64,000 nt of DNA. Source: Siphonodentalium dalli. Taxonomy: Eukaryota; Mollusca; Scaphopoda; Gadilida; Siphonodentaliidae. The stretch covers positions 159,049,465 to 159,113,464 of the forward strand of contig CP136068.1 in assembly GCA_032622095.1 (NCBI GenBank). Direction: 5' to 3'. Numbering within the stretch: position 1 is the stretch's first letter; each line of letters starts with the position of its first letter. The notes beneath the pieces are model-generated. The model ran no database searches. It saw nothing but the letters and a program-made list of their open reading frames with translations, and was not told where the DNA came from. A program made the position numbers and the translations under genes. Of the stretch, positions 1-64,000 are shown piece by piece.

Positions 1-361
1 CTAAATTATTATGACCCAACACTATGTTACTGTCCTTTAATGTACAAATGTTAAAATGATGGCGGTATTCTTGTGATTGTGGTGATTATACAATTTTCAC
101 CTTTTTTAATCTTTGCATAGTTTCCTTCACAGCTACTATCATCTGGTCAATCTGAATAGTTAGCTTCTTCATCTAAATATTATTCCACCGCTGTGCCGCC
201 AATTATGCTACTGTTTATTTGAGTGAAATTGTTATTATTCTTATACCATACTCCATAATGCGAACCGAAGACTATACATAGCTTGCGTGAGTGTTAGTGG
301 TTTTGGGTTGACCCTCACTTCTCTTGGTATTTCCAGTAATCATTGTTAATTATTACAACAG
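1..361. other. Presumed intron upstream of the first visible exon
   Basis: AT-rich sequence with no recognisable coding segment or repeat. It ends in a good 3' splice site (a T-rich stretch, then attacaacag at 352-361) directly before the CBM14-coding exon, so it is most simply the end of an intron whose upstream exons lie outside the window. Confidence 0.5.
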
Positions 362-667
362 GTAAAATGTACATAAGTCAGTGTCCCCACGGAGAGATGT
401 ACCAGACAACATCTCAGCAATGTGGATCTGGATCGGAGCCGGTCATAGGAACACACCTGGAGCTGTGGATTAAGAATCCGTGTCCTCTGGAGCCAATGGA
501 TAACGCACAGCTGATCTATCCACACCCCGATCCGCAATTTTACATCCGCTGTGACAACTGGGCTCGTGCGTGGAAGGTCAAGTGCCCGGATGGAACAGTT
601 TGGTCGTCTGCCGGGAGGACGTGTGTTCAGCAGACGTCTGCGTATGTTCCTGTCCCAATGAGTTCAA
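362..667 (+). CDS. Exon 1 visible: end of one chitin-binding (CBM14/peritrophin-A) domain plus a second complete one
   Basis: The exon opens after attacaacag (phase 1) and closes at ttcaa/gtgagt (phase 1). The first ~20 residues (SQCPHGEMYQTTSQQCG) are the C-terminal part of a CBM14 domain whose start must lie in an upstream exon. A complete second CBM14 follows: NPCPLEPMDN, then PDPQFYIRCDNWARAW, CPDGTVWSS and a final RTCV, with the spaced cysteines and aromatic residues of peritrophin-A chitin-binding domains. The frame stays open to a TAG at 703-705, but the GTGAGT donor at 668 gives a phase match to the MAM exon, so the TAG is taken as intronic. The alternative is a separate short gene ending at 705. 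Confidence 0.85.
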
Positions 668-1305
668 GTGAGTTGAAGACCCGTCGTGTCAGAAATAATA
701 GTTAGATACGATGATAATATTGTAGTGTTCAATGGCAATATAAATATAACGCACTGTGACTTACAACCACCGTTCACTTATGCGGATACAATTAGTTCAT
801 TGTAGTGTTTAATGGCAATATAAATATAACGCACCGTGGCTTCGAATCACCCGTTCATTTATGCGGATACAATCATTTCATTGTAGTGTTTAATGGCTAT
901 ATAAATATAACGTACTTGTATTTATATTGCCGTTCTCTTATGCGAAACAATCATTTCATTGTAGTGTTTAATGGCAGTATAAATATAACGTACTTGTATT
1001 TATATTGGCGTTCTCTTATGCGGATACAATCATTTCATTGTAGTGTGTTATGGCAATATAAATATAATGCACTGTAACTTACAACCACTCGTTCTCTTAT
1101 GATACAACCATTCCACTCCCATACACAAGGAACATGGTAACATGAATTACCAATATATTATATTGTAACAAATTATTATTGGGAATAAATATTATTAAAC
1201 CAACCATTTCTGTGTAGTATTTAATGGCAATATAAATATAACGCACTGTGACTTCAAATCACCCGTTCTCTTACGCTGATACAATAAATCAATGGTAGTG
1301 TTTAA

Positions 1306-1673
1306 AGATATAATATGGACTTATTCGGGTGTGTGAAGCTGATCAGTTAGTATTCATACTATGTCAACTGGTGGAATATAGTATTCTACTAACATCACCG
1401 AACATCTCGAGCAAATCAACCGTAACACTCCATAGAAAACTTCGCCTGAACTAGCGCTCCATTGTAAATATTTACCTCTCGATTCGGGACGCAACTACAG
1501 GCGATAAACTAACGAAAACGATTTTACCATCTAGAGTCGCTACATTTAATAAATACATAAGAATGATGGTGTGTCATGTCAATTTTGATATAATATTTGT
1601 ATAAAATAAGTACTTTTAGCAAGATTATTATCCATTTCTATTTGATCACCATACCGGAGTGTTTCACATCACT
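1306..1673 (+). mobile_element. TTAA-flanked short DNA transposon, family F1
   Basis: 368-bp element flanked by TTAA at 1302-1305 and 1674-1677. The insertion lies in the TTAA of a monomer of array A (tgTTAAtggcaat resumes on the right), so excision would restore the unit. It contains cggacttattcgggtg-like and tttgatcacc-like segments shared with copies at 15918-16281 (inverted) and about 19920-20170. No transposase is present. The TTAA duplication points to piggyBac-type mobilisation. Confidence 0.82.
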
Positions 1674-3441
1674 TTAATGGCAATATAAATATGCGGATAC
1701 AATCATTTCATTGTGGTGTTTAATGGCAATATAAATATAACACACTATGACTTCGAATCACCCGTTCTCTTATGCGATACAACCATTTCTGTGTAGTGTT
1801 TAATAACAATATAAATATAACGCATGTGACTTCGAATCACCCGTTCTCTTATGAGATACAATCATTTAATTGTAGTGTTTAATGGCAATATAAATATAAT
1901 GCACTGTGACTTACAACCACCCGTTCTCTTATGCGGATACAATCATTTCATTGTAGTGTTTAATGGCAATATAAATATAACGCATGCGACTTCGAAGCAC
2001 CTGTTCACTTATGCGGATACAATCATTTCATTGTAGTGTTTAATGGATGGCAATATAAATATAACGCACTATGACTTACAACCACCCGTTCTCTTATGCG
2101 ATACAACCATTTCATTGTAGTGTTTAATGGCAATATAAATATAACGTACTGTGACTTACAACCACCCGTTCTCTTATGCGATACAACCATTTCATTTTAG
2201 TGTTTAATGGCAATATAAATATAACGCACTATGACTTACAACCACCCGTTCTCTTATGCGATACAACCATTTCATTGTAGTGTTTAATGGCAATATAAAT
2301 ATAACGTACTGTGACTTACAACCACCCGTTCTCCTATGTGAATACAATCATTTAATTGTAGTGTTTAATGGCAATATAAATATAACATACTGTGATTTAC
2401 AACCACCCGTTCAATTATGCGATACAATAATTTAATTGTAGTGATAAATGACAATATAAATATAACGCACTGTGACTTCAAATCACCCGTTCATTTATGC
2501 GGGTACAATCATTTCATTGTAGTGTTTAATGGCAATATAAATATAACGCACTGTGACTTACAACCACCCGTTCTCTTATGAGATACAATACTTTCATTGT
2601 AGTGTTTAATGGCAATATAAATATAACGTACTGTGACTTACAACCACCCGTTCTCTTATGAGATACAATACTTTCATTGGAGTGTTTAATGGCAATATAA
2701 ATATAACACACTATGACTTCGAATCACCCGTTCTCTTATGCGATACAACCATTTCTGTGTAGTGTTTAATAACAATATAAATATAACGCATGTGACTTCG
2801 AATCACCCGTTCACTTATGTGAATACAATCATTTAATTGTAGTGTTTAATGGCAATATAAATATAACGCACTGTGACTTACAACCACCCGTTCTCTTATG
2901 AGATACAATACTTTCATTGTAGTGTTTAATGGCAATATAAATATAACACACTATGACTTCGAATCACCCGTTCTCTTATGCGATACAACCATTTCTGTGT
3001 AGTGTTTAATAACAATATAAATATAACGCATGTGACTTCGAATCACCCGTTCACTTATGTGAATACAATCATTTAATTGTAGTGTTTAATGGCAATATCA
3101 ATATAACGTACTGTGACTTACAACCACCCGTTCTCCTATGTGAATACAATCATTTAATTGTAGTGTTTAATGGCAATATAAATATAACATACTGTGATTT
3201 ACAACCACCCGTTCAATTATGCGATACAATAATTTAATTGTAGTGATAAATGACAATATAAATATAACGCATGTGACTTCGAATCACCTGTTCCCTTGTG
3301 CGGGTACAATCATTTAATTGTAGTGTTTAATTGCAATATAAATATAACGTACTGTGACTTACAACCACCCGTTCTCTTATGCGATACAATCATTTCATTG
3401 TAGTATTTAATGGCAATATAAATATAACGTACTGTGACTTA

Positions 3442-4802
3442 GGGCGCGTACACATGAAGCTGCAAGAAAATATCTGCAAGAAAATATCAGGTACAATTGT
3501 ACTCTGATATTTTCTTGCTGAAAAGATTACGCCCGTGAGAAAGCGGCGGGTTAGTTGACGTTGATTGAGCTCAATGTGACTAGTGTTAGTCGTGTTTGTT
3601 GAAGTGAATTACTGCGGACAAACAACCTATAGTCCATATCGAATATTCATAGAGCTATAAAGTGTTATGGAAAATTTAAAATGCCACCTATTTTAACGAG
3701 AAAGGAACGCGCCCTCTATGCATACAGTCCAAATTAAAGTAAAACAACTAAATCAAGGCATGTGAGGTACCAAATTATAAAGCATCCCCATATACGCAGA
3801 AGGTTTCCGTTCGGGGGTGTCCACCTTGGGAAATTCTAACTGCACCCCCCTTAAATCAGAATCAGACCAAACACAAGTTTTCCATAATTCCATTTGCACC
3901 CCCTTGCACCTCAGTGCTCTTAGGCCTAATATTAGACCATGGTTCGGCCCGGTGTGCGAAAATTTTGTAATCTGAACAAGAAAATCGCAAAATCCTACCA
4001 TCTAGACTAACCTCAATCATTCCTAGAGTTGGAAATTTCAAACCTGACACCCCACTTAGGTTGGAAAATTTACATCTGATGACAATTCCAATGGCAATGT
4101 TGACCAAATGTATGACAATATTGTTTTTTTTAAATTAACTAGCAGTTTTTGACTTTTGACTGGCCACGGGGGAGGGACCAGGACACAAGCTTTCAAAGTG
4201 TTGGAAATTTCCAACCTATCACCCCACTGAGGTTGGACAGTTTCCAACTGATGCCCATTTCAGACCAAAATTTTTACCGAAAATATGCAAATATTGGTCC
4301 AAAAACAATTAATTCCCCCAAGAAATGTTTTGAAAATCAAACTACAAGAACATTTTCAACCTATTGTTGGTGTGAAATTTCCAACTAATGTTTTGGCAGG
4401 TATGAAATGTCCAACTGTTGAAAATATTGACCAAAGTTGGGGGTGAGACACACCCCAAGCCCCCCCCTGTCGCCACGTCTCTGTACACACGTATATACAT
4501 GTATATATAATACATCAGCAGTTCTGACAACCAATGTAAAATGGAAATACGTAGTATGTTGAAACAGACGATATTATTGATGGATCATAACTCGAGTGCT
4601 TGAATTGTTACGATCATATCCCTGCGAGATTAGTTAACGGATACCGATGGCCACATATCAAGGTGAACACATATCACCAATTGGCGATAAAATATCAGCG
4701 CGCTGCCTTCGTAGGATATTTTCCGGTATTATTTATTTCATTGGTCAAGTAAGTCACATGGGGCATACCTGATATTTTCTTGCTGGTCATGTGTACGCGC
4801 CC
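3442..4802. mobile_element. Harbinger-like non-autonomous DNA transposon in array A
   Basis: 1361-bp element with about 30-bp imperfect terminal inverted repeats starting GGGCGCGTACACATGA and ending in the complement, followed internally by gcaagaaaatatc motifs. It is flanked by TTA at 3439-3441 and 4803-4805. Removing it restores the monomer text gtgacttacaacc. A 3-bp TTA duplication matches the TWA target of PIF/Harbinger elements. No transposase ORF is seen. Inside are two related stretches (about 4015-4075 and 4195-4255) beginning gttggaaattt and containing caccccactnaggttgga; a relative in inverse orientation lies at about 18370-18560. Confidence 0.82.
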
Positions 4803-5170
4803 TTACAACCACCCGTTCACTTATGCGGATACAGTCATTTCATTGTAGTGTATAATGACAATATACATATAATGCACTATGACTTCGAATCACCCGTTCT
4901 CTTATGCGATACAACCATTTCTGTGTAGTGTTAAATGACAAAATAAATATAACGTACTGTGACTTCGAATCACCCGTTCTCTTATGCGGATACAATCATT
5001 TAATTGTAGTGTTTAATGGCAATATAAATATAACGTACTGTGACTTACAACCACCCGTTCAATTATGCGATACAATAGTTTAATTGTAGTGTTAAATGAC
5101 AATATAAAAATAATGCACTGTGACTTCGAATCATCCGTTCTCTTATGTGAATACAATCATTTCATTGTAG

Positions 5171-5338
5171 TGTATAATGGAAATATAAATATAACGCACT
5201 GTGACTTCGAAGCACCTGTTCACTTATGCGGTTATACACAGGATCAGACTGATACGGGCGAGTGGTGGATCGGATCGGGATCTGAAGACGGCTCGCACAC
5301 GGGACCGTCTCAGGACCACACCTTCCTCACGCAAAACG
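5171..5338 (+). CDS. Exon 2: start of the MAM domain
   Basis: Exon between ttcattgtag and the donor at 5339 (aaaacg/gtgagt), phase 1 at both ends. It reads NINITHCDFEAPVHLCGYTQ, then DQTDTGEWWIGSGSEDGS and HTGPSQDHTFLTQN. The first two of the four conserved MAM cysteines (CDFE...LCGYTQ), the acidic/tryptophan stretch and the GPSQDHT signature are all present. The split codon from exon 1 (a + tg) gives Met. The upstream border is the last monomer of array A. An equivalent acceptor exactly 81 nt upstream (5089/5090) would add 27 in-frame residues, so the start is the least certain border of the gene. Confidence 0.85.
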
Positions 5339-6235
5339 GTGAGTCTCAAACTGGTTCCGGTCAGGGCCAAACCTTCCCCACAGAATACATTGTGTCTCAA
5401 ACTGTTGTCGATAAAACATGGACACGGCATCCTCGTGCAAAACGGTGAGGCTCAATCTGTTGTTGATTCATCAGGGTCACGCTTTCCTCTTTTAAAACGA
5501 TTTGAGTCTCAAATATATTTATGTCAATCAGGGCCATGCCTTCCTCTCACAAAATGGTGAGTTTCATACTGATGTCGACCAATCAGGGCCACGCCTTCCT
5601 CTCGCAAAATTGTGAGTTTCATACTGATGTCGACCAATCAGGGCCACGCCTTCCTCTCGCAAAATTGTGAGTTTCATACTGATGTCGACCAATCAGGGCC
5701 ACGCCTTCCTCTCGCAAAATTGTGAGTTTCATACTGATGTCGACCAATCAGGGCCACGCCTTCCTCTCGCAAAATTGTGAGTCTCATACTGATGTCGATC
5801 AATCAGGGCCACGCCTTCCTCTCGTAAAATGGTGAGTTTCATACTGATGTCGATCAATCAGGGCCACGCCTTCCTCTCGCAAAATTGTGAGTTTCATACT
5901 GATGTCGATCAATCAGGGCCACGCCTTCCTCTCGCAAAATTGTGAGTCTCATACTGATGTCGATCAATCAGGGCCACGCCTTCCTCTCGTAAAATGGTGA
6001 GTCTCATACTGATGTCGATCAATTAGGGCCACGCTTTCCTCATTTAAAACGATGCGCGTGAGTCTCAAATATGTTTCTATCAATCAGGGCCATGCCTTCC
6101 TCTCGTAAAATGGTGAGTATCAAACTGTTGTCGATTCATCTTTCCTCGTTTAAAATAATGCGCGTGAGTCTCAGACATGTTTCTATCAATCAGGACCACG
6201 CCTTCCTCTCGCAAAACGATGGGTGTTAAACTGGT
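5339..6235 (+). repeat. Array B: 55-bp minisatellite derived from exon 2 end plus its 5' splice site
   Basis: Starts at the exon 2 donor and runs as degenerate, then near-perfect 55-bp units (aatcagggccacgccttcct ... cgcaaaat, then gtgagtttcatactg). The exon 2 end reads tcaggaccacaccttcct ... cgcaaaacg/gtgagtctcaaactg. About four in five positions match across the exon-intron junction, so each unit carries a copy of the last ~10 codons and a GTGAGT donor. About 16 units; the middle ones (5570-6000) are the most homogeneous. Confidence 0.9.
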
Positions 6236-6768
6236 CCTACCATGGTCACACATTCCTCATTCAAAAGAGCAACTCATTGACGAATAGTTCCGTCAAGTTT
6301 GTCCACCAGGCAGAACCATTGGGTTATTCCGTAATACAATTTGGCCCTTCGTTTTTTTGTGTGTGATACCCATAATATATGAGCAGGGGGATGCTCGTTC
6401 CCCGGTCCCACAGTAGAGGCACTCCTGTATTGGACTCCGGTAGTGGAAACTTCACTAATGGTGTCCAGAGCCGTCTACCTTGCGGCAGCTTACAAAATTC
6501 AGGATAAGAGTAACAAAAGCATAGAATATAACAGTCTAGACTACCTTGGATTAACCTCCCTTTATCATATTCCCGTTTAAAAAGCAACTGATAAATTAAC
6601 CGCTCTTTATTAAGCGCATGGCATATTCGCCCAAAACTAATAAACAAGGTGTCATAACTCATGTGAGAAATTGTCTGGCGGATTCCAAATTCGAACTTGA
6701 ACCGTACCCGTACCCTAGATATCCTTATAGAATACCCGTTGATTTGATCCTTTCCCAATAATCAGTTG
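6236..6768. other. Intron 2 segment, unrecognised
   Basis: No known element recognised. A 144-codon open frame on the minus strand (6324-6758) has no recognisable domain and lies inside an intron of the plus-strand gene. It could be part of an undescribed dispersed repeat. Confidence 0.3.
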
Positions 6769-7309
6769 CACTGAAAAAAAAAACTTAGTCATAGCCTTAG
6801 TCAACCCGTAACTTAGTTATTTTTGACTAACTTAGCCAAAAGTAACTAAGTGTTACCTTAGTCACATCTTACTAATTCTTAGTTACTAAGGTTGACATTT
6901 TCGTGATTCAGTCATGCCGGCAAAACTCAATAGTATACTTATCGGCGACATATTATACACGGCAATGACACCATACAGTATAACTGAATCTTAATCTGCT
7001 CCATACAGTATAACTGCTTTTTTCAATGTTTTGCACAAGTGAACGCAAACCGCCAATTGGCTTTAACCAAGAGTGCATCAGATAATGAAAAATTGCTTCG
7101 ATGGATAGGATATGTTTGACTAACTTAGCCAAAAGTAACTAAGTTTGACCTTAGTCACATATTACTAATACTTAGTTACTTAGGTTAATATTTTCGTCAA
7201 AAAAAAAAATTAGTCATAGCCTTAGTCAACCCGTAACTCAGTTATTTTTGACTAACTTAGCCAAAAGTAACATAATGACTAAGGCTATGACTAAGTTTTT
7301 TTTTCAGTG
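6769..7309. mobile_element. CTTAGTC inverted-repeat element, copy 1
   Basis: About 541 bp bounded by CACTGAAAAAAAAAA + CTTAGTCATAGCC and its complement (ggctatgactaag ... tttcagtg). The block gactaacttagccaaaag ... cttagttact occurs at both ~6823-6890 and ~7118-7183, a direct internal duplication. No transposase and no clear target-site duplication. It shares ends with the foldback at 8708-9000, so both belong to one family. Confidence 0.7.
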
Positions 7310-8707
7310 TACATTTTATATGCATGTACAACTACAAGAGAGGATATACGTGTACTAGTACTGCACTGTGCGCAGCAGTGTAACTCACACGCTTCAATGT
7401 CAACAAATAGACAACAAACAATGTATATTATATAATATCGCATTCATTCTGTGTTAATCGGGTCGGTACGTATATGGCGAGTACGTAATTTTAACTCAAA
7501 TTATTGTTTCTCCATTTTGTGGCCGACATTTTAATCACTAAAATCAGAGTGATTTAGACGTGATATTGGCGTCGAACGAACTAAAAGAGACGACATATTA
7601 CATAAATAACAACCATGGCGTATTTAGAGAGCTAATAAAATCAGGATAAAAGAGAAGTTATGAAAATAATCTGCGAAACCGTTCATCGTGTATTGTTGAA
7701 CTAATTATTCAGACTCAGTCAGAGCTCTGTTTTCATTCAACAAGTGGACAATTTGTCAATAATGGTTTGATTCTTTATTCTACATGTGAAAGAACAGCGC
7801 CTGAAATATTTGCTGCCAAAATTAGATGTGTGACTGATGACTTCTTCAAGGTTACATGTACACAGTACAGTACATACGGTGTGGTGAACGTTTTTCGCAA
7901 TGGCATTGTGGACGAGCACCCTAAGGCCTAACTTGAACTTGATGTGCATTCCGGCTTGGTGGTCGAGGCTGTTACCTGTTCGATTGCGGACAGTTGTTAA
8001 AGACGGTCTGATTTCGGTTCCTTCGATAACCGGACAAGTTTATATTCTGCGAAAAAAAGGCTTATTAATCATTGACAATTTCCACTAAATTCATCGAGAG
8101 CAGAGATGCATGCCAATTAATCGATGAATCATGATATGATCCTTTCAATCGAATCAATGGTCTGACAATGTCGTCTGATGTCAAGCAATAGTGACAATAA
8201 TATCAACGACTCAACGAGCAGCTACATGTGTATTAATATTATAATGTTGAAAATGCAGTTCATGACAGTACTTGTTCAGAATCTAATTCTTTCAGAGCAC
8301 ATCAATATGATCGACATGCATGTACAAGTTCTACAAGAGAGGACATACGTGTACTAGTATTGTAGTGTGCGCACCAGTGTAACTCACACGAGGTTCAATG
8401 TCAACAAATAGACAAACAACAATGAAACCGATGCTGTGTCGTGATGGATGATCACATTGTTTTAATAGTTAATAAAATTTATTTTTATACCTGTAAGTCA
8501 TTATTTTCAGTTATTTTAATCTGCAGTTGCGATGTTCAGCTGAGATTGCAGGGCTATGATACCCCCAATAATTAGGTCCAATTAAATGTACTAATGTATA
8601 CAGTGATGACATAGTCAAGCCGTAGTTATTTCTGACTAAGGCCTTAGTTATTTCTGACTAAGGCCTTAGTCATTTCTGACTAAGGCCTTATATTATATGT
8701 TATATCT
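7310..8707. repeat. Intron 2 segment with a ~100-bp duplicated block and loose CTTAGTC runs
   Basis: Two copies of one ~100-bp block (tgcatgtacaa ... agagga.atacgtgtactagta ... ttcaatgtcaacaaatagac) lie at about 7321-7425 and 8317-8425, about 1 kb apart. Just before the foldback, gccttagttatttctgacta is repeated three times (about 8625-8690). No exon is recognised. Confidence 0.5.
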
Positions 8708-9000
8708 ACACTGAAAAAAAAACTTAGTCAAAAGTAACTAAGTTACCTTAGTCAGAACCCCCGTCTCAAAACTAACTAGCTTAGCTTAGTCAGAAATGAC
8801 TAAGGTTGCCCTTAGTCATTTCTGACTAAGGTCTGACTAAGATTGCCCTTAGTCATTTCTGACTAAGGCCGTAGACCTTAGTCAGAAATGACTAAGGGCA
8901 ACCTTAGTCATTTCTGACTAAGCTAAGCTAGTTAGTTTTGAGACGGGGGTTCTGACTAAGGTAACTTAGTTACTTTTAACTAAGTTTTTTTTTTCAGTGT
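8708..9000. mobile_element. CTTAGTC foldback element, near-perfect long hairpin
   Basis: 293-bp inverted repeat with arms of about 130 bp that match almost base for base. Both arms read from ACACTGAAAAAAAAA through CCCCGTCTCAAAACTAACTA to the centre (~8840-8875). The centre is made of cttagtcatttctgactaag palindromes. There is no coding capacity and no evident target-site duplication. It is the most intact member of the family also seen at 6769-7309. Confidence 0.8.
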
Positions 9001-9411
9001 GGTTTCAATTTTATTCTCGAAAGAATTCTCTGTCAGGGTTCAAGTTGAAAAGAATAAACCAAAGTTTACTCTCATCTTAATATAGAATAACACGTCACCG
9101 CTGACCTGATCTGGATATGGAACCAACTGGTAAGTGTATTTGATAATGAGATAATGGGTCATCATGCATTATATTCGCAGTTGATACATGGCAAACTTAT
9201 AAATGTCTCTAGGACCATGATTATCACGAAGATTGAGCAAAAGTGAGATCTTAGATAATGTTGCACGTGAAACAATTGTCATTTATACTCTTACAGTTTT
9301 ATAAGCAATCATCGCCAATGGCATGGTGAGTCGGTGATTAAAATAATTACTTGTAAATATGTGTTCCAATGCTTTGATCATTCTATTTTGACTCTCTTGT
9401 GGCATTTGTAG
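9001..9411. other. Intron 2 segment, nothing recognised
   Basis: AT-rich sequence without a recognisable repeat or coding segment. Confidence 0.4.
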
Positions 9412-9415
9412 TTAA

Positions 9416-9935
9416 AGATACGGGTGGTTTTGGCGGTTAGTATGCTGTTAAAATATTTACCTGCGTCAAAAACCGCCATAAACAGAAAGAATAGTAAAAT
9501 ATAGACAGGATTTGTTCTTACAACAATCAGAAATATGGCATAAACAGTATGTTATTGTCAATGTTTTCACATTTGTTATGTAAACAAAAGCAAAAAAAGT
9601 TACGTTACCGGGCTTTTGTTTAGATCCGGATATGGTAAACATAAAGAGCGTTATTTGGTACTGTTTCCCTGATATGGAAATGATCTAGAGCGTTTATATC
9701 ATTTGTGTGTTATTAACCAATATAATTGCGCCGTGTTATGTAAACAGAAGCACAACTTCTGTAACACGAGCAGGCTCTTGTTTGCGTACACCATCGTACG
9801 TCTTGACGACAATACACTATTTACGCACTGATTATGTTTGGCATATGAACATATATATATATTTTTCAATATTCCTTCTGTTGGTGGCGATTTGAACAAA
9901 TGTGAATATTTCTGTAACGAACGCCGCTCGTGCCT
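9416..9935. mobile_element. TTAA-flanked element, family F3, diverged copy
   Basis: TTAA at 9412-9415 and 9936-9939. Near the left end it has gctgttaaaatatttacc and cgccataaacagaaagaata, with degenerate complements near the right end (ending cgtgcct). It is closely related to the cleaner copy at 46614-46957. It abuts the next element, sharing the TTAA at 9936-9939. Confidence 0.65.
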
Positions 9936-9939
9936 TTAA

Positions 9940-10470
9940 AGATGGATTATCTCTTTAAATAAAAAAATTCAAATAGTTGCGCGGGTATAATATAATAAAT
10001 ATGAACTGAAGACCCCTGTCCGGAAAGGCTTCTATCTATTAATATTGATCTTATTTCGAATATTTTATTATGATTAATTGGGACACTTTATTGGTCTATT
10101 TTTAGTACAGACCATTCGGACGATACCATATAGCGATAGAGAGCATTGTGCTGTTCCTATAGATACGTACCGAACGTCAAATGTCCCAGATTGATTGATT
10201 GTATTGTTTTATTCCATAGTAATAAGCGACAATGAGTCTAATTAACGTTTATTTGTGACAAAATTACACAATAAAATTGCTACGTCTATGTTAACAGTAA
10301 CCACTATTGTTCGTTAGCTGAACAAAGACACCTTTTTAGACCAGACTATATTCGAAATAAAATAAATATTAATCGATAGAAGCATTTCCGGACAGGAGTC
10401 TTCGATTCATACCTAATAGTTTATACCCCGATAACTATACAATAGATGTTTACAACGAGATAATCCGCCT
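9940..10470. mobile_element. TTAA-flanked element, family F4
   Basis: 531 bp with ~100-bp imperfect terminal inverted repeats. The left end reads AGATGGATTATCTC ... tgtccggaaaggcttctat; the right end is the complement of AGGCGGATTATCTC ... tgtccggaaatgcttctat. It is flanked by TTAA at 9936-9939 and 10471-10474. No transposase. Confidence 0.75.
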
Positions 10471-10678
10471 TTAACTGTGTTAGGTAACAATGGTTGCACC
10501 ATGGAACATCTTGTTATTGGAGAATTACTGAAAAATTCAAATGACAACAGAGTGTTTTAATTTTTCTCACATTCTTCGCGATAATAATGGTTCTACGGAC
10601 ATTTTGATTTTTAACATATACCAAGTGTGAATGACTAGCTCTTCGGCTCTCACAATGTATTTATTTTAATTTCGCTAG

Positions 10679-10845
10679 GACACTATGGATACATCAGTTC
10701 ATTCAACCTCGCACAACCAGACAGCCATGATGCCAGTGTCGCCAGGTTGATCTCGTCGGAATTCGACAATGGGAGAGGCTATTGCATACGTTTTTCATAC
10801 AATATGTATGGCAAAGATATTCGGTCGTTGCGAGTTTACATATCA
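10679..10845 (+). CDS. Exon 3: central MAM domain
   Basis: Acceptor ttaatttcgctag, donor atatca/gtaagt. It enters with two nt completing a split Gly and leaves in phase 0. It reads HYGYISSFNLAQPDS, then ASVARLISSEFDNGRGYC and IRFSYNMYGKDIRSLRVYIS. This is the MAM core with the third conserved cysteine and the characteristic aromatic, MYG and L-V-Y pattern. It joins exon 2 as LTQN-G-HYGYI, matching the family's usual ...GHYLY... continuation. There is no in-frame Met at its start, so a Met-to-stop ORF scan would miss it. Confidence 0.9.
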
Positions 10846-10918
10846 GTAAGTCACATCGAACAAGCGTAAATAATGCCTAAACAAGAAATATATATATATA
10901 TGCATAGGTATACATATA

Positions 10919-11062
10919 TAGAATACACCCATAGTAATCGAGAATACCAAATTTTCACCACGAGTGGAATTGTGGTTTAACCACGAGCCTGTTGGAGAGT
11001 GTTTAGAACCACGATACCACGAGTGGTGAAAATTCATTACTCTCGGCTACTATGCGTGTATT
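10919..11062. repeat. Short palindromic repeat in intron 3
   Basis: Inverted repeat of ~55-bp arms: aatacacccatagtaatcga ... ttttcaccacgagtgg on the left, complementary to ccacgagtggtgaaaa ... tactatgcgtgtatt on the right. Likely a small foldback transposon remnant; no clear target-site duplication. Confidence 0.6.
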
Positions 11063-12012
11063 TTAATTATGCCTTAATTATTATTTGTATTTGTTCCGCG
11101 AATACAACTACTCCGCTGTTTAATTTGAATTTATTTACACCGAGACACACAAACACGACGCTATAAGAAATGTGCGGTGGTGAAAAATATTAGATTTCAA
11201 AAATCCTTATCTGATCACTCTGAGCTGTGACGGGTGGGTTCATCGACTCGAATCAAATATGTTTTACCCCGAAGCCAAATAAATAATAATTAAGGGGGGG
11301 GACTTAATCGGATTATGAATCTGTAAACACAATTGTCTCTGTGCATTACTAACAATTGTTGAATACCAAATGCGACATGTACATTATTATGCAAAGAGTG
11401 GTCGATAAGCAAATCACTCAACACCGTATATAAGCTCACTCTGGATCACCATGATTTTTTTCGTGGTCATTATTATCACACCCTCCTCGATTATTATCAC
11501 CCCCTCCTCGATATTTTAGCCCACCTCGGATTTATTTATCTCCCTACACCTTACTCATATATAGTCGTAACAATGGAATGTGGAATTATCGATGTTACAA
11601 TAAGTTAGTAATTTTAATTGATTAATGCTTAACAGCTATCACATTTTACTGACATTTTAATGATATGCATGTAATTACTTGTATATTGAACAATGTATAC
11701 ATGTATGTATATTATCTTGTGAATGTATACATGTATGTATATCGAGATGGACTTTTCTTGGTCGCTGATGGTGCAACGGAGATAACTAATACAAAATATA
11801 ATCCTTCCACGCGCGCCAATTTTTCAAGAAAATCCGTGATAATCTTTCGGTTTATATTTTAATGACCTTACCATTTCGGAGGGCTAGGTTTTGATTTTCG
11901 CTGAACCTAGCGATTTTCGTATCACCTGCTCAGACACCCACTTACATGTAATGGTTACCTATAAAACGAAATGCAGACGGCGTTATATATACGTGATCGC
12001 ACTCCATTTCAG
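11063..12012. other. Intron 3 remainder
   Basis: No gene. It includes a duplicated tcaccccctcctcgat motif (about 11470-11515) and a ~90-bp stretch (about 11868-11965: tttcggagggctagg ... cacccacttacatgta) that recurs at about 17397-17485. Confidence 0.4.
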
Positions 12013-12123
12013 ACCCAAGGACATACCGGATATCCACTCTTCAAGGCCGAGGGTAACGCCGGAATAGATTGGATGACGACTGAAATGGATGTAGACTATG
12101 AATACACCGTTACCCCATTCAAC
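12013..12123 (+). CDS. Exon 4: MAM domain segment
   Basis: 37 codons, phase 0 at both ends; acceptor ctccatttcag, donor ttcaac/gtaagt. It reads TQGHTGYPLFKAEGNAG, then IDWMTTEMDVDYEYTVTPFN. It corresponds to the MAM strand-turn-strand region in which a glycine-rich segment, Trp and a YxV/F strand precede the final FEA segment. Confidence 0.85.
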
Positions 12124-12406
12124 GTAAGTCACATAGCTCTATTCAATGGTAATAACATGATTGTTTTTTTTGCAGCCAACATCGATAAATTATATATCAA
12201 ATTGCATGACGACAGATGACAGACAGACGAAATGATAATACAAATGCAGAAGAATTCATTTTTTTTAATGTCGGTATATAGCATGTTTAAATTCGTTTTT
12301 TGTAGGGAGAGGTTTCCCTTAATGAAAAATTATAGATTTGTGAGAGAGAAGAGAGAGGAGAGAGACAGTGTATAGTTGAAGTTTGTATTGTAAATAAATG
12401 TCACTT

Positions 12407-12676
12407 GGTATAATAGTTAAGTAGTGGTTAAGTCAGTGCGTTAATGTATTATCAATGTGTGGTATAATAGTTAAGTAGTGGTTAAGTCAGTGCGTTAATG
12501 TATTATCAATGTGTGGTATAATAGTTAAGTAGTGGTTAAGTCAGTGCGTTAATGTATTATCAATGTGTGGTATAATAGTTAAGTAGTGGTTAAGTCAGTG
12601 CGTTAATGTATTATCAATGTGTGGTATAATAGTTAAGTAGTCCTTAAGTCAGTGCGTTAATGTATTATCAATGTGT
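12407..12676. repeat. 54-bp tandem repeat, five copies
   Basis: Nearly identical 54-bp units (gtgtggtataatagttaagt ... cgttaatgtattatcaat) in intron 4. The last unit has gtcc for gtgg. I could not match it to a neighbouring exon. Confidence 0.9.
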
Positions 12677-12769
12677 GGTACATGTGATGGTTAGATGATT
12701 GCTTTTAAGGCATTGGATTTTCTTTTCTTACATATATGAATAGAAGTATACTACAATAATCTTTATTAA

Positions 12770-13152
12770 CCCTTTACCCAACAAACCGGCCAAAAACGGC
12801 CAAAAACAGCCTAAATTATCTTGGGTCTGTCTCAATAAAACCATACAAATATGGATATCATTGGAACCGGTTCATTGACCACATTGTGATGGTTACAGTT
12901 ATGCCCTGTGCCAATGCATTCTCTTATATATGCGAGTCGACCACAGGTCGCCTCGCATATATAAGAGAATGCATTGGCCTAAACAAAATCTTTTTTTAAC
13001 ACTTTTTACCATTTTTTCTTACATTCTTTAACAATGTTATAATTTTTAATGTGTTAAGCCGATGCATTCTCTTATATATGCGAGGCGACCTATGGTCGAC
13101 TCGCATATATAAGAGAATGCATTGGCACAGGGCCGTTCTGTTGGGTAAAGGC
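12770..13152. mobile_element. TTAA-flanked hairpin element, family F2, copy 1
   Basis: 383 bp bounded by CCCTTTACCCAACA and its complement, with TTAA at 12766-12769 and 13153-13156. Inside are two ~67-bp near-perfect hairpins (ccaatgcattctcttatata ... gcgag / complement) separated by a ~100-bp spacer. The same structure lies in reverse orientation at 23571-23962. No transposase. Confidence 0.88.
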
Positions 13153-13156
13153 TTAA

Positions 13157-13549
13157 AAAGTGCCCACGTGATATAAGGTGTCAATACACATTTATATATC
13201 ATTCATGATAATAATTATTCTACTTCAGACAGTGACTTCGCAATGTAGTCGTTGTTTTATACAGGAACATGTCCCAAGTCCTGCACATTGAACATGTTCC
13301 GTGATATAAGTATTAAAATAGATACGTTAGGTTAATATACAATAATCTTGTGTCGGTAATTCAATTTAATTTAATTTAATTTTAATTTATTTTTAATTTT
13401 TAATTTTGAGGCGTGGAATGGGTTTATATGGTAATAATATGATGATACGAAACACGTATTGGACCAACCACATAATCCTCAAACAACTGTCGAAATAGGT
13501 CATGAATTCAGGAAATACTATATATATGAATGACGTCACACACACACAA

Positions 13550-13599
<50 letters not shown>

Positions 13600-14480
13600 C
13601 TAGAAGGTGACCCGACATCGTCCGGGCTTTGTCCTTGAATTGTCCATTTTGAAGGTCAATGTCAAGTGGGGTCACCATTTGACCAGTCCAAAACACTTCC
13701 AGGACAAAAGTACCCCTATGTATAAAATTTCGTCGAAATCCCATCAAAATTGGCGATTTGACCTTGAATTGACCCGATTTCAAGGTCAAGGTCACGTCGC
13801 ACGGGAAAATGAATATGCTTATGAGACTCCCCATACGAAGGTACCCCCACATACCAAGTTTCATCGAAATCCCGTTATATTCGGGCGTTTGACTTTGAAA
13901 TGACCCGATTTCAAGGTCAAAGTCACGTCGCACGGACAAATTAATAGGCCCATGCCACCCGCCGGCCGAAAATACCCCCACATACCAAGTTTCATCGAAA
14001 TCGGCTGGGCCGTTTTCGAGTTCATCGCGAACACACAGACACACACACACACAGACACACAAACAGATCCTCCAAAATATATAATAGATATATATATATA
14101 TATATTATCTGAAAAGTCTAATCATAGTCGTATACATTAAATAAGCGGTTTCCATAATCCGAAAATAAGCGATTGTGCTGTACAAATAGACCCTCTACAA
14201 TTATGCATGTGACATGTCCCTTCTAATATAGTAATTGAGGTGGGTCTATTTAATTTCCAGATGCACATGGACAATATCTCAAATTAATGCAAAATGATGT
14301 GTAACCGACAAAGTGTTAAATACAAAAATGAGTGATTTCCTCAAATCCTGTATACGTGATGGCAGTGATCAAACCAGGGTAGATAGGGACTGAACTCTAC
14401 CTTGCAGTTTGGCAGAAATGTGACGTTATTGGTGGTGTACCGTATACAAGGAAGTTACACTTTTGTGGGTTTTGTTTTAG
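13157..14480. repeat. Intron 4: microsatellites and a dispersed repeat with ~131-bp internal subunits
   Basis: (CA)n(TA)n microsatellites at ~13540-13596 and ~14029-14104 flank a dispersed repeat at ~13598-14060. Its degenerate subunits contain atttcaaggtcaaggtcacg and ccaagtttcatcgaaatc, spaced about 131 bp. It ends in a gagttcatcgcgaacacac tail of the sort seen in widespread non-coding repeats of aquatic invertebrates. Open frames on both strands follow from the repeat and are not taken as genes. Confidence 0.6.
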
Positions 14481-14604
14481 TTGGTGTTTGAAGCGACAAC
14501 ACTATCGTACGAGCATATGTCGTCCCTGAGCGGATATTACTTCTACGGGAACAAGGGAGATATCGCTATAGACGACATCCAGGTGTACAATACATCATGC
14601 AAAC
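14481..14604 (+). CDS. Exon 5: end of the MAM domain
   Basis: Acceptor tttgttttag, donor gcaaac/gtgagt; enters in phase 0, leaves in phase 1. It reads LVFEATTLSYEHMSSLSG, then YYFYGNKGDIAIDDIQVYN and TSCK. The VFEA ... GDIAIDDI ... C ending is the strongest MAM signature and supplies the fourth conserved cysteine. Confidence 0.95.
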
Positions 14605-14649
14605 GTGAGTATACGTCATTGGGACGTGATTATTACGACATTGGAACAC

Positions 14650-14745
14650 ATCTCATTCACATTCTATTACTACTATGATAACACTAGACGACATCCAAAC
14701 GTACAACACGTCACGTATACGTGACTATTACGTCACATGGACGTA
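14650..14745 (+). pseudogene. Decayed copy of the exon 5 end and donor
   Basis: tagacgacatccaaacgtac ... acgtgactattacgtca repeats tagacgacatccaggtgtac ... acgtgagtatacgtca of exon 5 and its intron start, about 100 bp downstream. Upstream, attctattactactatgata resembles the exon's attacttctacgggaaca. Reading frame and donor are degraded. Confidence 0.75.
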
Positions 14746-15504
14746 CTTATGTTATTCCCCGGTTTTAGATGTCCATTAAGGAATATACAAGAGGTGGTGT
14801 GTGACTGAACGAGCTGATTAAATTTCCAGACTACAACAGTTTCCAGTATCATCATATTTGGTGAATAAGTTGGAAGGGAGATATCAAGGAAATATCTCAC
14901 CAGATATAGTCCGTGATCGCATTTATTACATCGTAGACATCATAACATCATGCTATACATGCGGCCATATTACACACATTCATCTTGTAACATATGGAGG
15001 ATATTTATGGCTTTGGGTGAGCAATTCAGATCGGCTCACCCACGTATACACGTACATGTATAATTAGTAGACTGTAAATACAGAATTAGCCATTCTGAAT
15101 ACCTATATCAGAGTGCTACTTTGTGGACAATTATTTCATTGTTTATCTGCATTGATTAGCTGTATCAGATGTTCGTTTCTATAGTATTCGCCTTAGGTTC
15201 GTTTCTTCGTTAGGTTAGGCTTTCTCGCAATTTCGACCTTTTCTTTGTATTAATCAGCTGGCTTTTCATATGCAACTTGTCAATTCTTGCCCAAACATGT
15301 GTTCATTAATTACCATTCATCGCACGTATTCTTAATTTATTAGCTTTACTTTTAATAATTAATAATATGTCAAACTGTTAATGCCACTGTGGTGATCGGA
15401 TATTTTATAATGCAAATATATTAAGCGAATCCCGCTTGGTTAATTCACACATGTGCATTCTTTGTATATCAGAATTTGTAACACTGTGTTATGTTACTGT
15501 GCAT
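14746..15504. other. Intron 5 segment, nothing recognised
   Basis: AT-rich sequence without a recognisable repeat or coding segment. Confidence 0.4.
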
Positions 15505-15870
15505 TCTGATTACCTATACATGCCTACATTCTGAATACATATACATGCCTTCATTCTGAATACCTATACATGCCTGCATTCTGAATACCTATACATGCCT
15601 GCATTCTGAATACCTGTACATGCCTGCATTCTTAAAACATATACATGTCTGCTTTCTGAATACCTATACATGCCTTCATTCTGAAAACATATACATGCAT
15701 GCATTCGGAATACATATACATGCCTGAGTTCTGAATACCTATGCATGCCTGCATTCTGAATACCTATACATACCAGCATTCTGAATACTTATACGTGGCT
15801 GCATTCTGATTACCTATACGTGGCTGCATTCGGAATACCTATACATGGCCGCATTCGTATTACAACAACT
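15505..15870. repeat. 25-bp tandem repeat, about 14 copies
   Basis: Units of attctgaatacctatacatg + cctgc with moderate divergence. The minus-strand open frame 15564-15779 (repeats like CIGIQNAGMHRYS) is a product of the repeat. Confidence 0.9.
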
Positions 15871-15917
15871 TAGAATAGACAGGTAAGACCTACTGAAATA
15901 TTATGAAAAACATTTAA

Positions 15918-16281
15918 AGTGAGCACGGTAGGGTGATCAAATAGAAATGGAGAATAATCTTGTTCAAAGTTGTTATTTAAAAAAATATTATATCTACTTT
16001 GACAACACACACCGTCGTTTATTTAGTATGTACTAATTAAATGCAGTGACTCTCGATGATGAACTCGTTTTCATTAGTTTATTGCCGATAGATGCGTCCC
16101 GAATCGAGTTGTAAATATTTACAATTGAGCGTAGTTCTGACGATGTTTTCCATGGAGGGGTACGCTCGATTTACTTCAGATTGTCGACGGTGTTAGTAGA
16201 ATGTTACATTCCTCCTATTGGCATGGTGCCTGAATACTAAATTATCAGTTTCACGCACCCGAACAAGTGCATAATATGTCT
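15918..16281 (-). mobile_element. TTAA-flanked element, family F1, inverted copy
   Basis: 364 bp, TTAA at 15914-15917 and 16282-16285. In reverse complement it aligns with 1306-1673: cacttgttcgggtgcgtgaa, cgtcccgaatcgagttgtaa and gatcaaatagaaatgg blocks. Confidence 0.82.
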
Positions 16282-16325
16282 TTAACCACAGCTCAGAAAA
16301 AGAGAGTGGTGCAAATAGCTTTGAA

Positions 16326-16860
16326 TCATATATAGATTGCTACAATGCTTTTACATTTAAACATATATAGATTGCTACAATGCTTTTACATTTAAACATA
16401 TATAGATTGGTACAATGCTTTTACATTTAAAGGGACTTAGATATTATTAAAACATATATAGATTGGCACAATGCTTTTACATTTAAAGGGTCTTAGATAT
16501 TATTAAAACATATATATATATATATTGGTACAATGCTTTTACATTTAAAGGGACTTATATATTATTAAAACATATATATATTGGTACAATGCTTTTACAT
16601 TTTAACATATATAGATGGTACAATGCTTTTACATTAAAACATATATAGATTGGTACAATGCTTTTACATTTAAACATATATAGATTGGTACAATGCTTTT
16701 ACATTTAAACATATATAGATTGGTACAATGCTTCTGCATTTAAACATATATAGATTGGTACAATGTTTTTACATTTTAACATATATAGATTGGTACAATG
16801 CTTTTACATTATGATACATTTAATGGGACTTAGATATTATTAAAATATAAAATAGTAACA
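16326..16860. repeat. 35-bp tandem repeat with a longer variant
   Basis: Units acatatatagattggtacaa + tgcttttacatttaa; several carry an extra agggacttagatattattaa. A single further unit with the same downstream flank (agtaacag.gcgatatcggga) lies at ~17487-17590. Confidence 0.88.
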
Positions 16861-18009
16861 GGACGATATCGGGAAAATTATGACATCTTACAGATAACGA
16901 GTCGAAACTTGATGTGACATGCGCTTAGCATGGCATATAGTCAGCAAACTGCAACTGATGGTGGTCTTATCAAAACATTTTGGCATCTTTTTAACTCATT
17001 GGGAGTAATTTTCAAAAATGTAGAAATGCTACCTTTGGCATTAAATGAATCTTGTTTTTGTGGGGTACTTTCTAAAACTATTTTCAAAATTTTAATAAAC
17101 CGCTCCAGGGTCCAGCTTCCACCTCAAAATTCATGTCATCAGAACGAGGAGCAATTTGTCTGCGAGAAATTGGGACCTTGGTCATCATCACATTTAGCCT
17201 CGAATCTTCTTTAATATGCCTAACAGACAACCTCCCCTTTCTTCTGACATCCATACATTTGTGCACCACCTTCATTATGTAGGGAAATTATATAATGGAT
17301 AGGTTGTAAGCCATTATTTCTTTCACTCTACTTGTGTTGACAAACGGAAAGGCCGTAAGGTCCGTCAGCCAGTGCTCCATTCTGACTTGTTATTGCCATT
17401 CCGGAGGGCTAGGTGTGATTTACGTTGACCCGGCAGATGTGTTACATTGTCAGGCACCCACTTACCTGTATTGGTTAACTTATAAAACATATATAGATTG
17501 ATACAATGCTTTTACATCTAAAGGGTCTTAGAAATTATTAAAATAGAAAATAGTAACAGAGCGATATCGGGAAAATTATAACATCTTACAATTGTCCAAC
17601 ATTGGGTAAAATAAACATGTACAAAACTCACCCGATCGATTGGACCAAAGTCACACATAAACTACATCAAGTCTTCCATAGAAACACCTCACCATATCAA
17701 TACATCAACTTGATAATCATTTATACAATGTTAGACGATCATATTTTCAAGAAACTCAAGAGACTGACCCTTTCTGAATAATTTCAGAACGATATTTTCC
17801 TCCAATTAGCCAGGTGTAAAAATTAGGGTTGACTGCACTTGGACAAAATATTGGGCTAAAGTTGTGAAAATTATATATGGAGATATTGTGGACTAAGCAA
17901 TATACTGTAGCAACTTCTAATGAACGTATACACGTTTGTGCATACATATAATTAATAACACATATTGATTGCCTGTGTTACACTTATTATATCATATGGC
18001 CTCATATGG
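16861..18009. other. Intron 5 remainder
   Basis: No gene recognised. It contains the second copy of a ~90-bp block also found near 11870 (17397-17485) and the single 35-bp-type unit at ~17487. The 94-codon frame at 16930-17214 has no recognisable domain. Confidence 0.4.
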
Positions 18010-18245
18010 GTCACGTTCTGTTACTTCTACGGGTGCAAGGGGTATCGATATTTATGACATCCACGCGCACAATACATCACGTAGTCGTGATTATTACGCC
18101 ATCGTGATGTAAGTATTACGTCATCGGGTCTCACCTCGGCCATATTCTATTACTTCTACGGGAACGACGGGATATCGCTATAGACGACATCCACGCGTAC
18201 ACTACGTCATGCAGACGTGGATGTTACGTCATCGGAACACATCTT
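18010..18245 (+). pseudogene. Two further decayed copies of the exon 5 end
   Basis: Two ~125-bp units at about 18010-18110 and 18135-18245 repeat ttacttctacgggaac ... gggatatcgctatagacgac ... acgtcat from exon 5 and its intron start. They lie 3.4 kb downstream of exon 5, so the original duplication block was probably split by later insertions. The frames are broken relative to exon 5. Confidence 0.75.
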
Positions 18246-18369
18246 ACTCATCGACTATTATGTTTTATTGTATGCTTTATTCTCTGATCCAATACCAGAG
18301 AGAAAGAAAAACAAGATAGAATAGAAAATATACATATATACATATATATATATAAATATTACAAATTGT

Positions 18370-18560
18370 TTGACCCAAATGGCCATCAGTTGGAAAATGT
18401 CCAACTTTGTGGGTGTCCGGTTGAAAATGTCCAACAGTTGGATAGATTGAGGTACATATTGGAAAACTGCAAACCACAATGGGCTACAAATGGGTTTACC
18501 CAAGTTCAAGGGCGGGGGAGGTAGAGTTGGACATTCCGAGACCATCTAGTCAGGTCCCTG
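18370..18560 (-). repeat. Dispersed repeat related to the core of the Harbinger-like element
   Basis: In reverse complement it shares gttggacattttccaactga, ggccattt and an accaggac-like block with 4140-4260. A short microsatellite (tacatatata) precedes it at about 18330-18355. Confidence 0.45.
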
Positions 18561-18587
18561 TCCAAGCTGTAAGTCAGTCAGTCCCGT

Positions 18588-18787
18588 CGCTACCCTGGTT
18601 TGAATGCTGCCATCATGTATATAGAGTTCAGTCCCATCGCTACCCTGGTTTGAATGCTGCCATCATGTATATAGAGTTCAGTCCCCTCGCTATCCTGGTT
18701 TGAATGCTGCCATCATGTATATAGAGTTCAGTCCCCTCGCTACCCTGGTTTGAATGCTGCCATCATGTATATAGAGTTCAGTCCCCT
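18588..18787. repeat. 50-bp tandem repeat, four copies, just upstream of exon 6
   Basis: Near-identical 50-bp units (cgctaccctggtttgaatgc ... gagttcagtccc) ending 18 bp before the exon 6 acceptor. The cag/tccc in each unit resembles a 3' splice site. Some similarity to the exon 6 start (tcccgtcatgccctg) is visible but weak, so I leave the origin open. Confidence 0.9.
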
Positions 18788-18805
18788 CGCAATTGTTTCT
18801 TGAAG

Positions 18806-19009
18806 ATATCCCGTCATGCCCTGCTGGTGCTGTGACACGATTGGACAACTCGACCAACACTCAAGTGTGCTATTCGGTCCATACAATTCGACGATCTTGG
18901 TATGACGCCGCTAGGGTGTGCAGGGCAGAAGGAAAATACGGACACCTGATAACAATTAACAACGCAGACGAGCAGCAATTCATAGCTGACCACATATCAC
19001 AAAGCAAAG
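18806..19009 (+). CDS. Exon 6: first half of the C-type lectin domain
   Basis: Acceptor aattgtttcttgaag, donor aaagcaaag/gtaagt, phase 1 at both ends. It reads IPSCPAGAVTRLDNST, then QVCYSVHTIRRSWYDAARVC and RAEGKYGHLITINNADEQQF. The N-terminal cysteine pair, the WYDAARVC helix with the first core cysteine and the LITINN..EQ segment are those of the C-type lectin fold. The split codon with exon 5 (c + at) gives His and links the MAM and lectin domains without a spacer. Confidence 0.92.
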
Positions 19010-19775
19010 GTAAGTCATCACACCACATATCACATACCACATGTCAGTCATCATCGTAACACATATCACATAACACATGGTAGTCATCATCGTAACGCAT
19101 ATCACAAAACAACGATAAGTCATCGCCGTACCACATATATCACAAAACAACGATCAGTCATCGCCGTACCACATATCACAAAAAAGGATGTAAGATCAGC
19201 CCTCACCATAATATAAATCACAAAACAACGATCAGTCACCGCCACATATCACAATTCAAAGGTCAGTAATCTCAGTAAAACTTTATATCACAAAACAAAG
19301 ACCAGTCATCACCGTAACACATATCGCAACACAAATGTCGGTCGTCGCCGTTACACATATCACAAAACAACAATCAGTCATCGCCGCATATAACAAAATA
19401 AGGCCAGTCATCGCCGTAACACATATTACAAAACAAAGATCGGTCATCGCTGTAACCCATATCACAAACAAAGGTCAGTTATCGTCGTAACACATATCGC
19501 AACACAAATGTCCGTCATCGCCGTTACACACATCGCAAAACAAATGTTGGTCATCGCCATTATACATATCACAAAACAACAATGAGTCATCGCTGCATAT
19601 AACAAATGGAGGCAAGGCATAGCCGTAACACATATCACAAAACAGAGATCGGTCATCGCCGTTACACATATCACAAAACAAAGGTTGGTCATCGCCTTAA
19701 CCTATATCATAAAACAAAGGTCAGTCATCACCATAACACACATCACAAAACAAAGGTCAGTCATCGCAGTAAAAC
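19010..19775 (+). repeat. Array C: 36-bp minisatellite derived from exon 6 end plus its 5' splice site
   Basis: About 20 units of roughly 36 bp (gtaacacatatcacaaaaca + aaggtcagtcatcgcc) start at the exon 6 donor. The exon end reads accacatatcacaaagcaaa + g/gtaagtcatcac, so each unit carries the last coding bases and a donor-like gtcagt or gtaagt. Twelve-residue repeats in minus-strand frames (e.g. VICVTAMTDLCF) are by-products. Confidence 0.9.
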
Positions 19776-19839
19776 TTGGCCAGTTTCAGATGGTATATCC
19801 ACTGATAAAATATTGGGGTAAATATGAGTAACGTAGGGT

Positions 19840-20170
19840 AAGTCAAAAGCATGTGGAGTCATTTTGACCAACCCACACCCTTCAGCAAGTTAATATGGCT
19901 AACTCTTGTCTTAGTCAGTGTGACCACTCCATAGAAAACATCATCTGAACTACGCTAAATTGTAAATATTTACTTCTCGATTCGGGACGCAACTGTCGGC
20001 GATAAAGTAACGAAATCAATTTCACCATCGAGAGTCACTGAATTTAATTAATATATAATAATAGCGTTGTGTGTTGTCACTTATGATTTAAGATTTGTAA
20101 AAATAACTGCTTTGAGTAAGATTATCCGCCATTTCTATTTGATCACCACACCGGGGTGTTTCTTCCAATA
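19840..20170 (+). mobile_element. Truncated family F1 element
   Basis: From ~19920 it aligns with 1306-1673 (actccatagaaaac, gattcgggacgcaactg, tttgatcaccacaccggggt). TTAA ends are not recognisable, so this is a decayed copy. Confidence 0.6.
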
Positions 20171-22180
20171 TGACCGAAATGTTTTAGATTAATGAGCTCT
20201 AATTCACAATAAGGTTTGCAAAATGGCCACAATGAACCAATACAATATTCTAATCAGAAAACATAGATCACTTTGAAATGTAAAATGTTGTCCCATCTTA
20301 CAGGAATCTATATAAAAACAATTATGAAACAATTGTTGTTTTCAAATTTACACTTTCTTACAGTACTCATATCTGTAAAATTACTGCATGTTTTTAGTAT
20401 AATAGTTTACCGAAATGTGCTATGATATTCCAATATATTGAGAGGGACCTTGCTTTTTCGTTATAATGTTTCTTGTGTCAGAAATTCACCATGTAAAATG
20501 TTGTCGTATCCGCTCGATTTGCGAAATCAATAACAACACTCGAAAAATAGGGAACGTCAATATATAGTATATATAGTCACCACCAATTGGCTTATTTAAG
20601 TACTTTATGACCAAAACTAACCTTAGAACATCGCTGATTTAGATGACAATTTCCTAGAAAAAAGATATTTGACGGAAAACTTTGACAAAATGGATTGTAA
20701 ACATCACGTGACTAAAAACTCGGAATACCCTCCGAACGAAATTAAATAGTTAAAATCGTTAAATAGTTTTTGTCTTTAAACATGGCAAAACACTTGAATA
20801 TGCATTAGACTGACAACCTAAAATACGATATTCATATATAAACATAATTTATTAAATAATGTGGCTATATATCAAGTATTATTTTGTTACAGGGTAGAGA
20901 TTCCCGGTCTTTCCCCAACTCTATTTTTATTGTCGCACGCGTTTCCCTCTTTGGAGTGGTTTGCAGATGCAAACTATTCTTATTAAAATCAATCAAAACA
21001 AGGTTACACGCATAATACACAGTGGCAATAATCCACAACATCTGTAATCCATGCAGGTATAGATAACTGCGCAATCGGTCATCCAAGTTAATTTTTAGGG
21101 CTGTTGTATTGTTTAATCAACTTTCTCTGAAAAACAAAAACATGTCGAAATCTCGTTTTGGTTTCGGTTTGATGGATGACTAAATGTGTTCAAAATATTT
21201 TTGAAAACAATATTAGGGTTAATTAAACTATAAGTATTTCAAATTACAATATATGCTAGCTTACTAGTTTTGTTGTTCAACTGTCTGTGGTAATTTCTGT
21301 TGGAAAATCTCTGAAGTATGAATTTATACCAGGCCATTTGTGTCAAAATGCACCAGTATCACAAAATATGATGCATCTGATATGGTAGGTAATGTTGAAA
21401 ATATAGCCTACAGTGTAATGTTTTGCTAAATATGTTAGAAAGTATCAATTGTGCATGAGGTATTGGTGAAATAGGGGCAAAATAGACAGCCTCATACATC
21501 CTTATGATCCAGCTCACATAATTGCCAACTTGGCTTCCCATACCAAAAAATAGTCCCAAAAAGCAAATGGCCACATAACTGTGTTCAACTGATGGAGGGT
21601 GCCTTCAACTCAATGGATTTGTAGCTAAAATAGTGAGTTATTTTACAAAATGACGGTCCTTCTCCTCATCCTGGAATCCTAATCTATAAGATGCCACAAT
21701 AATTATATTTGTTTGCTTTATTAGTTTTGACTTCTGGTGAGTGGCATAATTTCACTCCCTTTCTAGTTAATTTTCTCAATCAAATATATCTTTTAAAAAT
21801 ATGGATGTGATGTCAACAAATTGTTCAATCATATTCCTATATCCTTGTGAAATTTCATGTCAATTGGAAACAGTCTTTCAATGGCTGGCATTTATCAGAG
21901 AGAGGGGTATAAAAACTCATTCGGCCATCTTTGTCACGTTTAGGATACCCTTAAAACAAAATAGATTTTGACGGTTACTAGATATTGATTCGTCTGTCGG
22001 TTAACACTGTGCTTCGACTTTAAACTGTTTGTAATTATGTTAAGTTTATGACGTTGTAATTCGGTACATTGATTTTAGGCAGAATTTATGTTTTGAAAAT
22101 CTCACATTTCAAGCAGTGTGTGGTAGTGATCGATCCACCGTAGTGAGGGAGATAACTCTGTCAGTTTGATTCTGTTACAG
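20171..22180. other. Intron 6 remainder, nothing recognised
   Basis: About 2 kb of AT-rich sequence without tandem repeats, inverted-repeat elements or coding segments that I can recognise. It ends in the acceptor tctgttacag before exon 7. Confidence 0.5.
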
Positions 22181-22428
22181 ACCTGCAGAGGGTAGGCGTG
22201 GACGAATTTTGGACGTCCGGGAACGACGAAGTGGATGAATCACATTTCATGTGGACCGACGGTGATTGTGCGCATCCTGTGCTGAACTACACTGCATGGA
22301 AACCAGGACAACCGAACAACGTGGGCGCCAATCAGAACTGTTTACTCTTAGAGTATCCGGATTACGCGTACACGTGGGGCGATGGCAACTGCACCGATAA
22401 GAAACCGTTTATATGCGAACAGTCCTAA
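22181..22428 (+). CDS. Exon 7 (terminal): second half of the C-type lectin domain and stop
   Basis: It enters with two nt completing an Asp. It reads LQRVGVDEFWTSGNDEVD, then MWTDGDCAHPVLNYTAWKPG, QPNNVGANQNCLLLEY, WGDGNCTDKK, PFICEQS and stop. The FICE ending, the paired cysteines and the W-PGQPN-NC order define a long-form C-type lectin domain. The calcium/sugar motif is QPN rather than EPN or QPD, the usual WND is WGD, and the WIGL position reads FWTSG. Ligand specificity cannot be predicted. TAA is at 22426-22428. Confidence 0.95.
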
Positions 22429-22429
22429 A

Positions 22430-22480
22430 CGCGATGGCAACTGCACCGATAAGAGACCGTTTATATGTGAACAGTCCTAA
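22430..22480 (+). pseudogene. Tandem duplication of the last 51 bp of exon 7
   Basis: gcgatggcaactgcaccgat ... gaacagtcctaaac at 22378-22429 is repeated directly after the stop with few differences (aagaaacc/aagagacc, tgcgaac/tgtgaac), including a second in-frame-looking TAA. It lies in the 3' UTR. Confidence 0.93.
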
Positions 22481-23566
22481 ACAGTGACGTACAGTACATG
22501 ACTAAACACTCAACATCGTGTGGACCCAACTAGGGTTTTTTTTTATTTATTTGTTTCTCTCATCCAAGTTAATACACGTGTAATACAATGATATTGAGAT
22601 ATATAATTATACAAACAATAGAGATATAGAAATATTATACAATAGATATGTACATATGGGTTCGGGTCGATGGCATGTTGAAATTCGATGAATATATTCC
22701 TAGTTTTATTCTGACACCGCTACTAGCTTATTTTCGAAAGGAGTAATAACGGCGCAATCTCGTGTGAAACCTTGTTGGTTGGAGCAAATTATTTGATCGC
22801 AACGCGGTAATAAAAGGTTGATGTCTTCACAGGCACACGCGTGTGTTTATATTTAGTTACAAATGATAGGTTGCTACATGTAGATCGTCAATGTTAGTAT
22901 TTATACCATCGATGATTGACATATCGCTCACTCGTGACTATCGTATAACTGATTCCGGGAACCATACATATATACTAATATACCAAGTTACCAACATAGA
23001 AGCCAAGTATTAATATCATAACGTCTGACTATTTAAATAATCAATTATAACTAATATAATTGCAAATATACCTGCATACTCATTGCGCTTGTTGGCAGGT
23101 ATTTACTTTAATGTGGATGATCGGCTAGCTATCATCAGCAGAAAATTTTAGACTTTCTGTCAAACCCTGCATCTGAACATCACCATAGATGAATGAATGT
23201 GAATCCACACAGCTTCTCTCTCCGTGTCGTCTGCTCGAATCTACACATAATTATATCATAGCAAATCAAAAATAGACAGATTTATGAGGAGAAATTTCGA
23301 TGCATTAATTGTGATCTGAGAATACGTTCGTGATGATCCGAATGAAAGAACAAAGTCTGCGGAGTAATATGGGATTCTTCATATTGAGAATTTCATTTAT
23401 CGCGGTAGCATTTGTTCGTCTATTATATTTTGGTTGTAAAAAGCGTTTTCTTACATCCGTAAAGAACTCACATTCCAATAAATAATGAAATTCATCACCA
23501 CCGTGTATCGCCGGTATTGACGGTGATTGTTTCGCGATGATCCAAGGTGAACATGATTGGAACGTA
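22481..23566. other. Intergenic / 3' flank of gene 1
   Basis: An AATAAA is present at about 22808, a possible polyadenylation signal. Otherwise no repeat or gene is recognised. Confidence 0.4.
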
Positions 23567-23570
23567 TTAA

Positions 23571-23962
23571 CCCTTTACCCAACAGAACGGCCCTGTGCCA
23601 ATGCATTCTCTTATATATGCGAGTCGACCATAGGTCGCCTCGCATATATAAGAGAATGCATTGGCTTAACACATTAAAAATTATAAAATTGTTAAAGAAT
23701 GTAAGAAAAAATGGTAAAAAGTGTTTAAAAAAGATTTTTTTTAGGCCAATGCATTCTCTTATATATGCGAGGCGACCTATGGTCGACTCGCATATATAAG
23801 AGAATGCATTGGCACAGGGCATAACTGTAACTATCACAATGTGGTCAAGGAGCCGGTTCCAATGATATCCATATTTGTATGGTTCTATTGAGACAGACCG
23901 AAGATATTTTAGGCTGTTGAAGCTTTATTTGGCCGGTTTTGGCCGGTTTGTTGGGTAAAGGG
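23571..23962. mobile_element. TTAA-flanked hairpin element, family F2, copy 2
   Basis: 392 bp, ends CCCTTTACCCAACA and its complement, TTAA at 23567-23570 and 23963-23966. Same double-hairpin structure as 12770-13152 in the opposite orientation and very similar in sequence, suggesting fairly recent activity. Confidence 0.9.
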
Positions 23963-23966
23963 TTAA

Positions 23967-24445
23967 AGGCCCACTTAATTTTAAAACCCCAATATCACGT
24001 ATATAAAATATATGCCATATTATATACCATTTAAAAGAGGAAGTCCCAAAACATTGTATTATCAACTTAGCCAGTGTAATAAACTGTGAACATGTTGTTT
24101 TTGTTGAGTTACTGACGTGTTTTTTCCATCTGGATTGTAGATCAAAATGAATTATATTCAATGGAGGGGGAATAACTCTAAATCTCAAAGATAGAGTTAT
24201 TCCCCTTGAAAATACATTTTTAGTTTGAATTCTGATGCATTCTTGGTGGCAAAGGGGGGGGGGGGTAAACATTATATGATTTCAGCTGTTTTCTATTTCT
24301 CTATGGGCATCTTCTGAGGCACAGACGTTTCAAACGGTGATGAATTATAGTAGTTTAATAATATTTTATGTCATATATTGTTATTAAGACCGTATATCAA
24401 GGCACTGTAAACAAATAATAAGTGACTCGAAAATTAAGTGGGCCT
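23967..24445. mobile_element. TTAA-flanked element, family F5
   Basis: 479 bp with ends AGGCCCACTTAATTTT and the exact complement, TTAA at 23963-23966 (shared with the preceding element) and 24446-24449. The centre holds a hairpin (ggggaataactcta / tagagttattcccc, ~24168-24205). No transposase. Confidence 0.88.
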
Positions 24446-24623
24446 TTAATATGAATCAACAGAGATCTCGGAGACCAGGGATCACCCAGATTTACCGCGA
24501 ATCACTAAGACAACACCCCTGGCCAAGTTAACCCATAGCGAGCCCCGCAGAGCAGCGAGCATACGACAATCAGCAGTACATTATTATGTTTCTTTGGGGA
24601 TCCATGTGGGATATACATGTATA

Positions 24624-25145
24624 CACCCCTGACCACGTGGTCCTTCAAATGTGCTACGATGCGGTTGGGTCCTGCTGAATTGCTATGATGCTGTTAGGAC
24701 AATCTGATGCTGTTAAGAAAAAGTACCGTTATTTTTTCTACAGTTTTCATTTTTGTGGTTTTCGAATAATCTGCTTATATCAAGGAAAAGCCATTATTTG
24801 TATAAAATATTCGAGAAACATATATTTTGTGAAATAGTTGTAATATTAATTGTATCAGTTGTTGAAAGTCGACTCTAATAAATTTGGCTATTCATGTCGT
24901 TTTACAAACACCAGCGCAGCCATTATTGAATTTTTCAAAAAAATATATATGTTCTTGAATGTTTCATACAGACACTGGCTTTTTCTCAAATCCCTCCGAT
25001 TAGCGAAACACCACAAAAATGATAACTTTAGAAAAAATAACGGTACCTTTTCTTAACAGCATCAGTTTGCCCTAACATCATCATAGCAATTCAGCAGGAA
25101 CTACCAGCATCATAGCACATTTTCAGGACCACTCGACCAGGGGTG
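24624..25145. mobile_element. Long-TIR DNA element (CACCCCTG family), copy 1
   Basis: About 120-bp terminal inverted repeats: CACCCCTGACCACGTGGTCC ... gctgaattgctatgatgctg ... gtaccgttattttttcta at left and its near complement at right. A second, shorter copy is at about 44926-45345. No coding capacity and no clear target-site duplication. Confidence 0.75.
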
Positions 25146-25514
25146 GACAACACAACGTTAAATACTTCGCGTAGTTTAAGATATTCGATTTAGTTTTGTA
25201 AAAGTGTTAACTAAATATTGATAATTGTCTTGTCTTGAATTGTTCAAACTTTCGAAATAAAGATGTATAAAAATGTCACCACTATGTTGACAACACATCA
25301 GCAATAGCTAACTCTCGCCAATAAAGCTTCCGGTGTTGAGGGGGTCAACCGGAATACCGCCCCAAAAACAAAATCGCCAGGGTGTTGAGTGTTTTGTTTA
25401 CGTATCGTACTGATTTTGTTACGCTGTCAATACAACGACACATTATATGAGCTCACTTCATTGAGATATTACTTGTTTTATTGACATCTCGAATAAATTC
25501 GTGGGTAATGTGGT
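25146..25514. other. Intergenic, nothing recognised
   Basis: No repeat or gene recognised. Confidence 0.4.
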
Positions 25515-28500
25515 AATCTAAAATGTTTTTTCCCTTTCTTGCTTAGATCAATCTTATTCCACTCTACTCTGACTCCCGTAGATATCATGTTCCACCTGTT
25601 TTGAGATCTGGCGGAGAACATTGTTAAACGAGTACTCCATAATGGTGTCGATATATCTTGCCGGTATGATAACCCTGATGTGCACATGGATATGTTGTAT
25701 CTGCAGTTACTTCCTATGGAGGATGGGGTGACAATAGTATCAAGTGCCCTACTACCAATGTAATAATTAATGTAAAGTGCATTGAAATAAACTCATTGTG
25801 GAAGCGGTATGTAAATCGCTCAACTATTATACTTCCATTGTTTTGCCAATGCAGTATATCGTTAGTCAATTATATATATTTTTTCCAAATATTATTTATT
25901 ATACTTAATAGGTTTTGTAACCCTAATTTATCAGAGAGTTGAACAGACTAAGACTTGAAATGTGATAGGTTTATACAAAATATTGAGTTACAACTTCATA
26001 GACAATTTATGATTTTTCCTCACTTGCCTTGCAGAGTAATCCCCCTTTACAATATCCTTGTAGAAAAAGTTTGTTGCCAGATATCAAGTGGAATTGTTTG
26101 TTGACTCATATCAGGCCAAGCAGCTGGATTTGGTTAATGCAACCGTTTTAACTATAGGAAAGGCACACATCGAGGAAATTTTCACCAGATCCGAACATGG
26201 TTTCACGATCTGGGAGGGGTGAACAATTTGTCATTTTTTTTCTTGTCACCGATTCCAACCATTTTCACTGTCATGTGTCTATAGGACGATGATCCTCCTA
26301 AAATAAATTTGTAAATTGGTTGGGAAAAGGTCCAAGATATAACCCCTCGATGGAGGGGAGGCGGCATTGTCCCAATGATACAGCAGTATTCGGATACCAT
26401 TATGTCTATATTCAACGACAGTTCACAGTTCTACTTCTCGGATATCATTAGGATATCATATCATGCCTAGCTTTCATGACTCTGTTGAACAATAACCAGG
26501 TTACAAACCCCTACATCGGCAAACCAGAGATTTTATGCAGAATCTCTCTTAGCACTGACATTCTTACAGAACAGCTTGCATCTTTCTAAAACCATCATAG
26601 TATGATCAGAAAAGTATGCGGTCTTTCCTCCACCATTAATGATGCCAAAAGACACTGAATCCGAAACAGAAAATTGCAAAATCCGTCGCGAAATCTCAGA
26701 TTGATGTGCCCTCAAAATTTGGAAATTTTGGCTGAACTTCTTGTAAGCATACATGTAACTCCTCCGATACGACGGAAATATAGTGGTCATGCGTTATACG
26801 GGTTATTCTAGGTTACGATGGATTTACATGTAGACTATCGAAAAGGACTTGGGCGTCATAGGTAGTGGTGGAAAGTACTCTCAGGTGTTTTATCCACCGA
26901 ATCGAACCAAACTTGGAATGTAAGATATCAAAAAGACACTGAAACCGTTTACGAAATACCAGATTTGTGGGCTCTCAAAATGTTAACGTTTAGAATCCCA
27001 ATGGTGATTTCTGGTGAATCTAAAATGTTTTTCCCTTTCTTGCTTAGATCAATCTTATTCCACGCTACTCTAACTCCCGTAGATATCATGTTCCACCTGT
27101 TTTGAGATCTGGCGGGGAATATTGTTAAACGAGTACTCCATAATGGTGTCGATATATCTTGCCGGTATGATAACCCTGATGTGCACATGGATATGTTGTA
27201 TCTGCAGTTACTTCCTATGGAGGATGGGGTGACAATAGTATCAAGTGCCCTACTACCAGTGTAATAATTAATGTAAGGTGCATTGAAATAAACTCATTGT
27301 GGAATGCGGTATGTAAATCGCTCAACTATTATACTTCCATTGTTTTGCCAATGCAGTATATCGTTAGTCAATTATATATATTTTTTCCAAATATTATTTA
27401 TTATACTTAATAGGTTTTGTAACTCTAATTTATCAGAGAGTTGGAAAGACTAAGAGTTGAAATGTGATATGTTTATACAAAATATTGAGTTACAACTTCA
27501 TAGACAATTTATGATTTTTCCTCACTTGCCTTGCAGAGTTATGCCCCTTAACAATTTCCTTGTAGAAAAAGTTTGTTGCCAGATATCAAGCGGAATTGTT
27601 TGTTGACTCATATCAGGCCAAGCAGCTGGATTTGGTTAATGTAACCGTTTTAACTATAGGAAAGGCACACATCGAGGAAATTTTCACCAAGATCCGAACA
27701 TGGTTTCACGATCTGGGAGGGGTGAACAATTTGTCATTTTTTTTCTTGTCACCGATTCCAACCATTTTCACTGTCATGTGTCTATAGGACGATGATCCTC
27801 CTAAAATAAATTTGTAAATCGGTTGGGAAAAGGTCCAATATATAGCCCCTCGATGGAGGGGAGGCGGCATTGTCCTAATGATACAGCAGTATTCGGATAC
27901 CATTATGTCTATATTCAACGACAGTTCACAGTTCTACTTCTCGGATATCATTAGGATATCATATCATGCCTAGCTTTCAGGACTCTGAACATTAACCAAG
28001 TTACAAACCCCTACATCGGCAAACCAGAGGTTTTATGCAGAATCTCTCTTAGCACTGACATTCTTACAGAACAGCTTGCATCTTTCTAAAACCATCATAG
28101 TATAATCAGAAAAGTATGCGGTCTTTCCTCCACCATTAATGATGCCAAGAGACACTGAATCCGAAACAGAAAATTACAAAATCCGTCGCGAAATCTCAGA
28201 TTGATGTGCCCTCAAAATTTGGAAATTTTGGCTGAACTTCTTGTAAGCATACATGTAACTCCTCCGATACGACGGAAATATAGTGGTCATGCGTTATACG
28301 GGTTATTCTAGGTTATAATGGATTTACATGTAGACTATCGAAAAGGACTTGGGCGTCATAGGTAGTGGTGGCAAGTACTCTCAGGTGTGTTATCCACCGA
28401 ATCGAACCAAACTTGGAATGTAAGATATCAAAAAGACACTGAAACCGTTTACGAAATACCAGATTTATGGGCTCTCAAAATTTTAATGTTTAGAATCCCA

Positions 28501-28515
28501 ATGGTGATTTCTGGT
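25515..28515 (+). repeat. 1.5-kb tandem duplication
   Basis: Two copies of a ~1.50-kb unit in direct orientation, about 25515-27015 and 27016-28515. Both begin tctaaaatgttttt(t)cccttt and end near atttctggtgaa. They differ by scattered substitutions and small indels, so they are older than the 2.39-kb duplication downstream. Part of the unit looks coding (next entry). Confidence 0.88.
25606..26470 (+). pseudogene. Coding-like remnants of an unidentified gene, duplicated 1.5 kb downstream
   Basis: Three open segments in copy 1 recur in copy 2. At 25608-25763, after a possible acceptor gttttgag, the frame includes ENIVKRVLHNGVDISCRYDN and DMLYLQLLPMEDGV. At 26064-26222, after ccttgtag, it includes KKFVARYQVELFVDSYQAKQ and LDLVNATVLTIGKAHIEEIF. 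Near 26382-26470, after aatgatacag, it includes YSDTIMSIFNDSSQFYFSDI. Differences between copies are few, but one base is inserted in copy 2 (accaagatcc) and breaks that frame. I do not recognise the family. It could be exons of a duplicated gene or of a transposon. Confidence 0.4.
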
Positions 28516-28609
28516 GAATACAGCGTTCCTTAAAATCGAATATTTGAGGGATCGAAAGAGGCTGGGACGACAAAAATGGTACATTTCATTGCCCAATAAT
28601 CAGTTAACA

Positions 28610-28629
28610 TCTATATCTATATTTGCGAA

Positions 28630-28668
<39 letters not shown>

Positions 28669-31600
28669 GTTCTATAGAAATTCACAGGGGACCATCTAGA
28701 TGATGCCAAAGGGGTCTACTAGGAGTAGCTTTTTACGAGAAAGATAATGGTCGGGGTTAGAAATTACTAAAGTGACGCCGTTGTTGTCAGGGGCAGAAAA
28801 GGGGGAAGGGCAGAAAAACAATTTGTCGCCGATTGCCACCAAACTTATATATAATCATCCCCATAATATGAGGAATCTAATGGCGTGGTTTAAAGATGGC
28901 TAAAGTCGCGCCGTTCGCGTCAGGGGTGCCCGGAAGGGGGGGGGGGGGCAGATTTTTTTTCTGTCGCCGATTGCCACGAAACTTACATATAACCATCCCC
29001 ATGATATGAAGAATCCAACGGTGTGGTTTAAATGTGTCAAAAGTGGCGTCGTTTGAGTCGGGGATGAACGGAAGGGGAGAGGGGCACCAAAATTGATAAA
29101 ACTAATTTTAGCGCCGATTTCCACCAAATTGATATATATTCTTCTTCGTGATACAAGGAATCTAATTGTGCGATTTAACAACCCTAAATTGTTGTTTTTG
29201 GATGAGAGATTGGGAGGGGGTGGGCACAAAATTTGATAATAAGTCGCCGATTGCCACCACACTTATACAAAATCATCCCATGGTATGAGGAGTCTAATGG
29301 TGTGGCATTTATCTGTCAAATGTGGCCTCATTCGAGTCAGGGTTGCATTGAAAGGGACAGGGGCACCAAAATTGATGCACAATTTTTTTAGCGCCAATTT
29401 CCACCAAATTGATACACGTTCTTATCCATGATACGAGGAGTCTAATCGTGATTTAAAGACGCCATAGTGGTGCTGTTTGGGTGAGAGATGGAGAGGGGAG
29501 GGATTGGCACCAGTTTGATAAAAAAAATTGTTTAGTCGCCGATTATCACCAAACTTATAAACAATCATCTCCATGATATCAGGAGTGTAATCGTGTGGTT
29601 TGAGGATGTCACAAGTGGGGCCATTCGAGTCAGTGGTGTATATAGATGAGAGGGACAAAAAAAATTATATCTATATGTTTAGTGTCGATTTCCACCAGAT
29701 TGATACTTATTCTTCTCCGTGATACGAGGAATCTTATCGTGTGGTTTAGATACACCAAATTGGTGCCCTATGGGTGAGAGATATGGGGACCTTAAATTTG
29801 ATACGAATTTGTATACTCGCCAATTTTCACCAATTTCATATATATGCATCTCTAATCTCTAATGAGTCTTAGTGTGTGCATCTTGAGTCCGAAATAGGGA
29901 CGGGAGGGTCACCAAAACTGATACAAAATATTTTTAGTACCAATTACCATCAAATTCAGACACGTTCTTCTCAGATGATACAAGAAATAAAATCGTGCTG
30001 TCTGTCTGTATTTTTGTCTGTCTGTGTGCGTTCTATGTATAACTTCATGCGGTACAATCGAGATGGCACCAAGGCGTTCTAAGATGGGTAACTTTTTACA
30101 AGGAAGATAATGGTGCGGGTTAAAATTTTCTAAAATGACGCTGTTGGTGGCAGGGGAAATTATAAAAATATGGTGAAATAGTTTTGTTGCTGATTTCCAC
30201 CAAACGAATACATAATCACCTTCGCAATATGGCGTTGTTCGAGTCAGCGTTGCATCAACAATTGATTTAATAAACCAAATTCCACTAAATTCATACACGT
30301 TTTTCGCTAATGATATACCATGAACTAAATCACATTTGGTGTCGTTTGCGTCACGGATGGCGAGCGGATATGCACTATCAATAATTCATTGATAAGATTG
30401 CTATTCGCCAATATCCACATATAAGTTATATACAGTCACCAGGCCATATCCATATCATTTTAAGTAGTTGGGCGTTCATATTTCACAATCCCGACATATG
30501 GTGACCCACATAAGTCACTTGAACAATTACATCTTCTTAACAGTCATATTTATATCGGAATGGCAATCAAGGCATTCACACAATGAGCTAACAAAAAGAG
30601 ATAACTAGAAGAAGCATTAAACGTATATTTATCATTCTATTGAAGAGATACATATATTCGTGCAAACTGAGAGACCTCGAACCGTCAGAGGATTGCATAT
30701 ATATAATAACAAAATTTAGTCTGTTCCATTCAATACAGTTTCCACAAAAAGTTACAATTTGTCAAGAAATATGGAAGGCCTGTTCAAAAACAGTGGCCAC
30801 AGTGTGCAGTCAAATATAGTTTCTTCTGATATACAAGAAAATGCAGTTAGTAGCACAAGACTTTTCAGGATCATACCAATCTGACAAGGGTATTAGAACA
30901 GACTCATCGACTGACATAAACAAATCAAAATCTCGCTCTGTGCCTGGCACATGTAGCTGATATATATGCGCAGCAACATTTCGTTTCATGGAGATATGAT
31001 AGCCAGGTGTCCTCGAGATCTTAGACCAACCCACTAGATTGTCTGTCTGTCTGTCTGTGTTCTATAGAAATTCACAGGGGACCATCTAGATGATGCCAAA
31101 GGGGTCTACTAGGAGTAGCTTTTTACGAGAAAGATAATGGTCGGGGTTAGAAATTTCTAAAGTGACGCCGTTGTTGTCAGGGGCAGAAAAGGGGGAAGGG
31201 CAGAAAAACAATTTGTCGCCGATTGCCACCAAACATATATAATCATCCCCATAATATGAGGAATCTAATGGCGTGGTTTAAAGATGGCTAAAGTCGCGCC
31301 GTTCGCGTCAGGGGTGCCCGGAAGGGGGGGGGGGGGGGGCAGATTTTTTTTCTGTCGCCGATTGCCACGAAACTTACATATAACCATCCCCATGATATGA
31401 AGAATCCAACGGTGTGGTTTAAATGTGTCAAAAGTAGCGTCGTTTGAGTCGGGGATGAACGGAAGGGGAGAGGGGCACCAAAATTGATAAAACTAATTTT
31501 AGCGCCGATTTCCACCAAATTGATATATATTCTTCTTCGTGATACAAGGAATCTAATTGTGCGATTTAACAACCCTAAATTGTTGTTTTTGGATGAGAGA

Positions 31601-33765
31601 TTGGGAGGGGGTGGGCACAAAATTTGATAATAAGTCGCCGATTGCCACCACACTTATACAAAATCATCCCATGGTATGAGGAGTCTAATGGTGTGGCATT
31701 TATCTGTCAAATGTGGCCTCATTCGAGTCAGGGTTGCATTGAAAGGGACAGGGGCACCAAAATTGATGCACAATTTTTTTAGCGCCAGTTTCCACCAAAT
31801 TGATACACGTTCTTATCCATGATACGAGGAGTCTAATCGTGATTTAAAGACGCCATAGTGGTGCTGTTTGGGTGAGAGATGGAGAGGGGAGGGATTGGCA
31901 CCAGTTTGATAAAAAAAATTGTTTAGTCGCCGATTATCACCAAACTTATAAACAATCATCTCCATGATATCAGGAGTGTAATCGTGTGGTTTGAGGATGT
32001 CACAAGTGGGGCCATTCGAGTCAGTGGTGTATATAGATGAGAGGGACAAAAAAAAATTATATCTATATGTTTAGTGTCGATTTCCACCAGATTGATACAT
32101 ATTCTTCTCCGTGATACGAGGAATCTTATCGTGTGGTTTAGATACACCAAATTGGTGCCCTATGGGTGAGAGATATGGGGACCTTAAATTTGATACGAAT
32201 TTGTATACTCGCCAATTTTCACCAATTTCATATATATGCATCTCTAATCTCTAATGAGTCTTAGTGTGTGCATCTTGAGTCCGAAATAGGGACGGGAGGG
32301 TCACCAAAACTGATACAAAATATTTTTAGTACCAATTACCATCAAATTCAGACACGTTCTTCTCAGATGATACAAGAAATAAAATCGTGCTGTCTGTCTG
32401 TATTTTTGTCTGTCTGTGTGCGTTCTATGTATAACTTCATGCGGTACAATCGAGATGGCACCAAGGCGTTCTAAGATGGGTAACTTTTTACAAGGAAGAT
32501 AATGGTGCGGGTTAAAATTTTCTAAAATGACGCTGTTGGTGGCAGGGGAAATTATAAAAATATGGTGAAATAGTTTTGTTGCTGATTTCCACCAAACGAA
32601 TACATAATCACCTTCGCAATATGGCGTTGTTCGAGTCAGCGTTGCATCAACAATTGATTTAATAAACCAAATTCCACTAAATTCATACACGTTTTTCGCT
32701 AATGATATACCATGAACTAAATCACATTTGGTGTCGTTTGCGTCACGGATGGCGAGCGGATATGCACTATCAATAATTCATTGATAAGATTGCTATTCGC
32801 CAATATCCACATATAAGTTATATACAGTCACCAGGCCATATCCATATCATTTTAAGTAGTTGGGCGTTCATATTTCACAATCCCGACATATGGTGACCCA
32901 CATAAGTCACTTGAACAATTACATCTTCTTAACAGTCATATTTATATCGGAATGGCAATCAAGGCATTCACACAATGAGCTAACAAAAAGAGATAACTAG
33001 AAGAAGCATTAAACGTATATTTATCATTCTATTGAAGAGATACATATATTCGTGCAAACTGAGAGACCTCGAACCGTCAGAGGATTGCATATATATAATA
33101 ACAAAATTTAGTCTGTTCCATTCAATACAGTTTCCACAAAAAGTTACAATTTGTCAAGAAATATGGAAGGCCTGTTCAAAAACAGTGGTCACAGTGTGCA
33201 GTCAAATATAGTTTCTTCTGATATACAAGAAAATGCAGTTAGTAGCACAAGACTTTTCAGGATCATACCAATCTGACAAGGGTATTAGAACAGACTCATC
33301 GACTGACATAAACAAATCAAAATCTCGCTCTGTGCCTGGCACATGTAGCTGATATATATGCGCAGCAACATTTCGTTTCATGGAGATATGATAGCCAGGT
33401 GTCCTCGAGATCTTAGACCAACCCACTAGATTGATTGATACATCTCAATTTGTAAAACCCAATTATCATCTTTTATCGAACTAATGTGTTTATGATGTTC
33501 ATGTATCATATTATAACGTCTAATGTATACGCAGTTGTAAATAAATAAATACTTCATAATTGGTGGAACGGATTAATCGCGATAAACAGAATGACAATTG
33601 ACAAGGTGAGCCACTACTTATATTCCATGACTGTAATAATCATGTTTTGTGATGCTATTTGAATATACAATTTATGAGAAAACGTATAACACTTTAAGCA
33701 TTCTCTATTCTCAACAAATTTCCACAGCATACATTAACCTGGGCAACGCCGGGTAACCCTGCTAG
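28610..33765 (+). mobile_element. Putative Helitron-like non-autonomous element with internal duplication
   Basis: It begins TCTATATCTATATTTGCG before a (CTGT)n run. It ends in a short hairpin (cctgggcaacgccggg, 33738-33753), then taaccctg and CTAG (33762-33765) followed by T. A 5' TC, a 3' hairpin and CTRR-T are Helitron hallmarks, and the left neighbour base is A. The body consists of degenerate ~110-130 bp blocks (gtcgccgattgccaccaaac, then gaggaatctaatggcgtg). No Rep/helicase ORF is visible. The assignment rests on the termini only. Confidence 0.55.
28648..33432 (+). repeat. Near-identical 2.39-kb tandem duplication
   Basis: Copy 1 about 28648-31039, copy 2 about 31040-33432, offset 2391-2392 bp. 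Long stretches, including several open frames, are identical; differences are confined to rare substitutions and homopolymer lengths (e.g. the G run near 28935 and 31324). An older, diverged duplication lies inside each copy (a ctgtctgtctgt / ttctat.taacttca block near 29998 resembles the start). Confidence 0.93.
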
Positions 33766-34162
33766 TACAAAATAAAGTCAAAATTCTCAACCAGTGCTAA
33801 ACAGCAGAAACTATTCTAGAATATATTTGCGAAAAAGTGTAATCTATTCCAAATTCGGTTGCCATTTTGGCGGCCATCTTGGACTGGGAGATCCAATTTC
33901 GCCCTAAAATGGTGGCATTTCGTCACAAAAATATATACATTCGTATATGTTTGACAATATTTTCCGCTCTAATTTGCACCAAACCTACTTAGTGCCTCGT
34001 TTGAAAAATGGCGGCCATGGTGGGCGCCATATCCTCTGGTGTCTACATGACCAACTTTTTTCGCACCAAACCTTGCTTAAAAGTTGAGGGATACTAAGGA
34101 AGAAAGTGAGTGGCATGAAGTGCGGTCCTATGGGGATGCAGGGATACCACATCAGCTGCCGG
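33766..34162. other. Intergenic, nothing firmly recognised
   Basis: It holds repeated ggcggccat motifs (33870-34015) that may belong to a dispersed repeat. Confidence 0.35.
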
Positions 34163-35085
34163 ACTACTTAGGGTTAAGGTTAGGGTTAGGGTAAAGTTAG
34201 AGATAGGTTTAGGGCCATGATTAGGGTTATAGTAAAATTAGTGTTATAGTTTTGGTTAGGGTTTGGGCTAGGTTTAGGGTTAGGGTTTTGGTTAGGTTTT
34301 GGGTTAGGGTTAGGATTATGATTAGGGTTAGAGTAAAATTGGGGTTACAGTTTTGGTTGGGGTTAGGGTTAGTGTGAGGGTTAGGAATAGGATCATGGTA
34401 ATGATTAGGGTTAGAGTAAAATTAGGGTTATGGTTTTGGTTATGGTTTGGGTTAAGGTAAGGGTTATGATTAGGGTTAGAGTAACATTTTGGTTAGGGTT
34501 TGTGCTATTGTTAGGGTTATGGTTAGGATTTTGGTCAGGGGTTTGGCTAGTTTTAATATCAGTGTTATTGTTTATGTCAGGATTGTGAATAAACTTAAAA
34601 ATATGGCTACGATCATGGTTATGGTTATGGGTTAGAGTCAGTTTTAGGGTTGTGAGTTAGGTTATTTTTAGAGTTCGGATTATAATTATGGATAGGGCTA
34701 TGTATAAGCATCATCGTTAGGGTTATGGTTATGGGTTAGATTCAGGTTTAGAGTTGTGAGGTTAGAGTTCGGATTATAATTGTGGATAGGGTTATGTACA
34801 AGGATACGGTACGAATCATCGTTAAGGTTACTGTTATGGAAATATTTTGGGCTATGCATGGGTTTATGTTCTTGGAAATGGTTAAGGCTAAGGGCAGGGT
34901 TAGGGTTATGAGTAGATAATGGTTATGTTTAGGGCTAAGGTTATTGTTAGGGTTATGGATAGGTTAATGTTAACCAGTAAAAACTGTTGTCAGTAATATT
35001 CAAAGGAATTGTGCTATGGTTAGGCCAGTCGGTATGGTTAGATTTATAAAAAGTTTTAGGTTTGTGTTAGGTATATGGAATATAT
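34163..35085. repeat. Degenerate TTAGGG-like array, copy 1
   Basis: About 0.9 kb built of gggttagggtt-like hexamers with many variants. From about 34186 it is closely similar to 37341-38125, including non-hexamer landmarks such as aggccagtcggtatggttag. Copy 1 holds an extra internal ~100-bp duplication. Confidence 0.85.
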
Positions 35086-37340
35086 ATGTTTTTATGTGTA
35101 AGCAATATTTGCTAAGTGGGTGTCTGACCAGGTAACACGTTGTCCAGACGTAGTGAACACCAAACCTGGCACACCAGAATGACAAAAACAAGTCAAAGTG
35201 AGATGCCGGCAGGTAGACCAGAGGCCTTTTGGAAAAGTCAAATGAGGATAAGAGCAAAAACGTCTTAAAACATATTTGTCAAAAGAATCGTTAACGCAAT
35301 ACTGCTGGACACAAAATACACGGGCTATGTTGCAACGTCTCCTCTACACACACTATGCTTGGCAATATTTTAAGTTCCCGTCCCGATGACTCAGTAAGTA
35401 AGTAAGGCACATTGTACTAAATGGAGGGGACCTCGATGACCCAGTCAGCAAGGCGCACGAACTCCCACACGGAAACCCCGATGTCCCAGTCATCAACGTG
35501 TATGACCCTCTTACGGGTTGGACCCCGGTGCCTCAACCGGTAAGGTGCATGGTATTATCATGGAAGGACCCGGTGATATAATTAGTAAGTCGTATACAAT
35601 CTTATGGATGGGAACCGGTGTCCAATATTACCACGGATGCGGCCCCGGTGCTTCAACCAGCAAGGCGCATGGCCATAAACCTTAATTTCTTATCTGGTCC
35701 CCAACATAAATCAGTTTGTGGTGTATCTATGACACAAGGGTTGCCAGCCACCAAGTAATGTAACTATATATATTTATAATATCAAATAACATATATGTAG
35801 TGGGGTTGTATATAGTCCAAAGCAACCCCGAAACTCAACACTAGGATGTGATACTAACATAAGATAATAAATTGTTTGTATATTATATTAATAAATGTGT
35901 TAAAGTCTATACATATTAATAATGCCATATAAGCAGTGTGCTTGTTAAAAATAATAACAGGTATTAAAGTTCCTCAAAGTAGTAACAGGTAGACTAGTTT
36001 ATAGAATTTATAGTTAATAAGTGATTGAAAAGTCTAGTTTATAACTATGCCCTTGTTGTTATCGGGTGGTACCGGCATCCAACGAGATCGCATCGCCCGT
36101 ATAAATTCCCACATTTTAAATATTTCCGCGCTATCATATATGCGCATTTTACATATTAGATATCGGTATACACAAATTATGGCATCCAGGTGAGACATAA
36201 AAATCTCTTGCGGAAAACAGACGCACACGGACGGACGGGCGGACTGAACAAACGGCAGACAAGGAATGTCGGCCACAAAACGTTATCCGACATTATATTA
36301 AATATGTATTAGCGACTTTAATGTGTCAAGGAGTTGATTGTATGCGTGGATGGAGTTGGACCGTTGGAGTCCGCAATATTTATAACAACCAACGCTATCC
36401 AAATACATGCACACGCACGTGTTACATGCTTGACACTCTGGGGTCCGGAGCCCCCGTCTTTGCAAAATAATTGCGCTTAACATGTATACATATGTAAACC
36501 ATAATATTTATATACTTATTAAAAGATACCAACACTGAATATTTTCAATTATCGAATTATCCACACACTATCGTGACAAGTTATTTCGTTTACTTGATCA
36601 AGGGAGGTCCCGTTGTTTGATCATTGGCAACCATAAGTCCGTATTAAAATAAATAATAGATAAACAAATCCTCATGCAACACAGCAACCCCGAGTCAAAG
36701 GCCAAACATGCAGCAAGCATCCACACGTCACACGACAACATGTCCATCCTACACTTGTCATGATAATTGATATATAGGGCTGTTGTTAGTAAGTAATTAA
36801 ATTACAAACCTATACATATGACATGGTGAACGCTCTTTATGTAGAGTATATAACAGTTATGTATATATATGGTACATCGGTTGGAAATGTGTTCAAAGTT
36901 CCCATGCATACAATTTGTTATCGTGATAGCAGACAAAAACGTGGGCCATCCCACATACAGGTATACAATCAACCATCCATAAGTTAAATGGTTTGTTGGT
37001 TAACGGGTCCTGTTTCTAAAGTGGTGTTGACATGTGGAGCTATGTAAACATGTCATATTTACTGTATTTGAGTGTTTATTTTTTGAGTGTTTATTTTTTG
37101 ACTTATCGTACTAGCTTGATAACACAGAAGGAATCAATTGTTTGGAAAATGTTTACTAAGTCCGTTCCGAAATCATATTTTTATACCGAAAGTTGGTCCT
37201 ATAAAAAAATGTTTGGCCACAGCAGCTCATCAGGTACACTTCTGGTCTATAACAAATATAAAGCAATCTGTTATTTCATATGTGGTTTCGGGAGTATAAG
37301 TGCACGACCTTATGGACAGACCAGTTCTCCCGTACAGACC
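35086..37340. repeat. Spacer with degenerate SINE-like units (35380-35680)
   Basis: Four to six degenerate units of the type ccccggtgcctcaaccggta + aggtgcatgg, spaced about 60-100 bp. They look like a tRNA A-box region (a similar ggtgcctaggtcggtaaggt is at 51690). I see no B box. The rest is AT-rich with no gene recognised. Confidence 0.4.
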
Positions 37341-38125
37341 AAGTTAGGGATAGGATTAGGGTTATGATTAGGGTTATAGTAAAATTAGTGTTATGGTTTT
37401 GGTTAGGGTTTGGGCTAGGTTTAGGGTTAGGGTTTTGGTTAGGTTTTGGGTTAGGGTTAGGATTATGATTAGGGTTAGAGTAAAATTGGGGTTACAGTTT
37501 TGGTTGGAGTTAGGGTTAGTGTGAGGGTTAGGAATAGGATCATGGTAATGATTAGGGTTAGAGTAAAATTAGGGTTATGGTTTTGGTTATGGTTTGGGTT
37601 AAGGTAAGGGTTATGATTAGGGTTAGAGTAACATTTTGGTTAGGGTTTGTGCTATTGTTAGGGTTATGGTTAGGATTTTGGTCAGGAGTTTGGCTAGTTT
37701 TAATATCAGTGTTATTGTTTATGTCAGGATTGTGAATAAACTTAAAATTATGGCTATGATCAGGGTTATGGTTATGGGTTAGAGTCAGGTTTAGAGTTGT
37801 GGGTTAGGTTAGAGTTAGAGTTCGGATTAGAATTGTGGATAGGGTTATGTACAAGGATACGGTACGAATCATCGTTAGGGTTACTGTTATGGAAATATTT
37901 TGGGTTATGCAGGGGGTTATGTTCTTGGAAATGGTTAAGGCTAAGGGCATGGTTAGGGTTATGAGTATATAATTGTTATGTTTAGGACTAAGGTTATGGT
38001 TAGGTTTATGGATAGGTTAATGTTAAACAGTTGTCAGTAATATTCAAAGGAATTGTGCTATGGTTAGGCCAGTCGGTATGGTTAGATTTATAAAAAGTTT
38101 TAGGTTTGGGTTAAGTATATGGTTA
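37341..38125. repeat. Degenerate TTAGGG-like array, copy 2
   Basis: Closely similar copy of 34186-35085 in the same orientation, about 3.2 kb away. It flows directly into the 42-bp array. Confidence 0.85.
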
Positions 38126-38159
38126 TGAATATGGTTATTGTGAGTGTTATGGATAGGAT

Positions 38160-38935
38160 TAGGGCTATTCATTGTGTTAGGGTTAAGGATATGATTGAGG
38201 TTAGTGTCGTGGGTAGGGTTAGGGTTAAGCCGCCGTTAGGGATATGATTGAGGTTAGTGTCGTGGGTAGGGTTAGGGTTAAGGATATGATTTAGGTTAGT
38301 ATCGTGGGTAGGGTTAGGGTTTAGGATATGATTGAGGTTAGTGTCGTGGGTAGGGTTAGGGTTAAGCCGCTGTTAAGGATATGATTGAGGTTAGTGTCGT
38401 GGGTAGGGTTAGGGTTAAGGATATGATTGAGGTTAGTGTCGTGGGTAGGGTTAGGGTTAAGGATATGATTGAGGTTAGTGTCGTGGGTAGGGTTAGGGTT
38501 AATAATATGATTGAGGTTAGTATCGTGGGCAGGGTTAGGGTTAAGGATATGATTGAGGTTAGTGTCGTGGGTAGGGTTAGGGTTAAGCCGCCGTTAAGGA
38601 TATGATTGAGGTTAGTACCGTGGGTAGGGTTAGGTTAAGGATATGATTGAGGTTAGTGTCGTGGGTAGGGTTAGGGTTAAGGATATGATTGAGGTTAGTA
38701 TCGTGGGTAGGGTTAGGGTTAAGGATATGACTGAGGTTAGTATCGTGGGTAGGGTTAGGGTTAAGGATATGATTGAGGTTAGTGTCGTGGGTAGGGTTAG
38801 GGTTAAGGATATGATTGAGGTTAGTGTCGTGGGTAGGGTTAGGGTTAAGGATATGATTGAGGTTAGTGTCGTGGGTAGGGTTAGGGTTAAGGATATGATT
38901 GAGGTAAGTGTCGTGGGTATGGTTAGGGTTAAGGA
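38160..38935. repeat. 42-bp TTAGGG-derived tandem repeat
   Basis: About 17 units of ggttaaggatatgattgagg + ttagtgtcgtgggtagggttag. Because 42 is a multiple of three, frames stay open (MIEVSVVGRVRVKD repeats). Not considered a gene. Confidence 0.93.
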
Positions 38936-40880
38936 TGTGGTTCGGGTTAGTGTTATGGATATGGTTAGGGTTATTGATTGTGTTAGGGTTAAGGATGGTT
39001 CAGGTTAGTGTTATGGATATGGTTAGTGTGAGTGTCGTGGGTAGGGTTATGGTTATTGGTTGAGTTAGGGTTAAGGATATGGCTGAGGTTAGTGTTATGG
39101 ATATAGCTAGTGTGAGTATCATTGGTAGGGTTAGTGTTATGGATATGGTTAGTGCGAGTGTTATGGATATGGTTAGGGTTATTGATTGTGTTAGGGTTAA
39201 GGATATGGTTGATATTAGTGTTATGGATATGGTTAGTGTGAGTGTCGTGGGTAGGGTTATGATTATTGGTTGAGTTATGGTTAAGGATATGGTTGCTGTT
39301 CGTGTTATGGATATGACTAGTGCGAGTGTTATGGATATGGTTAGGGTTATTGATTGTGTTAGGGTTAACGATATTGTTGAGATTAGTGTTATGGATATGG
39401 TTAGTGTGAGTGTCGTGGGTAGGGTTAGGGTTATTGGTTGAGTTAGGGTTAAGGATAGGGTTGATGTTGGTATTATGGATAAGGTTAGCTCGAGTGTCAT
39501 GGGTAGGGTTATAGTACAGGTGATCTAATTGCAACACTAATGCCTTTTGGTTTACGGACAGCTGAATATGTACTGTATTAGAATATAAATTTTATAATTT
39601 CATGGATAGGGTTAAGTTATTGATTGAGTTAGGGTTAAGGATATGATCGAGGTTAGTGTTATGGATATGTTTAGTGCGGGTGTTATGGATAGGGTTAGGA
39701 TTATTGATTGTGTTAGGGTTAGGGATAGGGTTGAGATTAGTGTTATTGATATGGTTAGTGTGAGTGTCGTGGGTAGGGTTAGATTTATTGACTGGGTTAG
39801 GGTTAAGGATATGATTGACGTTAGTGTCGTGGGTAGGGTTATTGATTGTGTTAGGGTTAAGGATAGGTTTGAGGTTAGTGTTATGGATATAGTTAGTGTG
39901 AGTGTCACGGATAGGGTTGGGGTTATTGATTGTGTTAGGGTTAAGGATACGGTTGATGTTAGTGTTATGGATATGGTTAGTGTGACTGTCAAGGATAGGG
40001 TTAGGGTTATTGATTGTGTTAGGGTTAAGGATACGGTTGATGTTAGTGTTATGGATATGGTTAGTGTGAGTGTCACGGATAGGGTTGGGGTTATTGATTG
40101 TGTTAGGGTTAAGGATACGGTTGATGTTAGTGTTATGGATATGGTTAGTGTGACTGTCAAGGATAGGGTTAGGGTTATTGATTGTGTTAGGGTTAAGGAT
40201 ACGGTTGATGTTAGTGTTATGGATATGGTTAGTGTGAGTGTCGTGGATAGGCCTAGGGTTATTGATTGTGTTAGGGTTAAGGATAGGTTTGAGGTTAGTG
40301 TTATGGATATAGTTAGTGTGAGTGTCATGGATAGAGTTAGAGTTATTGACTGGGTTAGGGTTAATGATACGGTTGATGTTAGTGTTATGGATATGGTTAG
40401 TGTGACCGTCAAGGATAGGGTTAGGGTTATTGATTGTGTTAGGGTTAAGGATACGGTTGATGTTAGTGTTATGTATGTGGTTAGTGTGAGTGTCACGGAT
40501 AGGACTAGGGTTATTGTGTTAGGGTTAAGGATAGGGTTGAGGTTGGTGTTATGGATATGGTTAGTGTGAGTGTCATGGATAGGGTTAGAGTTATTGACTG
40601 GGTATGGGTTAATGATACGGTTGATGTTAGTGTTATGGATATGGTTAGTGTGACTGTCAAGGATAGGGTTAGGGTTATTGATTGTGTTAGGGTTAAGGAT
40701 ACGGTTGATGTTAGTGTTATGGATATGGTTAGTGTGAGTGTCGTGGATAGGCCTAGGGTTATTGGTTGTGTTAGGGTTATGGATATGGTTGAGGTTAGTG
40801 TTATGGATAAGGCTATGTATAGCATTAGTGTTATCGATCGGACACGTTTATGTATGGGGTTACGGCTGTTGTTACGGTAA
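38936..40880. repeat. 84-bp higher-order repeat of the TTAGGG-derived unit
   Basis: Roughly 20 units of about 84 bp (two diverged 42-bp halves), e.g. gggttattgattgtgttagg ... gttatggatatggttagtgt. Interrupted by non-repeat sequence at ~39525-39600. Long frames are open on both strands (39643-40569 plus, 39612-40496 minus), as expected for a stop-poor repeat with a period divisible by three. Confidence 0.92.
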
Positions 40881-41679
40881 TGGAGTGGGCTATGGGTATG
40901 GATGGGATATGGTTGGGTAGATGTTTAGGATTAAAAATGGGGTTCGGATCGGGATATTCATGTAAGTATCGGAATTATTAGGCTAGCATTTCAGTCTGTT
41001 CTCACGTATGGTCTGTTTTGGCATAAGCAGGTGTGGAAATTCCCGAATATACTACAATATACATATGTAGATAGTGTAGCTTCATATGGATATTGATGAT
41101 GGATGGATCTGGTTGAAGAGAGAAAACCCAATCCAAAAAAGAATCATTTAGATATACAAGAACATGATTTGATTGTACTCTCGGTAAATTAATATTGTTT
41201 TCCATTTTCATGTATAATTAACAAACTATTCCAACATTGTTACTTTTTCCTATCAACAGTACCTGAATAGAAGAAGAATAGCTAATATATCGACTGATAT
41301 GAGTCCCATATCGCATAACACATTTCTAAACATGTGCTTATTTATTCATATCGGGTATTCCGCAAGCTGGTGCAACCGAAATGTCATCGGTAGTGGTTTT
41401 ATAAGTTGTAACAACATAATACCCCTCACCCTTAGTTGCAACAGCTCGCTGTAATGATTGCATGCAATGCAAATTATTAAGATATTGTAGCTATAATTGG
41501 GAATTGCCAGACCTGATAATACTGGTATTATTTGTTTCCTGGGAAATGAAAGAAACACGCAGAAACAAAATATACAGCAATTTAATTATATAACATCTGC
41601 CCTTTTTAGCATATATTGACATGTCAGTTCATATGATATTTGTTTCAATAATATTATATTTGTTAAGTATAGCAATAAC
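40881..41679. other. Intergenic, nothing recognised
   Basis: AT-rich, no recognisable gene or repeat. Confidence 0.4.
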
Positions 41680-42945
41680 AATGATATTACTACAACAAAA
41701 ATAACAATATTAAAACAAAATTAACGATAATAGTACTACAAAAATAACCATCATAATATTATAACAATCAGTTTACTACAACAGTAACAATCAAATTACT
41801 ACAATTACAATCATTTTGCCACAATATAAATCATATTAGTACAGCATACTACAACAATAACAATCACATGACAGTGCTATTCTTATATGAGTTATTTTAT
41901 ATTTATATAAATTATCTTTGGTGGCTACATTACTACACTTATAATCATTTTGCGACAATATAAATCATATTACTACAGCAATATCAATCATATTACTACA
42001 ACAGTAACAATCATATGACACTGCTATTACATGAGTTATTTTATATTTATATAAATTATCTTTGGTGGCTATAATACTACAATTACGATTATTTTTGAGA
42101 CAATGTCAATCATATTACTGCAGCAATCTCAATCATATTACTACAACAATAACAATTACATGACAGTGCTATTACATGAGTTATTTTATATTCATATAAA
42201 ACATCTTTGGTGGCTATAATACTACAATTACGATTATTTTGAGACAATGTAAATCATATTACCACAGCAATATCAATCATATTACTACAACAGTAACAAT
42301 CACATGACAGTGCTATTCTTATATGAGTTATGTTATATTTATATAAATTATCTTTGGTGGCTATAATACTACAATTACAATCATTTTGAGACAATCTAAA
42401 TCATATTACTGCAGCAATATCAATCATATTACTACAACAATAACAATTACACGACAGTGCTATTACATGAGTTATTTTATATTCATATAAAATATCTTTG
42501 GTGGCTATAATACTACAATTACGATTATTTTGAGACAATGTAAATCATATTACCACAGCAATATCAATCATATTACTACAACAGTAACAATCACATGACA
42601 GTGCTATTCTTATATGAGTTATGTTATATTTATATAAATTATCTTTGGTGGCTATAATACTACAATTACAATCATTTTAAGACAATCTAAATCATATTAC
42701 TGCAGCAATGTCAATAATATTACTACAACAGTAGCAATCACATGACAGTGCTATTACATGAGTTATTTTATATTCATATAAATTATCTTTGGTGGCTAAA
42801 TTACTACACTTATAATCATTTTGCGACAATATAAATCATATTACTACAGCAATATCAATCATATTACTACAACAGTAACAGTCATATGACACTGCTATTC
42901 TTATATGTGCTATTTTATATTTATATAAATTATCTTTGGTCGCTA
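41680..42945. repeat. ~146-bp AT-rich satellite, about eight copies
   Basis: Units of 141-150 bp marked by atctttggtggctataatac, then acaatcattttgagacaat and catgacagtgctatt. Alternating unit types (ttcttatatgag versus attacatgag) suggest a dimeric higher-order organisation. Confidence 0.88.
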
Positions 42946-43830
42946 GAATTGCGAGCGAAATTAAACACTGAAACCTAGATGGAGAGTTTAGATTTTTTGT
43001 TGGATAAATGGTGCAATTTGGCGTGCACTGATCTGCGAGAATCGAGATATTTCTGATAAATAACTAAGCATTGAACTCTTATGTATTTAACTAGATAGTA
43101 GACATTTGTTTTCTGTTGGCTACAGTTGCGATACAATGTTAGCACTGAACACTATGTGGATAATTGTGTGTTTTGCACTAATGCTGATTGTAATATTAGT
43201 GACATAATGTCGCGCGTAATTTACTATACTTATGTTAATATGAAGACACGACAATTATATTTTGATTCACTGTACATGTTAGTAATCTACTAGATGCAGC
43301 ATGCGATAAAGCTAATATACAGTAATTGGTAAAACTATGTGATGAAAGCGAATATCGTCACCATATTCTATCCCAAATATGTCGGAAGATTATAGCAAGA
43401 ATGATTCTACTTGAAATATGGATTTTGGTACGGCTACAACCTTGATTATAACATGTATATATATGGTTTGATTATCCACGGTAACTATATATATGGTTTC
43501 AGCATAGAGTTAGTTACCAATCATTCCAATTATTTTTATCTAAGTGGAGCAATCAGAAAAAAAATAATAAACATCAACCAATATTAATAACGGCTTAATT
43601 AATATATAATTGAGACTGAAACACTATAATATGTTTATATTAAGCTGTATTTAATACGCATCAATATACATCATATAACTAAGAGACCAAACATGCTAGG
43701 TTATTAATACGCTGTATGTAGTACGCGCATTTGTGCTAAATTTCCCTTGATGTGATATATGTATGGTGCTTCTTGTTTGCAAAGAATTCGCATTTGTTTG
43801 TCTTCAATCATGTTTGTCCTTCGACATGTT
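42946..43830. other. Intergenic, nothing recognised
   Basis: AT-rich, no recognisable gene or repeat. Confidence 0.4.
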
Positions 43831-43834
43831 GTGA

Positions 43835-43924
43835 TCACCCGTATAAATGTGATATATCCGAGAAATCATTCACTAAATCAAGCAGCTTGACTAGGCATAA
43901 ACTAATCCATTCAGGTGATCACCC
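43835..43924 (+). pseudogene. Single decayed C2H2 zinc finger
   Basis: It reads HPYKCDISEKSFTKSSSL, then TRHKLIHSGDHP: the linker, KSF, SSL and H-x3-H spacing of a C2H2 finger. The second zinc-binding cysteine is Ser (CDIS for CxxC), and the frame passes straight into a fragment of the family F2 hairpin sequence. No neighbouring fingers are seen, so it is a remnant of a zinc-finger gene. Confidence 0.75.
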
Positions 43925-43965
43925 TGTGCCAATGCATTCTCTTATATATTATATATATATGGTCG
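43920..43965. mobile_element. Fragment of a family F2 hairpin
   Basis: ccctgtgccaatgcattctc + ttatatat matches the arm of the F2 hairpins. Only one arm remains, followed by an AT microsatellite. Confidence 0.65.
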
Positions 43966-44925
43966 TTTGTACCACACTCCCCATCACATTTCAATTGTGT
44001 CGACTTTTGGTACAGAGGGTGGAGCTGTGCTGATTGTCAACGGAATGTAAACCGAACATTCCCTACATTTCCCACAAAAATCGATCACAATTCACACACA
44101 CATATGTGCTAACTACGCAGTCCATGTTGGAATACCACGATGCACAGCTAAATGGGAATGCGTACACATCTTGCAGACGACAGATAATAAATTAACAGCA
44201 TGAGTCATATTTATTGGAGGGAAATGTTCAGATAACATGTTCAACCAAAGACCTATGAAAGTTTGCTGAATGCACAACCGCATCATAAAACGTCAGTCTT
44301 TGGCAATCGTTGATCAGAATCTATATTGAATAGTATTACTGAGGCACTTGACCCATAATTTAGTGTAATACCGTATCTGTTGGCATAACTGTATTGTTTC
44401 CTGCTTTCATGAAATAACTACTTGTTACAACAGGTTACACTACACAGCCATATTCATAGTAAATTTGCATATGTTTACTAATAAGTGATGTCCCATAACA
44501 CGATGAGCAAACCGGGAATGTTTCAGTGTTGAGATTTGGTCTCAAATGTAGCCAAAATACCTCGTCTGATGACATTATAATTACCAACAATATCTCAGAG
44601 TCATAATTAATGCATATGCGAAATTTCAAATACACATTTATTGGCAAGATTAATTACGACATTAAATATTTTCTATAATAAAAAAACGCTCTTTAAATTC
44701 ATAAATACGCCAATACAAATGGGTTAAAGTGAAAACAGTTGTCTCCACATCCAAAATCAATAAGTTAGCTTTAGTAATAGTAGCACTCAGTGTCCAACAG
44801 AACAGAGATTTACACATGAAGCTGCCATTTATAACCGGCCTGGGATGAGTCTCTTCTCTGTGGATAATGTCACTAGCCCGACATAAAAATCCATTTATAC
44901 ACAGCAGTCTGACCTGATCTGGTTC
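43966..44925. other. Intergenic, nothing recognised
   Basis: No gene or repeat recognised. Confidence 0.4.
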
Positions 44926-45345
44926 ACCCTTGGTAAAGTGTGCTATAAGTACCGTTATTTTTTCTAAAATAGCCAGTGTCTGTATGAAACATTCAAGAAC
45001 ATATATATATATATTTGAAAATTTTAATAATGGCTGCCCTGATGATTGAAAAACTTTACGAGTTCATAGCCAATTTGCAACAACTAATACAACCAGTATT
45101 AATATATTTCGAAATATATAAGTTTTTGACTATTTGATACAAATAATGGCTTTTCCTGGATATGTTCCGATTATCAGAACACCGCGAAAATAACAACTTT
45201 AGAAAATTAACGGGACTTTTTCTTAACATCATCACTTTGCCCTACCAGCATCATAGCAATTCAGCAGGACCCTCCAGCATCATAGCAATTCAGCAGGACC
45301 CTCCAGCATCACAGCACATTAGCAGGACCACTTGACCAGGGATGT
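44926..45345. mobile_element. CACCCCTG-family element, copy 2, partly deleted at left
   Basis: It shares accgttattttttct, agcatcatagcaattcagca and an accacttgaccaggg end with 24624-25145. The left inverted repeat is shortened, and the segment catcatagcaattcagcagg + accctcc is duplicated near the right end. Confidence 0.65.
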
Positions 45346-45569
45346 GGTTGTTGAATTTTGATTTTCGTTGTTGATTGTCACGTCATAATTTATTTTCATT
45401 CAGCTACTCTGGCTGATCGAAGTTATATTCTGTTCTGTGCATTGGTATCCACTTTGTCGATATGTATAACAAACGTAACGTAAACTTTCATTCAGCATAC
45501 CTATTTATCGCTAACACCACTCGACAAGTGATTCATTTGTAAACGAATTCCAGTTCGACGCTAAATCAA

Positions 45570-46540
45570 ACCGAGATGAGGGGTTGAGCCAATTCCAGCA
45601 GAGATGAGGGGCTGAGCTATTTCCAGCCGAGATTAGGGGTTGAGCTAATTACAGCCGAGATGAGGGGTTGAGATAATTCCAGCCGAGATGAGGGGTTGAG
45701 ATAATTCCAGCCGAGATTATGGGGTTGAGCTAATTCTAACGAATTTGAGGGGTTGAACTAATACCAGCCGAGATGAGGGGTTGAGATAATTCCAGACGAG
45801 ATGAGGGGTTGAGCTAATTCTAACGGATTTGAAGGATTGAGCTAATTCCAGCAGTGATGAGGGGTTGAGCTAATTCCAGCCGGATTGAAGGGTTGAGTTA
45901 GTTACAGCCGAGATGAGGGGTTAAGCTAATTCCAGCCGAGATGAGGGTCGAGCTAATTCAAACCGAGATGACTGGTTGAGCTAATTCCAGCCGAGAAGAG
46001 GGTTTGAGCTAATTACAGCCGAGATGAGGGGTTGATATAATTCCAGCCGAGATGAGGGGTTGAGATAATTCCAGTCGAGATGATGGGTTTGAGCTAATTC
46101 TAACGAATTTGAGGGGTTGAACTAATTCCAGCCGAGATGAGGGGTTGAGATAATTCCAGACGAGATGAGGGATTGAGCTAATTCTAACGGATTTGAAGGA
46201 TTGAGCGAATTCCAGCCGTGATGACTGGTTGAGCTAATTCCAACCGAGAAGAGGGGTTGAGCTAATTACAGCCGAGATGAGTGGTTGAGCTAATTCAAAC
46301 CCAAATGACTGGTTGAGCTAATTCCAGCCGAGATGAGGAGTTGTGCTAGTTACAGCCGATATGAGTGGTTGAGATAATTGCAGCCGATATGCTGGATTGA
46401 GCTAATTCCAGCCGAGGAGAGTGGTTGAGCTAATTCCAGCCGACATGAGGAGTTGAGCTATTTTCAGCCGAGATGAAGGGGTTGAGCTAATTCCAGCCGA
46501 GATGAGGGGTTGAGCTAATTCCAGCGAAGACGAGGTGTTA
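45570..46540. repeat. 28-bp minisatellite, about 34 copies
   Basis: Units gagatgaggggttgagctaa + ttccagcc with ordinary point variation (e.g. ttctaacgaatttg variants that recur as blocks, indicating higher-order duplication). Confidence 0.93.
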
Positions 46541-46613
46541 AGGTCGAACGTGATAATCATGGGACCCCATTGTTTGCTAGAATCTCAATCGTGTGATAAT
46601 TAAAGGCATCTAT

Positions 46614-46957
46614 ATCATTCGCGGTGGGTATGATGTTAAAATTGTCACATAATTTTGTTAAAAACGCCATAAACAGAAAGAATATTAAAATATAGACATA
46701 TCACATCGAGTAAATAGTATGTTATTGTCAAATAATTACGCTTTGTTATGTAAATACAAACACAAATATGTTACAACACCTGTCTTTTGCTTTCATGACA
46801 CAGCATACGACCATGACAATAGCATACTATTTACGCGATATTTGTGATTGGGATTATAACAAAATGTGTCTATAATTTATTATTCTTTCTGTTTATGGCA
46901 GTTTTAACGGGTGTGACTATTTTAACAGCATACCCACATGGAAGGCCATCTGTGCCT
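46614..46957. mobile_element. TTAA-flanked element, family F3, well-preserved copy
   Basis: 344 bp, TTAA at 46610-46613 and 46958-46961. The ~80-bp terminal inverted repeats read AGGCA ... gtgggtatgatgttaaaatt ... cgccataaacagaaagaata and the complement. No transposase. Confidence 0.88.
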
Positions 46958-46961
46958 TTAA

Positions 46962-47270
46962 TCATATCATGTAGCTATTCTCTACTTAATGGAGCTGTCG
47001 ACCAACATAATTCCTAAAACAACATTTGCCATGTGTTCCAAACAAACCAACTTCATGCTAAACTTTGTGCCTCCATGCTCCTTAATGTTAGCTCGATTTT
47101 AACATTTTGAGCGACACATTGCTTTCACGTATTTGTACATGGTTTGCTGTATTTCAGAGCAGGCTTTGACAGTGATGTATAAACTCATGTCAGCAACACA
47201 GTCGCTAAAGTGTTAATAGTCTAGCTGATTCATGTTGCTTATAGCAAGGGATGATGTCAAGGCGAGAGCT
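46962..47270. other. Intergenic, nothing recognised
   Basis: No gene or repeat recognised. Confidence 0.35.
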
Positions 47271-47440
47271 GCGCATTGAAGGCCATGTGCCAGTGCATGT
47301 TCTTATATGTGGGAGTCTCACATAGAGAGTCTCACATATATAAGTGAATGCACTGGCTTACACGATCAAGGTAAATATTGTTAGGCCTATGGGCGACTCG
47401 CATATATAAGAAACTGCATTGGTACAGGGTTTCCGCAAAA
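47271..47440. mobile_element. Decayed family F2 double hairpin
   Basis: catgtgccagtgcatgttct ... tatataagtgaatgcactgg forms one degraded hairpin, and gactcgcatatataagaaac + tgcattgg is the right arm of the second. CCCTTTACCC termini are not recognisable. Confidence 0.6.
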
Positions 47441-47724
47441 AATCACGAAACACCAGTCTCATGGAAAGGTTAAATACCTATGGGATCAACCGGTGCTGAC
47501 AAAAACTGTCTTAGAAATAAACGAAATCTCGAGCGTGGATACATAAAAAGGAGGGTATAACCCAGACTTGTGTTACACGTGTTATAAATGTCCAATTGTC
47601 GCCCAAGAACATACGGATGGGCACAGTTTCACGTTACTGTCACTCTATCTACTGCGCGAACATGCAATATATAAAAAGTGAATACACACTTGAATTATAA
47701 AGTAACTTGTTATTTTAGTGAACG

Positions 47725-48560
47725 GAGTATGTGTAATGTTTGTCCATTCATTCCAATTGTTGCATGACTTGTTATGAAAAGTAATTGCATATATGCTGTA
47801 TCAATGCAGCATAAAGCAATCTGCCAAATGATTTATTTCGCTGAACTGTGGCATGCAGTTGTACTCTTTCCTTTACAAAATCAAATTTATTTTCGCCAAT
47901 AAGATTATTTTTAACAAGAACATTTGTTAATCTGCAGTGTATAAATTGTATTAACTTTACCAATTATTAATAATGACGTAACCATTAACGCACAATTTAA
48001 TTAGCACCCAAAATCAGTACTTCCAGCAGATAAGTGTTGTGGTGGACACCAAGCTGCATGATACGCGGTGGTATGAGATTCATGCATATCACCCTCACAT
48101 TTTGAATTCTGATTAGATTAAGATAAGTGTTGTATGTGGATATCCTGATAAGGGTGGTGTGAGATACATGCATGACCCTCAGTTTGAAATCTGATCAGAT
48201 TAAGATAAGTGTTGTGGGTGGAGATCAGGCTGCATGCTACGCGGTGGTATGAGATTCATATTTGTGTATTCATTCAAATTGTTGCATTTTATGAAGAGTA
48301 ATTGCATATTTACTGTATCCCGACAGCATAAAGCGGTCTGCCAAATTATTTATGTTGGTGAACTGTGACATGCAAGTGTACTCTTTCCTTTAGAAAATCC
48401 AAATTTATTTTCGCTAATAAATTTATTTTTTCAAGAAAATCTGTTTATCTGCAGTTTGTGAATTGTATTAAGTCTACCAATTATGAATAATGACGTAGCC
48501 ATCGCACAATTTATTTAGCACCCAGATCAGCAGATATGTGTTGTGTGTAGAGATCATGAT
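47725..48560. repeat. Direct duplication of a ~300-bp block
   Basis: tgcatataaagc-type blocks: attgttgcat ... gcagcataaagc ... ctctttcctttacaaaat ... caattatt.ataatgacgta occurs at about 47730-48030 and 48262-48540. Between them lie degenerate copies of the ~95-bp unit also seen at 50840-51075 (gatacgcggtggtatgagat). Confidence 0.75.
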
Positions 48561-48599
48561 ACGGGCTCATGTCCCTAAATAGATGCCAAGGAACCAACT

Positions 48600-49540
48600 A
48601 AAATAGTATATAATTGGCCCAGTGCCCTATATATAGTGCATATACACAGTTATGTAACAAACACACATATATTCAGGTAGACCATGTCTATAGTAGATGC
48701 ATGGAACCAGGCACCTACAGGTGTAAGTCATGGACCAAAATACCTGTATTATGGGATGGACCCACGTCGCTATATGCAGACCTTGAACGTATACCCTGAA
48801 CCTTGAACGTATCCATATACATTGATAAGGGACCAACGCCTTACATGGTGGAGGTCCATATAAATAGCAAATGTGAAACCATTATAACTTGGCCATGGAT
48901 CCAGGCTCATATATTAAATAAAGTAAGGAATGGACGTATGCTACTACGGTCAGGTCATGGATTCATGCGATTTAGTTATGGCATTATCCAGACATGATCA
49001 CTGGCCATCTATATGTATATGACTTTGACCCAGCCAATTATAAGGCTATAGCTAGGCCAAAAACCAAGCCATGCACATGCTTTGGGCCCATGCATACACC
49101 TTGGACCCATGCAGATCCCTATATGTAGTGCAAATAACATATGCAAAATGACATGGACTAGGTCCCTGCATAAATCTATGGAACCAGGCCTAAATGGTAT
49201 ATCATAGACCCACTCCACTATCTACGACATGGACAAAGTAGTTAGGGCACGTCGTCGATTAAAATCCCTACAAGTAAGCCATGCACACACACCCTATATG
49301 CAGGCCATCCATGCATGGTCCAATACATAGGTATTGGACTGACTACCCTATATGAGCCTGGTCGTTGTAGACACATGGATGTCCATATAGGTATAGTATA
49401 TTGGAAATGAATGCCGGCTCCCAAAGGTAGGTCATGGGATCTCACATCTGAAATAGATAGGCATAGGCTACGCCCCTGAAAGCGGAGAAAGAACATATCA
49501 CAATGTATCGACATACATCTATGGCATATATAGGTATAAC
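48600..49540. repeat. Degenerate ggacc/catg-rich tandem sequence
   Basis: Loosely periodic sequence with recurring catggaccna, tatatgcaggcc and gtaggtcatgg words, about 25-40 bp apart. Probably a decayed minisatellite; no coding region recognised. Confidence 0.5.
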
Positions 49541-49879
49541 AAACAGTTAGTTCCTAATGTATGGCAAATATTATTCCGGATGCCGTCACCATGTGATAAG
49601 AGTATATTTTGCATGGATGACATGGACAATTATAGTGCGGAGGTCGGATTGCAGAGGCAGGTGCCAACAAAAATGTGGGTCAATGTTATTACAAGCCTGT
49701 TTAATGGCTCATTAAAATGTATCCCACCCGATTTATGGCAGAAACAGTCATAACCGCCATACATGTACATGTCATTCTAACTTAACTAAATGGTAATATA
49801 ACTTAAAGGTACATTTGTCAATGGAAAGTGTGCCTGCCAACACCTTCAACTGAAATATCATCCTGAAATAGGGTCATAT
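49541..49879. other. Intergenic, nothing recognised
   Basis: No gene or repeat recognised. Confidence 0.35.
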
Positions 49880-50705
49880 TGCGTCGATACACCACAACAC
49901 ACCATTTAATGATGCATTATTTGTCAATATAAGCATAACATGAAACAAATATATCAGTTAATTTGTCAGAAATTCATACCGACGGTATTTTTGCAATGGT
50001 GGGTATGTCCCATACCAACCATTACAACGAATGAATGAAATATATTTCAGTGCCAATCATGCCCACACTAACAACAATTATTATAATTGTTTTCATCAAC
50101 AAAATGCTACATGGTGCAGTTTAGTTTGAAAACAAATGCTATAATATTGATCAATTTCGGGTATGTCCATAGCAACCGCTACAACCCATGTAAGTAAGAC
50201 ATATGTTAATTTTCAAGTCTTTCCCACACAAACGACAACTATTATAATAGTTTTCACTATAACAATGTTACATGGCGTAGTTTAGATTGTTAAAACTGCC
50301 ATAATACCAGCCATGTGTGAATTACTTCAATTTCGGGTAATGTTCCTTGCAACCGTTACCAGCCCTGTAAGGAAGAACTATGGTAATGTTTCAGTCAGGT
50401 CCGCACTAACAACAACTATTATTTTTGTTTTCAACATAAGATCCTACATCGTATAGTTTAATTTGTTTAAATTGCCATTAATATCAGCCATATGTATATT
50501 TTTCGATTTCGGGTATGTCCCCAGTAACCGTTACCACCCCTGTAAGTGTGACATATGGTAAATTTCCTGTCAGATCAACATAAACAACAAATAATATAAT
50601 TATTTTCATCATAAAATGATACATGCCATAGTTTAGTTTGTTAAGAAGTGCCATAATATTAGCCATATATGCATTTCTTTGATTTCGGGTAGTTGCATAA
50701 CAATC
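49880..50705. repeat. ~175-bp satellite, about five diverged copies
   Basis: Units marked by atttcgggtatgtcc, accgttaccacccctgtaag and acaacnattataattgttttca recur near 49990, 50160, 50335, 50510 and 50690. Confidence 0.8.
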
Positions 50706-50837
50706 GTTGCTAAGGAATGATCTCCCGCGAATGCCTCCATATCTGAAAATGACCAGTAATGCACGGGAAACCATTTTGCAAAGTTTCATGCTTTTATCAC
50801 CTTTTGCACACTTGTTGCACAAAGCGCCTGGACTTTG

Positions 50838-51081
50838 CACGATACGCGGTGGTATGAGATTCAAACATATCACCATCACAGTTTGAAATCTGATCAGATT
50901 AAGACAAGTGCTGTGGGTGGAGATAATGCTGCATGATACGCGGCGGTGTTGCATTCATACATATGACCCTCACATTTTGAAATCTGATTATACCGAGAGA
51001 GGTGTTGTGGGCGGAGATTATGCTGCATGATACGCGGTGGTGTGACATTCATACATATGACCCTCAAATTTAAAAATCTAT
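50838..51081 (-). repeat. ~95-bp repeat abutting the stop codon of the channel gene
   Basis: About 2.5 units of 93-95 bp. In minus-strand sense each has ttaatctgatcagatttcaa, then catatgtatgaatg and accgcgtatcatgcagcat. The first unit overlaps the last codons and stop of the channel gene (aacttaatctgaatagattt). Further degenerate copies lie at 48050-48260. It probably forms the 3' UTR. Confidence 0.75.
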
Positions 51082-51530
51082 TCAGATTAAGTTCATTTTC
51101 GATGCAAAAACCAGCGTCAGGAAAATGTTGTATAGGGATAATGTTACAAGGCATATGGCGTCATATACCTCCGCCACCTGTTGCCATGATACTTTTCCAA
51201 CTTGTAAATCCGTATCTGTTTCGTTGATGTTGACTTTAGCGGATATTGGACGGTCGTCACCTTTTGATAGTTGTGTCTCCACAGTCTCCGGTGGCGTCAG
51301 TTCAGCATGAATTCGTTCAGCAAATTGCTGCGGTTTGCCGCTCCTAGTTTTATTGGGGGTTGGTTGTATTTTTCTACATTTTCTCTGCAGTGAGGCGTTT
51401 TGAATCAGGCGGATGATGGTCGCCGTTGCATTGGGAACGGGTTTGACACCGCGGTTGCTAACCACCATGTTCCACATTGAGAATAGAATGCATAGCACGC
51501 CGTTTAGACTCAATAGTTGAAGGTAGAAAG
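51082..51530 (-). CDS. Terminal exon of a divergent Cys-loop (nicotinic-receptor-like) channel subunit: TM3, loop, TM4
   Basis: On the minus strand a textbook acceptor (ctctcattttcttgcag) precedes two nt completing a split codon. The sequence continues FYLQLLSLNGVLCILFSMWN, then MVVSNRGVKPVPNATATIIR. This is TM3 followed by the conserved post-TM3 V.P segment of Cys-loop receptors. A ~75-residue polar cytoplasmic loop follows (QPTPNKTRSGKPQQFAERIH is part of it). Then comes VSWQQVAEVYDAICLVTLSL, matching the W-x2-VA-x-V-x-D motif that precedes TM4, and a short tail with stop. Its phase (1) matches the exon at 61271-61534. These subunits form ligand-gated ion channels in the plasma membrane. 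The ligand-binding domain is not visible. Confidence 0.8.
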
Positions 51531-51789
51531 CTGCAAGAAAATGAGAGCCAGCTGTAGTGTATATATTAATTTGCGATGCCATTTGCCGACTAATGGTGCA
51601 AAATGCGTTAAATTTTATATAAAAGTCGAGTTAGCGGTTACATTGATGTTTAAGGGAAATACCATCAACAATTGTGGGATCCCGGTGCCTAGGTCGGTAA
51701 GGTCTATTATGTTCACATAAGCTGCGCATCGATGGCGGGTGTGTGACCCAAAATGGCGTTACTATTTCGCCAGCTCTAATACCCATATG

Positions 51790-52045
51790 ATATAGTCAGA
51801 TTGCTAAGTTGATTAATCAAGATAGCTATATTGGTTAATCAATATTGTAAGTTGATTAATCAAAATAGCTAATTTGTTTAATCAAAATATATATGTTGAT
51901 TAATCAAGATAACTAAGTCGATTAATCAAGACACTAAGTTGATTAATCAAGAAAGCTAAGTTGATTAATCAGTATAGATAAGTCGATTAATCAAGATAGC
52001 TAAGTTGATTAATCACGAAAGTAGGTTGATTAATCAAGATAGTAA
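51790..52045. repeat. 21-22-bp minisatellite, about 12 copies
   Basis: Units agttgattaatcaagatagc + ta with variants, in the channel-gene intron. Confidence 0.9.
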
Positions 52046-52094
52046 ATAAATTGGTGTGGCGATTCTACGCTGCCGTGCATATGAACCAAATTTA

Positions 52095-53520
52095 ATAAAG
52101 AAATTCGTGACATGATGTTTATAAAATCCATTTTGATATATCATGATGTCTATAAAATCTATTTTGACATATCATGATGTTTATACAATCCATTTTGATA
52201 TATCATGATGTTTATAAAAGCTATTTCGATATACCATGTCTATAAAATTTATTTTGACATATCATGATGTTTATACAATCCATTTTAATATATCATAATG
52301 TTTCTAAAATTCATTTTGATATATCATGATGTTAATAAAATCCATTTTTGTATATCATGATGATTATAAAATCCATTTTGGTATATCATGATGATTATAA
52401 AATCCATTTCATATATCATGATGTTTATAAAATCCATTTTGATATATCGTAATGTTTACTAAATCCATTTTGATATATCATGATGTTTTCTAAATCCATA
52501 TTGATATATCTTGATTTTATAAAATCCATTTTGATATATCATGATGTTTATAAAATTTATTTGATATATCATGATGTTTATTAAATCCAATTTGAAATAT
52601 CATGTTTATAAATTCCATTTTGATACATCGTAATATTTATTAAGTCCATTTTGATATATCATGATGTTTATAAAATCCATTTTGATATATCATTATGTTT
52701 ATAAAATCCATTTTGATGTGATGTTTATAAAATCCATTTTGATATATCATGATGTTTATAAAATCCATTTTGATTTGATGTTTATAAAATCCATTTTGAT
52801 ATATCATGTTTATAAAATCCATTTTTATCTATCATGATGTTTATAAAATATATTTTGATACATCATGATGTTTATAAAATCCATTTTGTTAAATCGTGAT
52901 GTTTATAAAATCCATTTTGATGTAATGTTTATAAAATCAATTTTGATATATCATGATGTTTATAAAATCAATTTTGATATATCATGATGTTTATAAAATC
53001 AATTTTGATATATCATGTTTATAAAATCCATCTTGACATATCATGTTTATAAAATCAATTTTTATCTATCATGATGTTTATAAAATATATTTTTGATATA
53101 TCATGATGTTTATAAAATCCATTTTGAAATATCATGTTTATACAATCCATTTTGAAATATTATCATGTTTGTAAAATCCATTTTGATATATCATCATGTT
53201 TATAAAATCCATTTTGAAATATCATGTTTATAAAATCAATATATCATGATGTTTATAAAATCCATTTTGATATATCATGATGTTTATCAAATCCATTTCG
53301 ATATATCATTATGTTGATAAAATCCATTTTGGTATATCATCATATTTAAAAAGTCCATTTTGATATATCATCATGTTTATAAAATCGATATATCATGATG
53401 TTTATAAAATCCATTTTGAAATATCATGATGTTTATAAATCCATTTTGATATATCATGATGTTTATAATTCCATTTTCATATATCACGATGTTTATAACA
53501 TCCATTTTGATATATCATCA
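52095..53520. repeat. 31-bp AT-rich minisatellite, about 45 copies
   Basis: Units tgatatatcatgatgtttat + aaaatccattt with frequent small deletions and variants. In the channel-gene intron. Confidence 0.93.
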
Positions 53521-54268
53521 TATTTTGGCGAAACGTTCTTCTTGCCCTTAACTGTATTGTAATAACTGTGAAACAAACTGCATCATAGTAACCCAAATCA
53601 CTTGGTTCGAAACATAGATGCTGGCTCATACATCCTATAATAATGCTTATTGTCACACATTGCATTGTCATCAGCAATTACCACACAGTGTTTCAAGTTT
53701 TACTTTAACATTATAGCGCCTTATGTAATGTAACACCATGGCAGATGCGTCCGTGCATATATCGCACAATTTCAATAATATTGTGTTTCAGTGAACCATT
53801 TTTAAATCACCGATACGCGATGATAAATCTTAATTTGGTTTACAGAGTAACTTGTGCCCATTTGAGTATTGATTGCTTCTCTTGTCACTTTGTACTTAAA
53901 TTAATGCAGATATTATTCTATATGGGACAATGACTGATGAAATTATGCAGATTTATGTCTTTTGCGTGTGCCTTTCTGAGACACCCCACGTGTGAACTCG
54001 CGTCCTTTGTCTCTCAGCCGGCCAATCAGAGTGAACTCCGTAAAGACAAAGTGGTTTCTTTTCAGCTATATTCGATTTGGCTTCCAAACCGCAAACAGAC
54101 GACTCTCGCTAGTCGACTCTCCACGTGACCCTCTCAAACACCTTAGAAATGTCACTTCACGTTAGGTATTACTATAAAACTCCCAGCAGCTTTCCTTAAC
54201 TAAGTAAGAAATATTAGACAACTTTGATCGATCGATGTAATTATCATGTTGTCTAAGATTTCTTACTT

Positions 54269-56015
54269 TCTCGAATACTGCCACATAATATGGAATGAGT
54301 TAAGCTAATACTTATTATATCTCATTGCCCTATTATAGTATATTGTAGTACACATTATCTGATTATCATCATAATATTATCTAAATTGAACCAAACCCCC
54401 CCCCAACATTGTAACATCCATACATGTAGAGACAAAACAAAAAACATACTGTACGTGTTATAGTTGTGTATAGTAAATGCCTACCGTGGATCCATGTCAT
54501 ATGTTACTCAAGCAGCACCAAATAATATCCATCCGATCAGCTAACTGGCATGTACGTGTAAGTAACATGTTGTTGAACACTCGGCTATTTGATTTCTTGT
54601 TTTGCATTACTGTCAGCTGGTCAGTGTCCAAACAACTCGACTATTTATTTCCATTTATTTTAATTGTTAAAGAAAGACCTCTCGAAAATAATCCTTATTT
54701 CGGAAACACAATAAGATCCATAGTAAATCCAGAAATCCGAAACCCAAAAGACAAACATTAATCCAAAACATACTTCGCCTACGGGAACCTTCCGAATTAG
54801 CACAAAAAATAAACACATGGAACAAATGGGGTTTGACATAACTACGGGTGTCACACGAGCAAACTCACAAAATCAGTCGTGTATGATGAGTGCTAATTAT
54901 TGATGGAATGTGTGCTTTATCGATCGGTTTGCCCGGTCGAGTATCTATCTATATTTAGCCTCACCAACCAAGAAAAACGTCCAGATTTAACAAATGTGCT
55001 ACTGTTTTATCAGGTAATGAGTTGGTGTTATCTCCACGCCGTATTATGATTTTTTGGCATCAAATGCGAGCTACTTTCAAATTATTGACCATGCTGATAT
55101 ATGAGCAGCTCCCTATCAAGTTAATTTACATATAAATGCCACTTAATCTATATATCTAGTTTACTTGCTTTCACACAATGCTTTGGTCATGACTAAAATA
55201 AGACATATAACACTTATTATGCTAATTCATATGCGTGCAGCTCAATAGTCGCAGTGAGCATATGGTGCGGCTTGTGGAATAAGCAAGGCTCAGGGAAAGT
55301 AATTACTATACACATTCATGTTATTATTAATGCATGAACATGTAACTATTCAGAGATAACATGTGTACTACTATTTCATTGTTAGCATGCCACTAATATG
55401 TAATATTATCTTACTTAAGCACAGTATAATGTCTGCACCTAGATATGGATGCGTTATGAATCGACTTTTTTAAGATGATTGTTCATCTCCAAAAAAATAC
55501 AATTGAACACATACTTAATTACATACCGAATTGAGTTTCCTAATTCCACTAGTTTATTTCACTATATTACATGTATATATATACTATACATATCCATATA
55601 AGCACCCCGTGTGCCTCAGCCCATTAACTGTCTATCTCATCTTCTCCCAATTTTCACTTTGGTTTATTTCATCACTTGGAAAGTATAGTAATAAAATAAG
55701 AAACGAACATGCAAGTCGTATTGAACTAATAAATCTAGCTCGGGCTGTGGCAATCCAAAGAACTTAACATGTAGTATATGCTGCCACCACTGGACGGTCG
55801 GTGTTGTCCATCCAAGCAGACGACGACCTTTAGCCGGTTGTATATGTCTCTGTTTTTTCTGTTTTTGTACTTCACCTTTGTTATGTCTGTAACCCTTTTC
55901 TTTGTGCGAATGAATGTGACATCAAAATGTACCATAATATTATATATATATGTGCCGTGTGTGCCACTACATAACATGTGTCTGGTTCGACAGCTAGGGC
56001 GTCCGCATATCTATA
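54269..56015 (+). other. LINE 5' region without recognisable ORF1
   Basis: 1.75 kb between the left TSD and the RT ORF. Only short open frames (e.g. 54477-54761) without zinc-knuckle, coiled-coil or RRM-like features. It may be a 5' UTR, a degraded ORF1 or captured sequence. Confidence 0.5.
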
Positions 56016-59000
56016 ATGAGTAATATAAAAGTTTTTTCTCTGAACTGCCGTGGACTTAACCAAACCGATAAACGCCGAGGCGTTTTCCATCACATCCGTA
56101 ACCTTGGTGGATCTATATATTGTTTGCAAGATACACACTTTACTAATCGCATGGAAAGGTGCATTGAAGCAGAATGGGGATGCAAAGCAATAATGGCATC
56201 ATACTCTTCGCAAGCTAGAGGTGTAGCTATTCTATTTAGAAATAACTTCGAGTATATTATTCACGAAACATACAAAGACTCTGGTGGAAATTTTATTATA
56301 CTTGATATAACCATAGACAAAATACGTTTAAGTTTGGTGAATTTATATGGGCCCAATGATGATAATCCAGCTTTTTACTCTAACCTAAAAAAACTAATTA
56401 CCCAGATTGGGAACACGCAAATAATCATGTGTGGAGACTGGAATCTTGTTCAGAAACAAGACATAGACACTTATAACTACAAACATATAAATAACCCCCA
56501 TGCCATAAATGAAGTTGTTGACCTTGCCGGCAGCCTTGAACTAGTTGACGTGTGGAGACTATTCAATAAACAAGAAAGACGTTACACGTGGAGAAGAAAA
56601 TCCCCAGTTAAAATGGCGAGGCTAGATTATTTTTTAATCTCTGAGGACCTCCTTAATCTAACTGGAGAAGGACCGGAAATTTTACCTGGGTACAAATCAG
56701 ATCATTCTATTATTTCACTCTCATTAAACGTCAGTGACATCAAAACTGGTCCAGGGTTTTGGAAATTTAATAATTCTCTTCTGTACTGTAGAGAATATGT
56801 TAATTTAGTAAAATCAATCATAGCTGAAAATAAAATTAGATATTCTTACTCCACAAATGTAACCGAAAACGAAAGCAAGATAAAATGTTCAATTGGTAAA
56901 CGACTCTTCCTCGACGCAGTGTTGCTTGATATCAGAGGCGCCACCATACGCTTTTCCGCACATCGAAAACGTGAGCGAACAAAAATCGAGAAAAATCTGA
57001 CATCAAAAAAGGAAAAAATTATTTCAGATCTTGAATCCAACATCTCTGGTGACAAACAGAAAATAATGAAAGACTTGGAAAAATTAGAAGCCGAAATTGA
57101 AGCAATGCGAAAAGAAACAATCCGCGGAACCATGGTTCGATCTCGTGCTAAATGGATAGAAGAAGGTGAAAAACCAACAAAATATTTTCTAAATTTAGAA
57201 AAACGTAACTACATATCCAAAACCCTGACCAGTCTGACAATCGCCGATGGTAGTACAATCACGAAACAAAACGATATTATGAAAGAAACCCGAAAATTTT
57301 ACCTTAATTTATACTCACATAGGTCAATGGACGATCGCGATCTAAACTCCCTTCTTAAAGATGGAAAAGTTCCTAAACTAAACCCTACGCAGGCCTCGAG
57401 TATTGAAGGACCATTAACTTTGCAAGAATTAACAGACGCGCTTAAGAACACCAAAAATAATAAAAGCCCAGGGCCATCCGGATACACCTACGAATTTTAT
57501 AAAAAAATTTGGTCTGACTTAAGTCCCCTTTTAATAGACTCGCTCAATGAATCGTTTTCGGTAGGGGAACTATCAATCACACAAAAGCAAGGTATTATAA
57601 CTTTGATTCCAAAAAAGGATAAAAATAGAAAGATGCTAAAAAACTGGCGTCCCATCTCCCTTTTGAATACATCTTACAAACTAGCCTCGTCATGTATAGC
57701 GAACAGAATAAAACGTGTGCTCTCATCTATAATCAATCCCGACCAAACTGGGTTTTTAGCTGGTAGGTATATAGGAGACAACACCCGATTAATATATGAC
57801 ATAATTCACAGGACAAAGCAAGAAAATAAATCTGGTCTACTACTCCTTATCGATTTTGAAAAAGCGTTTGACACTGTTTCCTGGTCATTTATAAGAAAAT
57901 GTCTTGACCTTTTTAATTTTGGAGATACCATAAAGAAGTGGCTATCAATTTTGTACGATAATGCCAGCTCATCTATTCTGATTAATGGTCATATTTCTCA
58001 GAGCTTTTTGTTAGGGAGAGGCTGCCGCCAGGGTGACCCAATATCACCGTATATTTTTCTCATCTGCGCAGAAGTCTTGGGGCTAATGATACGCCAAAAC
58101 AATACAATTAAAGGGATTATCCTCGGCGGTTCAGAGTACAAAATAACACAATATGCGGACGACACGACGCTCATTCTTGATGGTTCTGAAAAAAGTCTAC
58201 GTGAATCGTACTTAACACTTGACGAATTTGCTCGGGTATCGGGTCTGCGCATAAATCCTGAAAAATGTCAATCAGCATGGATAGGGATAGGGTCACCAAA
58301 TAAAATACGGCATGTTCTTATAGATTTAAACCTGTCCACTGTAAACACTTTCAATTTTCTAGGTATACACTTCGACACTGATTTAACAAACATGAATATA
58401 AACTACAATTATAAACTCGAAGATATAGAAAAGACCACAAAAATTTGGAAACACAGACTCCTGACCCCTTTAGGTAGAATAACCGTTGTCCAATCCCTCA
58501 TCTTACCGAAATTGACACACCTATTTATAACTCTACCAAGTCCAGGTACAACTTTTTTTAAAGCCCTAAATACCTGTTTATATAATTTCATTTGGAATTC
58601 CAAACGCGATCGAATAAAAAGAAAACAATTATGTGCCGATCATATGCACGGAGGTTTGAAGATGATTAATGTTGAAAACTTTGATAATGCCATGAAAATT
58701 ACCTGGATACGACGCTTGGTTTGCAAACAATCAAAATGGGCTTCATTGTGTAACACTACATCTTTCTTAAACGACCAACTATTTCTCACGTACCATTCAA
58801 GTTATATTGCAAAGCAAACAAACAAGTTCGCAAATCCATTCTGGAGAGATGTTTTCGGTGCATGGTGTAAATTTATGCGATTAAATAATTCAAATAATAC
58901 TATTATGGCTTCGACTATCTGGAATAATCCGAACATAAAAATTGGAGGTTCATCAATCAACTTTAAATCGTGGAGAGATGCGGGAATATATTTTATAAAC

Positions 59001-59798
59001 GATTTATTCCAATCAGATTATACATTCCATACCCCACACACATTATATGCAAATTTCAACATCCGCGTCGATTTCATAACTATCAGCAACATAAAACGTC
59101 AGATTATGTCAATGGCAAGTTCTCTTAATCAACCATTAATCCGTATACCCTGCCCATACCTACCTAATAATCTTACTGCGATACTCCGTGACAAAAAGGG
59201 CGGACAATTATTTTATAAAGTGCTAGAAAGTGAGAAAATTATGCCAAATTCATGTCAAAAATGGGAATCCGAAATTTCCGAGAAGATAGAAAATTGGGAA
59301 GAATATTTGAGCATGCCCTTTAAAACGACAACCGATACGAAATTACAGTGGCTCCAATTCAGAATAAACACGCGAATTATCGGTACCAATAAATTTCTGA
59401 AGTTGGCTAACCTTCGAGTCGACGACTTCTGCAATCGGTGTCAAAATTTACAGGAAACAATTTCTCATATCTTTTGGGACTGTCCCCATGTACAAACCTT
59501 TATAAAGGAAATTGAAATATGGAAGGAAAACAACCAGTTTCCCATTGATCTAACAAAGAAGAATATTATTATCGGTATAGATCACGAATACAGAAAGTCA
59601 ATAAGCAACCTCTTCCTGTTAGTGATGAAACAGTATATATACAGGACAAAATTCACGCCAACACAACTGTCGCTTTGCTCATTCCTTTGCGATCTTCAAT
59701 TTAGGTATGAATGCGAGAGATACAATGCAAAATGTAACATGAATTATGACTTCGATAACCAGTGGATGACACTTCGAAATGCCTTAAAAATAAAATAA
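56016..59798 (+). CDS. LINE ORF2: AP endonuclease and reverse transcriptase, 1260 aa, intact
   Basis: An apurinic-type endonuclease domain spans residues ~5-235: SLNCRGL (Asn10), CLQDTH (Asp39 where most relatives have Glu), NLYGPN, GDWN, RLDYFL and SDHS. The reverse transcriptase spans ~525-800: LIPKKDKNRKMLKNWRPISL, TGFLAGRYIGDNTR, the catalytic Asp613 box LIDFEKAFDTVSW, GRGCRQGDPISPYIF and QYADDTTLIL (YADD 713-716). A C-terminal zinc knuckle C-x2-C-x8-H-x4-C starts at residue 1139 (CNRCQ ... WDCPH). The GFLAGRYI/DNTR and FEKAFDTVSW motifs place it in the L1/Tx1 group. Such proteins nick target DNA and copy their own RNA at the nick. No frameshift or stop is present, so the copy is young. 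Confidence 0.97.
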   Translation: MSNIKVFSLNCRGLNQTDKRRGVFHHIRNLGGSIYCLQDTHFTNRMERCIEAEWGCKAIMASYSSQARGVAILFRNNFEYIIHETYKDSGGNFIILDITIDKIRLSLVNLYGPNDDNPAFYSNLKKLITQIGNTQIIMCGDWNLVQKQDIDTYNYKHINNPHAINEVVDLAGSLELVDVWRLFNKQERRYTWRRKSPVKMARLDYFLISEDLLNLTGEGPEILPGYKSDHSIISLSLNVSDIKTGPGFWKFNNSLLYCREYVNLVKSIIAENKIRYSYSTNVTENESKIKCSIGKRLFLDAVLLDIRGATIRFSAHRKRERTKIEKNLTSKKEKIISDLESNISGDKQKIMKDLEKLEAEIEAMRKETIRGTMVRSRAKWIEEGEKPTKYFLNLEKRNYISKTLTSLTIADGSTITKQNDIMKETRKFYLNLYSHRSMDDRDLNSLLKDGKVPKLNPTQASSIEGPLTLQELTDALKNTKNNKSPGPSGYTYEFYKKIWSDLSPLLIDSLNESFSVGELSITQKQGIITLIPKKDKNRKMLKNWRPISLLNTSYKLASSCIANRIKRVLSSIINPDQTGFLAGRYIGDNTRLIYDIIHRTKQENKSGLLLLIDFEKAFDTVSWSFIRKCLDLFNFGDTIKKWLSILYDNASSSILINGHISQSFLLGRGCRQGDPISPYIFLICAEVLGLMIRQNNTIKGIILGGSEYKITQYADDTTLILDGSEKSLRESYLTLDEFARVSGLRINPEKCQSAWIGIGSPNKIRHVLIDLNLSTVNTFNFLGIHFDTDLTNMNINYNYKLEDIEKTTKIWKHRLLTPLGRITVVQSLILPKLTHLFITLPSPGTTFFKALNTCLYNFIWNSKRDRIKRKQLCADHMHGGLKMINVENFDNAMKITWIRRLVCKQSKWASLCNTTSFLNDQLFLTYHSSYIAKQTNKFANPFWRDVFGAWCKFMRLNNSNNTIMASTIWNNPNIKIGGSSINFKSWRDAGIYFINDLFQSDYTFHTPHTLYANFNIRVDFITISNIKRQIMSMASSLNQPLIRIPCPYLPNNLTAILRDKKGGQLFYKVLESEKIMPNSCQKWESEISEKIENWEEYLSMPFKTTTDTKLQWLQFRINTRIIGTNKFLKLANLRVDDFCNRCQNLQETISHIFWDCPHVQTFIKEIEIWKENNQFPIDLTKKNIIIGIDHEYRKSISNLFLLVMKQYIYRTKFTPTQLSLCSFLCDLQFRYECERYNAKCNMNYDFDNQWMTLRNALKIK

Positions 59799-60594
59799 TA
59801 GACTGAAACCCCAATATTTGCAGACTCAAAAATACACCCGACATAAACAGTGACTCTGAATATAGCACACAACAAAATGAATTATACCCGGTACCCGAGC
59901 GAAAGAAATCTATCCAATTTAGTGTTACACTGATCATTATAATTTGACCAATCATATTCTACGATAACTGCAATAGATACACCTGTTTTATTAAACACAT
60001 CACAACACTGTCCGAAAAGCAAAAACAGCGAGCGTTGTGTATTTTCCAGATAGCTGTCGAACCAATATTTACAATACAGTTTCAATATGGTTAATTTATT
60101 AATTATACTGTTTATGGTAAACTCTGAACATAAAATAATTAAAGTTACACATATTGTTTGGAACTTTGATTCTGCAAACCTGATATACTTACTACACACC
60201 ATCAAACACTTTAGCTGCTTTAGTACGGGATTTTGAATGTTATTCTGATGGAAACAAAATAGTCTATTGTTTTATCACCATTATTTTAGCTAAAGAAAGC
60301 AAATTTTCGGTCAAATATATTTCAAGGAAGAAACTAATATCACTGCTTCGTCTTGCTGTTAAGTTGAACGGTGCCTAAAGAAAGATATAGTCCCAACACA
60401 ATATGTGCCTTTAAATATTTCCGAAAGTCATGTCACTAGTACGAAAGTAGGCCAGGTCATGGCAGAGTCCGCTCTTCCATGTCCTGGATTGAGAGCATGA
60501 GCGAGTGCGTGTATTATGTCTTTTCTCTTGTGTTATTCTTTGTTCACAATAAAAAATTAAAAAAAAAGGAAAAAAAAGAAGAAAAAAAAAAGAA
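59799..60594 (+). other. LINE 3' UTR and A-rich tail
   Basis: Non-coding; ends with cacaataaaaaattaaaa and an A/G-rich tail directly before the right TSD. Confidence 0.75.
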
Positions 60595-61270
60595 AAGATT
60601 TCTTACTTAGTCAAGGAAAGATGATGGGAGTTTTATAGTAATACCTAACGTGAAGTGACATTTCTAAGGTGTTTGAGAGGGTCACGTGGAGGGTCGACTA
60701 GCGAGAGTCGTCTGTGTGCGCTCAGTACTCACTGCTGGTCCCCATTATAACCGAAAAGAACCCAGACCTCCGACCAGACATGTGTGTTGATAAGATATAA
60801 AAGTCAACACTTGCAATACATCTGGGTTGATGAAACTAACTTGCATTTTGGGGTTGTAGTTAAAACTGTATATTGTGACTCGCCTACCATTTTGGTTTCT
60901 GAGCTACTGTGCACACAGGCCGCGCTATGCTGATAACGGGCGAGTTTTTGTCGCATTGGCATTTTGTTCTATTTGTCACACAACGAGCGACATGATATAA
61001 CTGCAGCTTAATTAAGTGAACCTCAGCTCAAGTGGGAAGATACAATAAAGCATGTGTCAAAACTATTGACCAGTCACAGATATGTCATAAATACGGTCGC
61101 TAGCCGGGGCATCGCGTAACGAATGTGAACAGTACCTGAAATTACTTTTTCATAAAATATTCCACCATGAATTCTTCAAATACATGTATTCACCAAATAA
61201 ACCTACCGAAAGGCTGATAGCGTTCCTGACTCAGCTGGTATACATGTATGTGTCCATCAAATATACCTAC

Positions 61271-61534
61271 CGATAGCTAATAGCGTTCCCGACTGAGCTG
61301 GTAGCATTGAGTTCACAGAATTGTTCATGAACACGAAAGCGAGGAACACTGTGATGATGTACCCCATGCGTTCTCCGGAGCTCGGTGGTAGGTAGAAGAC
61401 GAGTGGTCCGAGGTGCGCTGCGATCATAGCTGGTAAAACATTGGCGACGAGGAAGGAGAGTGGCTGTCTGGTTAATGTGAATGGCAGGACTGCATAGGAT
61501 ATATTTCCGAGCTGACTACTGGTGATTGTGTCTC
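61271..61534 (-). CDS. Exon of the Cys-loop channel subunit: last beta strand, TM1 and TM2
   Basis: It reads GDTITSSQLGNISYAVLPFT, then LTRQPLSFLVANVLPAMIAA, HLGPLVFYLPPSSGER, MGYIITVFLAFVFMNNSVNS and MLPAQSGTLLAI. The R-x-P before TM1, the V.P of TM1, FYLP.SGE(R) in the TM1-TM2 linker and the following helix are the nicotinic-receptor-type channel core. The donor is atcg/gtaggt (phase 1), and exon 51082-51530 continues in phase. The acceptor (ttcttgacacag) is my choice; internal AGs could shorten the exon by up to about 30 nt. TM2 is atypical: it lacks the usual leucine/valine ring pattern and has Asn-Asn-Ser in mid-helix. Confidence 0.82.
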
Positions 61535-63349
61535 CTGTGTCAAGAATCCAGTCCATGTTTTTGCTTGGGATAAAAAGGATACACTAGCATGCTTACACAA
61601 AAAACAAACAGTAAACGTGTGACGCATGGGTATACACACGATATGCATAACCACTACATTAATAATATGCCATAATCATGTCAAGTTTTGTTTTGTAAGT
61701 TTTAAGTTCACTTTGCTATACCGTATAACACATTGGTTATGTGAAGTCTGCATGTCATACTTATACGGCGACTTCGTAAAAGCTTTTGTCGCCGTCCGCA
61801 TCGAACATACAGCGAAATTTGTCGTGACTATATTCGCACATCAACGTTAGATATTAAGTCGTAAGTTACATCGGTGAACCTGACGATATTACTGTGTAGG
61901 AACATACGCATAATTATATAGTAAACATTATCCGGTATATAAATACGATTATGTGTCACCCGACATAGCATTATCCGATATATATACTGCGGGCATTATT
62001 TACCATTTATAAATACTTAAGTGTGTACGGTATAGCCCATCGAGCGCACCATTAGTTATATAATTCTTAATACTGAACTGACAACGGACATATCGTGACG
62101 ATTATATTGACGAAATAACGGATATATTCAGAAATTAAACACAATATACAAAATAATTTTAAAAAAGCGACTCCTTTAAAGAGATTTATTTTCCGATGAA
62201 ATTTAAATTGACTAAATAACGGAGATATTCAAAACTGAAAACAATAAAATAAAAAAAAAAAACATTTGTTAATGCGCGTTTTTTCTCTCTCGAAGTAGTT
62301 ATTTTCAAGAATGACCCAAACCTGCCCATGACCACCCACCCAATAGGTGAACTTTGACTTACATACGGCCAAAGTTCGTAATTTGTGTTGTTGTAAATTG
62401 TTTCAGAGAACTCCGTTATTTCGTCGAAAATACGTTCTATATTGTCATTTTTTGGTTATAACCTCTGATAATGCTATGCGGATCGGGTGTTCGTGTACCT
62501 TAAAATTATACAGTTAACATTATCCGGTATATAAAGAAGATTTATATATCTTAGTTTAGCCGCAATTATATAGTAAACATTGTCCGGTATATAAGGACGA
62601 TTTGTGCTGTAATGTTAAAGTGAACATTATCTGGTATATAAAGATATTTTTTGTACCTTGTTTTAGTAAACACTGTCTGGTATATACAAAGATGATTAGT
62701 AGTAGTAGCATATTTACTGCGCCATGAATATATAGGTTAAATTACAAATTAGGATATAGTTATACATATGATATGGTAACAGAGGATTGGAGTAAAAGTT
62801 ATGCAAGTTATTGATGATCCTCTCCCTGTGTTCATAAGCGCTCATGAGAATATAATAAAGAGATGATAGTGTTGATAAGAAAGGATATACCAGGTTTAAG
62901 TGCTTAAATATGTATACATGGGTTCTGACATCAAACTATAAAGAAAAGGGTAAGATCCAGGTTAATGCGATGTTACATTATTCTCCGGTGAAATGGTAGT
63001 TGGTCAAATGCATTTGTGAAATATGTTGCATGCCTTACACTAGACATCAATTGTTATTAAGGTAAATTTCCGCACAATAGGTCCGGAGCCATGGATACAC
63101 CCTTAAGTGCATTATGGCGATGTGTTGCTGCAATGGCATCAGCACAAGGTGTCGCATACATATAGTAACTTCGTTGTAAAAAGTACTGCGCTCGTGTTGG
63201 GCCTCAGTTGAAACGACCAGTTGTCGAAATTTAAGATTGTACTATTTCAAATAAACGACTATTTAATTCATTGCTCATCTTCGGTATACCGAATAACAGG
63301 TCGATCACAGAAGTAACATGGATATCCGATCTAGTAAATTTTCCCAACA
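61535..63349. repeat. Upstream intron of the channel gene with scattered tatccggtatata units
   Basis: The unit tatagtaaacattatccggt + atataaa recurs about six times near 61915, 61965, 62510, 62565, 62620 and 62665. An inverted repeat (tgacgaaataacggatat ... tccgttatttcgtcgaa) spans ~62108-62435. No further channel exon was recognised. The part next to 63350 may be the 3' UTR of the LINE at the right edge. Confidence 0.5.
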
Positions 63350-64000
63350 TCAATTGCCTAGCTTGGTTGTATAATGAACACTGAACAAATAATGATATGC
63401 GTCTTCACAATGATGACCGCATGGGCATAATAAGTTGTCGGCAATATGAGTCCGTTGTTTATCGAAATTTAGGTCACCACAATTATTTCGTAATCTACAT
63501 TGTAATACGTTCAATTTTCGTTGTCCTGTCTTATAGTATTGTGGTTGTTTCGGAATATCTACTGTAGCTCTACAAGGAGTATACATTTTGGTAAGCACGG
63601 TGGTTTTATTGAGTTCGCTCTGTACGCTCGTGGTGCCAGTGTTCCATTCCGAGATCATAGACGGAACAAAGGAGGATATCATGTGTGCACTTCTATTATT
63701 GTCATGTCTCAACCATAAAGGGTTTCTAAGTGGGTAATCGGTCAGTTCACCAGATGTTTTAGGTATCAAAGGTGTTAGGTATCTTGGAGTTTTTCCATCA
63801 ATTGTTTTATGCCATATACGTAATTTGTGCATTTTTCGTCTTTCTTTGAGCTTGGTCCAACCAGTTTCTATCAACACCCTGTCAGACGAGGCTGATCGTG
63901 TAAGGCCAGTAACAATGAGCCCGGTCTCGATCTGTAATCGCTCTAATTTATCCAAAAGATTGTCAGTAGCATTGCTCCAGAGTACATCACCATATTCCAT
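63350..64000 (-). CDS. 3' coding end of a CR1/Jockey-like LINE reverse transcriptase (continues beyond window)
   Basis: 216 residues open to the window edge. MEYGDVLWSNATDNLLDKLE, then ETGLIVTGLTRSAS, ETGWTKLKERRKMHKLRIWH and GKTPRYLTPLIP form the post-RT thumb and connector region of CR1/Jockey-type non-LTR elements. A C-terminal zinc-knuckle-like motif CPCGHHCEDAYHYLF follows. The RT catalytic core lies outside the window. It is in the same orientation as the channel gene. No stop or frameshift is visible in this part. Confidence 0.88.
   Translation of the reverse strand: MEYGDVLWSNATDNLLDKLERLQIETGLIVTGLTRSASSDRVLIETGWTKLKERRKMHKLRIWHKTIDGKTPRYLTPLIPKTSGELTDYPLRNPLWLRHDNNRSAHMISSFVPSMISEWNTGTTSVQSELNKTTVLTKMYTPCRATVDIPKQPQYYKTGQRKLNVLQCRLRNNCGDLNFDKQRTHIADNLLCPCGHHCEDAYHYLFSVHYTTKLGN

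Follow-up and report, generated by a model that had tools for sequence, protein, structure and literature searches.

Tandem copies of splice junctions flank a MAM exon in the scaphopod Siphonodentalium dalli

We analyzed a window of 64,000 nucleotides of the Siphonodentalium dalli genome (contig CP136068.1; positions below are those of this window), in which a gene on the + strand runs to a stop codon at 22428 and contains a chitin-binding exon, a MAM domain (exons 2-5) and a C-type lectin domain (exons 6-7). When joined, its seven exons form 443 triplets; the opening one is incomplete within the window, and the closing one is the only stop. Exons 4 and 5 were assigned from their position, splice sites and reading frame, and exon 4 had no Pfam match when it was searched alone. 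The exons and the first intron are as follows.

362 to 667, + strand: exon 1, the first in the window (Peritrophin-A; Pfam CBM_14, 8.5e-9); as read from the splice sites, it ends in phase 1 with the donor GTGAGT at 668
668 to 5170, + strand: intron 1, 4503 nt
5171 to 5338, + strand: exon 2, start of the MAM domain, 168 nt, phase 1-1 (Pfam MAM, 1.7e-6; paralogues)
10679 to 10845, + strand: exon 3, MAM domain (Pfam MAM, 3.9e-6)
12013 to 12123, + strand: exon 4, expected middle of the MAM domain (open frame, splice sites)
14481 to 14604, + strand: exon 5, end of the MAM domain (MAM, 0.045, below the cut-off)
18806 to 19009, + strand: exon 6, first part of the C-type lectin domain (Lectin_C, 5.4e-5), with the donor GTAAGT at 19010
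22181 to 22428, + strand: exon 7, end of the C-type lectin domain and stop (Lectin_C, 2.6e-9)

A 52-bp stretch across the stop codon of exon 7 occurs twice (22379-22482).

The junction between intron 1 and exon 2 is present in head-to-tail tandem copies within intron 1. The repeated unit of ~81 bp consists of ~20 nt from the intron's 3' end and ~60 nt from the 5' end of exon 2, and the units are mostly 80-81 bp long (range 77-84). We laid out 32 units from 719 to 5241, comprising 31 upstream units and the exon-2 copy that holds the genuine junction; a 20-bp fragment (1673-1692) and a unit split by a transposon (3394-3441 plus 4803-4838) were omitted from this alignment. On the left flank, homology to the unit starts near 704-706. 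The array is interrupted by the 1361-bp transposon and by two other stretches that are not made of units (1112-1207 and 1289-1672), such that the 4503 nt of intron 1 are made up of 2616 nt of junction copies, 1361 nt of transposon and ~0.5 kb of other sequence.

704 to 5160, + strand: acceptor-side array, 31 laid-out units (unit alignment, self-matches)
3442 to 4802, + strand: transposon within one array unit, with ends GGGCGCGTACACATGA and target duplication TTA
5161 to 5241, + strand: last unit, the aligned stretch holding the genuine acceptor and the start of exon 2 (alignment; MAM match of the exon)

Matches between the edge of exon 2 and the upstream units had E-values from 6.6e-45 to 1.9e-7, with identities of up to 91%, which excludes chance as their source; the array that a first-pass annotation had placed at 726-5338 is therefore real. 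As that annotation also stated, the last unit is exon 2 with the start of the MAM domain, where the Pfam match covers profile positions 1-38, and it is at the downstream end that a copy continues into the remainder of the exon. Its description of the individual units needs more qualification. The statement that every unit carries ttcattgtag was too strong: the exact string is present in 13 of the 32 rows, TTAATTGTAG in 10 and TTCTGTGTAG in 5, while three rows have strings of their own and one is cut. The units do contain the codons that begin exon 2, but the encoded peptide differs between them (e.g., NINITHCDFESPVLLCGY or NINITHCDLQPPVLLCGY), and the reading frame changes where a unit has 80 bp. 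The amplified segment, described as a short intron plus an exon start, does join the tail of an intron to the start of the exon, but it takes in ~20 nt of the intron and not the whole of it. The count of ~30 decoy acceptors agrees with an AG in 30 of the 31 upstream units (GG in the one at 1707), with "decoy" to be read as a description of the sequence only.

Within the 32-row alignment the units have a mean pairwise identity of 0.85, and the exon copy is an outlier, with a mean identity of 0.80 to the other units compared to 0.85 among the others. The unit closest to it is u10 at 1947 (identity 0.889), which has a stretch in common with exon 2 that is absent from the other units and may reflect an exchange between this unit and the exon. 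Two block duplications are visible in the array: units 18-20 match units 21-23 at 0.975, 0.988 and 1.00, and units 14-16 match units 24-26 at 0.975, 1.00 and 0.926. The first 119 bases of the transposon are found at 99-100% identity in at least 40 places in the genome (40 were scored of 1127 candidates), and its insertion looks recent; as it sits inside an array unit, the array is older than this insertion.

The other end of exon 2 is also copied. There, the unit consists of the last ~29 nt of the exon, the donor GTGAGT and the start of the intron. It is followed by 15 further copies (5361-6236), mostly of 55 bp, with some of the copies towards either end of the array more diverged; behind exon 2, GTGAGT occurs at 12 further sites, from 5557 to 6164. 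Donor-side copies are found at two later exons of the gene as well. The 3' edge of exon 5 and its donor region recur at 14685-14750 (4.6e-8), 18021-18127 (1.1e-15) and 18148-18238 (1.0e-22), and exon 6 has a donor-side array of ~21 copies of ~36 bp, which are much diverged and have lost the donor GT in several cases. A self-match search for edge copies of exons 3 and 4 found none.

5310 to 6236, + strand: donor-side array of exon 2 (self-matches, repeat units)
18990 to 19772, + strand: donor-side array of exon 6, with CACATATCACAAAGCAAAG joined to GTAAGTCATC as its unit

To place the array in the genome (2.23 Gb in 9 contigs), we searched for its unit and for the exon-2 peptide. The first-pass annotation had named units elsewhere in the genome as evidence against its reading, and all 22 of the matches listed by the unit search, which skips very common words, fall within the array. 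We therefore reject the idea that the gene took up a dispersed satellite, though not absolutely, given the words skipped. Among these matches there was neither the one unit at many loci that defines satellite DNA nor the sequence common to unrelated genes that defines an introner or transposon-borne intron; the unit was found at the array locus only. The peptide gave 68 matches, the array's own included. The best paralogue, L001 (C5:60.34 Mb), is 61% identical over query residues 3-48; its acceptor, read by eye, lies in the same region and phase as that of exon 2, its donor is of phase 1, and an off-diagonal self-match sought at its exon edges was not found. In all five of the paralogues fetched, the MAM start C-x-F-E ... 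C-G/N-Y is kept, and in none of the five is there a tandem array at the corresponding acceptor. Edge copies are not wholly absent from these paralogues, since in L002 the acceptor edge recurs once, as a diverged 34-bp stretch ~1.2 kb upstream (82%, 3.8e-5), and L005 has one 27-bp upstream copy of sequence within the exon (4.7e-4). With array-free paralogues and units at one locus only, exon 2 was very likely the source of the array. The left flank suggests that the ancestral intron 1 would have been 58 nt long: the acceptor of the first unit has its last base at 725, which leaves 58 nt of intron before the first exon copy (668-725); this length fits such an intron and agrees with the annotated start of the array 58 nt past the exon 1 donor.

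Comparable structures have been described in other animals. A minisatellite with multiple splice donors was reportedly found in human IFI6 (G1P3) by Turri et al. in 1995, and its units are said to be short. The donor side of exon 2 resembles it in being a minisatellite that bears splice donors and differs in that IFI6 has one donor array, whereas acceptor and donor arrays surround one exon here. Closer in form are the mirages of lancelets (amphioxus), minisatellite-like duplications of intron/exon boundaries that reportedly leave splicing undisturbed (PMC3087553). Mirages are present in Adh3, the globins BflGb6 and BflGb9, and troponin C, with similar repeats in PGBD5 (PMC3087553, PMC3902484); the BflGb6 mirage is known in two haplotypes (PMC3087553), and boundary repeats are listed in further lancelet genes (PMC3902484). 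Amphioxus mirages and the exon 2 arrays have in common a tandem unit that spans an exon/intron boundary, at 5' or 3' edges, and AG or GT kept in many copies (here, the 30 AG and the 12 further GTGAGT); with the acceptor array they share turnover inside the array from which the boundary copy is excluded, here seen in the lower identity of the exon copy and in the block duplications. All three anatomical features of a mirage, i.e., a boundary-spanning unit, retained splice signals and inner homogenization, are thus found here. Amphioxus mirages are backed by RNA evidence, whereas the present arrays are known from genomic sequence, and exon 2 differs from them in having copies on both sides, 31 upstream and 15 downstream. 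Mirages are known from cephalochordates; in the present genome, at least eight of the 9 contigs exceed 200 Mb, unlike the small chromosomes of Branchiostoma, and searches for GFP-family and molluscan haemocyanin genes gave no match, a result that does not establish their absence. In human segmental duplications, internal tandem repeats are also reported at exon-intron boundaries, where minisatellite expansion likewise touches exon edges and offers new splice sites; the human repeats give rise to variant exons or introns in recent paralogues, whereas the copies here are diverged intronic DNA (PMC2812944). The splice-junction minisatellite is therefore a kind already known, of which exon 2 is a large, clear and two-sided example. 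The first-pass annotation overlooked the donor-side array of exon 2, the copied donors of exons 5 and 6, and the precedent of the mirages.

To look for edge arrays elsewhere in the genome, we surveyed 45 loci (L001-L045, some overlapping and many of them single-exon lectin or MAM genes), scanning for repeats and then for self-matches of the match region plus 150 bases on each side; a kinase family of 20 loci in one tandem gene cluster was left out. At least one off-diagonal match at an E-value of 1e-3 or better was present at 21 of the 45 loci, in most cases no more than one or two pairs that were short or weak; the sequence of eight of these 21 was inspected (L002, L004, L005, L008, L013, L020, L023 and L024). 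In a cluster of MAM genes on C7, L003 has a donor-side array of 26 bp in 5.0 copies in which GTGAGT is kept (the exon of this array lies outside the self-match query region), L004 has one of 48 bp in 12.9 copies whose start, read by eye, is no more than 4 bases ahead of the exon end, with the donor GTCTGA, which is not strong, L066 has an array of 40 bp after an exon, at its donor, and L068 has a doubled acceptor. A further candidate, L008, was rejected as a splice-edge array: its 36-bp array derives from sequence after the stop, and behind its last (lectin) exon lies a second, diverged copy that covers most of that exon. In a chaperonin gene (L076), the 5' edge of an exon is duplicated once upstream with the acceptor TATTTCAG (73% over 109 columns, 1.6e-11), a duplication that the repeat finder did not flag. 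In the chaperonin sample, which comprised 16 exon matches, some below the family cut-off, one of 32 exon ends overlaps a repeat, a trivial one of 13 bp.

We then asked how often exon edges would fall in arrays by repeat density alone, as estimated by circular shifts. Arrays cover 26.9% of the region of the MAM/C-type lectin gene by the repeat finder and 37.4% when extended by homology, the latter figure being inflated by one extension that spans the transposon. With homology-extended arrays, 4 of this gene's 13 edges fall within an array versus 5.0 expected, and with repeat-finder arrays alone 2 of 13 versus 3.6 expected, both counted with splice points of exons 3, 5 and 6 that are 1-2 bases off the final ones. 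The C7 MAM sample gave 2 of 46 exon ends (L066 and L068) versus 4.8 expected. None of these counts is above expectation, and splice junctions as hotspots of repeat birth are not supported; this points to a neutral by-product rather than to some particular property of splice sites.

Taken with the anatomy of the locus, we consider it highly probable that the exon 2 arrays are a splice-junction minisatellite of the mirage kind, which would have arisen by tandem duplication and unequal exchange and has a mirror array at the other end of the exon. The likeliest course of events is that a minisatellite was born and grew neutrally at the exon edge, because junctions are not struck above what repeat density predicts. 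By this account, a segment of ~81 bp across the junction of intron 1 and exon 2 would have been duplicated in tandem, after which unequal exchange would have made the array grow and homogenized it. In a tandem duplication of S within X-S-Y, the true right flank stays with the rightmost copy, so that the copy continuous with the remainder of exon 2 would remain functional, and the copies to the left of the working junction would end up in the intron, free of coding constraint. Intron 1, with a predicted 58 nt to begin with, would in this way have reached 4.5 kb, the transposon contributing, and at the other end of exon 2 the same process would have run in mirror image. Exon definition would select the innermost acceptor-donor pair (168 nt). 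Since the genuine sites are this innermost pair and every decoy lies outside the 168-nt exon, splicing would most likely be normal, judging from exon definition, general knowledge of splicing and the lancelet reports.

Other explanations account for parts of these data. If the array were maintained as a set of functional decoys or alternative acceptors, whether to modulate splicing or to extend the MAM domain in frame, the AG in 30 of the 31 upstream units and the 12 further GTGAGT behind exon 2 would be expected, and the nearest upstream acceptor (exon base 5090) does provide an open, in-frame extension of 27 codons ahead of exon 2. However, 29 of the 30 upstream AG acceptors, when used without further splicing, encounter a stop codon upstream of the exon 2 donor, and conservation of the AG does not exceed that of other columns (one change, permutation P 0.37). 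Changes counted by parsimony on the unit tree are also spread evenly over the three codon positions (26 in 20 columns, 27 in 21 and 28 in 21), with no codon-position bias. The array copies drift like non-coding DNA, selection on decoy sites is rejected on this evidence, and we regard a retained decoy function as unlikely.

Two further alternatives concern how the copies came to be there. Inflation of a shorter duplication through misassembly might leave higher-order blocks with identical units, as seen here for u15/u25 and u20/u23 (both at 1.00), and one mirage was apparently assembled aberrantly in a draft genome, according to PMC3087553; but most units differ from each other (mean identity 0.85) and each insertion is found at one place, unlike assembly stutter, making an artefact highly improbable. 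In the reverse order of events, a pre-existing satellite would have supplied the start of exon 2 by exonization of a repeat, in keeping with the fact that the first codons of exon 2 belong to the last repeat unit. This already disfavoured origin is hard to reconcile with five of five fetched paralogues that have the MAM start and no tandem array, or with the lack of a unit elsewhere among the genome matches listed, and we give it next to no credence. A neutral splice-junction minisatellite that grew from exon 2 itself accordingly stays our preferred explanation.

For splicing, exon 2 offers a natural test of how the spliceosome chooses among near-identical pairs of sites, by exon definition or by first-AG rules. 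As MAM genes of a second chromosome also carry edge copies, and a chaperonin gene has one exon edge duplicated once, splice-junction minisatellites may represent a wider route of intron growth beyond lancelets. We put forward, as a tentative and rather doubtful extension, that introns across many genes of this large genome grow by repeated copying of their own junctions; the outcome would be introns composed largely of near-copies of acceptors and donors, exons set between nested rows of decoys, and a standing supply of alternative exon starts and ends. If introns do grow in this manner, use of the acceptor one unit upstream of exon 2 would place 27 in-frame codons before the MAM domain.

At the acceptor of exon 6, which codes for part of the C-type lectin region of the gene, we found a repeat with a 50-bp unit (4.3 copies, window positions 18578-18790), the last copy of which stops ~15 nt short of the exon; exon sequence is not clearly part of this repeat. 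Intron 4 of the same gene contains a 54-bp unit in five copies (12406-12680), and, as these copies are almost perfect (99% identity), this array is evidently very recent. By eye, we also recognized a dispersed sequence, ctccatagaaaac ... cgattcgggacgcaact, that is present both in intron 1, within the array of acceptor-side copies (1421-1560), and in intron 6 (19926-20060).

Self-matches, together with inspection of the sequence letters, at MAM/lectin loci elsewhere in the genome identified the following additional duplications at the ends of lectin-domain matches (coordinates are locus-internal):

L023, 1382-1540, short tandem or near-tandem duplication at the end of the lectin-domain match
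L024, 1818-1935, short tandem or near-tandem duplication at the end of the lectin-domain match
L013, 1765-2089, short tandem or near-tandem duplication at the end of the lectin-domain match

Downstream of the gene, the window contains a ~2.4-kb block in two copies (28824-33444), with reading frames that repeat at +2388 to +2392 bases; this block is a recent tandem duplication. Several interstitial arrays of TTAGGG-like words follow at 34168-40809; part of this repeat DNA has a higher-order organization, with unit lengths of 42, 84 and 168 bp. An open frame of 1266 codons (55998-59798) presumably resembles a LINE endonuclease/reverse transcriptase. Elsewhere in the genome, one region (G000:C2:149826753-150592734) carries at least 87 closely similar protein-kinase reading frames, mostly of ~281 codons and, for many, spaced at ~2.4-2.9 kb.

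Follow-up and report, generated by a model that had tools for sequence, protein, structure and literature searches.

Tandem repeats that occupy a single border of an exon are already known from human genes. In intron 7 of F7, the donor lies within the first of a run of highly similar 37-bp repeats, and splicing relies on the most upstream donor alone (PMC6627357). CBS carries a 31-bp VNTR, c.1444_1467+7(16_21), with 16 to 21 copies (PMC2630376, PMC1395315). Judged by its name, the unit comprises the end of an exon and the first bases of the intron, with a donor in each copy, like array B described below; the available passages of these papers place it on the donor side only, and its unit is shorter than those of the arrays analyzed here. 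The same gene provides 844_845ins68, a 68-bp duplication of an intron/exon junction that is silenced by splicing, with the distal copy favored (PMC2630376). This resembles the borders described here, in which a junction appears to have been duplicated silently, but it is a single extra copy and not an array. Tandem repeats at exon-intron boundaries have also been collected from human genes in segmental duplications (162 alignments, 27 intron modifications kept after inspection; PMC2812944). The available parts of that paper present them as creating novel introns, whereas the units described here span existing borders around an unchanged exon.

Here we analyze an exon of the scaphopod Siphonodentalium dalli that lies between two arrays, each of which repeats one of its own borders. 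As in F7, its donor lies within the first of the tandem repeats of an exon border; F7, as far as the available passages describe it, involves one border of one exon, whereas in S. dalli the repeats occur at both borders of exon 2, at other exon borders, and in a second gene. As in the splice-border minisatellites of the F7 and CBS type, the repeat units hold the exon edge, the splice site and the adjoining intron of the neighboring exon, and the copy that belongs to the exon is the innermost unit, with its coding sequence kept in an open frame of 449 codons. The two-sided case thus adds to a kind of which single-sided members have been described. None of the matches listed in our literature search, which covered few subscription papers, showed an exon with arrays of its own borders on its two sides, and the available passages of PMC3778950, PMC12783039, PMC2883569, and PMC4039745 do not describe border-founded arrays.

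The window is the whole stretch of 64,000 nucleotides that was analyzed (GenBank assembly GCA_032622095.1, contig CP136068.1, positions 159,049,465 to 159,113,464); positions are counted from its first letter. Exon 2 occupies 5171–5338 on the + strand, is preceded by AG and followed by GTGAGT, has phase 1 at both ends and encodes the first part of a MAM domain. Its length is exactly 168 nt, as the sequence-only reading had stated. That reading set the beginning of the feature at 5242, whereas the exon already starts at 5171; array B extends from 5360 to about 6260.

Seven + strand exons with AG/GT borders join into a single frame of 449 codons with a stop at 22428. Besides exon 2, these are a CBM_14 exon (362–667), three MAM exons, called b (10679–10845), b2 (12013–12123) and c (14481–14604), lectin exon a (18782–19009), and lectin exon b with the stop codon (22181–22428). 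Pfam profiles matched the translated frame over the full MAM domain (positions 1–158 of 158, E = 5.7e-27), over a C-type lectin domain (Lectin_C, 3–107 of 107, E = 1.5e-15), and for CBM_14 (E = 3e-7). Both the MAM and the lectin domain were present in 11 of 17 protein matches. The named relatives with this combination come from oysters, a scallop, a pearl oyster, and snails; the relatives are 34–44% identical to the predicted protein. Because a C-type lectin domain comes after the full MAM domain and the relatives include molluscs, the gene is predicted to encode a mollusc MAM plus C-type lectin protein; exon 2 is a real coding exon at the start of the MAM domain. The splicing pattern of this predicted gene is deduced from frame, phase, and homology. 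The CBM_14 exon is placed in the same gene by phase and frame only, which do fit; CBM_14 is absent from the precomputed domains of the 11 relatives with MAM and lectin.

Upstream of exon 2 lies array A, built of 80/81-bp units on the + strand and divided into an outermost block (706–1101), a main block (1690–3441), and a block that adjoins the exon (4804–5170). The three blocks together hold 31 units of at least 80% length, the exon copy not included, and 29 of the 31 are distinct. In these units, the acceptor motif (TTGTAG) is joined to roughly the first 60 nt of exon 2; in the copy that includes exon 2 itself, 77 of 81 positions match the consensus. An intact TTGTAG is present in 24 of the 31 units, and its window ranks 17 of 81 in conservation. 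The interval 3441–4803, about 1.36 kb, is occupied by a transposon-like element whose terminal inverted repeats, 17 nt long, are perfect, and which has a possible TA target duplication. The element splits the array inside a unit, and array A is therefore probably older than this insertion.

On the other side of the exon lies array B (5360 to about 6260, + strand), with 55-bp units of which 16 outside the exon reach at least 80% length. The corresponding copy at the exon end (5309–5359) comprises the end of the exon, the donor GTGAGT, and the start of the intron. That these units match the last 30 or so nucleotides of exon 2 and the first 15 or so of the intron at about four of five positions, as had been proposed, is borne out by a gapless alignment of 5310–5353 (29 nt of exon end and 15 nt of intron start) with the consensus of array B. 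It gives 37 identities in 44 positions, counted as 24/29 in the exon part and 13/15 in the intron part, with a score of 53, and the best of 20,000 dinucleotide-preserving shuffles reached 31. Such a score also upholds the match under the shuffle test that had been suggested for the 3′ border. The exon part alone (5309–5338) shared 27 of 29 positions with array B itself, for a score of 48, while 1,000 shuffles gave 26 at most; the downstream intron alone (5342–5390) scored 24, which 5 of 5,000 shuffles reached. The interior of the exon (5242–5309) had no match in array B (score 15, reached by 933 of 5,000 shuffles). Elsewhere in the window, the best match of the array B unit scored 23 on the + strand (5240–6300 excluded) and 24 on the − strand, against 53 at the exon border. 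With acceptor-side copies on the left and donor-side copies on the right, exon 2 does indeed sit between copies of its two borders. The earlier description of the repeats as satellites was too strong: as far as the window shows, they are local intronic minisatellites.

The direction from exon to array, which the sequence-only reading had assumed when it called the array seeded by the exon, is supported by a site in the MAM domain at which exon 2 reads D-H-T. Two of the 11 aligned relatives are gapped there; of the nine with residues, six agree with exon 2 and the other three read D-R-T, E-H-S, or D-H-S. The units of array B read G-H-A. Since exon 2 shares D-H-T with these six relatives and the array does not, the exon, and not the array, keeps the older sequence.

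Agreement with the 55-bp consensus was 41 of 55 for the exon copy and 41, 37, and 38 for the next three units; it rose to 51–55 in the nine central units and was 42, 46, 30, and 41 in the last four full units. The suggestion that the units nearest the exon are the most diverged therefore holds in part: divergence is present there, but it is found at the far end likewise, and no gradient runs from the exon. Diverged ends around a uniform middle are as expected of an array that was homogenized from within; 13 of the 16 units are distinct. Among the 6-nt windows of the unit, none is better conserved than GTGAGT (rank 1 of 55), which is intact in 12 of the 16 units. The exact motif is lost in the three units that adjoin exon 2, a loss that fits either drift or selection against near decoys.

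Further borders of the MAM-lectin gene are repeated on the + strand. The end of MAM exon c and its donor have a near copy at 14685–14750 and two more copies within 18021–18238 (18021–18123 and 18148–18238; together array C). For its exon part, the near copy scored 33 against a shuffle score of 32, barely above, whereas the comparison with the two far copies was strong (98 against 30). In array D (18578–18790), 50-bp units repeat the acceptor of lectin exon a; intron plus exon match at 39 of 39 positions, and the exon part alone is weak (11 of 12 nt, which 12 of 1,000 shuffles equalled). Array E (19023–19772) has 36-bp units with the donor border of the same exon, and its exon part scored 34 against 31 in shuffles, a weak margin. 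All 21 of its units are distinct, and its donor window is among the most variable of the unit (rank 3 of 36), being intact in 4 of 21. We make no claim of selection on the splice motifs, which are conserved in B, moderately so in A, and variable in E. The coding end with the stop codon is contained in a 52-bp duplication (F, 22379–22483). A second gene on the − strand contributes an independent case of border copying, a 63-bp tandem duplication (61181–61303) that covers the donor border of an exon (61271–61563) of a Cys-loop receptor. This exon matched a ligand-gated channel family of NCBIfam with E = 1e-9; the match falls well short of the curated cut-off, as a fragment would.

We surveyed the 15 splice borders that could be defined in the window, which may contain further exons, by taking 41 nt across each border and comparing its best same-strand copy within 3 kb with 300 shuffles. 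Local copies were found at six borders, each with a score that none of the 300 shuffles reached: both ends of exon 2 and of lectin exon a, and the 3′ ends of MAM exon c and the Cys-loop exon. The orientation is the same in all six, with acceptor copies upstream and donor copies downstream. The other nine borders had no local copies, their scores being reached by 37 to 269 of the 300 shuffles.

We consider it probable (roughly 65%) that arrays A and B are minisatellites that arose from short tandem duplications across the edges of exon 2, stayed silent through the use of the innermost splice sites, and expanded neutrally. A segment with the exon edge, the splice site, and the adjoining intron was duplicated to begin with, as the units themselves show. 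Following the human precedent, such a duplication would be harmless if the spliceosome takes the innermost sites, namely the final acceptor before the exon and the first donor after it, and the surplus copies would fall into the intron. A border duplication would thus be silent, unlike one within the exon, and could expand like other intronic minisatellites. Slippage or unequal exchange may then have multiplied and homogenized the middle units while the ends stayed diverged, as the pattern of the units suggests. The same course may have been taken at the other repeated exon edges of the MAM-lectin gene and at the one edge in the second gene. With the exon's own site included each time, A has 25 TTGTAG acceptors, B 14 GTRAGK donors, D 4 TTCAG acceptors, and E 6 donors; the frame stays open for 2, 1, 1, and 2 of them, respectively. 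Outer splice sites would therefore nearly always spoil the protein, and the arrays are tolerable if the innermost pair is chosen. Exclusive use of the innermost sites would agree with frame and homology, as these sites yield the one 449-codon frame with full-length MAM and lectin matches.

Unbiased birth of the arrays may not suffice, because five border-spanning arrays were seen where 0.40 were expected. Some process coupled to transcription or splicing could instead direct array birth to exon-intron borders, with exon edges as preferred founders, a reading that we consider unlikely. The expected number comes from a founder model in which each array starts at a random position of the gene that is not wholly inside an exon. 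Measured against this model, 5 of 12 gene arrays span a splice border (P = 2e-5; 5e-6 without two transposon-like arrays; 0.0013 with the longest unit assigned to all arrays), and P is only 0.0037 when A and B, and likewise D and E, count as one event each. These values serve as a guide only, as the window was chosen after the fact and the list of 12 arrays was made by hand (period at least 20, simple repeats excluded, the unit of C taken by eye as 105 bp, F scored as non-border). The seventh duplication at the coding end (F) and the independent one in the second gene on the other strand speak for steering as well. Against it, a local copy with a score of at least 33 occurs at 5 of 13 gene borders and at 35% of sampled gene positions, which is no excess, and 9 of 15 borders lack copies. 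The excess of border arrays thus appears by the founder model only and is absent by position. The cases come from two genes in one window picked after the fact, and there is no known mechanism. That steered birth in this genome flanks exons with arrays of their own edges, acceptor upstream and donor downstream, is just as doubtful.

The copies might also be kept by function, as spare splice sites or decoys through which splicing is tuned or unproductive transcripts arise. The prominence of GTGAGT in B and the 24 of 31 intact TTGTAG motifs in A would suit such a role, as would one acceptor in A that adds 81 nt in frame and one donor in E that adds 33 nt in frame. All remaining outer sites that were counted lead to early stops, however, the donor window of E is highly variable, and the three units of B beside exon 2 lack an exact GTGAGT; conservation among the middle units of B, which are recent copies, is not necessarily a sign of selection. 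We regard this function as distinctly improbable. The converse history, in which arrays or a mobile repeat came first and captured or overwrote the exon, is already disfavored and very improbable. The closeness of the exon copy to the consensus of A (77/81) does allow for recent exchange with that array, but exon 2 encodes conserved MAM residues common to the relatives at positions where the B units differ, and the B unit has no good match elsewhere in the window. An assembly artifact, to which tandem arrays are prone in copy number, is least credible, since the units differ among themselves in A, B, and E alike and array A is interrupted by a transposon-like element whose terminal repeats are perfect.

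Exon 2 is a natural experiment in which the spliceosome has to pick one of many nearly equal sites. With its own sites counted, 25 exact copies of the acceptor motif lie to its left and 14 donor-like sites to its right, and use of almost any outer one would wreck the protein. If border-founded arrays were common in such repeat-rich genomes, they would offer a route for introns to grow outward from exons and would be a trap for gene annotation.

The window had no Rfam match at gathering cut-offs. Other features were observed in it. Repeated palindromic motifs (TGACTAAG/CTTAGTCA) at 6790–8922 are perhaps small mobile elements. According to the list of open frames, the region 28880–33208 contains a large direct duplication, in which the open frames of 28880–30816 recur about 2.4 kb further on (31268–33208). 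Long arrays of TTAGGG-like units, strongly G-skewed and resembling degenerate telomere-type repeats, extend over 34168–40809. A 1266-codon open frame at 55998–59795 has endonuclease and reverse transcriptase domains of the non-LTR retrotransposon type.
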